Shown here: in pieces, positions 1-38,328 of the stretch | Numbering within the stretch: position 1 is the stretch's first letter | How the letters are laid out: each line of letters starts with the position of its first letter | Origin: Magnetococcales bacterium | Lineage (GTDB): Bacteria; Pseudomonadota; Magnetococcia; Magnetococcales; Magnetaquicoccaceae | NCBI GenBank assembly: GCA_015233035.1 | Contig: JADFYM010000007.1 | Location: 1 to 38,328 of the forward strand | Length of the DNA: 38,328 bases | Direction of reading: 5' to 3' | Position numbers and translations under genes: made by a program | Notes under the pieces: generated by a model | The model's database searches: none | Told to the model about the DNA's origin: nothing | The model's input: only the letters and a program-made list of their open reading frames with translations

Positions 1-10
1 TGCTCAATAA

Positions 11-55
11 TGAACTGTTTCATTTTACTCTCCAGGTGAGTTGAAAAACAGTTCA
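11..55. repeat. Perfect 10-bp inverted repeat near window start
   Basis: TGAACTGTTT at 11-20 and AAACAGTTCA at 46-55 are exact reverse complements separated by 25 nt. The surroundings (1-189) are AT-richer than the rest and contain no convincing gene. It could be a hairpin, an operator or the end of an element cut by the window edge; nothing decides between these. Confidence 0.4.
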
Positions 56-189
56 AATTGTATCATATTAATGTGCAAATTCAAATGGTTGACGATCATT
101 TCCCCGCAACGAAGTCACCGATTCAGGAGATAATATTGAAACACCACCAAGATGAATTGTGACTCTGGAAGAATTCCAGTAATATCATG

Positions 190-1053
190 CTAAATTGTCT
201 CCGGCCACGGCCAACGACACACCGAAAACGGCGTGGTCGCAGCCAGAGCGAGGGCGGCCCGGTAGCCCGCCGGGGCGGGCAAATCGTGGAGTTGACAACA
301 GTCCACATCGGCAGGCTGCCAGGGGGTGGCCAGCAACCGGGCCGGTTGGGCCGGATCGACACTGACGGTAAATTGGGTGAGCAGGCGGGCCAGGCTGGCA
401 CCATGCCGCTTGATATAGGCCTCCTTGCGGGTCCAACAGGCAAAAAAGGCCTCATTGACCTGCGCCGTCGGCAAAGCTGCGAGGGCGGCGGCCTCCGCGC
501 TGGCAAAAAATCGCCGCGCCAAGTGCAGCCGTTTGGCCGGAGGGGCCGGACGTATCTCTTCCAGATCGACGCCCAGGTCCGTCTCCCGACTGAGGGCATA
601 CCAGATCCACTGCCCGGCATGGGTCACATTAAAACAGAGCGATACACCCGGATGATCCAGGTGGGGTTTGCCATCTGGACCATAACGAAACCGAACAGAT
701 GCGGGCGGAAGATCCAGATAATGGCCCAGCAAGGCACGCAAGGTGCCCCGCACGGCCACAAAGGCCAGACGTTGCCTCTCCAGGGCAAAGGTCGGGAGGC
801 GGTGTTGCTCCTCGGACGACAGGAGGGCATACAGGCGATCCCCCTCGGCGGGAAGCGGCCAGCGCGTGCGGTGCCAAAGATGGATCTCGTTGTGCGCCAG
901 ATCCGTTGGCAGTGCGGCTTGGCAACCTGCCGTCCATGCATGGTTCCTTGTGACCAGGTCCTGTTTTGTGCGACAGTGTGCCGCGCTGCGGGCAGACGTT
1001 GATCCGCCGCCGGGCCCAACCTCCTCAGACACGGTATAATGGTTGACTATCAT
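190..1053 (-). CDS. 4'-phosphopantetheinyl transferase, Sfp/AcpT superfamily
   Basis: Transfers the phosphopantetheine arm of CoA to a serine of acyl or peptidyl carrier proteins, in the cytoplasm. The family signature is clear: GPDGKPHL, then FNVTHAG, then the Mg-binding LGVDLEEI, then FFACWTRKEAYIKRHG with the W-x-x-KEA helix. The total of about 287 residues is slightly long for Sfp-type enzymes because of a Gly/Ser-rich N-terminal stretch of about 40 residues before the recognisable domain (NEIHLWHR). The start is uncertain. The ATG at 1053 shares a palindromic CATG with the start of the divergent cysC gene and lacks a well-placed ribosome site; a later non-ATG start is possible, and the open frame extends up to 1098. 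No carrier-protein or synthase genes are nearby, so the substrate is unknown. Confidence 0.85.
   Translation of the reverse strand: MIVNHYTVSEEVGPGGGSTSARSAAHCRTKQDLVTRNHAWTAGCQAALPTDLAHNEIHLWHRTRWPLPAEGDRLYALLSSEEQHRLPTFALERQRLAFVAVRGTLRALLGHYLDLPPASVRFRYGPDGKPHLDHPGVSLCFNVTHAGQWIWYALSRETDLGVDLEEIRPAPPAKRLHLARRFFASAEAAALAALPTAQVNEAFFACWTRKEAYIKRHGASLARLLTQFTVSVDPAQPARLLATPWQPADVDCCQLHDLPAPAGYRAALALAATTPFSVCRWPWPETI
1035..1040 (+). promoter_or_regulatory. Possible -10 box for cysC
   Basis: A perfect TATAAT lies 11 bp before the cysC ATG at 1052. No -35 box sits at normal spacing (GGGCCC occupies the place), and transcription from it would give an almost leaderless message. It also lies within the opposite-strand PPTase frame if that gene starts at 1053. 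Weak call. Confidence 0.3.
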
Positions 1054-1717
1054 GGACAATATCTCTCGCCCTCCCTTCATCATCTGGCACGATGCCACTA
1101 TAACACGCGAACAACGCGAAAAGCAAAACCGTCACAAGGGCATCGTCTTATGGTTTACCGGTCTGTCCGGGTCAGGCAAATCGACGCTGGCCCATGCCCT
1201 GGAAGAACATTTGCACCAGCGCGAATGCCATACCTTTGTCCTGGATGGGGACAATCTGCGCCATGGTTTGTGCCGCGACCTGGGTTTTTCCGCCGAATCC
1301 CGCCGCGAAAATATTCGCCGGGCGGCCGAGGTGGCCAAACTGTTTGTCGAAGCGGGCATGATCGCCCTGACCGCCTTTATCTCCCCCTTTCAGGCCGACC
1401 GGCAGCAGGCCAGAAAGCTGATTGGCCCGGAAAGTTTTGTGGAAATCTATTGCCAGTGCCCCCTGGATGTGTGCGAACAACGCGACAGCAAAGGGTTGTA
1501 CCAGAAGGCCAGAGCGGGCCTGATTGCCGAATTTACCGGCATATCATCGCCTTATGAAGAGCCGGAGCAGGCGGATCTGGTGCTGAATACCGCCACCCAT
1601 TCCGTGGAAGCCTGTGTGGCCATCATGGCGGCCTACTTGCAGCCACGGTTGTCGGATGTGCTGGATTTGGCAACCGTCGCAACAAAAATTTCAACACCGC
1701 TTGACAGCCGGACCTGA
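1052..1717 (+). CDS. cysC: Adenylylsulfate (APS) kinase CysC
   Basis: Phosphorylates adenosine 5'-phosphosulfate at the 3' position with ATP to give PAPS, the donor for sulfotransfer or sulfate reduction. The 221-residue protein has the N-terminal WHDATITREQRE segment typical of the family, the P-loop GLSGSGKS, DGDNLRHGLC, the REN(I)RR region and FISPFQADR. Length and order fit a stand-alone CysC with no fused ATP sulfurylase. A TTG at 1043 extends the frame by three codons, but the ATG at 1052 matches the family start. There is no obvious Shine-Dalgarno sequence. The gene is divergent from the PPTase and followed by tRNA-Leu; no other sulfur genes are visible. Confidence 0.93.
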   Translation: MDNISRPPFIIWHDATITREQREKQNRHKGIVLWFTGLSGSGKSTLAHALEEHLHQRECHTFVLDGDNLRHGLCRDLGFSAESRRENIRRAAEVAKLFVEAGMIALTAFISPFQADRQQARKLIGPESFVEIYCQCPLDVCEQRDSKGLYQKARAGLIAEFTGISSPYEEPEQADLVLNTATHSVEACVAIMAAYLQPRLSDVLDLATVATKISTPLDSRT

Positions 1718-1744
1718 CCTTTGTATCCTGCAAATCGTCTTTGG

Positions 1745-1831
1745 GCCCAGGTGGCGGAACTGGTAGACGCGCTAGATTCAGGTTCTAGTATCTGCAAGGA
1801 TATGGGAGTTCGACTCTCCCCTTGGGCACCA
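1745..1831 (+). tRNA. tRNA-Leu, anticodon CAG
   Basis: The 87-nt cloverleaf can be folded by eye. Acceptor GCCCAGG pairs with CTTGGGC, the anticodon stem CTAGA/TCTAG encloses the loop TTCAGGT (anticodon CAG), and the long variable arm is typical of class II leucine tRNAs. The T-arm is GGGAG-TTCGACT-CTCCC, the discriminator base is A, and the CCA end is encoded at 1829-1831. Confidence 0.96.
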
Positions 1832-1899
1832 AACACCCTTCAGGACTTGACCCCATTCGGTTGAGTCCTTTTTTATTGCCCTCGACCGGACACAGCACC

Positions 1900-2538
1900 A
1901 TGTCACGCCTGATTGCCATCGGGGATATTCACGGCGAGTACGACAAGCTGCGAGGCTTGCTCGACCGTATCCAACCCACCCCCGATGATCAGTTGGTCTT
2001 TCTGGGCGATTATATCGACCGTGGCCCCAAAAGCTGCGAAGTGGTCCTCTGCTTGATGGATTTGCTGGCCGCCTGCCCCCGGACCATTCTGCTCCAGGGC
2101 AATCATGAGCAGTGCATGCTCGATCATCTGGTGGGATCCAAAGCGGCCAGGTGGCAGGATGACACCCGGGAAGGCTGGCCCGACGGCGGTGCGGAAACCC
2201 TGGCCAGCTATCGGCAAAACCAGATATCCCTCCGGGATCATCTCCCTTTTTTTACCCGCATGCCCCTCTCCTGGACCACAGAGACCTTTTTTTTCTGTCA
2301 TGCCGGCATCCACCCCCAACGCGCCCTGGACGCACAACGGCCCAGCGATTTATTGCATATCCGCCATCCCTTTCTGAGTTGGCCCCATCCGTTGCCCAAA
2401 ATAATCGTCCACGGCCACAGCTATACTCCAGACCCCTTCGCCCATCCCCACCGCATCGGTCTGGATACCGGGTCCAGGCTGGGCGGACCACTGACCGCCG
2501 TGATTCTGCCGGAAAAGAGCCTGCTGCAATTCACCTGA
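1900..2538 (+). CDS. PPP-family serine/threonine (bis-nucleotide) phosphatase
   Basis: Metallophosphoesterase of the PPP type, about 212 residues, like bacterial PrpA/ApaH-related phosphatases. Dinuclear-metal motifs appear in order: GDIHGEYDKL near the N-terminus, GDYIDRGPKS, GNHEQ and, towards the C-terminus, CHAGIHP and HGHSYTP. Size and motif spacing fit the protein phosphatase 1 group more than ApaH, but substrate cannot be told from sequence. The frame is open from 1822 inside the tRNA; the ATG at 1900 directly precedes the conserved fold and is chosen. The gene lies 68 bp after tRNA-Leu with no clear promoter of its own. Confidence 0.88.
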   Translation: MSRLIAIGDIHGEYDKLRGLLDRIQPTPDDQLVFLGDYIDRGPKSCEVVLCLMDLLAACPRTILLQGNHEQCMLDHLVGSKAARWQDDTREGWPDGGAETLASYRQNQISLRDHLPFFTRMPLSWTTETFFFCHAGIHPQRALDAQRPSDLLHIRHPFLSWPHPLPKIIVHGHSYTPDPFAHPHRIGLDTGSRLGGPLTAVILPEKSLLQFT

Positions 2539-2568
2539 ATGATCATCAAGATTGATTCACCCCCTTCT

Positions 2569-2646
2569 TTGACAAAAATTTAATAATTTTTGTCGCACAT
2601 TTGATTATCTTTCTGATTTTTAGTGGCGTAGAATGCAACCCATCAT
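2569..2646 (+). promoter_or_regulatory. Promoter/operator region related to the kdp upstream region
   Basis: AT-rich segment that aligns without gaps to 6387-6464 upstream of the kdp genes; by eye about 57 of 78 positions are identical. Shared parts are TTGACA at 2569, a T/A-rich core, TTTGATT at 2600 and TAGAAT at 2629 (TAGAGT in the kdp copy), all at identical spacing. This copy holds a perfect 9-bp inverted repeat, GACAAAAAT (2571-2579) and ATTTTTGTC (2586-2594). Inference: a shared regulator, KdpE being the obvious candidate because kdpDE lie nearby. Confidence 0.55.
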
Positions 2647-2769
2647 TCGTTCGGCCTGGATCGTCGTTTGGGCCATGCGCAGAACGTGATGTTGATCAAG
2701 CAAGCGCAGCGAATCGGTCTGGTTATCGTCGTGGCAGTCGGCCACGGCATTGAATCGGGGAGAAATCAA

Positions 2770-2874
2770 ATGAAAAAGTTGCTCAAGAAATATCTCAAAC
2801 GGGCCATGGCCATGGAGCATGCCTCCCGGAAGACAAGAAAGTTGCACGCCTGGCTGGAATCGACCGACGACTGA
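2770..2874 (+). CDS. Small basic protein, 34 residues, unknown
   Basis: Not recognised. The ORF begins MKKLLKKYLKRAMAMEH and ends in a short acidic tail (ESTDD); the body is strongly cationic with Lys/Arg-Leu periodicity that could form an amphipathic helix. A good ribosome site (GGGGAG, 7 nt before the ATG at 2770) supports translation. The same frame is open from an ATG at 2668, which would give 68 residues, but no ribosome site was seen there. It lies downstream of the region that resembles the kdp upstream segment, with a leader of about 120 bp. Could be a small regulatory or membrane-associated peptide, or not a gene. Confidence 0.4.
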   Translation: MKKLLKKYLKRAMAMEHASRKTRKLHAWLESTDD

Positions 2875-2928
2875 AGGTGGGCGATCTGGTGAACCAATCA
2901 AGCTGATTGGAATGGCAGGTGAGCTTCG

Positions 2929-2985
2929 CCCCTGCCCACCGGGGGAGATAATCTCCCCCGGCCCCCCATTGAATAACAACAGCCC
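2929..2985 (+). repeat. Partial GC-rich palindromic repeat (class 1)
   Basis: Contains the class-1 hairpin GGGGGAGATAATCTCCCCC followed by a C-rich run and AATAACAAC. Only one end of the approximately 300-bp element is present, just upstream of a complete copy. Confidence 0.7.
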
Positions 2986-2999
2986 CACCCAATCAGCCC

Positions 3000-3329
3000 G
3001 GTTGAACCCATCCCGTTACACACATCGCAAAAAGTTATTATTATTCATGTGGATCCGGGGGAGATTATCTCCCCCAGTGGGGTCCAGGGGCAACGCCCCT
3101 GGTGGGGTCCGGGGCGGAGCCCCGGAAAAACAAGCCCCTGGAGTTGGAACCACCAACCTGTTGCTACTGTGCTGTTTTTTAATTCGCAGCCCCTTGATAC
3201 CCCTGGCGGGGCTCCGCCCCGAACCCCGCCAGGGGCTTTGCCCCTGGACCCCACCAGGGGGATAATCCCCCTGGACCCCTGCAAATATCAACGACTTGTT
3301 GAGATGTGTGTAATGGCATGGGTTGAACC
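3000..3329 (+). repeat. Full-length class-1 multi-hairpin repeat
   Basis: About 330 bp with imperfect terminal inverted repeats. The left end reads GGTTGAACCCAT then TTACACACATC; the right end read inwards on the minus strand gives GGTTCAACCCAT then TTACACACATC. Inside are several GC-rich hairpins (AGATTATCT core, CCAGGGGCAACGCCCCTGG, CCGGGGCGGAGCCCCGG) and a less structured centre. It fills the space between the small plus-strand ORF and the minus-strand RCK gene. Related full copies lie at 25771-26048, 28886-29490 (interrupted) and 36011-36283. Confidence 0.85.
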
Positions 3330-3346
3330 ACTACACCTGTCCTGTT

Positions 3347-3853
3347 TCAGAACACATCATGCGCGAAAGCATTCAAACTCCAGTCGCGCCCAGCCTGTGC
3401 TGCGTGCAACAACGTGCCCAACGGTGCCTGCTGGACGACCGTCTGGTCGGGATGGATCAATTGCTGGGCAATGCGCAACGCCATATCACGAGACGGCAAC
3501 AATACTTCCGTCGCTCCGACGGTCTGAATTGCCTTGGCCTGCTGCTCGTTGTCCGCCCGCACCAGAATGCGGGGCACGCCGTGCTGACGCAAGGCAATGG
3601 TAATCAGCACAGTGGCCTCAAAATGGTTGCGCAAGGCCACAATGGCCGTGCCCACCGCAAAGGCCCCCACCACCTCCATGCGGTCAGCATGGGTGGCGTC
3701 ACAACAGACCGCTTTTGACACCACACCCTGGATGACATTGACCGGTTCCTTTGCCCGATCCACAGCCAGCACATAAGCCCCACTCGCAGACAAGGTCTTG
3801 GCCACATAACTGCCGAAGACACCCAAACCCACTACCAGAAATGTACCGGACAT
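3347..3853 (-). CDS. RCK_N (TrkA/KtrA-type) NAD-binding protein, short form
   Basis: Regulatory nucleotide-binding protein of the kind that gates potassium channels and transporters at the inner face of the membrane. The 168 residues begin TFLVVGLGVFGSYVAKTL, a GxGxxG Rossmann motif, with the acidic end of strand 2 at VLAVDR and later ILVRADNEQQAKAIQTVGA, as in KtrA/TrkA. The usual RCK_C (TrkA_C) domain is absent: the protein stops about 50 residues short of a standard KtrA of about 220. Start ATG at 3853 is preceded by AGGA at a suitable distance; the frame is open to 3904. It follows kup by 47 bp on the same strand, so the two are probably co-transcribed. No KtrB/TrkH membrane partner is visible, so Kup or a distant TrkH may be the target. 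Confidence 0.8.
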   Translation of the reverse strand: MSGTFLVVGLGVFGSYVAKTLSASGAYVLAVDRAKEPVNVIQGVVSKAVCCDATHADRMEVVGAFAVGTAIVALRNHFEATVLITIALRQHGVPRILVRADNEQQAKAIQTVGATEVLLPSRDMALRIAQQLIHPDQTVVQQAPLGTLLHAAQAGRDWSLNAFAHDVF

Positions 3854-3900
3854 CGTGCGATCCTCGTTTTGTTCAAGGTTGATAGGCTCTGTCGCGTTCC

Positions 3901-5811
3901 TCATTCCAGGCTGCCCAGGACAATACGGGTGCCCAGGTTGACCGACTGCATGGGTGGCAGGTTAAAGTAGGAGGAACGTTCGTCACTGCGATACATGCTG
4001 AGAAAAAGTTTCAACCGCCAATTGGCCATCCCTGGATTGCGGCCCAGCACAAAATCGGCCTTGCCCAGGAAGAAATGGGTATTTTCATCGATCAGCAACG
4101 CCCCCCCCGCCAACGCCAGTCGGCAAGCCGCGAGTGCCTGCGGCACATCGGTGTCTTCCATATAGCCATAACGGATCACAATGCGATAACAGCCATTGAA
4201 CAAAACGTCCACCTGAACCCGTTCCGCCTCGCCCAGGTGCGGCACATCCACGGTTTGGACGTTCAGCAGGATGATCCGTTCATACATAACCTTGGTATGC
4301 TTCACCATTTCCATCATGGCGGGAGGAGCCATGTCGATAGTGCGGGCCATGAAAACGGCGGTGCCCGGCACCCGATGGCCGGGTACCATGTCCAGCCCCC
4401 GCAAAAAGGTGTCCAGTGGGATGTGCTCCTTCTGCACGGCATGGTTGACCAGATCCCGGCCCTTGCGCCAGGTGGACATCAGGAGAAAAATGACTGCCCC
4501 CATGCCGATGGGAAACCAGCCACCGTCCATAAATTTGAGGGCATTGGCCCCGAAAAAGGCCATATCCACCGTCAAGAAAATCAGCAAAAGCGGCAGGGCC
4601 ACCAACAGACTCCAGGAAAACATACGGCGCAACACAATGCCAAAGGCCAGGACGGTCACCGCGACCATGGTTCCGGTCACGGCAATCCCATAGGCCGCCG
4701 CCAGATTGTCCGAACTCTTGAAACCCAGCACCAGGGCGACCACCGCGATCAACAACAACCAGTTGGTGACCGGCACATAGATCTGGCCGAATTCCGAGGG
4801 CGAGGTGTGGACCACCCGAAAACGGGGCAGATAGCCCAACTGGATGGCCTGCCGGGTGGCGGAAAAGGCCCCGGAAATCATCGCCTGCGAGGCAATGATG
4901 GTCGCCGAGGTGGCCAACACCACCATGGGCAGCACCCCCCAGTCGGGCACACACAGGTAGAAAGGATTTTTCACCATCTCCGGGTCTCCCAGGATCAGGG
5001 CACCCTGGCCCAGATAGTTCAAGATCAAGGCAGGAAAGACAAAGGCTCCCCAGGACCAGTTGATGGCCGATTTGCCGAAATGGCCCATGTCCGCATAGAG
5101 GGCCTCGGCCCCGGTCACCGCCAGAAAGACCGACCCCAGCACCATGAAGGTGTTCTCTCCGGCACTGCCAAACAAAAACCGGAACCCGTACAGGGGGTTC
5201 AAGGCCGCCAAAATTTCGGGATGCCGGAAGATCTCTTTCAACCCCACCAGGGCGATGGCCACAAACCAGGCCGCACAAACGGGACCGAAAAAACGCCCCA
5301 GCTTGGCCGTCCCCTTGCTCTGGAACATAAACAGCAAAACGATCACCATAAGAGTAATGGGAATAATGTAGGGCTGGAAGGCAGGGGTCACCACCTCCAA
5401 CCCTTCCACCGCCGACAACACCGAGATGGCCGGGGTGATCGCCCCATCCCCAAAAAAGAGCGATACCCCGATCATGCCCGCAATCATGATGGCACGCCGA
5501 AGCCGGACATTGCCTTGACAAAACCGTTTGGCCAGCGTCACCAGCACCAGATTGCCCCCTTCGCCATGATCATCGGCCCGCATGATAAAAAACTGATATT
5601 TCACGGTCAGCACAATCATCAGGGTCCAAAGAATGAGCGAAATGACACCCAACACATTGTCATGGGTGGGGGTGGCCGCATGTGCCCCGCCCAGAGCCTC
5701 TTTGACGGCATAGAGCGGACTGGTGCCAATGTCACCAAATACCACGCCAATGGCACCAATCATTAAAACAATAAGACGATTTTTGTGTACCGCTTCTGTT
5801 GGTTCGTTCAT
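3901..5811 (-). CDS. kup: Kup low-affinity potassium transporter
   Basis: Potassium:proton symporter of the KUP/HAK family in the inner membrane. The 636-residue product has the family start GVVFGDIGTSPLYAVKEAL, followed by FIMRADDHGEGG, FFGDGAITPAISVLSAVEG, DMGHFG and about twelve hydrophobic helices, then a C-terminal hydrophilic domain of about 170 residues. Length is close to E. coli Kup (622). The ATG at 5811 is chosen because GGAGG lies just upstream; the frame is open to 5880. The next gene on the strand is an RCK_N protein, suggesting regulated uptake. It is divergent from the kdp operon, with 676 bp between, so constitutive and high-affinity potassium systems lie together. Confidence 0.95.
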   Translation of the reverse strand: MNEPTEAVHKNRLIVLMIGAIGVVFGDIGTSPLYAVKEALGGAHAATPTHDNVLGVISLILWTLMIVLTVKYQFFIMRADDHGEGGNLVLVTLAKRFCQGNVRLRRAIMIAGMIGVSLFFGDGAITPAISVLSAVEGLEVVTPAFQPYIIPITLMVIVLLFMFQSKGTAKLGRFFGPVCAAWFVAIALVGLKEIFRHPEILAALNPLYGFRFLFGSAGENTFMVLGSVFLAVTGAEALYADMGHFGKSAINWSWGAFVFPALILNYLGQGALILGDPEMVKNPFYLCVPDWGVLPMVVLATSATIIASQAMISGAFSATRQAIQLGYLPRFRVVHTSPSEFGQIYVPVTNWLLLIAVVALVLGFKSSDNLAAAYGIAVTGTMVAVTVLAFGIVLRRMFSWSLLVALPLLLIFLTVDMAFFGANALKFMDGGWFPIGMGAVIFLLMSTWRKGRDLVNHAVQKEHIPLDTFLRGLDMVPGHRVPGTAVFMARTIDMAPPAMMEMVKHTKVMYERIILLNVQTVDVPHLGEAERVQVDVLFNGCYRIVIRYGYMEDTDVPQALAACRLALAGGALLIDENTHFFLGKADFVLGRNPGMANWRLKLFLSMYRSDERSSYFNLPPMQSVNLGTRIVLGSLE

Positions 5812-6386
5812 GAAACCTCCGGCCAGAGTTACGTTAAATTGATAAATTCCCCGTCGAGTATAGGGAGACAACGATTTCACCTTATAAATGGAATTTGATA
5901 GCAGAACAACTTAAAAATAAAATTAATTATATGGTAAAAACATCAAAATTTTATAGAAACCGGTTCAAGAAGAATAAAAACAGCAAAAACTTTTGCGGTA
6001 AAAAGACAAAGATTCGGCCAGTGCTGGGGAGGCGGAGAACCGCCTCCCCAGACCCCTCCACCTTTTTTTTCGATCATTATCAATGGGGCAGGCGGGGGAT
6101 TATCCCCTCTGGCGGGGTCCAGGGGCGACGCCCCCGACAACGACAGCGACGATTCAAAACAACCCGGTTGCCCCCCATCCCAGTCACCCTGTGGCAATCC
6201 ATGGCGCAAAAACACAAAAATATTGAAAACAATGCAATAATGGAATACAGTACAGCCTCCAATGTGTTGCGGTGGTGGAAAGAGCGTGCACCTGCGCTGA
6301 AAGCCACCAACAGCCAAACCGATCAGGACGCATCAAAAGCAAGCCGGAAATCTCAAAATTTTATCAAGACACCGTCACATTCTTAA
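5812..6386. other. Intergenic region between kup and kdp with partial repeat
   Basis: No supported gene. The first 190 bp are very AT-rich and probably hold the kup promoter. At about 6020-6140 there is a GC-rich hairpin (GGGGAGGCGG and CCGCCTCCCC around GAGAA) and a truncated class-1 piece (CGGGGGATTATCCCC, CCAGGGGCGACGCCCCC). The rest shows nothing recognisable. Confidence 0.6.
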
Positions 6387-6464
6387 TTGACAAAAATTTA
6401 ATATTTTTAATCAAACATTTGATTACCGCTTTCCTCTTTTTTTGTGTAGAGTACGGCCCATTAT
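6387..6464 (+). promoter_or_regulatory. Probable kdp promoter and operator
   Basis: Lies just upstream of the first kdp ORF. It has TTGACA at 6387, the arms AAAAAT and ATTTTT around TTAAT, a perfect 7-bp inverted repeat AATCAAA (6409-6415) and TTTGATT (6418-6424), a T-run and TAGAGT at 6447. T-rich sites upstream of kdp are known targets of KdpE in enterobacteria. The near-copy at 2569-2646 keeps the same spacing. Confidence 0.6.
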
Positions 6465-6487
6465 CAATTTCACCTGAAGGAGCTGTC

Positions 6488-6577
6488 ATGGACGTTGTCT
6501 ATCTTGCCTTGGCCGTCGGCTTTTTTGCCCTATCGGCCGCCCTGGTTTCCCTGTTCGAGCGATTACGGAGACGATAA
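6488..6577 (+). CDS. Tiny membrane protein heading the kdp operon
   Basis: 29 residues, starting MDVVYLALAVGFFALSAAL and ending FERLRRR: one hydrophobic helix with a positive C-terminal tail. The ATG at 6488 is preceded by AAGGAG at good spacing. The stop abuts the ATG of the KdpF-like ORF (TAA at 6575-6577, ATG at 6578), so the two are translationally adjacent. Similar very short ORFs precede kdpF in various proteobacteria; their function is not defined. Interpreted as a possible accessory peptide of the Kdp complex. Confidence 0.7.
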   Translation: MDVVYLALAVGFFALSAALVSLFERLRRR

Positions 6578-6670
6578 ATGAGCCCACTGTATTTGATTGG
6601 CCTGGTGGTGACGGTTGCCGTGTTCGTTTACCTGGTCATCGTCTTGTTTTTACCGGAGAAATTTTCATGA
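6578..6670 (+). CDS. kdpF: KdpF-like small subunit of the Kdp potassium ATPase
   Basis: 30 residues beginning MSPLYLIGLVVTVAVFVYLV, a single membrane helix ending in LPEKFS. Size, position directly in front of the kdpABC genes and hydrophobic profile fit KdpF, which stabilises the KdpFABC complex in the inner membrane. It starts immediately after the preceding stop, and its own TGA overlaps the next ATG (ATGA, 6667-6670). Its first 24 residues resemble the N-terminus of the EAL protein at 18239. Confidence 0.78.
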   Translation: MSPLYLIGLVVTVAVFVYLVIVLFLPEKFS

Positions 6671-6906
6671 ACATCGATATTCACTCCAGCACGGGTATCG
6701 CCCTGGCCTCTCTGTTGGCCCTCTCCTGGCCCGCCGCCTACCTGATGAGTCGTATACATACGGGCCAAGGGAATCAGTGGGTTGACGTCCACCGCCCTGC
6801 CATGCGCAGCGATTGTTCTGGTGCGTCGTCGGCGCACCCGGTCAATGCCTTTCGCATGGGCATCAACCCAGACTATCCACCCTTTTCCGGGAAAATGGTG
6901 CCATGA
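6667..6906 (+). CDS. Coupled 79-residue membrane ORF between kdpF and kdpA, unknown
   Basis: Not a recognised family. One predicted helix near residues 9-28 (GIALASLLALSWPAAYLMS) is followed by a polar tail of about 50 residues. The case for a real gene is the arrangement: its ATG overlaps the kdpF stop (ATGA at 6667-6670) and its TGA overlaps the kdpA start (ATGA at 6903-6906), so it is coupled on both sides. It could be an extra Kdp subunit, or only a translational bridge to kdpA. The C-terminal half has no evident fold. Confidence 0.5.
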   Translation: MNIDIHSSTGIALASLLALSWPAAYLMSRIHTGQGNQWVDVHRPAMRSDCSGASSAHPVNAFRMGINPDYPPFSGKMVP

Positions 6907-8710
6907 CCATCAACGGCTATCTTCAGCTTATTTTCTATGTGGCAGCTTTGCTGCTGCTTGCCTGGCCTCTGGGCTTGTACATGGCCAAAATTTATGGGGA
7001 GGTACTCCCCGCCAGCGTGCGTTGGCTCTCCCCCGTGGAAGAAGCCTTTTACCGCTTGTGCGGCGTGCGGCACAGCGATGACATGTCCTGGACCCGGTAC
7101 GCCTTCGCGGTGCTGATTTTCAATCTGCTCGGTTTCCTGGCGGTGTACGCGCTGCAACGGCTTCAGTTATGGTTGCCGTTCAATCCCCAGGCCATGGCCA
7201 ATGTGACCCCGGACAGTTCCTTCAACACCGCCGTCAGTTTTGTCAGCAATACCAACTGGCAGGGCTATGGCGGCGAGTCAACCATGTCCTACCTGACCCA
7301 AATGCTGGGCCTGACCGTGCAAAATTTTGTCTCGGCGGCCACCGGCATGGCGGTGATGGCGGCCTTGATGCGGGCCTTCACCCGGCGGGAGGAGACCGGC
7401 ATCGGCAACTTCTGGATCGACATGACCCGTTCCACCCTCTACATCCTGCTGCCCATGAGCATCGTGTTGTCCCTGCTTCTCGTCAGCCAGGGGGTGCCGC
7501 AGACCCTCGCTCCCTACCAGACTGCGCAACTGATGCAGGAATTGGCCTATGACGATCCAGTCAACGGCCCCGATGGCCAGCCCCTCAAGGATGAAAAAGG
7601 GCAACCGGTCACCGAGAAAAAGACGACCAAGGAGCAATCCATTGCCCTGGGACCGGTAGCTTCGCAGGTGCCATCAAGCAATTGGGCACCAATGGCGGTG
7701 GTTTTTTCAATGCCAACTCCGCCCACCCCCTGGAAAATCCCACGCCCTTTGCCAACTTTCTGGAAATGCTCTCCATCCTGCTGATTTCGGCGGCCTTCTG
7801 CATCGCCTTCGGCCAGTTTGTCGGTGATTTGCGCCAGGGCAAGGCCATCCTGGCGGCCATGACGATTGTCTTTGTCGCCCTTCTGGCCCTTTGCGTCGGA
7901 GCGGAACAGTCCGGCAATCCGCTGTTCGAGCGGTTGGGGGTGGACACCCATGCCTCCAGTCAATCGTCCGGTGGCAACATGGAAGGCAAGGAGACCCGGT
8001 TTGGCATCGTCAATTCGGCCATCTGGGCCACGGCCACCACCGCCGCTTCCAATGGCTCGGTCAATGCCATGCACGATTCCTTCACTCCCCTGGGTGGACT
8101 GGTGCCCATGTGGATGATCCAACTGGGCGAGGTGATCTATGGCGGGGTCGGTTGCGGGTTGTATGGCATGATCATCTTTGCCCTGGTGGCGGTCTTTGTC
8201 GCCGGTCTGATGATCGGTCGCACCCCGGAATATCTGGGCAAAAAGATCGGGGCCTTCGAGATCCAGATGTCGGCGGTCGCGGTCATCACCCCCTGTCTGG
8301 TGGTGCTGGTCGGCACGGCGGTCGCGGTGGTGAGTGAGGCAGGACTGGCGGGTATCGCCAATCCCGGTATTCATGGCTTTTCGGAGATTCTCTATGCCTT
8401 CTCTTCGGCGGGCAACAATAACGGCAGTGCCTTTGGCGGTCTGTCGGTCAACACCCCGTTCTACAACACCATGCTGGGGTTCGCCATGCTCCTGTCCCGC
8501 TATTGGCTGATCATACCGGCCTTGGCCATCGCCGGTTCCGTGGCATCCAAAAAGACTGTCCCCTCCTCGGCCGGAACCCTGCCCACCCATACCCCCCTGT
8601 TTGTGGCCCTGCTGATCGGGACGGTGATTATTGTCGGTGCATTGACTTTTCTGCCCGCGCTCGCCCTCGGTCCGATTGTGGAACACGTACATATGATCAA
8701 CGGACATTGA
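6903..8710 (+). pseudogene. kdpA: KdpA, potassium-binding subunit of Kdp ATPase, with one-base frameshift
   Basis: Channel-like subunit that selects and translocates potassium in KdpFABC. The first part reads MTINGYLQLIFYVAALLLL through NTNWQGYGGE and QNFVSAATGMAV to LGPVASQV; the second resumes in another frame with [15 protein letters not shown] and runs to the TGA at 8710. The break is near 7668-7672. The family expects GPVASQ-x-AIKxLGTNGGG, and adding one G to GTGCCATCAAG (giving GTGGCCATC) restores it exactly. Repaired, the protein would have about 602 residues against 557 in E. coli, with intact motifs on both sides. Either a sequencing or assembly error, or a recent real lesion; the intact kdpB, kdpC, kdpD and kdpE favour an error or a very young mutation. 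The start overlaps the previous stop. Confidence 0.9.
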
Positions 8711-8724
8711 CGGGAGCAACGCAT

Positions 8725-10788
8725 ATGCATGGACAATTATCGCTGTTCGACCCCACCATCCTCAAAGAGGCCATTTGGGATTCGTTCCGGCGTCTTTCAC
8801 CCCAGTATCAGATCCGCAACCCGGTCATGTTTGTGGTCTGGTTGAGCAGTTTGTTGACCTCCGGGCTGTATATCCAGGCCGTCATGGGCCATGGTGAGGC
8901 CCCGACCTGGTTTATCCTGGCGGTCACCTTGTGGTTGTGGTTCACCTTGCTGTTTGCCAATTTTGCCGAGGCGATGGCCGAAGGGCGGGGCAAGGCCCAG
9001 GCCGCTGCCCTGAAGGGGCTGCGCAAGACGGTGCTGGCCAAAAAACTCAAAGAGCCGCGTCCCGATGCCAAATGGGAGAGCGTCGCCTCGGAAACCCTGC
9101 GCAAGGGGGATGTGGTGCTGGTTGCCACCGGCGATATTATTCCCGGCGATGGGGAAATCATCGAAGGGGTGGCCTCGGTGGATGAATCGGCCATCACCGG
9201 CGAATCGGCCCCGGTGATCCGGGAATCAGGCGGCGATTTTTCCGGCGTCACCGGCGGAACCCGCATTCTCTCCGACTGGCTGGTGGTGCGGATCATGGCC
9301 AATCCGGGGGAAACCTTTCTGGACCGCATGATCAGCATGGTGGAGGGGGCCAAACGGCAAAAAACCCCCAACGAGATTGCCCTGACCATTCTGTTGGTCA
9401 AGCTGACCCTCATCTTTTTGCTGGCCACCGTTACCCTGCTGCCCTTCTCGATTTATGGGGTCGAGTCGGCCAAGGCCGGCTCCCCGGTCACGGTGACGGT
9501 ACTGGTGGCTTTGCTGGTTTGCCTGATTCCCACCACCATTGGCGGTCTGCTCTCTGCCATCGGGGTGGCGGGCATGAGTCGCATGATGGGGAAAAATGTC
9601 TTGGCCACCTCCGGCAAGGCGGTGGAAGCCGCCGGTGATGTGGATGTATTGCTGCTGGACAAGACCGGTACCATCACCCTGGGCAACCGGCAGGCCTCCT
9701 TGTTTGCCCCGGCTCAGGGGGTGGGCGAAAAGGTGTTGGCCGAAGCGGCCCTGCTGGCCTCGCTGGCGGACGAAACCCCGGAAGGGCGGTCCATCGTCAC
9801 TTTGGCCAAGGAACTGTTGCATCAACGCGGTCGGGACATTCATGCCGATGGGGCAACCTTTGTCCATTTTACCGCCCAGACCCGCATGAGCGGGATCGAT
9901 TTCCAGGGCCGTTCCATTCGCAAGGGGGCCTCGGAGGCCGTGCACCGCTATGTGGAAAGCATCGGCGGCAGTTGGCCCCTGGCCATTCAGACCCTGGTGG
10001 ATGAAATCGCCCGCCGAGGCTCCACCCCGCTGGTGGTGGCCGAGGGCAATCGGGTTCTGGGGGCGGTGGAGTTGAAGGATATTGTCAAGGGAGGGATCAA
10101 GGAGCGTTTCGCCGAGTTGCGCCGCATGGGGATCAAGACGGTCATGATTACCGGGGACAATCGCCTGACCGCAGCGGCCATTGCCGCCGAAGCCGGGGTG
10201 GACGATTTTCTGGCCGAGGCCACCCCGGAAGCCAAGCTCAAACTGATCCGTCAATATCAGCAGGAGGGGCGATTGGTGGCCATGACCGGGGACGGCACCA
10301 ATGATGCCCCGGCTTTGGCCCAGGCCGATGTGGCGGTGGCCATGAACAGTGGCACCCAGGCCGCCAAAGAGGCGGGCAATATGGTGGACCTGGACTCCAA
10401 CCCCACCAAGCTGATCGAGGTGGTGGAGACCGGCAAGCAAATGTTGATGACGCGGGGTGCGTTGACCACCTTTTCCATCGCCAACGATGTGGCCAAATAT
10501 TTTGCCATCATCCCGGCGGCCTTTGCGGTCACCTATCCCGACTTGAATGTGTTCAACATCATGGGACTGGCCACGCCGGCCTCGGCCATTTTGTCGGCGG
10601 TCATCTTCAATGCCTTGATCATCATCGCTCTGATTCCCCTGGCCTTGAAAGGGGTGGAATATCGACCGGTCGGGGCCGACGCTTTGTTGCGGCGCAATCT
10701 GCTGGTCTATGGGTTGGGCGGATTGGTGGTGCCCTTTATCGGCATCAAGGCCATTGATCTTATTCTGGTTGTTCTGCATCTTACCTGA
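8725..10788 (+). CDS. kdpB: KdpB, catalytic P-type ATPase subunit
   Basis: Hydrolyses ATP to power high-affinity potassium uptake. The 687 residues (E. coli 682) contain [17 protein letters not shown], the actuator motif TGES with Ser161 at the position of the inhibitory phosphoserine 162 of E. coli, the phosphorylation motif DKTGT with Asp312, [14 protein letters not shown] and the hinge [21 protein letters not shown]. Several membrane helices flank these domains. The start at 8725 has GGGAG upstream and lies 14 bp after the kdpA stop; the frame is open further upstream but only as a shadow of kdpA. All catalytic motifs are intact. Confidence 0.97.
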
Positions 10789-10798
10789 GGTAACTGAA

Positions 10799-11377
10799 AT
10801 GATCAAAGAACTGAAACCCGCTCTGTTGATGCTGATCCTGATGACGGTGCTGACCGGTGTTCTCTATCCGGCCTTGGTCACCAGCCTGGCACAACTGTTT
10901 TTTCCGCAGCAGTCTGCTGGCAGCTTGTTGCATGTCAACGGCCAGGTGGTTGGCTCTGAGTTGATCGGGCAGACATTTTCGGAGCCGCGTTATTTTTGGG
11001 GTCGTATTTCGGCCACCTCGCCCATGACTTACAATGCGGCGTCGTCCGGTGGCTCCAATCTGGGACCGCTCAACCCAGCCTTGAAGGATGCGGTGGATGC
11101 GCGGATTGCCGCCCTCAAGGAGAGCGATCCGACGCAAAAGTTGCCCATTCCGGTGGATCTGGTGACCTCGTCGGCCAGCGGGTTGGATCCGCACATCTCG
11201 CCCGCCGCCGCCTTGTGGCAGGTGCCACGGGTGGCACGGGAGCGGGGGTTGTCGGAACAGATGGTGCGGGATCTGGTGGCACAACATACGGCGGGACGTG
11301 CGTTCGGTTTTCTGGGCGAGGCCGGGGTCAATGTGTTGACTTTGAATCTGGCTCTGGATCAGAAGAAGGTTCGTTAG
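10799..11377 (+). CDS. kdpC: KdpC subunit of the Kdp potassium ATPase
   Basis: Assembly/affinity subunit of KdpFABC, anchored by one N-terminal helix ([19 protein letters not shown]) with a periplasmic domain. At 192 residues it matches the family size. Family motifs visible: [42 protein letters not shown] and [16 protein letters not shown] near the end. The ATG at 10799 follows kdpB by 10 bp, with TGAGG as a weak ribosome site. A class-1 repeat fragment begins almost at its stop codon and could act as terminator or attenuator before the porin and kdpDE. Confidence 0.96.
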
Positions 11378-11540
11378 GACTCCTGGTGGGGGCGTTGCCC
11401 CCACACCCCCACCAGGGGCTTTGCCCCTGGACCCTACCGGGGGGGATAATCCCCCCCGGTCCCCCTTGATCAATTATTAAAAAAAAGGGTGGGGGGGTCT
11501 GGGGGGGCGGTTCACCGCCCGCCCCAGGAGAGGTCACAAC
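11378..11540 (-). repeat. Partial class-1 repeat and GC-rich hairpins after kdpC
   Basis: Contains CCAGGGGCTTTGCCCCTGG, a G/C block around GATAATCC, and GGGGCGGTTCACCGCCCGCCCC. It corresponds to one end of the class-1 element and starts within a few bases of the kdpC stop. It could fold as strong hairpins in the kdp transcript. Confidence 0.7.
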
Positions 11541-11651
11541 AACGGTCAAGGCGGTGGGGAAGAAAAGCGGACGGGAGGTCCGCCGTCCCAAGATGGGCAT
11601 TGCCTGACCAGGAAATAAAAGACTTAAACCGCACCTGTTGCGGAATGCGTA

Positions 11652-11742
11652 TACTGCGCACGGTCACAATTGACGAGTATCGTCATTCCCGCGCAGGCGG
11701 GAATGACGGCACAGGAAGTGTCGCTTATGACCGCGTACAGTA
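11652..11742. mobile_element. Short MITE-like element, 91 bp
   Basis: Ends TACTGCGCACGGTCA and, inverted, TACTGTACGCGGTCA, flanked on both sides by TA (11650-11651 and 11743-11744). The interior has one hairpin of GTCATTCCCGCG against its complement. A longer relative with the same ends and inner flanks lies at 20779-20914. A TA target and no coding capacity suggest mobilisation by a Tc1/mariner or IS630-type transposase supplied elsewhere. Confidence 0.75.
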
Positions 11743-11749
11743 TAGTGTC

Positions 11750-11822
11750 CGTCATCCCCGCAAAAGCGGGGATCCAGAGTTCGCAGATCCCACCTGGATT
11801 CCCGCCTGCGCGGGAATGACGT
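11750..11822. repeat. Inverted CGTCAT-CCCGC hairpin pair (class 3)
   Basis: CGTCATCCCCGC with its local complement and, about 50 bp on, GGATTCCCGCCTGCGCGGG followed by AATGACG. The outer halves are inverted. It is immediately next to the 91-bp element. The rest of the 11378-11914 gap shows no gene. Confidence 0.65.
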
Positions 11823-11914
11823 TTGAACAACCACGCATCCCATGCAAGGCGCGGTCTAATCACCCAGCCACTGCTGGTTGATTTATTCACTACTGAAACA
11901 AGGAACCAAAAATC

Positions 11915-12781
11915 ATGCATACCAACAAAAAAGCCATACTCGTCGCCCTGCTGGGCGGCATGACCCTCCTGGCACCGGTCATCGGACTGGCCGAGGAGGC
12001 CAAGGCACCCGACCCGGCCCCCACCCCCACCAACACGTTCACCCCGAACATTGGCGTGGTCAACAACTATATATTCCGTGGCATGACGCAAACCTGGAAT
12101 CAACCGGCCCTGCAAGGCGGTCTCGATTACAGCCATGTCGATGGCTGGTATGCCGGAACCTGGCTTTCCAACATCAGCGACCGGGAATATGCCGGTGGCA
12201 CGGTGGAATGGGATATCTATGGCGGCTATAACGGCAAATTTTCGCAAGAGGACTGGACCTGGACCGTCGGATTGGCGGGTACGGTCTATCCAGGGGCCGA
12301 TTACCACAAATCCCCGTTCTATCCCAAAAGCCAGACTTTCAACAACCTTGAAGTCAACGGCGGCTTTGGTTACAAATGGATCGCATTCAAGCTTTCCGCT
12401 GCGTTGACAGATTATTTCGGAGCCAACACCAACACCGGTTATACCTCCGATACCCGGTGGAGCACCTATGCGGACCTGACCGCCACCGTGCCTTTGCCGG
12501 AAGAGACGTTCGGCCAGAATGTCACCCTGCCCCTGCATATCGGACATCTCCATTATACGGCCAACCTGAAAGCACCGAGCAATGGTACCACCGACCCCGA
12601 CTATACCGATTACAAAATCGGCATTGCCAAAGGGTTTGACTATGACATCAGCCTCGCCCTGTCCCTGACGTATGCGGACAATGACGATGTGTATGGCCAT
12701 GTCCAATCGATGAAAAGCAGCAAGGATTTTGTCGAAATGGGCGGGGCCCATGTCATTCTCTCGCTGACCAAGACGTTTTGA
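11915..12781 (+). CDS. TorF-family putative outer-membrane porin (Gcw_chp)
   Basis: 288 residues with a Sec signal peptide (MHTNKKAILVALLGGMTLL, cut near GLAEEA). The domain start is typical of the family: NIGVVNNYIFRGMTQTWNQP followed by GGLDYSH and WYAGTWLSNI. Alternating aromatic strands and a final Phe (SLTKTF) mark an outer-membrane barrel. It lies between kdpC and kdpD on the same strand, 34 bp before kdpD, so it probably shares their control and may help potassium cross the outer membrane; that role is inference. The ATG at 11915 is the only good start; upstream GGAACCAAAAATC gives a weak ribosome site. Confidence 0.88.
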   Translation: MHTNKKAILVALLGGMTLLAPVIGLAEEAKAPDPAPTPTNTFTPNIGVVNNYIFRGMTQTWNQPALQGGLDYSHVDGWYAGTWLSNISDREYAGGTVEWDIYGGYNGKFSQEDWTWTVGLAGTVYPGADYHKSPFYPKSQTFNNLEVNGGFGYKWIAFKLSAALTDYFGANTNTGYTSDTRWSTYADLTATVPLPEETFGQNVTLPLHIGHLHYTANLKAPSNGTTDPDYTDYKIGIAKGFDYDISLALSLTYADNDDVYGHVQSMKSSKDFVEMGGAHVILSLTKTF

Positions 12782-12815
12782 TTTTTCGCCACCCAGATAA
12801 AGGTAACCAGTCGGC

Positions 12816-15506
12816 ATGACTCCTGATTCCCTGCACACCCGACCCGATCCCGATGTCATTCTCGCCCAGTTGACAGCCGAGACATCCCGCGCGGATCGGG
12901 GCAAGTTGAAGGTCTTTTTTGGAGCCTGCCCCGGGGTGGGCAAGACCTATGCGATGTTGACCGCCGCCCAGGTCTTGCACACCCAGGGGATGGATGTGGT
13001 GGCTGGCGTGGTGGAGACCCACGGCCGCCGCGAGACCGCCGAGTTGATGCAACGGCTCGACGTGCTGCCCCGCTGCCGGATCGAATACAAGGGTCACATC
13101 CTGGAGGAATTCGATCTGGATGCGGCCTTGCGTCGCAAACCCCAACTGATCCTGATGGATGAACTGGCCCATTCCAACGCCCCCGGCTCCCGCCATCCCA
13201 AACGGTGGCAGGATATTATGGAGTTGCTGGGCGCAGGCATCGACGTGTACACCACCGTCAACGTCCAGCATGTCGAAAGCCTGGTCGATGTCATCGGCAA
13301 GATTACCGGTGTGCGCGTGCTGGAGCGGGTGCCCGACCATGTCATCGACCAGGCGGACGAAATGGTGCTGGTAGACCTGCCCCCCGAGGAGTTGCTGCAA
13401 CGACTGCGGGAGGGCAAGGTCTATATCTCCCATCAAGCGGAACGGGCCATGGAACATTTTTTCCGCAAGGGCAATCTGCTGGCCCTGCGGGAACTGGCGT
13501 TGCGCCGCACCGCCGACCGGGTGGATGGCGACGTGCGCGCCTGGCGACGGGAAAAATCGGTAACCACCGTCTGGCCGACCCGGGAATTGGTGCTGGTCTG
13601 CGTGGGACCGGGACCGGACAGTGAAAAACTGGTGCGTCGCGCCGCCCGCCGGGCCAACCAGACCGGCGCGCCCTGGCATGCCATCGCCATCGAGACACCG
13701 TCCATGCACAACCTGCCGGAAGCGGCCCGGGTGCGTGTTATCAACATTCTGAAATTGGCCCAGGAGATGGGCGCGAATACGGCCAACCTGTCCGGCCCGG
13801 ACCCCGTGGAGGTCGCCGTCGCCTACGCCCATGAACACAATCTGGGCACCCTGCTGGTGGGACGGGACCGCTATCGACGACTGCCCTGGCAACATGGTTT
13901 TGCCGAAAGGCTGGGTCGCCTGGCCCCGGACCTGGAACTCCTCCAGATAGCCCGTGAGGATGACGAACAGGAGACCACCAAGCCACTCCCCGCGCCCAAA
14001 TCCCGTGGCCCCACCGTCTGGCGTCCCCATCTGCTGTCACTGCTCAACGTCGCCCTGGCCACGATTGTGAGTACGCCGTTGCGTGATCATCTCGATTTGG
14101 CCAACATTGTCATGATTTTTCTGCTGGCCGTGGTCTTCACTGCCATCCGTTCGGGACGCGGGGCGGCCGTGCTGGCGGCGTTTCTCTCCGTGGCCGCCTT
14201 CGATTTTTTCTTTGTCCCGCCCCGCTTTTCGTTTGCCGTCTCGGACGTGCAATATCTGGTCACCTTCGCGGTCATGCTGACCGTGGCCCTGGTTGTGGGC
14301 CAACTCACCGCCGGTCTGCGCTTCCAGGTTTTGACCGCCCGCAAACGGGAACGGCGGATTCAGGCCCTCTACGAAATGTCCCGCGATCTCTCCAGTGCCA
14401 TGCGGGTGGAACAGATTGTCGAGATCTGCCAACGTTTTATCAAACGGGGTTTCAATGCCTCGATGGCCGTCTTCGTCAATGGGCAGGAACGCCTCCAACT
14501 GGCCGACGGCTCGGCCAATCTCGGTGCCGTCGATCCGGGTATTGCCCAATGGAGCTTTGACCATGGCCAAAATGCCGGGTTGGGCACCGATACCCTGCCC
14601 TCGGCCCATGCTCTGTATGTCCCGCTCAAGGCTCCCACCCACCTGTGTGGGGTATTGGCCCTGGTGCCGGACGAGGCAACCTGGCAACTGCCGATGGAGC
14701 AACAGCAACTGCTCGACACCAGTGCCACCCTGATCGCCATCGCCATGGAACGGATCCACTATGTCGCCTTGGCCAAAGATGCCCAGGTCAGCATGGAATC
14801 CGAGCGTCTGCGCAACTCCCTGCTGTCTGCCATTTCGCACGATCTGCGTACCCCGTTGACGGTCATCACCGGTCTGGCCGAGGCCATGCAGATGGCCACG
14901 CCGACCTTGCCCGAACCCCATGCCGGTCTCGCCAAGGCCATACGGGACGAGGTATCGCATACCATCACCATGGTCAACAATCTGCTGGACATGGCCCGGA
15001 TGCAAATGGGCAACATTGTCTTGAACCGGGGCTGGCAGACACTGGAAGAGGTGATCGGCCTCTCCCTGAGCAATTGCGCGCCCCTGCTCACCCGTCATGT
15101 CGTGCGCGTCGAACTGGCCGCCGGGCTGCCCTTGCTGGAGTTGGACACCGGACTCATGGAGCGGGTGTTCAACAATTTTCTGGAAAACGCCGCCAAATAT
15201 ACCCCGCCGGGGAGCATCGTCACCATTGCCGCCTGCCAGGATGGGGCCTTTGTGAAAGTTTCGGTGAGCGATAACGGGCACGGTGTCCCGCCCGGCATGG
15301 AAAAAAAGTTGTTTGAAAAATTTACGCGGGGCAAGGTGGAATCCACCGTGGCCGGTTTTGGCTTGGGCCTGGCCATTGTGCGTACCATTGTCGAGGCCCA
15401 TGGCGGTTCGGTGTGGGCGGAAAGTCCACCCGAAGGGGGATCCCGCTTTGTCCTGCTCCTGCCCATAGGCAATCTGCCCGACATGCCGGAGGAAACCGAT
15501 GGCTGA
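12816..15506 (+). CDS. kdpD: KdpD, potassium/turgor sensor histidine kinase
   Basis: Membrane kinase that phosphorylates KdpE when potassium is scarce. The 896 residues carry the whole domain series: N-terminal KdpD domain with Walker A GACPGVGKT (36-44), MDELAHSNAPGSRHPKRWQD and VYTTVNVQHVESL; a Usp-like domain (about 250-370, LVGRDRYRR); four close membrane helices (about 405-500, IVMIFLLAVVFTAIRSG to ALVVGQLTAGL); a GAF-like domain (about 510-660); HisKA with SHDLRTPLTVI (His675); and HATPase_c with NFLENAAKYTPPG, SDNGHGVP and GFGLGLAI. It overlaps kdpE by 8 bp. Its membrane/GAF segment is repeated in the two proteins downstream. Confidence 0.97.
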   Translation: MTPDSLHTRPDPDVILAQLTAETSRADRGKLKVFFGACPGVGKTYAMLTAAQVLHTQGMDVVAGVVETHGRRETAELMQRLDVLPRCRIEYKGHILEEFDLDAALRRKPQLILMDELAHSNAPGSRHPKRWQDIMELLGAGIDVYTTVNVQHVESLVDVIGKITGVRVLERVPDHVIDQADEMVLVDLPPEELLQRLREGKVYISHQAERAMEHFFRKGNLLALRELALRRTADRVDGDVRAWRREKSVTTVWPTRELVLVCVGPGPDSEKLVRRAARRANQTGAPWHAIAIETPSMHNLPEAARVRVINILKLAQEMGANTANLSGPDPVEVAVAYAHEHNLGTLLVGRDRYRRLPWQHGFAERLGRLAPDLELLQIAREDDEQETTKPLPAPKSRGPTVWRPHLLSLLNVALATIVSTPLRDHLDLANIVMIFLLAVVFTAIRSGRGAAVLAAFLSVAAFDFFFVPPRFSFAVSDVQYLVTFAVMLTVALVVGQLTAGLRFQVLTARKRERRIQALYEMSRDLSSAMRVEQIVEICQRFIKRGFNASMAVFVNGQERLQLADGSANLGAVDPGIAQWSFDHGQNAGLGTDTLPSAHALYVPLKAPTHLCGVLALVPDEATWQLPMEQQQLLDTSATLIAIAMERIHYVALAKDAQVSMESERLRNSLLSAISHDLRTPLTVITGLAEAMQMATPTLPEPHAGLAKAIRDEVSHTITMVNNLLDMARMQMGNIVLNRGWQTLEEVIGLSLSNCAPLLTRHVVRVELAAGLPLLELDTGLMERVFNNFLENAAKYTPPGSIVTIAACQDGAFVKVSVSDNGHGVPPGMEKKLFEKFTRGKVESTVAGFGLGLAIVRTIVEAHGGSVWAESPPEGGSRFVLLLPIGNLPDMPEETDG

Positions 15507-16203
15507 CACCCAACACGCCACCCCATTGATCGTCCTCATTGAGGATGAACCCCAGATTCGCCGTTTTGTCCGGGCCGCCCTGGAGGCGGAACAGTATGCG
15601 GTGGCGGAAGCGGAGACAGGCACCCAAGGGTTGATGGATGTCGGCACCCGGCGGCCTGATCTGCTCATCGTGGATCTGGGTCTGCCGGACATGGATGGCA
15701 TCGATGTCATCCAGGATATCCGTTCGTGGTCCAATCTGCCCATCCTGATTCTTTCCGCCCGGACCAGCGAGGCGCACAAGGTCAAGGCTCTGGATGTGGG
15801 GGCCGACGATTATCTGACCAAGCCCTTTGGCATCCCGGAACTGCTGGCCCGGGTGCGCGCCCTGCTGCGCCGCTCGGCCCGTGCCCATACGGACGATCTG
15901 CCCGTGGTCCGGTTCGGGGAGGTGGAGGTCAATCCGCTGCAACGCACGGTGACCCGCAACGGGGAAGCCGTCCATCTGACCGCCATCGAGTATCGTCTGC
16001 TGATGCAACTGATCACCAACGCCGAACGGGTGATGACCCACAGCACCCTGATCCGGGAAGTCTGGGGACCGCATCATGCCGACAAAATTCATTATCTGCG
16101 GGTTTACATGTCCAACCTGCGCCACAAGCTGGAAGCGGATCCCAACGCTCCCCGCTATATCCTGACCGCATCCGGGGTGGGCTATCGGCTGGTTTTGGCG
16201 TGA
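15499..16203 (+). CDS. kdpE: KdpE, OmpR/PhoB-type response regulator
   Basis: Transcription activator of the kdp operon. It has 234 residues: receiver domain with acidic pair E15-D16, phosphoacceptor Asp59 in IVDLGLPDMDG, and Lys in YLTKPFGIPELLARV; then a winged-helix domain ending TASGVGYRLVL with RVYMSNLRHKLE. The ATG at 15499 lies inside the end of kdpD and its TGA overlaps the GTG start of the next kinase, so kdpD, kdpE and the hybrid kinase are translationally coupled. The T-rich palindromic regions at 6387 and 2569 are candidate binding sites. Confidence 0.96.
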   Translation: MADTQHATPLIVLIEDEPQIRRFVRAALEAEQYAVAEAETGTQGLMDVGTRRPDLLIVDLGLPDMDGIDVIQDIRSWSNLPILILSARTSEAHKVKALDVGADDYLTKPFGIPELLARVRALLRRSARAHTDDLPVVRFGEVEVNPLQRTVTRNGEAVHLTAIEYRLLMQLITNAERVMTHSTLIREVWGPHHADKIHYLRVYMSNLRHKLEADPNAPRYILTASGVGYRLVLA

Positions 16204-18005
16204 AACCGGTGCTCACCTGCCCTGCCATCCTGTTGGTCTTGGCCCTGGTCATCGGTCAACTGACCGCCGTACTGCTCTATTATGCCTATTCGGCAAAACG
16301 ACGGGAACAGCGCACGCGCTCCCTGTACGACATGTCCCGCGAGCTTTCCGGTGCCCTGAGCGTGGAACAAACCGTTGATATTTGCCAACGCTTTATCAAA
16401 CATGGGTTTGATGCCGCTGCCGTTGTCTGGCTGCCCAGAGAAAACGGGCACCTGCAATTGGCCACCGGGTTGGCCGACCTGGCGTCGGTCGATGCCAGTA
16501 TTGCCCAATGGAGCTTTGAGCATGGGCAGGTCGCCGGTTTGGGCACCGGGACCCTCCCTGCCGCTCAAGCCCTGTACGTACCGCTCAAAGCCCCCACCCG
16601 CCTTTGCGGGGTGTTGGTCCTGGTGCCAACCGGAGCGTTGTCCGCCGAGCAACAGCAATGGCTGGACACCTGTGCCACCCTGATCGCCATCACCCTGGAG
16701 CGGATCCATTGTGTCATCCTGGCCCGGGATGCCCAGGTCAGCATGACGGCGGAACGTCTGCGCCATACCCTGTTGCAACAGGCCAAAGAGCAGGCGGAAC
16801 AAGTGGCCAAAGCCAAAAGCACCTTTCTGGCCACCATGAGCCACGAAATTCGCACCCCGTTGCACGCCATTCTGGGCATGTTGGAGTTGTTGCATGAGGC
16901 TCCCCTGGCCGATCACCAGCGGGAACAGGTACACATCGCCTTTGCCGCCAGCCGGGGTTTGCTGGCCTTGATCAATGAGATTCTGGATTATTCCAAGATG
17001 GAGGCGGGCGCGTTCACCCTGGACCAGGTGGATTTTAATCTGCGCACCCTGATGAACGAAGTCGCCCTCGTCATGACGCCGTTGGCACAGCAAAAAAAAA
17101 TTGAACTCCGCATCGTCCTGCCAACGGAACAGCATACGGCGGTCAGCGGCGATCCCAACTGTTTGCGGGCGATCCTGGTCAATCTGCTCAACAATGCCAT
17201 CAAGTTTACCCCGGAAGGCGGCCTGGTGACCTGTCATGGCGGACCGGTGGGCCGGAATGAGACAGGTCTGATCGAGTGGCGGTTTGAGGTACGGGATACC
17301 GGCATCGGCATTGCGGAGGCCCAGCGGACCGCCATCTTTGCGCCCTTCCTCCAGGGGGACAAAACGACCACCCGCCAATACGGGGGCACCGGGCTGGGTC
17401 TGGCGATCACCCAACGCTTTATCCACATGATGGGCGGTGACATTCAGGTGGAGGCCAATTCCCATGCCGCCTCCGGTAGTGCTTTTTATTTTACCATCCG
17501 GTTGTTGCTCCGGGCCGAGGCGGCCACCTTGGGTGAACCGGAGCGGTTGGCAGACGGCACCCCGCCTGTCCAACCCGCTTATGCCGCCGATATTCTGGTA
17601 GTGGACGATCAGACCGTCAATCTGAAGGTGACGTGCGCCATGCTGGTCAACCAGGGGTGCGACCCCAAACGTATTGTCACCGCAACCAACGGTCAGCAGG
17701 CGGTGGAACAGTTTCAAAACGGTCGCTTTCACCTGGTTTTGATGGACTGCCAAATGCCGGTCATGGATGGCTGCCAGGCCACCGGTGCCATACGAGCCTG
17801 GGAACGCCACCACGGGCAGGCGTTGGTGCCCGTGGTGGCCTTTACCGCCGATGTGACCACCGAAAGCCGCCACCGGATACAAGTCGCCGAGATGAGTGAT
17901 TGTTTGACCAAACCGATCACCCTGGCTGATTTGCGCGCCATCTTGAGAAAACATATTGCCCACACCGACACCGCCACGCCATCCCACTCAAACAAGGTCA
18001 CATAA
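16200..18005 (+). CDS. Hybrid histidine kinase with KdpD-derived GAF sensor and receiver
   Basis: 601 residues from a GTG that overlaps the kdpE stop (GTGA at 16200-16203). Domains: one membrane helix (about 5-27, ending LVIGQLTAVLLYYAY, like the fourth helix of KdpD); a GAF-like segment of about 150 residues closely matching KdpD (LYDMSREL, QRFIKHGF, ALYVPLKAPTRLCGVLVLV); HisKA with His215 in [15 protein letters not shown]; HATPase_c with NLLNNAIKFTPEG, DTGIGIA and GGTGLGLAI; and a C-terminal receiver with Asp516 in [13 protein letters not shown]. It lacks the KdpD ATP-binding/Usp part and three helices. No HPt domain is attached, so the phosphate must pass elsewhere. It looks like a partial duplication of kdpD fused to a hybrid kinase core. 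Confidence 0.92.
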   Translation: MKPVLTCPAILLVLALVIGQLTAVLLYYAYSAKRREQRTRSLYDMSRELSGALSVEQTVDICQRFIKHGFDAAAVVWLPRENGHLQLATGLADLASVDASIAQWSFEHGQVAGLGTGTLPAAQALYVPLKAPTRLCGVLVLVPTGALSAEQQQWLDTCATLIAITLERIHCVILARDAQVSMTAERLRHTLLQQAKEQAEQVAKAKSTFLATMSHEIRTPLHAILGMLELLHEAPLADHQREQVHIAFAASRGLLALINEILDYSKMEAGAFTLDQVDFNLRTLMNEVALVMTPLAQQKKIELRIVLPTEQHTAVSGDPNCLRAILVNLLNNAIKFTPEGGLVTCHGGPVGRNETGLIEWRFEVRDTGIGIAEAQRTAIFAPFLQGDKTTTRQYGGTGLGLAITQRFIHMMGGDIQVEANSHAASGSAFYFTIRLLLRAEAATLGEPERLADGTPPVQPAYAADILVVDDQTVNLKVTCAMLVNQGCDPKRIVTATNGQQAVEQFQNGRFHLVLMDCQMPVMDGCQATGAIRAWERHHGQALVPVVAFTADVTTESRHRIQVAEMSDCLTKPITLADLRAILRKHIAHTDTATPSHSNKVT

Positions 18006-18100
18006 AACAAGTAATAGCATTTAATGCGCCACAAGAACACCCTTAAAAAAATAATGCGCGAAAAAAGAGTTTAACAGGATTTTCAAGCCAGAGAGGATGA

Positions 18101-18223
18101 AATTGCAAAATGCACAAGAAGATGAAAAAACGTCATTCCCGCGCAGGCGGGAATCCAGGAGTTCCCGATGGTTAGCTGGATTCCCGCTTTCGCGGGAATG
18201 ACGGAATCGGGCATTCTGCAATT
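18101..18223. mobile_element. MITE-like element with AATTGCAAAATGC ends
   Basis: AATTGCAAAATGC at 18101-18113 matches the reverse complement of 18211-18223 at 12 of 13 positions. Between them, CGTCATTCCCGCGCAGGCGG and its complement form a second inverted pair around about 30 bp. No ORF. Its ends differ from those of the TACTG elements, so it may be another family or a class-3 repeat in a palindromic site. It separates the hybrid kinase from the EAL gene. Confidence 0.6.
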
Positions 18224-18238
18224 ACTCCAGAGGAAATG

Positions 18239-20368
18239 ATGGAACTGCTCTATCTCATCGGCTTGATGGTCGTCACACCAGTATGTGTCTACGCCAGCGC
18301 GGTGCTGGCCTCTCACGTGCGTGGTTTGCTGGTGATCGCCAAAAGACCCGGCTGCACGATGGCGGGTTGGCAGTTGCTCCACTTGGCTCAGGATGCTTAC
18401 CCCACAGCCCCCGATACCCATAGGTATCGTCGTTACGGGCGGGTGGTGCTCACGGTGGCCTTGGTGACACTCTTCATTCTGCTGTTGCAGAATCTGCTCG
18501 ATTCAGCCAGTACGGTCATGCTGTTTTTGCTGGCGGTGGTCTTTACGGCCATCCGTTCGGGTCGCAAAGCGGCCGTGCTGGCGGCTTTGCTCTCTGCCGC
18601 CTCCTGCAACTTTTTTTTCATATCGCCACGTTTTGCGTTCGTGGTCCCGGAGATCCACCATCTGGTCGCCTTCGCCGTCATGCTGACCGTGGCCCTGGTC
18701 GTGGGCCAACTGACCGCCGGTTTGCGCTTCCAGTTGTTGACGACGCGGCACCGGGAACAACGGATGCGGGCACTGTATGAAATGGCCAAAGATCTCTCCA
18801 GTGCGCTGTGCGTGGAACAGATTGTCGCAATTGGCCGACAGTTTATCGAACAGGGTTTCCATGCCTCGGTCGCCGTCTTTGTGCCCGGCGAACAGCAGCG
18901 ACTCCAACTGGCCGCAGGATCGTCCGCCTTGCCCGCCACCGACCTGGGTATTGTCCATTGGTGTTTTGACCATGGACAAAATGCCAGCCTGGGCACCAAT
19001 ACGCTCCCCTCGGCCCCTGCCCTCTATGTGCCGCTCAAGGCTCCGACCCATCTGTGTGGCGTGTTGGTCGTGCGGCCTGCATCCAGCGGGGCATTTCCCT
19101 TGGAGCAACAGCAGTTACTGGATACCGGAGCCACCCTGATCGCCATTGCCCTGGAACGGCTCCATTTTGTGATCCTGGCCCAGGATGCCCAGGTAAACAT
19201 GGCCTCCGAATGTGTGCGCAATACCCTGCTCCAGGAGAGCGAAACCTGGGTGCGCTCCATCCTGGAAGCCGCCCCGGACGCCATCCTCGCCCTGGATGCC
19301 AGAGGCTATATCGACTCCATCAATGCCGCCGGAGAAAACCTGTTCGGCTACTATCCGGGCAGCTTGTTTGGCAAGCATATCAGCCAGTTATTGCCCACCT
19401 TCCCCCTGTCGGACAACCAAAGTGGTGCGGAATGGCCCGCCCAATGGCTGCAAGATCCCAACCTCTCCGGTACCACCCTGGAAGTGGACGGGGTGTGTCA
19501 TGATGCCGGTTATTTTCCGGTGGAAGTCTCCGTCAGCCGTTACAGTGCCAAGGGAAACACGGCCCGCTTTACGCTGATCGTCAAGGATATTACCGAACGC
19601 AAACAGGCCAAAACCGCCTTGGCCAAGGCCTACGACGAGTTGGAACAACGGGTGCAGGAACGGACCCGGGAGTTGGAACAGACCAATGCCAAACTGTTTG
19701 AAGAGATTGACGAACGCATTCGGGCCGAACAGGGGCTGCAACTGGCTTCCAAGGTGTTTGAAACCGCCACCGAGGGATTTCTGATCACGGATGCCCGCGT
19801 CAGGATTATCAAGACCAATGCCTCTTTCACAAAAATCACCGGCTACAAGGTTGCCGTCAACCTGTCGGCCCTGCAATTTCAACAGGGCGATTTGGTGGCG
19901 TTGGTCCAAGCCATTCTGGAGGAGACCGGTCTGCCCGCCGCCGCTCTGGAGATGGAAATTACCGAGAGCATGGTCATGGGGCATGTGGAAAAATCCATCG
20001 AACGCATGCGCGGTCTGAAGGCATTGGGGTTGACCCTGGCCATGGATGATTTTGGCACCGGCTATTCTTCACTCAACCATCTCAAGCAGTTTCCCATCGA
20101 CACCCTTAAAATTGACCAATCGTTTATTCGGGATTTGGGCCGTGCGCCAGGGGATCTGGCCATCGTGTTGGCCATCCTCTCCCTGGGGCAGGCACTGAAC
20201 CTCAACATTGTGGCCGAAGGGGTGGAGACCCAGGAACATGTCACCCTGCTCAAAGAGAAAGGCTGTCATGAAATACAAGGCTATTTTTTCAGCAAGCCCC
20301 TCCCGGCGCACAAGATGGAGGAACTTTTGCTGGAGGACCGGAGTCTGGAAAAACTTTTATCAAAATGA
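18239..20368 (+). CDS. KdpF/KdpD-like membrane sensor with PAS and truncated EAL domain
   Basis: About 709 residues. The first 24 (MELLYLIGLMVVTPVCVY...) match the local KdpF at 14 of 24 positions. Then come the four KdpD-type helices (about 80-170, including VMLFLLAVVFTAIRSGRKAAV and VALVVGQLTAGLRFQ), the KdpD-like GAF region (about 180-330), a PAS domain (SILEAAPDAILALDARG to DITERKQ), a coiled coil, and the start of a second PAS (FETATEGFLITDARV). That PAS breaks at FTKITGY and jumps directly to VAVNLSALQFQQ, deep inside an EAL domain; the later motifs EITES, DDFGTGYSSL, LKIDQSFI, VAEGVET and QGYFFSKP remain. The EAL signature, any GGDEF and the rest of PAS2 are missing in frame, so c-di-GMP hydrolysis is doubtful. 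ATG at 18239 fits AGAGGA better than the one at 18236. Confidence 0.88.
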   Translation: MELLYLIGLMVVTPVCVYASAVLASHVRGLLVIAKRPGCTMAGWQLLHLAQDAYPTAPDTHRYRRYGRVVLTVALVTLFILLLQNLLDSASTVMLFLLAVVFTAIRSGRKAAVLAALLSAASCNFFFISPRFAFVVPEIHHLVAFAVMLTVALVVGQLTAGLRFQLLTTRHREQRMRALYEMAKDLSSALCVEQIVAIGRQFIEQGFHASVAVFVPGEQQRLQLAAGSSALPATDLGIVHWCFDHGQNASLGTNTLPSAPALYVPLKAPTHLCGVLVVRPASSGAFPLEQQQLLDTGATLIAIALERLHFVILAQDAQVNMASECVRNTLLQESETWVRSILEAAPDAILALDARGYIDSINAAGENLFGYYPGSLFGKHISQLLPTFPLSDNQSGAEWPAQWLQDPNLSGTTLEVDGVCHDAGYFPVEVSVSRYSAKGNTARFTLIVKDITERKQAKTALAKAYDELEQRVQERTRELEQTNAKLFEEIDERIRAEQGLQLASKVFETATEGFLITDARVRIIKTNASFTKITGYKVAVNLSALQFQQGDLVALVQAILEETGLPAAALEMEITESMVMGHVEKSIERMRGLKALGLTLAMDDFGTGYSSLNHLKQFPIDTLKIDQSFIRDLGRAPGDLAIVLAILSLGQALNLNIVAEGVETQEHVTLLKEKGCHEIQGYFFSKPLPAHKMEELLLEDRSLEKLLSK

Positions 20369-20476
20369 CCCACCGGGTTTGCTGGGTGGTTCGCCACACC
20401 GCGCTGACTTGTCTACGCAATTGCCATCTCGCGGGAATCGCATCGTTGCACAGTGACAAAAGCCAGTAGAATGTGT

Positions 20477-20504
20477 TTGACACAATACCGTTTTGGTATA
20501 AACT
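20477..20504 (+). promoter_or_regulatory. higBA promoter with overlapping operator
   Basis: TTGACA at 20477-20482 and TAAACT at 20499-20504 (16-bp spacer) lie just before the toxin ATG. Between them, ATACC (20485-20489) and GGTAT (20495-20499) form a perfect inverted repeat across the spacer, the usual place for a HigA-type autorepressor. Short leader, with no clear ribosome site. Confidence 0.6.
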
Positions 20505-20510
20505 TCACCC

Positions 20511-20942
20511 ATGCACATCATCGCCAAACCGGTACTGATAGAGTTCTGGACGACACATCCCGATGCCGCCATCCCGTTACAGGCGTGGTATCGCACGATG
20601 GAGAGCGCGGTTTTTGTTGATTTCTCAGACTTGAAAGCCACTTTCGGCAGTGCCGATTATGTGCCGCCAAAGTTTACAGTGTTCAACATCGGAGGCAACA
20701 AGTACCGCTTGATTGCGGTGATTCACTACAACCGGCACAAGGTCTATATCCGTGCAGTTCTGACCCACGCTGAATATATACTGCGCACGGTCACAATTGA
20801 CGAGTATCGTCATTCCCGCGCAGGCGGGAATCCAGGAGGTCCAACAGGCCAAATGGATTCCCGCCTGCGCGGGAATGACGGAACAGGAAGTGTCACTTAT
20901 GCCCGCGCACAGTATACCTGCGGTGACTGGAGGAGGGATTGA
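20511..20942 (+). CDS. higB: HigB-family toxin (mRNA interferase) with in-frame MITE insertion
   Basis: RelE/HigB-type ribosome-dependent RNase. Family motifs: MHIIAKPVLIEFWTTHPDA, PLQAWY, FTVFNIGGNKYRLIAVIHYN and VYIRAVLTHAEY. Typical members have about 97 residues; this one has 143. The excess is exactly 46 codons contributed by the 136-bp element at 20779-20914 plus a 2-bp TA duplication; without it the end would read HAEYTCGDWRRD, as expected for the family. The insertion contains no stop in this frame, so a toxin with a 46-residue insert near the C-terminus is predicted. Activity is uncertain. Upstream of higA with 2 bp between stop and antitoxin start. Confidence 0.85.
   Translation: MHIIAKPVLIEFWTTHPDAAIPLQAWYRTMESAVFVDFSDLKATFGSADYVPPKFTVFNIGGNKYRLIAVIHYNRHKVYIRAVLTHAEYILRTVTIDEYRHSRAGGNPGGPTGQMDSRLRGNDGTGSVTYARAQYTCGDWRRD
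20779..20914. mobile_element. MITE-like element inside higB, 136 bp
   Basis: Starts TACTGCGCACGGTCACAATT and ends, inverted, TACTGTGCGCGGGCATA, with TA on both sides (20777-20778 and 20915-20916). The interior has two inverted GTCATTCCCGCG arms around about 35 bp. Inner flanks (ATTGACGAGTATCGTCATTC, ACAGGAAGTGTC) are the same as in the 91-bp element at 11652, so the two are one family. Total gain 138 bp, a multiple of three. Confidence 0.82.
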
Positions 20943-20944
20943 CC

Positions 20945-21367
20945 ATGGAATGCGCACTCGTAGCACCCGAACCACAGGCCATACTGAAGGCGTGGCTGCC
21001 GTTCAAACAGCTCGTTGGGGTGACATCTGTTCGTACCAGCCAGGATTATGCGCAGGCGTGCGCGTCCATTGACAGGCTGCTTGCGGAAATGGGCGACGAC
21101 GAAGAACACCCTTTGGCGGAATGGCTTGATCTGCTTTCCGATCAGGTGGAGGCCTATGAGAAAGAAAACTTCCCGATTCCACCAGTCGCACCGCACGCGG
21201 TGTTGCGCTTCCTGATGGATCAGCACGGGCTCAAGCAGGACGACCTGCAAGACTGTGCGCCGCAAGGCCGCATCTCTGATATTCTGAACGGCAAACGCAC
21301 AATCAGCAAAGCAATTGCCAAACGGCTGGCACACCGCTTCCATGTCCGTGCGGACATGTTCCTGTAG
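20945..21367 (+). CDS. higA: HigA-family antitoxin, XRE-type
   Basis: 140 residues. The N-terminal part is a helical domain of about 80 residues (YAQACASIDRLLAEMG, EHPLAEWLDLLSDQVEAYE) and the C-terminal part a helix-turn-helix (VLRFLMDQHGLKQDDL to GRISDILNGKRTISKAIAK), the layout of HigA proteins that neutralise HigB and repress their operon. ATG at 20945 has AGGAGG at good spacing, and begins 2 bp after the higB stop; a TTG at 20939 in the same frame is less likely. The ribosome site lies inside the 3' end of higB, downstream of the MITE, so antitoxin translation should be unaffected by the insertion. Confidence 0.92.
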   Translation: MECALVAPEPQAILKAWLPFKQLVGVTSVRTSQDYAQACASIDRLLAEMGDDEEHPLAEWLDLLSDQVEAYEKENFPIPPVAPHAVLRFLMDQHGLKQDDLQDCAPQGRISDILNGKRTISKAIAKRLAHRFHVRADMFL

Positions 21368-21626
21368 CCGAACTGGCAGGTGCGCTGGCGGATTTTACAG
21401 AACACCCCCGCCGCAATCCTGTGGCTTTCGACAGTTTTTGCTTGCGTGTCATCGGGGAATTCGTGAGTATGTGGGGCACGGCCAACCGAGCGGCAAACCC
21501 GGTTGACCGCTGTTTGGCTCCTGGTTGCCAGTTCAATGACCACATCCAAGAGCCGTGTCAGCAGCTCTGGGATGACGTACAGGATGATTGGATGCATCTC
21601 CATGGTTGAGCCAAAAAAGCCCACCA
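21368..21626. other. Intergenic stretch after higA, no supported gene
   Basis: Only short overlapping ORFs in several frames, none with a motif or ribosome site. Could be a decayed gene. Nothing recognisable. Confidence 0.4.
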
Positions 21627-21657
21627 GCCCCCAACAGAAATGTATGGGGGCTTTTTT
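21627..21657. terminator. Intrinsic terminator, possibly bidirectional
   Basis: GCCCCC (21627-21632) and GGGGGC (21646-21651) form a 6-bp GC stem with a 13-nt loop, followed by TTTTTT on the plus strand; AAAAAA lies about ten bases before the stem, giving a weaker tract for the minus strand. It sits between convergent higBA and the large hybrid kinase. Confidence 0.75.
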
Positions 21658-21704
21658 GTGGTTCTGTCCTGGTACAGAGAGGTTCCCCGCGATCCCCGCG
21701 TCAC

Positions 21705-24700
21705 TCACAACACAATCTGCAAAGCCTCCGCCATCCCCCGCAACGCCACCAAGGCCCCCTCAAACTCAAACTCGGCCACCTGTTTCAGCATCTCTTTGCC
21801 GAGGACGCCCTGCCCCACTGCCTGCAACGGCCCGCTCAACCGTTCGGCCAGTTCGCTGGCATCGGCATCCCCATCCGCCAACAAAAGACCCAGACGGCGC
21901 AATTCCCCCGCCAGGACCGCCTGGTCCACCGCCAGCGGCGGCCGGTCAGCGGCCACCGGCAGAGGCGCGGGCGGTTCCCCCAGCGCGGCCACAATGCGTT
22001 CCCGCAGACTGGCCTGTTCCGCCGCCATGGCTTGCAAGGCCGCTGCCAGCCCGGCGGTTTCACCCCGCTGCAACAGCCCCTCGACCTGTCCCGCCCACTC
22101 GGCCAGCACCGTGGCCCCGATGTTGCCCGCCAGCCCCTTGATCGTGTGCGCCTCACGCACGGCACTTTCCAGGGCGTTGTTGGCCACCGCCGTGCGCAGG
22201 CGCACCATCATCTCACCCTGGGTGGCCGCAAAACGGTGGATCAACTTGCGCAACGGTTCGACGTTCCCCCCCACCCGCGCCAGTGCCCGCGCCAGGTCCA
22301 GACCGGCAATGGCGGGCAGATCGGCCAGCGCGGCCGCTTTGGGCAGCGGAAGCGAACAGACCACCGTCTCCTGGGGCCGGATCCAGCGCGCCAGAATGCA
22401 AAAAAGCTGGTCCATATCCATCGGCTTGGTCATGTGGTCGTTCATGCCAGCGGCGAGACATTTTTCCCGGTCCCCCGCCATGGCGTTGGCCGTCATGGCC
22501 AGAATGGGCAGGTCGGCAAACCGTCCATCCTGGCGAATGGTGCGCGTCGCCTCAAAACCATCCATCACCGGCATCTGACAATCCATCAAAACGCCGTCAT
22601 AGGCCCCCTGGGCCACCTTCGCCACCGCCTCGGCCCCATCGCTGGCCACATCCACCCGCACCCCCGCATTCTGCAACAGGTCCACCACCAGTTCCTGATT
22701 CAGCAGATTGTCTTCCACCAGCAACAGATGGGTTCCCCGCAACTTCTGGGCGGCCTCCTGACAGGAGGCCCGTTTTTCCTGCTGCCGGGTAAACGGCACC
22801 ACCACCTTGCCCAACGCACGCAGAATGCTGTCCAGCAGAGTGGAGGGGCTGACCGGTTTGACCAACAAACCATCGATGGGTACGTCGACTGCCCGTTGCA
22901 ACAGCTCCTCCCGGCTGTAGGCAGTCACCATGATAAACGCACGGGTCGCGGCCAATGCACTGTCGGCACGAATGCGCTGGATGGTCTCCACCCCATCCTC
23001 GTGCGGCATCAGCCAATCCATCAGCACCAACGGGTAGGGTTTTTGTTCCCCGACCGCCTGCGCCAGGGCCGCGATGGCCGCGCGACCACTGCTGACCGTG
23101 GTCGGGTCAAACCGAAGCGATACCAGCATGTTGTGCAAAATTTCCCGCGCACTGGCATTGTCATCCACCACCAGAACACGCACCCCCTGCACCGCCTCGG
23201 CATTGATCGCCAACGACCGCTGGGTGTGCTGTTTGCCAAACCGGGCGGTAAAATAAAAGGTGCTGCCCTGGCCCGGCACACTCTCCACCCCGATTGCACC
23301 ACCCATCTGCTCCACCAGACGCTTGCTGATGGTCAGTCCCAGCCCGGTCCCCCCATATTTGCGGGTGGTCGAGGCATCGGCCTGGGTGAAGGCACCAAAC
23401 AGCGTATCGCACTGATCCGGGGTCAGGCCAATACCGGTATCCTTGACCACAAAGCGCAGTTGCACCGTCTCTGGTTCATCGGCCAGCAAATGGATCCCGA
23501 CCGTGACCTCACCCTGCTCGGTAAACTTGATCGCATTGTTGACCAGATTGATGAGCACCTGCCCCAGCCGCAACCCATCCCCCACCAGGGCCGTCGGCAC
23601 CTCGGCCCCCATGTCAAACAACAGTTCCAGCCCCTGGTCCTGCGCCTTGATCACCGACAAATCGGCCAGATGCTCCAGGACATCTTCCAGGTAAAAATCG
23701 GTCTGCTCAAACGGCATCTTGCCCGCCTCGATCTTGGAAAAATCGAGAATATCGTTGATGATGCCGAGCAAATTTTTGGCCGCGCCGGCCATCTTTTCGA
23801 TATAACTGCGCTGTCTGGCATCCAGGTCGGTTTGCAACACCAGATGCGCCATGCCGATCAAGGCATTCATCGGGGTGCGAATCTCATGGCTCATATTGGC
23901 CAGAAAGGCACTCTTGGCCTGGGTGGCCTCCTCGGCCACCTCCTTGGCCAGGCGCAAGGCGGCTTCGGTCTGCTTGCGCTTGGTAATGTCGCGAAACACG
24001 GCGACCGTGCCCAGCAATTTGCCCTCCTTGCGCACCGGGGTCGTATCATATTCCACCGGAAAGGAGGAGCCATCTTTGCGCCAGAAAACCTCATCGTCCA
24101 CCCGACGCATCACCCCATCCCGGGCGGTCTGGTACATGTGGCACTGTTCGCGGGGATAGGGCGTCCCATCCGCGTAGGCATAATGGACCAGGGCGTGCAT
24201 GGCGGCGGCCATCAGTTCCGCCTCGGTATATCTCAGCATCCGCGCCGCTGCCGGATTGACGAAGGTCGTGCGCCCTTCGGTATCCAGCCCCCAGATCCCC
24301 TCATTCACCGAACCCAGAATCAGGCGCACCCGCTCTTCCGATTGCGCCATGATCGCCTGGACCTCCTCCAGTTCGTCACGCCGGGCCAGCAATTGCTGCT
24401 CGGAAGCGGCCAGGGCCTGCGCCTGTGCCTGCGTTTGCGTCAGCAACTCCCGCGTGGCCACATGACCGGACAAAATCTGCATCTTGGCGGCAATGACCGG
24501 CAACAGGCTCTCCAGCAAGCCCTGTTGCCGGTCGTCGAGAGCCTCCAACGCGCCCACCTCCAGCACGGCCAGCACCTGGTCACGCTCCACAATGGGCAGG
24601 ATCCGCAGATGGCGCACGGCCACCACCCCCAGGCCAAACTTTACCCCGATGGGTGACTCCGTCGGCCACGACAAGGCAATGGGTTGCCGGTCCACCGCTG

Positions 24701-25718
24701 CCTGGCCCACCAACCCCTGTCCCCAGGCAAAACCGGTCGCATGAATGGCATCATCGCAGCCATAGCCCCCCACCCGACACAGTTCGGTCCGCCCGGTATT
24801 GGCCACATACAGCGCGACATAGACCAGACCCAGCATGGGGGCCAGACGGGCGGCCAGGGCATCGCCAAATTCGGCCCAGGAGGTGGCCCTCAACAATACC
24901 TGATCCACCTCCGCCTGGGCCTGCTTGATCTGGCGTTGCCGCTCGATCTCCTCGCTGGCCAGCCGATAGCGGTCCAGGGAGCGGGCCAGTTCCCCCATCT
25001 CCGTGCAGTCCCGCTCGCGGCCAAAGCGCACAGGACGGTCGCCGGCCAGCAGCCTCTGGGTCTGGAGCGTCAGCAAGGTGACCGGGGTGACCAGCCTGCG
25101 CTGGTAAAAAAAGGTCAACGCACCGAGCATGGTGGCCGCATTCACCAGCAGGGCGACCAGGGCCACGTTCAACAACTCGCTCGCCTCTTCGCTCAGATCC
25201 TCCGCCTGCTGCGTCAACCGCCGCTCCATGGTTTGTTGGGCCTCGCTGACACGATCCGTCAGAGAGGCCTTGACTGTGCGATAATGGTCCCCGTAAAGCA
25301 GCCTATTGGCACCCTTGTCATCGCCTTGGCGGACCGCCTCGAAGGCCTGGGTTTCCACAGCAATCAGGGCCTCGGAGTGGGTCTTGGCTTTTTCGATAAG
25401 GATCAGTTCCTCCCGCGTGGCACCGGCCTCGCGCAGCATGGCCAGGGCGCGCTCCATCGACCTGGTCGTATTCCGTTCGGTCTGATACGCCTGGAGATAA
25501 CGCGCCTCACCCGTGGCCGCGTAGGCCAGGACCGCCTGGGTCAAGGTACCATCTCCCCGGAAAAACAGATGGATCGCATCCATCGTGGCGGTCCAGGTGG
25601 TGAAAGCCAGTCGGCGTTTTTCGAGATGGTGTACCGCCATCAGGGAGGTGACAATACTGATGCCGGACAAGACGAGGACGACCCATGTGATCAAACGGCT
25701 GGTACTGCTGATGCGCAT
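21705..25718 (-). CDS. Large hybrid sensor kinase: HAMP-GAF-PAS-HisKA-HATPase-REC-REC-HPt
   Basis: 1337 residues. Two helices (about 9-29 and 183-205) enclose a periplasmic helical sensor. They are followed by a HAMP linker ([14 protein letters not shown]), a GAF-like domain (about 265-415), a coiled coil, a PAS with [12 protein letters not shown], HisKA with His611 in [16 protein letters not shown], HATPase_c ([29 protein letters not shown]), receiver 1 (Asp901 in [12 protein letters not shown]), receiver 2 (Asp1046 in [12 protein letters not shown]) and an HPt domain (His1191 in [13 protein letters not shown]). All phosphorelay residues are present, so a full internal relay is possible, with an unknown final receiver. 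The start at 25718 has GGAG about 10 nt upstream. The REC/HD-GYP gene upstream on the same strand is a plausible partner. Confidence 0.93.
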
Positions 25719-25770
25719 GAAGCATAAACTCCGCAGTGGCTAAGGGTGGTCAGGAGCATTCCATTATATT

Positions 25771-26048
25771 GGCAGGGGTCCAGGGGGATTATCCCCCTGG
25801 TGGGGTCCAGGGGCAAAGCCCCTGGCGGGGCTCGGGGCAGAGCCCCGGCTCGGGACATCAAGGGGCTGTGGATCAAAAAATGACACAGTAGCAACACGTT
25901 GGTGGTTCAAACTCCAGGGTCTTGTTTTTCCGGGGCGAAGCACCCGGACCCCACCAGGGGCGTTGCCCCTGGACCCCACCGGGGGAGATAATCTCCCCCG
26001 GACCCCCATAAATAATAACAACTTTTCGCGATGTATATAACGGGATGG
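25771..26048 (-). repeat. Full-length class-1 repeat
   Basis: On the minus strand it begins CATCCCGTTATATACATCGC, continues with the AGATTATCT hairpin, CCAGGGGCAACGCCCCTGG and TGTTGCTACTGTG centre, and ends with CCAGGGGGATAATCCCCCTGG and CCCCTGCCAATAT, colinear with the copy at 3000. It fills the whole gap between two minus-strand genes and stops 1 bp short of the HD-GYP stop codon. Confidence 0.85.
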
Positions 26049-26049
26049 G

Positions 26050-27219
26050 TCAGGAAGGGGAACCCTGTCCCGTGGCAAACGGTTCGGCCTGCGCAGCCCG
26101 GTCCACATCCCGGTCGGCAAAACGGACCACAATGGCACGAAATGCCTCTTGCAAGGCCAAGAAGGCATCCAGAACATCCTGGTCAAAGTGCGATCCGCGC
26201 CCCGCAGCCAGGATCGACACCGCCTCTGCATGAGACAGACCCTCTTTGTACACACGACGATTGACCAGGGCATCATAGACATCCGCCACCGCCATCAGGC
26301 GGGCCGCAATCGGGATATCCTCGCCGCTTTTGCCCGTCGGGTAACCGGAACCGTCCCATTTTTCCTGATGGTAATAGGCGATTTCTTTGGCCAGGGCAAG
26401 GAAGGCGACCGGCATCCCGAGTTGCCGCTCGGCCTGTTCAATGGCATTGCGCCCCAACGTGGTATGGGTTTTCATAATCTCAAATTCCTCTGCCGTCAAC
26501 CGACTGGGTTTCAGGAGAATGCGATCAGGAATGCCGACCTTGCCAATATCGTGCAGCGGTGCCGATTTGAACAACAGGTCAATCGTCTGCGCAGACAAAA
26601 AATCAGCAAAACGGGGATGGGTTTTGAGATGTTCAGCCAGGGTCCGCACAAAATACTGGGTGCGGCGAATATGATTTCCGGTATCGGCATCCCGTGTCTC
26701 CGCCAGAGAGGCCAGGGCCAGGATGGTGACATCCTGGATCGCCGCCAATTCGCGGGTGCGCCGGGCCACTTCGGTTTCCAGGTAGGCATTCTGGTCCCGG
26801 AGAAAATCGGCGGCGGCCTTGTTTTCCAACTGGGTCTTGACCCGCGCCAGGACAATGGGCGGCGATATGGGTTTGGTAATATAATCCGCCGCCCCCATGG
26901 CCAAACCTTTTCTCTCGTCCTCTTCCGTACACATGGCCGTCAGAAAGATAACGGGAATGTCGCGCGTCAGCGGAGTGGCCTTGAGTGCCCGAATGACCTC
27001 ATAACCAGACAAACCCGGCATCATGATGTCGAGCAGGATCAGATCGGGAATATGACCACTTTGTGCCTGTTTCAGAGCCTTTTCACCGGTATTGGCCACC
27101 TTGACCCGATAAATATCTTTCAGAAGGGCCGCCATGAGTGACAGGTTGTCCGGGGTGTCGTCAACGACCAGAATTGTGGCACGTTCTGGAAAAAGGGGGC
27201 TGTTCGTATTCAATGCCAT
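26050..27219 (-). CDS. Response regulator with HD-GYP c-di-GMP phosphodiesterase domain
   Basis: About 389 residues: an N-terminal receiver (ATILVVDDTPDNLSLM, phosphoacceptor in LILLDIMMPGLSGYE, Lys in YITKPISPP), a coiled-coil link (RTRELAAIQDVTILALASLA) and an HD-GYP domain with HDIGKVGIPD, then YYHQEKWDGSGYPTG and DVYDALVNRRVY. Catalytic HD and GYP residues are all present, so it should linearise c-di-GMP when phosphorylated. Start choice is open: ATG at 27219 has AGAGGAG very close (1 nt), an ATG at 27231 lacks a ribosome site, and a TTG two codons later has better spacing. A candidate output for the hybrid kinase next door. Confidence 0.92.
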   Translation of the reverse strand: MALNTNSPLFPERATILVVDDTPDNLSLMAALLKDIYRVKVANTGEKALKQAQSGHIPDLILLDIMMPGLSGYEVIRALKATPLTRDIPVIFLTAMCTEEDERKGLAMGAADYITKPISPPIVLARVKTQLENKAAADFLRDQNAYLETEVARRTRELAAIQDVTILALASLAETRDADTGNHIRRTQYFVRTLAEHLKTHPRFADFLSAQTIDLLFKSAPLHDIGKVGIPDRILLKPSRLTAEEFEIMKTHTTLGRNAIEQAERQLGMPVAFLALAKEIAYYHQEKWDGSGYPTGKSGEDIPIAARLMAVADVYDALVNRRVYKEGLSHAEAVSILAAGRGSHFDQDVLDAFLALQEAFRAIVVRFADRDVDRAAQAEPFATGQGSPS

Positions 27220-27561
27220 GCTCCTCTTCATGGTGGCCGTCGCAACCGACGGCCACACCTCTGTCGGCCATCACCCGCAGTCGTACATACTGTAGCGCAG
27301 ACAATTTCCCGAACACAAGGTCGTTGTGCAACCTGCCACGACACGGACCCGATGACACACCACCTTGCGCTAACCTGTATGGAACAAAAGAAGATCGGAT
27401 CCCCAGATCACCAAACATACCGGAGAGATATGGGTCATCGCCCGGTTCCAGTTGATTTGCAATTTTCACCAAACAGGAACAGTTTAATCTTGCAACCAAT
27501 AACCAAAATGAGTTACCCTTGAGCCAGTGGCTGCAACTCGAACAGAACAAGGACAAACACG
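27220..27561. other. Divergent intergenic region
   Basis: No supported gene. It must hold promoters for the HD-GYP gene (minus) and the XRE/S24 gene (plus). GTTCC near 27445 and GGAAC near 27475 form a loose inverted pair about 25 bp apart; no clear operator can be defined. Confidence 0.4.
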
Positions 27562-28314
27562 ATGACGCCTGGTGAACACACCCATACAGATCAAGACAAG
27601 ATACCTCCCACAGACCAAGACAAGACGCCTCCTGGCAACCCCGTGCAGACAGAACCAAAAAAGACGCCACTCGGTGACCGCGTCCGTTTCGCGCGCAAAC
27701 AGGCTGGATTGACCCAAAAAGGGTTGGCAGACAAGGTCGGGATCAGTCAAACAGCCATCTATAAACTGGAACGTGGCGGATCCAAATCTTCCCGACGTAC
27801 TGTGGCCATTGCGCTGGAATGTGGTGTGGATCCCATCTGGTTGCATAACGGCAAGGGAGAAATGTTTGTCGTCGGCACGACCACAGAGACCACTGGGGAG
27901 AGCAAACCCTATCGGGCGCCCATTTTTGCACGCATTCCGCTCGTTTCCTGGGAGGCAGCCAGCCGGTTGTGCGCCGAATCGGCAACTGCGTTCCAACCCA
28001 AAGCGGTGGAGAGTTGGATCCCCGTTGCGCCCCGGTCCAGTGAGCAGACCTTCGCCCTGCGCGTCCCGGACGATTCCATGGAACCCGAATTTCGGGAAGG
28101 CGAGATCCTCATCGTCGACCCCTTGTTGCCGGGCAAACACAATCAATTTCTCATTGCCCGCATGAACGGAGACAGCGTGGCCACCTTCAAACAGTTGATT
28201 ATTGCTGGCAATCGGAGCTATCTTAAACCCCTGAATACCCGTTATCCCCTGATTGACATGACAACGCCCATCCAGGTGTGTGGCGTGGTGGTCGGCAAAT
28301 ACAAAGAATATTGA
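27562..28314 (+). CDS. XRE-family repressor with S24 (LexA/CI-like) peptidase domain
   Basis: 250 residues. A 36-residue polar N-terminal extension contains TDQDK-x-PP twice. The helix-turn-helix follows (RFARKQAGLTQKGLADKVG, ISQTAIYKLERG), then a C-terminal S24 domain with the catalytic Ser172 in DDSMEPEFREG and Lys210 in SVATFKQL. In LexA and CI the domain cleaves itself at an Ala-Gly bond; here the matching segment IPLVSWEAASRL has Ala-Ser, so self-cleavage may be lost or altered. Prophage genes are not visible, so it may be a stand-alone stress regulator. ATG at 27562 has AAGGA upstream. It is followed by the macrodomain gene 42 bp later, which it may control. Confidence 0.88.
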   Translation: MTPGEHTHTDQDKIPPTDQDKTPPGNPVQTEPKKTPLGDRVRFARKQAGLTQKGLADKVGISQTAIYKLERGGSKSSRRTVAIALECGVDPIWLHNGKGEMFVVGTTTETTGESKPYRAPIFARIPLVSWEAASRLCAESATAFQPKAVESWIPVAPRSSEQTFALRVPDDSMEPEFREGEILIVDPLLPGKHNQFLIARMNGDSVATFKQLIIAGNRSYLKPLNTRYPLIDMTTPIQVCGVVVGKYKEY

Positions 28315-28356
28315 CCCGCGCAGCGCAACATCGTTGACTCCGGAGGGGGAACCATC

Positions 28357-28878
28357 ATGAATAGCATCGAGACCACAACCGGTGACATCACCCGGATGGC
28401 GGTGGATGCCATCGTCAACGCGGCCAACGCCTCGCTCATGGGGGGCGGGGGGGTGGATGGTGCCATTCATCGGGCCGGGGGACCGGCTATCCTGGCGGCG
28501 TGCCAAGCCATTCGCCAAACCCTCTATCCCGACGGTCTGCCCAGCGGAGAAGCGGTGCTGACCACCGGCGGCAATCTGCCAGCCCGCTGGGTGATTCACA
28601 CGGCTGGCCCCGTCTACCACACCGATCCCGACCCGGAGGGTCATCTGGCCCAGTGCTACCGGCGTTGTCTGGAACTGGCCCACGCCCACGGGGTCAAACG
28701 GCTGGCCTTTCCTGGTATCAGCACCGGGGTATACGGTTTTCCCAAGGAGGCGGCGGCCCGCATTGCCATTGCGACCATCCGGGCGTTTTTCGCGCAGGCA
28801 CCCGAGGCGGACCTGAATGTGATACTGGTGGCCTTTTCCACCGCCGACGAGGCCATTCTGCAACAGTATTTGGCCTGA
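28357..28878 (+). CDS. Macrodomain protein, O-acetyl-ADP-ribose deacetylase type
   Basis: 173 residues, a stand-alone macrodomain like YmdB/MacroD. It has GDITRMAVDAIVNAANASL, GGGGVDGAIHRAGGP, GEAVLTTGGNLPARWVIHT and the ribose-binding loop FPGISTGVYGFP. The Asn-Ala-Ala-Asn and GGGGVDGAI motifs of active hydrolases are intact, so hydrolysis of O-acetyl-ADP-ribose or mono-ADP-ribosyl groups is expected. GGAGGGGG before the ATG at 28357 is a strong ribosome site. Shared strand and a 42-bp gap suggest an operon with the XRE/S24 regulator. Confidence 0.93.
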   Translation: MNSIETTTGDITRMAVDAIVNAANASLMGGGGVDGAIHRAGGPAILAACQAIRQTLYPDGLPSGEAVLTTGGNLPARWVIHTAGPVYHTDPDPEGHLAQCYRRCLELAHAHGVKRLAFPGISTGVYGFPKEAAARIAIATIRAFFAQAPEADLNVILVAFSTADEAILQQYLA

Positions 28879-28885
28879 AAATTGT

Positions 28886-29020
28886 TGGGGGCACATCGCA
28901 AAAAGTTATTATTCATGGGGGTCCGGGGGAGATTATCTCCCCCGGTGGGGTCCAGGGGCAACGCCCCTGGTGGGCTCCGGGGCAACGCCCCGGAAAAACA
29001 AGCCCCAGGAATCTGATACC
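28886..29020 (+). repeat. Class-1 repeat, left half of an interrupted copy
   Basis: Begins CACATCGCAAAAAGTTATTA and carries the AGATTATCT hairpin, CCAGGGGCAACGCCCCTGG and CCGGGGCAACGCCCCGG, then AAAAACAAGCCCC. The element resumes at 29356 after about 335 bp of unrelated sequence. Starts 7 bp after the macrodomain stop. Confidence 0.8.
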
Positions 29021-29355
29021 ACATTGCCATCAGATGGGTAACAGCGTTGGCGAGAATCCCAGGGCAATCGCATTGGGATTTTTTTGACGCTTGATCCTGG
29101 GATCGCGGGCGTCTCGCCCGCCTTTCTTGCCTGTAACAGCGCGAATCCGCAATCCTATTGCGAGCGAGATGCCCGCAGCCCCAGGGAAAATCCCAGTCCT
29201 GCTGGCTCAAAGTTGCCATACGATGGCCCTGCGGGAATCCAGCCAGCCCTTCGCGACTCCTGGCTTCCCGCTTGCGCGGGCATGACGATGACGGTCATCT
29301 GTGGCCGTGCGTGTCACCTTGTTTCCAGTTCGATTGCACTTTGGTATTAGCCTAT
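29021..29355. repeat. Foreign block interrupting a class-1 repeat
   Basis: About 335 bp without a supported gene. It includes a hairpin CGCGGGCGTCTCGCCCGC, a partner CGAGATGCCCGC, and a degraded class-3 piece (GCGGGAATCCAG, then TTCCCGCTTGCGCGGGCATG). TTGCCATNNGATGG occurs twice in direct orientation, near 29022 and 29213. It looks like one or two smaller repeats inserted into the middle of the class-1 element. Confidence 0.6.
29055..29085 (+). terminator. Terminator-like hairpin
   Basis: AATCCCA (29055-29061) pairs with TGGGATT (29074-29080), followed by TTTTT. The stem is only moderately GC-rich. It lies downstream of the macrodomain gene on the plus strand. Confidence 0.45.
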
Positions 29356-29490
29356 AACATATTGCTACTGTGTTATTTTTTTGATTCACGGCCTTTTGGT
29401 GCCCCTGGCGGGGCTCCGCCCCGAGCCCCGCCAGGGGCTTTGCCCCTGGACCCCACCAGGGGGATAATCCCCCTGGACCCCTGCCAGTTG
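29356..29490 (+). repeat. Class-1 repeat, right half of the interrupted copy
   Basis: Resumes with TATTGCTACTGTGTTATTTT, matching the centre of the other copies, then GGCGGGGCTCCGCCCCGAGC, CCAGGGGCTTTGCCCCTGG and CCAGGGGGATAATCCCCCTGG. It ends about 10 bp before the diguanylate cyclase stop codon. Confidence 0.8.
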
Positions 29491-29500
29491 TGTCATGGCA

Positions 29501-31393
29501 TCAACCAGGCCCCTGGTCCGCCTGCACCACGAACCATTCAACCCGGTTGCGCCCCGATTTTTTGGCGACATACAATGCCTGATCGGCCCGCCCCAGAAAG
29601 GTGTCGAACGAGACAATCTGCTCACTGCGCATCTCGGCCACACCAACACTGACCGTTATTTTGAGCGGCTGATCCTGATCCTGCAATGGAATGGCACAAG
29701 CCTCCACCCGCATCCGCAGCTTTTCGGCAATTTGCCCCGCCTCGTTCAACTCGGTTTCCGGCAACAGGACTATAAACTCCTCCCCCCCAAACCGGGCCGC
29801 CAGATCCGTCTTGCGAATGGCCGAGACAATCGTGGAGGCCAAGTGTTTCAGGCAAATATCCCCGTTGATATGGCCATAGGTATCATTGACCGCTTTGAAA
29901 TGGTCAATGTCCAGAATCAGCAACGAAAGAACCCCCCGATGCCGCCGTTGCCGATCCAACTCCAGACGATAGCGTTCCAGAAACTGGTTGCGGTTGGCCA
30001 TGCCCGTCAAATTGTCAAACAGGGCCATGGACTCCATCCTCTTGCGGGCCTCGGTCAACTCGGTGACATCCACATTGACCCCCCGATAACCCGCATACAC
30101 CCCGTGCCCGTCAAAAACCGGCTTGCCGTTCATGGCCACCCAGATCGGTTCCCCTTGCCGGTTGCACCACCGGGCCAACAAATCCCGAAACGGTTGCCGG
30201 GCCGCCACCGCCCGTTGCCAGATATCCAGGCGGGACTCCTCCCCCGCCCCGGTCTCTTCCTCCTGAAAAAACAGGGCCACAAACGGGGTACCCAGCAGCA
30301 TGTCTGCGGTATGACCGGTGACACTCTCCGCCCCCTGCACAAAGAGAAAACACCCCGCGGCATCCGTCTCCCAGACAAAGGTCGGCGAGTGGCTGATCGC
30401 CTCGTTCATGCGGTCATTGGCACGTTGCGCCTCCCCCTGCGCCTTCTTGAGGAGCGTCACATCGGTATAGGTGATGACAAACCCACGGATATCGTCGTCC
30501 GCCAGCGGACAGCCCTGAATCTGCAAGACATCTCCAGTGCGCATGGTCCGCTCAAAATGGCTGGGAGCCGCACTGCGCACGACCGCCAGCCGCTGCCGAA
30601 CCAGTCGTTCCGGGTCTCCCGGACCATACTCGCCCCGCAGGGCACTGTGCCGGGCCAGATCTTCAAAGGGAAGCCCCGGATGGACAAAACCATCCGGCAG
30701 GCGCAACAGGCGATTGAACGCAGGATTGGCAACCACCAGGTTGAGATCTCCACCAAAAACGCAGACACCCTGGGGCAGACTGTCGAGAACGGCTTGCAAA
30801 TAAACGGCATTGCGTCGGGCTTCCTCCTGGGCCGCCTTCAGATCGGTGATATCCATGGCCGCCGCCAGGAAACCGACCACCACACCATCGGCATCCTTCA
30901 AGGGGGTAATGGAAAGGCTCGCGGGAAATTGGGTGCCATCCCGACGCACAAAGATCCACTCTTCCGGCGCGGAAAAATTTTGTTTGACATAGTGGCGAAA
31001 GAGAACCAGTCCAGGAACCCGATGGATAAAATCCACCCCTGCCTTGCGACTGCGTTCGATCAGGTCCGCCACCGGAAAAAAATCACTCAGCGTACACCGA
31101 TCCTTCACCTGCTCCTCGGTATAACCGAGCAGGGCCGTTGCCCCCTGGTTGAACAGTTGCACCGTCCCCTCCAGGTCGGTGGCGATGATGGCCATCTTGG
31201 AGGCCGCCTCCAACACCGCCTGCCGCTGGGCATTGGCCAGGCGAAAGCGCAACTGGGCCGCTTCGGTCTGTTCAAACTGTTTGACCACCAGTTGGGCGGT
31301 CAACTCCGAGGCTTGGCGGGCCACGCGAATCTCTTCGCGCAACACACGATTTTCGGCGGCCAGGGCCGCCAGTTTTTCTGCCTTGTTAGCCAT
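29501..31393 (-). CDS. Multi-PAS diguanylate cyclase (GGDEF)
   Basis: About 630 cytoplasmic residues with no membrane helix. An N-terminal coiled coil (AEKLAALAAENRVLREEI) is followed by three PAS-type domains (about 60-190 ending AAMDITDLK, 195-320 ending YTDVTLLKKAQ, 330-440 ending NVDVTELTEARKR) and a GGDEF domain with DNLTGMANRNQF, DIDHFKAVNDTYGH and the active loop GGEEF (536-540). RKTD sits a few residues ahead, fitting the RxxD product-inhibition site, so an active, feedback-controlled c-di-GMP synthase is expected. The start at 31393 overlaps the end of the hydrogenase maturation protease gene by 8 bp; the frame is open to 31483 but only as a shadow. Soluble PAS sensing next to hydrogenase genes suggests a redox or gas cue (inference). 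Confidence 0.92.
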   Translation of the reverse strand: MANKAEKLAALAAENRVLREEIRVARQASELTAQLVVKQFEQTEAAQLRFRLANAQRQAVLEAASKMAIIATDLEGTVQLFNQGATALLGYTEEQVKDRCTLSDFFPVADLIERSRKAGVDFIHRVPGLVLFRHYVKQNFSAPEEWIFVRRDGTQFPASLSITPLKDADGVVVGFLAAAMDITDLKAAQEEARRNAVYLQAVLDSLPQGVCVFGGDLNLVVANPAFNRLLRLPDGFVHPGLPFEDLARHSALRGEYGPGDPERLVRQRLAVVRSAAPSHFERTMRTGDVLQIQGCPLADDDIRGFVITYTDVTLLKKAQGEAQRANDRMNEAISHSPTFVWETDAAGCFLFVQGAESVTGHTADMLLGTPFVALFFQEEETGAGEESRLDIWQRAVAARQPFRDLLARWCNRQGEPIWVAMNGKPVFDGHGVYAGYRGVNVDVTELTEARKRMESMALFDNLTGMANRNQFLERYRLELDRQRRHRGVLSLLILDIDHFKAVNDTYGHINGDICLKHLASTIVSAIRKTDLAARFGGEEFIVLLPETELNEAGQIAEKLRMRVEACAIPLQDQDQPLKITVSVGVAEMRSEQIVSFDTFLGRADQALYVAKKSGRNRVEWFVVQADQGPG

Positions 31394-31829
31394 TTTCCGG
31401 GCACTCCGCGAACGCCAGACAGATTCGGGCAATCTCTTCGATGACGCCGGGTGGTGCCCCGGCAGTGGTTCCCACCACGACAATGTCTGGCAACGGACCG
31501 TCGTTCACCCTGGGCAGCCATTGCAGCAGATAGGGCAGACCGGCAGCATGGTCGTACAGATCATCACTCAAACAGGCCACCTGCGCCCCCGACAGTTGGG
31601 CAATCTCCCCATCCGGGGCCATACCCGACAAGGTATCCACCACCACCACCCGTTCGGGCCCTTCAAAAAACGCCAACAGGTTCAAGCCACCCAAACCGCC
31701 ATCCACCACCTCGGTCGCGGCTGGCCATGGCAGGCGGAGCAGCTGATCATACACCCGAGGGCCAATGTCATCCTCCTGGGTAAAATAGCGGTTGCCGATA
31801 CAAAGGATGCGCAGGCGTACTCCCGTCAT
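31386..31829 (-). CDS. [NiFe]-hydrogenase maturation protease
   Basis: 147 residues, HyaD/HupD-like endopeptidase that trims the C-terminus of the large subunit after nickel insertion. Family motifs: LCIGNRYFTQEDDIGPRVYD (GN and acidic nickel-ligand region), VVDGGLGGLNLL, VVVVDTLSG and a His in SDDLYDHAAGLP where the third ligand is expected. The start at 31829 is chosen because the conserved fold begins there, with AAGG upstream; the longer open frame to 31934 reads through a class-1 repeat fragment and is not believed. It follows hupL on the strand and overlaps the diguanylate cyclase by 8 bp. Confidence 0.88.
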   Translation of the reverse strand: MTGVRLRILCIGNRYFTQEDDIGPRVYDQLLRLPWPAATEVVDGGLGGLNLLAFFEGPERVVVVDTLSGMAPDGEIAQLSGAQVACLSDDLYDHAAGLPYLLQWLPRVNDGPLPDIVVVGTTAGAPPGVIEEIARICLAFAECPENG

Positions 31830-31849
31830 CCGGCCTTGATCATCGTGGT

Positions 31850-31918
31850 ACCCACCAGGGGCTTTGCCCCTGGACCCCACCGGGGGGGATAATCCCCCCC
31901 GGTCCCCCTTGAAATGAT
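31850..31918 (-). repeat. Short class-1 repeat fragment between hupL and its protease gene
   Basis: CCACCAGGGGCTTTGCCCC and a G/C block around GATAATCC, like the fragment after kdpC. It sits inside the presumed hup transcript and could affect expression of the protease and cyclase genes. Confidence 0.7.
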
Positions 31919-31942
31919 TATGATCAAGCCCCATGATGCGCC

Positions 31943-33502
31943 CTAGCGCAATCGTGCACGGCTCACCGTCCGACCGCGATGGACGGTATGCACCGTGCAG
32001 ACCAGGCAGGGATCAAACGAACGCACGACATGACCCGCCGCAATGGGATGGGCCAAATCCTCCACCGGCACCCCGATCAAGGCCTCTTCCCAGGGTCCGC
32101 GTTGGCCGACCCCATCCCGTGGCGAACCGTTCCAGGCGGTGGGTGTAATAATCTGGTAGCGATCGATGACCCCATTCTTGATCCGCACCCAATGGCCCAA
32201 CGCCCCCCGCGCCGCCTGGATCAAGCCAAACCCCTTGCCGGTGCCAATCGGCTCCGGTTGTTGATAAACGGACCCGTTCGGATGATTTTCCAGTTCCTGC
32301 AACCACAGATCCATGACCGGGATCAGGGTGGCCGGACGTACCAGACGGGCCAATTGGCGGACCAAAGCCGAAGTTCCCGCGCCGTCGACCAGCGCGCGGA
32401 ACAGGGGCGATCCGCCGATCACCGCCTCGGCCAGCGGACCGGTCTCGGGAGCCGCATCCCGGTAACGCGGAGCCTTGGCCCAGGAATATTTTGTCCCGAA
32501 GCCCTCTCCCTCGGGCGGTTGGGGTCGGGTCAGGCCTTTGAACGGGTGCAGACCACCCTCATAGTCTTCATACCAGGAGGAGGCCACCTGTTCGGCCACA
32601 TATTCCTGGGTAAAGGGTTCCAGGCACCCCTTGTCATAAAAACCCGCCGCGACCCATTGCTCGGCATCCCCACCCGCCCGCACCACCGTGCGTCTGGGCA
32701 GAGGGAGGGAACCATAGGAGAGAAAGGCTCCATGCGCCCCCCCGATGCGATCCAGGCCCAGATCGTGGGCAATGTGCAGGAACCAACCCAGGTCACTCTC
32801 CCGATGCGCCGGGGCGGCCGCGCGCCACACGGCCAGATCCTCCAGAGTGGCCACCTCGGCCCACCGTTCCAGAGAACAGCCCAGAATGCGGTGTTCATAC
32901 CATTTTCTGAAACCGTTCAGAATGACGCGGCATTGGCGCACATCCGCCGGCCGGGGCATCAAGACCACACCGCCGGGGACCATGAACGAGGAATGGGGCC
33001 ATTGGCCACCCAGAATGGCCACCATCTCCAGAATTTTTTTGGTCTCACGCACCACTTCAAGGAGACTTTCGCCCCGGAAGGGGGCAAACCGTTTGACCGC
33101 CTCCTCATACCAGGGCCGCCCCTGGTAGGTGGCGTGGGCAAAATCGACCGTATACATGAGCAAAGACTGGCGCATATCGCTTTGCAGATGTTCGGCCATC
33201 AGGGCCACATTGCGCACACGCAAGGCATTGTCCGGGGGAGAAACACGAACAATCTCCTCCAGAGCCATGGCCGCTGCCAGCAGATGGGTCGTGCTGCAAA
33301 TACCGCAGATGCGCGGGGTGATGACCAGACTGTCCATGGCGTTCCGCCCCACCAGGAGGGTTTCAAACCCCCGGAACAGGGTGCCGGAACTCCAGGCATC
33401 CACCACGACACCATCCGCCACCTCGAGGCGAATCTCCAAATCCCCTTCCACACGATTCAGGGGCAAATGACAGATTGTTCGAGTACTTTGCTTGCTTTCC
33501 AT
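31943..33502 (-). CDS. hupL: [NiFe]-hydrogenase large subunit, group-2-like
   Basis: 519 residues carrying the NiFe(CN)2CO site. The N-terminal ligand motif is RICGICSTTH (Cys66, Cys69), preceded by NRVEGDLEIRLEV and FRGFETLL; the C-terminal one is DPCLVCTVH (Cys499, Cys502, His505) followed by 14 residues, the tail removed by the maturation protease. Sequence style (RVEGDLEIR, TLFRGFE, DPCLVCTVH) recalls cyanobacterial-type uptake hydrogenases of group 2. Start at 33502 lies 52 bp after hupS. No Hyp maturation genes and no cytochrome b subunit are in the window. Confidence 0.92.
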   Translation of the reverse strand: MESKQSTRTICHLPLNRVEGDLEIRLEVADGVVVDAWSSGTLFRGFETLLVGRNAMDSLVITPRICGICSTTHLLAAAMALEEIVRVSPPDNALRVRNVALMAEHLQSDMRQSLLMYTVDFAHATYQGRPWYEEAVKRFAPFRGESLLEVVRETKKILEMVAILGGQWPHSSFMVPGGVVLMPRPADVRQCRVILNGFRKWYEHRILGCSLERWAEVATLEDLAVWRAAAPAHRESDLGWFLHIAHDLGLDRIGGAHGAFLSYGSLPLPRRTVVRAGGDAEQWVAAGFYDKGCLEPFTQEYVAEQVASSWYEDYEGGLHPFKGLTRPQPPEGEGFGTKYSWAKAPRYRDAAPETGPLAEAVIGGSPLFRALVDGAGTSALVRQLARLVRPATLIPVMDLWLQELENHPNGSVYQQPEPIGTGKGFGLIQAARGALGHWVRIKNGVIDRYQIITPTAWNGSPRDGVGQRGPWEEALIGVPVEDLAHPIAAGHVVRSFDPCLVCTVHTVHRGRTVSRARLR

Positions 33503-33554
33503 GACAATCCACTGTGTTGCAGAAAGAGCGTGATCGGAAACGCCAAGGGTTTGC

Positions 33555-34499
33555 TCAAATATCGGTGCGGCGATTTTTCAGTCGTTCCGGGGCAGCGGCC
33601 GCTGCCATGCCTTTGTAGGCCATATAGTGGGCACGACTGACGCCATCGGGCAGGGCGATGGGAATCCCTTCAATGTTGCGGGTCTGAAAAAAAGGATACG
33701 GTTGCGGAAAATCGGGCGATGTACAACCAAAACAGGGGACACCGGCTCGGGTTTTGGAGGAGCGTCGATTCCACAGAGAACGATTGCAGGGGCCATGCGT
33801 CAGGGGACCATGACAGCCCAGGTGAAAAAAGAGACACCCCCGCTCGGCAAAGGAAGACTCCTCCACCCGGTATTCATGATAATCGTTGCGGGTACATCCC
33901 TGGTGGACCATCACCCCATACCAATCCAGGGGACGGTTGAATTCATCAAAGCGGGGGGTACTGCCCGAGGCAACGGCCATCAGGGTATCTTTCAGGACAA
34001 TGGGATGGCAGGGACAGCCGGGCAGATTGATGACCGGCAGACCGGCCCGGGCAGTGAAGCTGGCATCCAGCAGTCCGCCGGAGTGCTTGTGGTGAAACTG
34101 CATCCCGACGGATTCGATGATACCGTCCGCACCAAAACCGCCAAAACTGGCGCAGGTACCCAAGGCGATCACATACCGGGCCTGCGCCGCCAAACGGGCC
34201 GTCAGTTCCTTTCTGGGTTGTCCTTGCACGAGATCAAACCGTCCGGTTCCCTCCGGGCCAGTGATGATGGATCCCTCCACCACCAAAATATCCAAGACTT
34301 GCTGGTCCAGAAAAATATTCTGGAGGATCTGCTCATGGGCAACATGGGAGAGGTTGGACAAAGAGGGATGCCACAGCAAGTCAATGCCGAGCACCTCAAA
34401 CAATGTGATGAAATCCGGGGACTCGGCATTCAGAAAAGAGACGGTATCTCCGCCACATCCGCCGCTCTGCATCCAGTACAGCGACAGCCCTTCGGCCAT
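33555..34499 (-). CDS. hupS: [NiFe]-hydrogenase small subunit, no Tat signal
   Basis: 314 residues with cysteines for three FeS clusters: SGGCGGDT near the N-terminus, ALGTCASFGG, LPGCPCHP, HQGCTRND, HLGCHGPLTHGPCN and GVPCFGCTSPDFP. There is no twin-arginine signal peptide before the first cluster motif, so the enzyme should stay in the cytoplasm, as in group 2 uptake or sensory hydrogenases. ATG at 34499 has a G-rich ribosome site (AGGGGGGGAAC); the frame is open to 34670 but the added part has no family match. Forms a run hupS-hupL-protease-cyclase, divergent from the cytochrome fusion gene. Confidence 0.92.
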   Translation of the reverse strand: MAEGLSLYWMQSGGCGGDTVSFLNAESPDFITLFEVLGIDLLWHPSLSNLSHVAHEQILQNIFLDQQVLDILVVEGSIITGPEGTGRFDLVQGQPRKELTARLAAQARYVIALGTCASFGGFGADGIIESVGMQFHHKHSGGLLDASFTARAGLPVINLPGCPCHPIVLKDTLMAVASGSTPRFDEFNRPLDWYGVMVHQGCTRNDYHEYRVEESSFAERGCLFFHLGCHGPLTHGPCNRSLWNRRSSKTRAGVPCFGCTSPDFPQPYPFFQTRNIEGIPIALPDGVSRAHYMAYKGMAAAAAPERLKNRRTDI

Positions 34500-34735
34500 G
34501 TTGTTCCCCCCCTGATGGTTCCGACAAACGGAATGATTCAGCCGTTTCTGTACACAATCGGCACAAAAAACACCACTCGAAAGGCTAACACAATGGATGC
34601 AAAATGCGCAAGAATATTCCATGCGACCCCATTGATCCACGCAGCCATCGTTGGAAAACACCCTGTCCATAGCCAGTCAGGTGGTATACCATACCGCCAT
34701 GAACCCAATGCCGCCATAACAGGTGAGCGTTTCGC

Positions 34736-35947
34736 ATGGCAACGACAGCACAGACCTCTCTTCAATGGATGGACAAATACTGGTTGGCCACGGGTCAACA
34801 GAGTGATCTGCGCCGTTTACCATCGCTGTATCAGGAGGAGATGACGACGGTCGGTGCGGTGTACCGGAAAAGTGCGCTGCAATACCTGCCAGCAGACAGA
34901 CTGGATCACCATCTTTATTTGATTTTTGCCTTCATGGCCTGGGTGTATGCACGGGAGAAACCGGTGCGGGAGGTGACCGAGGATGACCTCTCTGGCTACT
35001 TTGTCTGGTTGGCCAGACAGGGGTGCCCGATGGCGCAGTGGTCGCTCACAGCAGGGGCTGTCACCGACTTTTTACAGGTGTTGCGACAGGAAGGCATCCT
35101 CCAACGCAATCCCCTGCGTCCCGTCTATAAAATATTCATGGAACGGGAACAACTGCTGCACAGTGTACTGACACAGGCCACGCCATACCCGTTTGATCCA
35201 CCCACCACCTCCCCACGGGTCGCACCCACGACCACTCCCACAGTGACTGATCGGGTCACAACCGCTCGCCCGAAACCTGTCCAGGCGACCCCCGCGCCCG
35301 CTCCCCGAACCATCGTGCCCCCGGTGGTCTGGCAGACCATCCACACGCACAAAACTGTGTTGCGGACACTCGCACTGCTGCTGCTCGTCGGTCTCCTGCT
35401 GCACTACTGTCAGGTTTTGACCGAACGACAGCCCACGACGGGAACCACAACGAGCACACCCAATCCAGGTTCAGTAACCGAACCCAGGACCAAAGGTGCT
35501 GTGTCCACGCGCCAGCCAAAACCCGACGATACCCGGCCTCGAGGCATGTACAAGGATCCAATCGTTGATTTTTTTTACCAGAACGGCATGAAAGATTATT
35601 ATTGCCGGGACTATCGGCAAACTCCCTGTGTTTCCACCCAGGTGCTGCGCAATCCCATCCCGGTGGATCCGGAAAATATCTATGAGGGAGGCGACCAGTA
35701 CATGGGCATGTGTGGTCGATGCCATGGGGACGCAGGTCGGGGTAATGGACTGGATGCCATTCGTCTCAACCAACCACTGACTCCATTGAGCAGGGCGGGT
35801 GGGGACATTCCAGACCGGGATGCCTATCTGTTCTGGATTGTGGCGGCAGGCGGTAGTGACTTTGGCGGACAAATGCCACCGTTCAAGGATCTCCTGGACG
35901 AAAACAAAATCTGGAAGGTGATCCTGTTCTTGCGAACGTTGCGCTGA
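34736..35947 (+). CDS. Integrase-like N-terminal domain fused to membrane-anchored cytochrome c
   Basis: 403 residues without a signal peptide. Residues about 55-135 look like the SAM-like core-binding domain of tyrosine recombinases (VREVTEDDLSGYFVWLARQG, then AVTDFLQVLRQEGILQRNP), but no catalytic recombinase domain follows. Next come a Pro/Thr-rich linker, one membrane helix (about 207-224, VLRTLALLLLVGLLLHYC), a second low-complexity linker and a class I cytochrome c domain with CGRCH (Cys326, Cys329, His330) and axial Met380 in GGQMPPF. Predicted topology: N-terminal domain in the cytoplasm, heme in the periplasm. Divergent from hupS with 236 bp between, so electron transfer from hydrogen oxidation is conceivable. 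Only the cytochrome assignment is firm. ATG at 34736 has AGGTGA upstream. Confidence 0.8.
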   Translation: MATTAQTSLQWMDKYWLATGQQSDLRRLPSLYQEEMTTVGAVYRKSALQYLPADRLDHHLYLIFAFMAWVYAREKPVREVTEDDLSGYFVWLARQGCPMAQWSLTAGAVTDFLQVLRQEGILQRNPLRPVYKIFMEREQLLHSVLTQATPYPFDPPTTSPRVAPTTTPTVTDRVTTARPKPVQATPAPAPRTIVPPVVWQTIHTHKTVLRTLALLLLVGLLLHYCQVLTERQPTTGTTTSTPNPGSVTEPRTKGAVSTRQPKPDDTRPRGMYKDPIVDFFYQNGMKDYYCRDYRQTPCVSTQVLRNPIPVDPENIYEGGDQYMGMCGRCHGDAGRGNGLDAIRLNQPLTPLSRAGGDIPDRDAYLFWIVAAGGSDFGGQMPPFKDLLDENKIWKVILFLRTLR

Positions 35948-36010
35948 TGTTGAACAATCTGAACAACCCCACCCGCAGGGTGGCGTCCACTCGCTCCGGT
36001 ACAGGCATCC

Positions 36011-36283
36011 CGTTAGACACATCGCACAAAGCTGTTATTATTCAATGGGGGTCTGGGGGAGATTATCTCCCCCAGTGGGGTCCAGGGGCAAAGCCCCTGG
36101 TGGGGTCTGGGGCGAAGCCCCGGAAAAACAAGACCCTGTGGGAAAAGCATCCAACGTGTTGCCACTGCGTGTTTTTTTGATTCGCAGCCCCTGGATGCCC
36201 CAAGACGGGGCTCTGCCCCGAACCCCGCCAGGGGCGTTGCCCCTGGACCCCACCAGGGGGATAATCCCCCTGGACCCCTGCCA
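36011..36283 (+). repeat. Full-length class-1 repeat
   Basis: Begins CATCCCGTTAGACACATCGC, with the AGATTATCT hairpin, CCAGGGGCAAAGCCCCTGG, CCGGGGCTTCGCCCCAG (complement), a TGTTGCCACTGCGTG centre and the terminal CCAGGGGGATAATCCCCCTGG. It fills the space between the convergent cytochrome and peroxiredoxin genes, ending about 8 bp from the latter's stop. Confidence 0.85.
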
Positions 36284-36290
36284 GAACGAC

Positions 36291-36761
36291 CTACCCGGCA
36301 GCAGCACGAGCTTCCAGCAAAACCTGCATCCCATGTCCTGCCGTTTTGACATTCCGATAAACGTGTTGCACGACGCCATCGGCATTCACCACGAACGTGG
36401 TTCTGACGATACCCATGCTGGTACGACCGTAATTGGTCTTTTCCTGCCAGACACCGAATTGGGAACACACCTCCCCGTTCTCGTCGCTCAGCAAGGTAAA
36501 TGTCAATCCCTGCTTGAGGCAGAAACGACCGTGTGACGCCACCGAATCTTTGGAAATTCCGGTGACGGTCAAGCCCAACGCCGCAAAGTCAGTCAACAAT
36601 GCTTGAAAATCGTTGGCTTCAATCGTACATCCCGGGGTACTGTCTCTTGGGTAAAAGTAGATGATTCCCCCTCGTTTTCCCAGCAAGTCCTGCAACCGCC
36701 GTTCTTCACCCTGTTGATCCGGCAATCGTGTGTCGGGCATCACATCACCCATTTTCAACAT
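36291..36761 (-). CDS. bcp: Bcp/PrxQ-type peroxiredoxin
   Basis: Thiol peroxidase that reduces hydrogen and organic peroxides. 156 residues with the peroxidatic Cys45 in YPRDSTPGCTIEAN, then LTVTGISKDSVASH and RTTFVVNADGVVQ. In E. coli Bcp the resolving cysteine is five residues later; here that place is Asn50, so the enzyme probably uses another cysteine (Cys80 or Cys98 region) or an external thiol. Start ATG at 36761 has AAGGAGG at 8 nt, a strong ribosome site. The next gene upstream on the strand is the exported hydrolase 95 bp away. Confidence 0.93.
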   Translation of the reverse strand: MLKMGDVMPDTRLPDQQGEERRLQDLLGKRGGIIYFYPRDSTPGCTIEANDFQALLTDFAALGLTVTGISKDSVASHGRFCLKQGLTFTLLSDENGEVCSQFGVWQEKTNYGRTSMGIVRTTFVVNADGVVQHVYRNVKTAGHGMQVLLEARAAAG

Positions 36762-36856
36762 TCTCGCAGCCTCCTTATAACAAACAAATTTTTTTACAGA
36801 TAATAAAGGGTATCTTTACAACACTCTGACAACAGGAAAAAAACCTGGCGCGAAAG

Positions 36857-37648
36857 TCAGAAAATCTCCTTGAACAGTTGGTGCATCAGTGCAAAGGCCC
36901 GTTTGGCACTTTTTTCGTGGTATTGGGCACGTCCTGGCGTGTTGGCGTCCGGGTCTGTAAAAGAGTGGACCGCACCGCCAAAACTCACCAGTTGCCAGTC
37001 CAGTTGGGGTTGGGCACGCATTTCCGCCTCGAATGCCAGCACATCGGCGCCAGGAACCGCAGGATCATTCGCGCCATGGAGGACCAGAACGGCCCCTTTT
37101 ATATTGGCTGCATCCCCAGGATTTGGCGTGTCAAGATTGCCATGAAAAGAGACCACTCCGGCGATATTCCTGCCACTGCGTGCCAGTTCCAAGACGGCTC
37201 CTCCCCCAAAGCAGAAGCCGATTGCGGCGGTCCTCTTGGGGTCAGCCCCCGCCTTCAGCCCTGCTGACAGCAATGCATCCAGGGCATTATTGGCCCTGGC
37301 GCGGAGCAGAGGCCGGTTGGAACGCAGGAAGGTTGCCGCCTGTTTGGCCTCCTCTGGATTCTTTGGCCGCACCGTTTCCCCATACACATCCGCCACGAGA
37401 ATGACATATTCCTTCCCCGCCACCTGTTTGGCCTGCGCCAGGGATTGGGCAGTAACCCCCATCCAGTTGGGTACCATCAGGATGGCCGGGCGCGCGGCGG
37501 TGTTGGTGTTATCGTAGATCAGCACACTCTCAAAGGTGACGCCCTCATGGGTGTGTTTCACCCGCTCTTCCAGCATGGCAGCCATGCCCAGGGTGGGCAG
37601 AAGGCACAGCATGAAAAGCAACCAGAGTCGCATAAGCATGGGTTTCAT
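36857..37648 (-). CDS. Exported dienelactone-hydrolase-family protein
   Basis: 263 residues, alpha/beta hydrolase fold. A signal peptide (MLMRLWLLFMLCLLPTLGMA) points to export. The catalytic triad of dienelactone hydrolases is in place: Cys146 in AIGFCFGGGAVLEL, Asp195 in HGANDPAVPG and His228 in GGAVHSFTDP. Natural substrate unknown; many relatives are general esterases. Start at 37648 is chosen because it begins the signal peptide; the frame is open to 37918, where the extra residues look random. The ribosome site is weak. Confidence 0.88.
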   Translation of the reverse strand: MKPMLMRLWLLFMLCLLPTLGMAAMLEERVKHTHEGVTFESVLIYDNTNTAARPAILMVPNWMGVTAQSLAQAKQVAGKEYVILVADVYGETVRPKNPEEAKQAATFLRSNRPLLRARANNALDALLSAGLKAGADPKRTAAIGFCFGGGAVLELARSGRNIAGVVSFHGNLDTPNPGDAANIKGAVLVLHGANDPAVPGADVLAFEAEMRAQPQLDWQLVSFGGAVHSFTDPDANTPGRAQYHEKSAKRAFALMHQLFKEIF

Positions 37649-37924
37649 TCCAGAACGAAGTTGCAAGAAATGACAAAGTCTACAAACATTTAAAAAACAC
37701 CCGATGCAGGTCCCGTGTTTAAGGTGCGCACAGGGATCCCGGCGACCATGGCACTGGCCACCAGTCCAACGCGCAGGCTGAAACCATTGTATTGGCTGAA
37801 TGTCAATATGCCTTAAACAGCGGACGACCTCGCTGGTGGAGGCAGAGTCACCCTCTTCGACCGCACCCCGGACGACAGCGGCCATGCCGGTCCAAGGTAA
37901 CGGTGCTACGTTCAACACGGGTCA

Positions 37925-38218
37925 TCATTGGCCTCTTTCTCTGCAAGTACACGACGCCACTCTGTCATACTCTACCATGCTTGATATGGGGGAGCGAGAG
38001 AAGATTGTTCCTTGTTGCGTCACACGACCTGGGGTGGCGGGTGACAGGACACGCAGATGCGACTTGTGCATGTTGAAGCCACGGCTTTTCTGGTCCGAGA
38101 AGAACGTCTCTATCCTGAATCGCAGGCGATACAACAAGCAGGCCCTTGCCGCCGAGTCGATACTCGTCACCAGGAAAATCGGCTCCTTGCACCCCTTCCT
38201 CCAGTAAGTATCCCCCGG
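37925..38218 (-). pseudogene. Transposase fragment (IS4-like DDE type), degenerate
   Basis: The minus-strand frame reads GDTYWRKGCKEPIFLVTS, ARACLLYRLRFRIETFFSDQ and KSRGFNMHKSHL, the end of the catalytic domain of IS4-like DDE transposases (Y-R-x-R-W/F-x-I-E-x-x-F). Neither the N-terminal two thirds nor the expected hydrophobic C-terminus is present: after HKSHL the reading loses family likeness. A remnant of an insertion sequence. Confidence 0.7.
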
Positions 38219-38328
38219 CAGAGCCGGGGGCTTTAGTTTGTGAGCCGCTCAAAGCGGCTGGAGGGGTCGCTGACGCGGCCCCATGTTTATGCGCCGCCTA
38301 AAGGCGGCCGATCGGCGTTAAAAATCCA
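38212..38328 (+). repeat. Hairpin-rich stretch at window end, probably insertion-sequence associated
   Basis: CCCCCGGC (38212-38219) and GCCGGGGG (38223-38230) form a perfect stem with a 3-nt loop, followed by CTTTAG. Then come AGCCGCT/AGCGGCT, GGGGTCGC/GCGGCCCC and GCCGCC/GGCGGC stems. It adjoins the transposase fragment and may be the IS end. No gene. Confidence 0.5.

What the first reader, a model, noticed from the sequence alone, without database searches (positions are those of the whole stretch)
2569..6464. Two distant regulatory regions are near-copies with identical spacing
2569-2646 and 6387-6464 align without gaps at about 57 of 78 positions, with TTGACA, TTTGATT and TAGA[AG]T at the same offsets (0, 31, 60). 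Each holds a different perfect inverted repeat (GACAAAAAT/ATTTTTGTC in the first, AATCAAA/TTTGATT in the second). One drives kdp; the other precedes a 34-codon basic ORF, so that ORF may belong to the potassium response.
Basis: partly seen in the sequence, partly recalled or inferred. Interest (0 to 1): 0.72.

Follow-up and report, generated by a model that had tools for sequence, protein, structure and literature searches.

The report
Potassium-regulon promoter before small protein
A bacterium of the magnetotactic group carries the promoter of its emergency potassium pump a second time in front of a tiny, previously unnamed basic protein, which suggests that this protein is made when potassium runs low.

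Summary
Windows 2569-2646 and 6387-6464 match at 57 of 78 positions; resampled sequences reach at most 43. The shared element is longer (about 104 bp) and has four copies in the 4.5-Mb assembly: two before kdp operons, two before paralogues of the 34-aa ORF. It is not a common dispersed repeat.

Twenty kdp promoters from relatives in the same order (Magnetococcales, going by the one named relative) align almost without gaps, with two boxes and a -10 but no -35. A model built only from those 20 finds the ORF's promoter in this whole genome (28.7 bits) above the genome's own kdp promoter (18.0), and the paralogous ORF's promoter too (24.1). In 31 genomes, 16 of its 21 non-training hits precede K+ genes (kup, trkH, trkA, kdpE, kdp accessory). 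KdpD and KdpE are encoded in the window.

The ORF is under purifying selection, predicts as one basic helix, and matches no Pfam or NCBIfam family; its function is not shown. Three divergent homologues in relatives lack the box, so K+ control looks lineage-specific. KdpE binding and K+ response remain untested.

The parts
2545..2648 (+). Element copy 1: promoter region of the 34-aa ORF (sORF1)
   Evidence: R1 and R2 model matches, ungapped alignment with three other copies
2568..2584 (+). Box 1, TTTGAC-N5-TTTAAT, at about -73 to -56 of the inferred start; candidate KdpE site
   Evidence: order-wide alignment A5 and half-site table; E. coli half-sites TTTATA-N5-TTTACA and position -72 to -50 from PMC3264566 passages; KdpE binding inferred
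2599..2616 (+). Box 2 region (ATTTGATTATCTTTCTGA), corresponds to TTTATT-GCCCA-TTTTGA of relatives, one base longer in this clade; overlaps the -35 position
2629..2634 (+). -10 hexamer TAGAAT
   Evidence: conserved column block CTAgcAT in A5
2757..2762 (+). Ribosome-binding site GGGGAG
   Evidence: sequence; comparable sites before the homologous ORFs
2770..2874 (+). sORF1, 34-aa basic protein MKKLLKKYLKRAMAMEHASRKTRKLHAWLESTDD
   Evidence: homologues C82 74%, G005 59%, G002 38% identity and G028; dN 0.15, dS 1.13 against C82 copy; no Pfam/NCBIfam family
6363..6467 (+). Element copy 2: kdp promoter region
6386..6402 (+). Box 1 of the kdp promoter, ATTGAC-N5-TTTAAT
6447..6452 (+). -10 hexamer TAGAGT of the kdp promoter
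6488..6577 (+). 29-aa kdp leader ORF (MDVVYLALAVGFF...), found in 19 of 20 kdp loci examined
   Evidence: no family match
6578..6670 (+). kdpF
   Evidence: Pfam PF09604, E 2e-7
6903..8710 (+). kdpA, reading frame broken near 7672 by one missing base relative to C230
12816..15506 (+). kdpD
   Evidence: NCBIfam NF007793, 1106.9 bits, cut-off 1123
15499..16203 (+). kdpE, inferred activator of the element
   Evidence: NCBIfam NF007820 best of 90 families, 291 bits, cut-off 325
3901..5880 (-). kup K+ transporter between the two element copies (ORF bounds; start codon uncertain)
   Evidence: NCBIfam TIGR00794, E 1.8e-169
3347..3904 (-). TrkA-N domain protein between the two element copies
   Evidence: Pfam PF02254, E 1.7e-17

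Best explanation
The two regions are copies of one K+-responsive promoter. At low K+ the sensor KdpD phosphorylates KdpE. KdpE then binds two sites in the element, box 1 at about -73 to -56 and box 2 across the -35 position, and recruits RNA polymerase to a -10 that has no good -35 of its own. One copy drives kdpFABC. The other drives an mRNA with a leader of about 125 nt that encodes a 34-aa basic helical protein. That protein is therefore an effector of the potassium-limitation response. My guess at its role is that it binds an anionic partner (membrane, nucleic acid, or a transporter/KdpD-type kinase) to tune K+ homeostasis. Shown here by sequence: copy number, homology with the order-wide kdp promoter, enrichment of that promoter type before K+ genes, coding selection on the ORF. 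Inferred: KdpE as the binding protein, induction by low K+, start site. Speculative: what the peptide does.
For: Four copies only in 4.5 Mb, two before kdp and two before the ORF family. Homologous element at the kdp promoter in G005 (63.5 bits) and G016 (29.1 bits). Order-wide two-box kdp promoter in 20 relatives. R2, built without this genome, finds sORF1 at 28.7 bits, sORF2 at 24.1 and own kdp at 18.0; the next hits score 13.2 and 13.1. At the 29 most conserved columns sORF1 matches the consensus at 23, kdp1 at 23, sORF2 at 22, and the kdp2 copy before a broken kdpA at 18. Of 21 non-training R2 hits at E<=1e-3 in 31 genomes, 16 precede K+ transport or kdp genes, including kdpE itself. All 7 genomes of 31 with no R2 hit also lack a kdpA match. 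Box 1 has the 6-5-6 spacing and position of the E. coli KdpE site. sORF2 follows a hybrid kinase whose membrane region is 68% identical to this KdpD. sORF1/sORF2 codon-position differences 6/2/15, dN/dS about 0.14.
Against: No binding or expression data. Homologous ORFs in G005, G002 and G028 have no R2 match in their loci at E<=2, so the protein family is not intrinsically tied to K+. Whole-alignment autocorrelation peaks at 32 bp, not at the 11 bp expected of KdpE half-sites, so the half-site reading leans on analogy. In this clade box 2 has drifted from the order consensus and carries one extra base. C230 and C82 are short contigs and may come from a second strain, which would reduce four copies to two kdp/ORF pairs. 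The window kdpA is frameshifted. E-values of the models are rough.
Confidence: 0.8

Rival explanations
1. The element is a duplication of the kdp promoter that happens to lie before the ORF and has no selected role there.
For: Homology runs about 104 bp, as a duplicated segment would; ORF homologues elsewhere lack it.
Against: Two ORF copies keep it, with 23 and 22 of 29 conserved columns intact, while upstream flanks are unrelated (14 to 23 of 60 identical in the four kdp/sORF comparisons). sORF1's copy scores higher than the kdp promoter itself against the foreign model.
Confidence: 0.1
2. The shared element is bound by another regulator (for example one reading the TTGA...TCAA or ATCAA...TTGAT dyads of this clade) that co-controls kdp and the ORF for a reason other than K+.
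Against: The dyads are not conserved across the order, whereas the two boxes are; hits of the box model are mostly K+ genes.
Confidence: 0.1
3. The functional product of the locus is a regulatory RNA or a longer fusion protein (68 codons from a TTG at 2668), not the 34-aa peptide.
For: The upstream frame is open and in frame in the window (ORF 2668-2874); a 22-nt leader segment resembles the C82 leader (score 34, best of 100 shuffles 24).
Against: The ORF is conserved from the same ATG in the four aligned copies, while in C82 the upstream frame ends with a stop overlapping the ATG; substitutions are mostly at third positions. No Rfam match besides a tRNA.
Confidence: 0.12
4. Chance similarity of AT-rich intergenic DNA.
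For: Both regions are AT-rich.
Against: 57 of 78 against at most 43 in 2000 local resamplings; independent model hits.
Confidence: 0.01

Closest known systems
E. coli kdpFABC promoter with its KdpE site
   Same: Direct-repeat half-sites 6-5-6 (TTTATA-N5-TTTACA), site at -72 to -50, before kdpF (PMC3264566 passages); box 1 here has matching spacing and position.
   Different: Here a second box overlaps the -35 position, and the promoter type also stands before kup, trkH, trkA, kdpE and the 34-aa ORF. In E. coli kdpFABC is described as the sole KdpE target, though the same paper adds three genes (PMC7657598 passages), and Trk and Kup as constitutive (PMC5458449 passages).
KdpF and other small proteins of cation transport operons
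   Same: Very small protein under the kdp-type promoter.
   Different: KdpF is hydrophobic and matches PF09604; the 34-aa protein is hydrophilic, pI 10.2, GRAVY -1.01, one predicted helix, no family match.
Pho box / PhoB promoters (recalled, apart from OmpR/PhoB class statements)
   Same: OmpR/PhoB-class activator site in place of a -35.
   Different: Box sequence and target genes are of K+ uptake; PhoB fits the window regulator less well than KdpE (174 against 291 bits).

Membership tests
KdpE-controlled (kdp-type) promoter | Homologous to promoters that stand before kdp in related genomes | tested here: met
   R2 from 20 other genomes finds sORF1 at 28.7 bits, E 3.7e-6 in the whole genome
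KdpE-controlled (kdp-type) promoter | 6-5-6 direct-repeat half-sites | tested here: inconclusive
   Box 1 reads TTTGAC-N5-TTTAAT, but autocorrelation of the alignment peaks at 32, not 11
KdpE-controlled (kdp-type) promoter | KdpD and KdpE encoded in the genome | tested here: met
   window 12816-16203 and a second pair on C375
KdpE-controlled (kdp-type) promoter | Binding of phosphorylated KdpE | not testable with these tools
   needs footprinting or EMSA
KdpE-controlled (kdp-type) promoter | Induction by low K+ | not testable with these tools
   needs expression data
Common dispersed repeat | Many copies unrelated to particular genes | tested here: not met
   3 blastn places with one query, 4 with model R1, all before kdp or the ORF
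KdpF | Match to PF09604/TIGR02115, hydrophobic | tested here: not met
   no match; GRAVY -1.01
Canonical sigma-70 promoter with TTGACA as -35 | 16-18 nt between TTGACA and the -10 | tested here: not met
   54 nt between them (offsets 0 and 60); not listed among 10 promoter-like sites

The most novel reading that the evidence does not exclude
Magnetococcales have an expanded KdpE regulon (kdp, kup, trkH, trkA, kdpE, a CBS protein), and in this lineage it has recruited an uncharacterised family of 34-aa cationic single-helix proteins. These would act as dedicated potassium-limitation effectors, possibly acting directly on K+ transporters, KdpD-type kinases or nucleic acids whose K+ counter-ions have become scarce.
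Probability: 0.4. Interest if true: 0.65.

Novelty: new variant of a known kind. Interest (0 to 1): 0.52.

Why it matters
In E. coli, KdpE is described as having kdpFABC as its sole target (PMC7657598, passages). A promoter type that recurs before several classes of K+ genes in one bacterial order, and before a tiny uncharacterised protein, would widen that picture. It also gives a direct entry point to a small protein family without a Pfam or NCBIfam name: its induction condition is predicted and can be tested with one low-K+ experiment.

Tried and rejected
The simple promoter scan did not list either site. The TTGACA-as--35 reading was rejected because of the 54-nt gap. Rfam gave only a tRNA. 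Pfam and NCBIfam gave no family for the ORF. Marginal sORF profile hits in G001 and G022 dropped out with the four-member profile. A position matrix flagged a site upstream of kup on the minus strand (window 5888-5957, 15.2), but R2 did not confirm it, so I do not claim it. I asked whether sORF1/kdp1 and sORF2/kdp2 elements co-evolve as pairs: informative sites were 3 for that pairing, 1 crossed, 0 for ORF-with-ORF, too few. I looked for homology between the sORF leaders and the kdp leader: scores 27 and 24 against shuffle maxima 25 and 25, not convincing. Literature searches for Magnetococcales with kdp, and for KdpE with small protein and potassium limitation, returned 0 papers each.

Rows dropped: from the 24 kdpA loci, A5 leaves out the two of this genome, L049 (contig too short), L059 and L060 (outside the order), and adds G005 (L016), giving 20 rows. 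The 29/13 column comparison leaves out intermediate columns. R2 was run on 31 genomes, all within the order, of the 48 genomes of the order that searched.
Full report
OBSERVATION. The window is contig C412 of a 4.53-Mb, 434-contig assembly. The one named relative found, which carries the ORF's homologue on a contig of the same number, length and place as G005:C164, is an uncultured Magnetococcales bacterium. The two regions agree at 57 of 78 positions; resampled sequences reach at most 43. All stated offsets and both inverted repeats are right.

EXTENT AND COPY NUMBER. A blastn of 2560-2660 against the whole assembly gave three places: itself, the kdp site, and C230:2554-2603. A pattern TTGAYT-N18..24-GTAGARTNC gave 3 matches forward, 0 reverse and 0 in the reversed control. 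The C230 place is again before a kdp operon, with a second kup divergent from it. Searching the 34-aa ORF in the assembly gave a second copy at C82:5692-5793, 74% identical. Reading upstream of it showed the same element. MAFFT places the four copies without internal gaps over about 104 bp. A sequence-only model of these four (R1) run on 61 genomes returns exactly four places in this genome, plus G005:C624 (63.5 bits) and G016:C143 (29.1 bits); the other hits are at E>=1e-3. Both of those lie directly upstream of the kdp leader ORF and kdpF. The segment is therefore kdp-promoter DNA, with extra copies before this ORF family, and not a common repeat.

ORDER-WIDE KDP PROMOTER. kdpA was found in 23 of 61 genomes. 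The regions upstream of kdpF were collected and aligned by Gibbs sampling without gaps. Including G005, 20 promoters from other genomes form alignment A5 with one single-base indel. The consensus is TTGAC-n5-TTTnAT, then about 14 nt, then CTTTAT-n-GCCCATTTTGAT, about 11 nt and CTAgcAT. With the -10 at offset 59-64, box 1 lies near -73 to -56 and box 2 crosses the -35 position. Box 1 can be read as half-sites TTTGAC-N5-TTTTAT, and box 2 as TTTATT-GCCCA-TTTTGA. The E. coli KdpE half-sites are TTTATA and TTTACA with 5 bp between, in a 23-bp element at -72 to -50 (PMC3264566, passages only). The overall autocorrelation peaks at 32 bp, about the box-to-box distance, not at 11, so the half-site reading is plausible but not proved.

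INDEPENDENT TEST. Model R2 was built from A5 only, without any sequence of this genome. In the whole assembly (all 11 matches up to E 10) it gives: C375:7339 46.5 bits; C19:8971 39.3; C391:13264 38.5; sORF1 (2567) 28.7; C375:13055 24.4; sORF2 (C82:5183) 24.1; own kdp (6386) 18.0; then C138 13.2, C377 13.1, second kdp copy C230 12.0, C164 9.1. The promoter of the ORF is thus a better kdp-type promoter than that of kdp itself in this genome. Earlier, a simple matrix scanned over the contigs then at hand also put sORF1 (5.6), kdp (4.9) and sORF2 (2.0) among its top five, after C375:13056 (40.9) and a site upstream of kup (15.2).

WHAT THE BOX MARKS. In 31 genomes R2 has 36 hits at E<=1e-3. Fifteen are training members. 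Of the other 21: ten precede kup (G009, G016:C21, G015:C43, G005:C453, G017, G011:C102, G004:C125, G004:C507, and C391 and C375:13055 of this genome), two a TrkH-family transporter (G012:C223, G010), one a TrkA-N protein (G016:C112), one a KdpE-like regulator divergent from kdp (G006), two kdp accessory/KdpF-like ORFs (G018; C19 of this genome), one a CBS-domain protein (C375:7339), two the 34-aa ORFs, and two have no assigned gene (G015:C184, G001:C2). Several of these names rest on sequence resemblance read by eye; families were run for representatives. All seven genomes without any R2 hit at E<=0.1 (G007, G008, G022, G023, G024, G027, G028) have no kdpA match. On C375 the box heads kup - kdpD lacking its N-terminal domain - kdpE.

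THE ORF. sORF1 and sORF2 differ at 6, 2 and 15 first, second and third codon positions; dN 0.155, dS 1.13. Homologues with the same start and length occur in G005 (59%), G002 (38%) and, more weakly, G028 (E 5e-4): 4 of 48 genomes of the order including this one. pI values are 10.1-11.1 and GRAVY about -1. AlphaFold2 without an alignment gives one helix, residues 2-33, pLDDT 83.4, pTM 0.33. No Pfam or NCBIfam match to the family at E<=1 except a sub-threshold MazE-like hit for the G005 protein (the G028 protein was not run). R2 finds nothing up to E 2 in the loci of the G005, G002 and G028 homologues, so K+ control appears to be a property of this lineage.

NEIGHBOURHOOD. In the window the ORF lies beside TrkA-N, kup and kdpFABC-DE genes (kdpB and kdpC named by eye). 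On C82 the second copy follows a 1266-aa hybrid kinase (DUF4118, GAF, PAS, HisKA, HATPase, two receivers, Hpt) and a receiver-HD protein. The kinase's membrane region is 68% identical to the window KdpD. The conserved columns of the promoter survive before both ORFs (23 and 22 of 29) and before kdp1 (23), but less before kdp2 (18), whose kdpA is cut at C230:4547. This is what one would expect if the ORF promoters are under selection.

MECHANISM. Best reading: KdpD senses low K+, KdpE-P binds the two boxes and activates a promoter lacking a -35, at kdp and at the ORF alike. The binding protein and the induction are inferred from the regulon pattern and from E. coli. The role of the peptide is open.

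KNOWN AND NEW. In E. coli kdpFABC is described as the sole KdpE target, though the same study adds three genes by combined ChIP-exo and expression data (PMC7657598, passages), and Trk and Kup as constitutive (PMC5458449, passages). A kdp-type box before kup, trk, kdpE and a small basic protein in Magnetococcales would be an expanded regulon. I found no paper on kdp in Magnetococcales (0 papers) or on KdpE with a small protein under potassium limitation (0 papers); the library is open-access PMC only.

LIMITS. Short contigs C230 and C82 could be from a second strain. Window 1-2900 (cysC, tRNA-Leu, phosphatase; names by eye except the tRNA) shows no second copy at E<=1e-20, but only 40 of 639 candidates were scored; this argues against a fully duplicated strain but does not settle it. 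Model E-values are rough.

Noticed in passing
window 3000-3329 (and 25766-26050, 36006-36281): A roughly 310-bp G+C-rich dispersed repeat, matching in tens of places of the assembly in both orientations (72 matching rows in all for query 1-5000, 40 of 639 candidates scored).
   Followed up: no
window about 7672: kdpA reading frame is broken by one missing base relative to the C230 copy; assembly error or real.
   Followed up: partly
window 6488-6577: A 29-aa hydrophobic ORF ending in LRRR directly before kdpF, found in 19 of 20 kdp loci examined, without a Pfam or NCBIfam family.
   Followed up: partly
L073 4056-9399 (C375): Second KdpDE system: box, kup, KdpD lacking the N-terminal sensor domain, KdpE.
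   Followed up: partly
L010 4547 (C230): Second kdpA stops abruptly and the sequence departs from kdpA near the contig end, as at an insertion or recombination junction.
   Followed up: no
L009 2241-2696 and 2693 (C82): The frame upstream of sORF2 ends in a TGA that overlaps the ATG of sORF2 (ATGA), suggesting possible translational coupling; in the window the upstream frame is instead in frame with the ORF.
   Followed up: no
window 16212-16781 and 18440-19243: Two further kinase/signalling proteins downstream of kdpE carry regions 62% and 66% identical to the KdpD membrane/GAF part, apparently spread by duplication.
   Followed up: no
element copies, offsets 0-3 and 24-27: A clade-specific dyad TTGA-N20-TCAA overlaps box 1 in kdp1, kdp2, sORF2 and G005 but is only partial in sORF1; could be a second operator.
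   Followed up: no

Follow-up and report, generated by a model that had tools for sequence, protein, structure and literature searches.

In Escherichia coli KdpD, the sensing of K+ has been assigned to the transmembrane part of the protein (external K+) and to its GAF domain (internal K+) (PMC11018627, PMC5936718). Sensor segments resembling KdpD of this type (NCBIfam NF007793) recur in a potassium locus of an uncultured magnetotactic-type bacterium of the order Magnetococcales, which lies within the 38,328-nucleotide stretch of DNA analysed here (the window), and in a second such locus of the same genome bin. These sensor copies align end to end with KdpD over the tail of the USP domain, the four-helix DUF4118 unit and the GAF domain. 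Unlike KdpD, however, they are devoid of the KdpD_N (serine kinase) and USP domains and carry a new N-terminal helix, and they end in a hybrid kinase or a c-di-GMP-enzyme tail, whereas KdpD ends in the KdpD transmitter.

Comparable proteins occur elsewhere in the family and order. For example, a conserved cassette of the genus and family (L011, L063-L067, L070, L071) combines a Kup transporter with a short KdpD (USP-DUF4118-GAF-kinase) and an OmpR-type regulator; it resembles the sensor copies in placing DUF4118-GAF beside a K+ transporter without KdpD_N, but retains USP and a KdpD-type transmitter and has the OmpR-type regulator as partner. Similarly, the order contains DUF4118-PAS hybrid kinases with REC-Hpt (L077 11707-14826, L105), in which DUF4118 is joined to a hybrid kinase as it is here (the one in L077 adjoins a REC-GGDEF gene), although their DUF4118 is weak (35-43 bits) and a GAF domain was not found in them. 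The tail of the third protein described below, the EAL protein, shares ~55-63% (PAS part) and 68-76% (EAL part) identity with PAS-PAS-GGDEF-EAL enzymes of the family (L043-L050), from which the protein differs in its N-terminal sensor and in the absence of 350 residues that include GGDEF and the E-A-L motif. Signalling in potassium homeostasis is best known to involve c-di-AMP, not c-di-GMP, and none of the open-access titles and abstracts listed by our searches described the fusion of a KdpD sensor with a c-di-GMP enzyme.

Gene order in the window

A sequence-only reading of the window had placed three genes in one run, those for KdpD, a hybrid kinase and an EAL protein, and its coordinates were confirmed (Table 1): the genes follow one another on the plus strand, with kdpE between kdpD and the hybrid kinase (HK1). 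The KdpD of the window possesses KdpD_N, DUF4118, GAF, HisKA and HATPase domains, with kdpABC and kdpE adjacent, and scores 1106.9 against the NCBIfam KdpD equivalog, slightly below the cut-off of 1123. Its closest relative is the KdpD of genome G005 (84% protein identity), with which it also groups in DUF4118-GAF trees, and it should control kdp via KdpE. In kdpA, the reading frame is apparently broken, while the second copy keeps the frame at the corresponding site and up to the contig limit; the frameshift, seen in one assembly, may be an error or genuine decay. A scan for promoters and terminators gave a signal near chance level.

Table 1. Features of the kup-kdp locus in the window; positions are counted from its first nucleotide, and copy 2 is the second locus of the bin.
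Feature	Position	Strand	Remarks
kup, K+ transporter	3904-5910	-	Kup match; opens the duplicated kup-kdp block; 90.4% DNA identity to copy 2 (contig C230)
kdpA	6903-8707	+	frame broken near 7668 (CAGGTG_CC), apparent 1-nt deletion
kdpB	8503-10788	+	Pfam; 95.6% protein identity to copy 2
kdpC	10709-11377	+	Pfam KdpC
Gcw_chp protein, function unknown	11915-12781	+	Pfam; present in several family kdp operons (L053, L055, L056, L061)
kdpD, intact	12816-15506	+	Pfam: KdpD_N, USP, DUF4118 (14031-14348), GAF (14376-14780), HisKA, HATPase
kdpE	15499-16203	+	Pfam and NCBIfam; between kdpD and HK1
HK1, hybrid kinase	16200-18005	+	GTG start overlaps kdpE stop; KdpD helix 4, GAF (16332-16730), HisKA-HATPase-REC
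Deletion junction 1	16228/16229	+	former kdpE-HK1 intergenic sequence joined to helix 4 coding sequence; ~542 bp missing vs copy 2
Deletion junction 2	16776/16777	+	PAS domain absent vs copy 2, ~390 bp, in frame
REP-like palindrome	18126-18212		between HK1 and EAL gene; hairpin of -55 kcal/mol; repeats at 11793 and 20808
EAL-tailed protein	18236-20368	+	new N-terminal helix (18236-18340), DUF4118 (18434-18751), GAF (18782-19186)
EAL-tailed protein, tail	19274-20365	+	PAS1 (19274-19597), PAS2 stub (19748-19846), EAL remnant (19847-20365)
Deletion junction 3	19846/19847	+	350 codons missing; length the same in 8 intact relatives

Several other elements accompany this locus. The EAL gene is followed by a HigB-like toxin and HTH antitoxin pair (20511-21367), with a REP palindrome in the final part of the toxin ORF, and then by a hybrid kinase (GAF-PAS-HisKA-HATPase-REC-REC-Hpt) with a REC-HD-GYP gene (21705-27258). 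Genes for the large and small subunits of a [NiFe] hydrogenase are located at 31943-34670. A dispersed repeat of ~280 bp occurs at 3006-3288, 25770-26047 and 36006-36283, and at dozens of sites in the bin with 81-95% identity; its matches on both strands (it is palindromic) suggest that it is possibly a miniature mobile element.

A second kup-kdp locus in the same bin

The genome bin (4.53 Mb in 434 contigs) contains six DUF4118 proteins above the cut-off, compared with 0-4 in the other genomes searched, and it harbours a second kup-kdp locus (copy 2) spread over three other contigs, C230, C129 and C82. A further kup-kdpABC-gcw-kdpE-HK1 block lies on C230 and C129, and its kup-kdpABC part is 89-90% identical to the window at the DNA level; the nearest other species reaches 86%, which is below the figure between the two copies. 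In copy 2, kdpD is represented by two short scars (L010 3560-3720: a remnant of the P-loop region fused to the final ~90 bp of the gene), while HK1 is of full length and comprises the new N-terminal helix, USP tail, DUF4118, GAF, PAS, HisKA, HATPase and REC.

Contig C129 ends within an insertion sequence right after the C-terminus of HK1, and C82 starts within one. These insertion-sequence ends bear 27-bp inverted repeats (26/27) and are bordered by an identical 8-bp target duplication, CAATTTTC; the empty site obtained by joining the two contigs recreates the HK1 C-terminus HSNTVE and the leader AACAAGTAA[CT]AG as in the window. The element is multi-copy (L010 1-126, L009 1-124), with 16 ends in the bin, most of them at the edges of contigs, and its 126 bp in copy 2 are identical to ends on a set of contigs that includes some with host REPs. 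Beyond the joint, C82 encodes a hybrid kinase, HK2, which has the same N-terminus as the EAL protein of the window, a likeness that includes the ribosome-binding region, and whose output is HisKA-HATPase-REC-REC-Hpt; HK2 is therefore the positional partner of the EAL gene. The gene that follows HK2, translationally coupled to it by an ATGA overlap (L009, about 3971-5077), encodes a REC-HD-GYP protein, an HD-GYP regulator in which REC and the motifs HDMGK (HDxGK) and HHEKWDGSGYP (HHExxDGxGYP) are intact. The kinase and REC-HD-GYP pair at 21705-27258 of the window is related to the HK2 tail (45% identity) and its HD-GYP partner (55%). As judged from the architectures, the third gene of the two loci is thus one 'decapitated KdpD' sensor with different tails, both pointing to c-di-GMP breakdown.

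Within the bin, the remainder of the window (21700-38328) has no second copy, save short dispersed repeats and one 72% match of ~600 bp, and the duplication is therefore local. The copy 2 contigs have a lower GC3 (0.61-0.68 vs 0.69-0.75) and no host REP elements were found on C230, C129 or C82, so a horizontal origin or a co-binned relative is possible for copy 2. A co-binned strain, for which GC3 was also compared, is the less likely source: apart from those matches the rest of the window is unduplicated, and the insertion-sequence ends are exactly shared with contigs that bear host repeats. Copy 2 is likely to come from the same genome as the window.

Sensor segments and outputs

The three proteins of the window had been read as carrying the same GAF-like segment, and alignment at both levels bears this out: protein identities are 67.4% (KdpD-HK1), 67.9% (KdpD-EAL protein) and 59.1% (HK1-EAL protein), and the corresponding DNA identities 73.0%, 74.9% and 69.7%. 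DUF4118 of KdpD and of the EAL protein is 65.7% identical in protein and 74.6% in DNA sequence, and against the NCBIfam KdpD model the EAL protein aligns over positions 405-669 (235 bits) and HK1 over 481-881. On these alignments the likeness among the three is homology, not chance. The segments of HK1 and the EAL protein are similarly close to the window KdpD and to the nearest KdpDs of other family species, and both proteins are without KdpD_N and USP domains. In the DUF4118-GAF trees the fusion proteins cluster with modest support only (89/97 and 94/93), and a GAF-only tree places the EAL protein elsewhere, apart from this cluster.

The four KdpD helices ascribed to the EAL protein are indeed present, together with an additional N-terminal one. 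The EAL protein, C129 HK1 and C82 HK2 have a common N-terminus followed by the KdpD USP tail, DUF4118 and GAF, the last two complete in all of them, while the window HK1 retains one helix and GAF. The claim that proteins with different outputs have the KdpD sensor region in common stands, except that the hybrid kinase of the window has helix 4 and GAF in place of the full sensor. Conservation within DUF4118 was compared at 38 positions at which 18 other KdpDs of the order show no variation at all. Of these positions, 10/38 are changed in the EAL protein, including some in and beside the short loop that precedes helix 4, compared with 2/38 in C129 HK1 and 0/38 in C82 HK2 (Fisher test, EAL protein vs C82 HK2: p = 0.001), and the EAL copy of the window is therefore the altered one. 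A response to K+ appears doubtful for the window EAL protein, and plausible for C129 HK1 and C82 HK2.

The first codons of HK1 correspond to sequence that is non-coding after kdpE in copy 2; the window reads GTGAAACCGGTGCTCACCTGCCCTGCCAT and then continues within helix 4. HK1 possesses only the last helix and GAF because a deletion removed helices 1-3 from the gene. PAS and the four helices are both present in the copy 2 HK1 (L010), of which the window HK1 is a deletion derivative without either. All hybrid-kinase motifs are nonetheless present in the window HK1 (HisKA H-box, N and G boxes, receiver D and K) and dN/dS against the copy 2 partner is 0.16-0.26, so that it may still work in a phosphorelay without a membrane sensor. 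Phosphotransfer by HK1 thus may still be possible, while sensing via the membrane unit would be impossible.

The outputs had been named as a kinase, a HisKA-HATPase-REC hybrid and an EAL domain. The first two were recovered, whereas the EAL domain consists of only the last ~170 residues and is without the E-A-L motif. The EAL protein has an in-frame gap of 350 residues at Y537/K538, which takes in the last part of PAS2, the entire GGDEF domain and the start of EAL with that motif, a segment that 8/8 close relatives possess at exactly this length. What is left of EAL begins with the VNLS strand, and its alignment with solved EAL structures opens only near residue 122 of a 286-residue construct; the glutamate of the E-A-L motif and the complete barrel, which characterise a phosphodiesterase, are absent. 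Having neither GGDEF nor the active-site start of EAL, the protein is therefore probably a dead or dying enzyme, and probably inactive as a phosphodiesterase. The remnant keeps the active-site residues N, E, DD, K and E (positions 542, 574, 604-605, 625 and 661), with dN/dS near 0.1 and dN comparable to intact relatives; since it is uneroded, the loss is recent, or the remnant is useful, or the gap is an assembly error. A scan of genome contigs gave only two matches to the EAL end, which pointed to the Magnetococcales. A further apparently truncated EAL, in L084, was rejected because it is a fragment at the edge of a contig; a REC-PAS-GGDEF gene follows it.

Usefulness of the remnant would mean that it has been repurposed as a non-catalytic binding or scaffold module, maintained by selection and controlled by the KdpD-like sensor, which would fit the low dN/dS and the intact ligand residues. 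We consider this improbable, given that the start of the barrel is missing, whereas the degenerate non-catalytic EAL proteins known to us retain the whole barrel. Moreover, 4/75 otherwise invariant positions are changed in the remnant, against 0-2 in intact close relatives, and a shallow AlphaFold model (3 sequences, mean pLDDT 67) has a TM score of only 0.3 to EAL structures, a value of low confidence.

All three deletions in the window, like the frameshift in kdpA, are known from a single assembly. If the 350-codon gap, and perhaps also the gaps in HK1 and the frameshift, were assembly or sequencing errors, the true gene would be DUF4118-GAF-PAS-PAS-GGDEF-EAL; the fragmented state of the bin, the uneroded remnant and a kdpA that is off by one base agree with such an explanation. 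It is nevertheless an unlikely one: the junctions possess just a few bases of similarity and no long repeat that could mislead an assembler, and the frame is maintained at the gaps in the HK1 PAS and in EAL.

The sequence-only reading had also proposed a common K+ input to KdpD, HK1 and the EAL protein, to be broadcast to transcription, to a second phosphorelay and to c-di-GMP-type signalling. The transmembrane-GAF homology common to the three, the complete kinase and receiver motifs and low dN/dS of HK1, and the overlap of its GTG start with the kdpE stop would accord with such a broadcast. However, HK1 has lost the four-helix unit, the sensor of the EAL protein is altered and its output is without the catalytic motif, and a strong hairpin separates the EAL gene from HK1; we give the proposal little credence, mainly because two of the three genes are truncated.

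Origin of the locus and its implications

In other Magnetococcales, ~15 kdp loci continue for 1.3 kb or more past kdpE, and none of these has a DUF4118-GAF gene beside kdpDE on the same strand; one of them (L077) has, near kdpDE, a kinase in convergent orientation whose DUF4118 is weak. Likewise, the new N-terminus had no match in any other of the 48 genomes of the order that were searched. The tandem order was thus absent from the other genomes examined, but it has an equivalent in the second locus of the same bin, and the arrangement of kdpDE with sensor fusions appears limited to this lineage as far as searched. In another family genome, kdpD is followed by a tandem pair of KdpE-like regulators (L053 8747-10282). 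Genes of c-di-GMP signalling adjoin the kdp loci of L062 and L077; since such genes abound in these genomes, we do not claim an enrichment.

The locus is best, and quite probably, explained by a lineage-specific duplication of the KdpD sensor with swapping of outputs, followed by decay in the window copy. In the order of events that we infer, an ancestor of this Magnetococcales lineage would have acquired additional sensor genes downstream of kdpDE: a copy of KdpD would have shed its N-terminal domains, keeping the last USP strand, DUF4118 and GAF and gaining a new N-terminal helix, and the sensor thus freed would have been fused to other tails. The block kup-kdpABC-gcw-kdpD-kdpE-HK1-third gene would then have been duplicated, or acquired from a relative, to give the two copies in the bin. 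Subsequently, kdpD would have been retained in the window while HK1 and the EAL tail were trimmed, and in copy 2 kdpD would have been lost to a scar while the sensor-bearing HK1 and HK2 were retained.

Fusion of a KdpD sensor to hybrid kinases and to a c-di-GMP enzyme would give a direct route from K+ to c-di-GMP. Such a link is better supported in copy 2 than in the window, because the sensors of copy 2 are intact and one of them is coupled to REC-HD-GYP. Tentatively, and as a possibility that we hold well below the duplication and output swapping outlined above, a mobile KdpD-derived K+ sensor may have been wired to c-di-GMP breakdown at the same position in both copies of the potassium locus, once by direct fusion to GGDEF-EAL (broken in the window) and once through a phosphorelay kinase with REC-HD-GYP. 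If true, the level of c-di-GMP would be set directly by K+ supply. At one position of the locus the outputs have been exchanged, and its two copies have decayed in opposite ways; the natural domain swaps in it could help to ask which part of KdpD reads K+.
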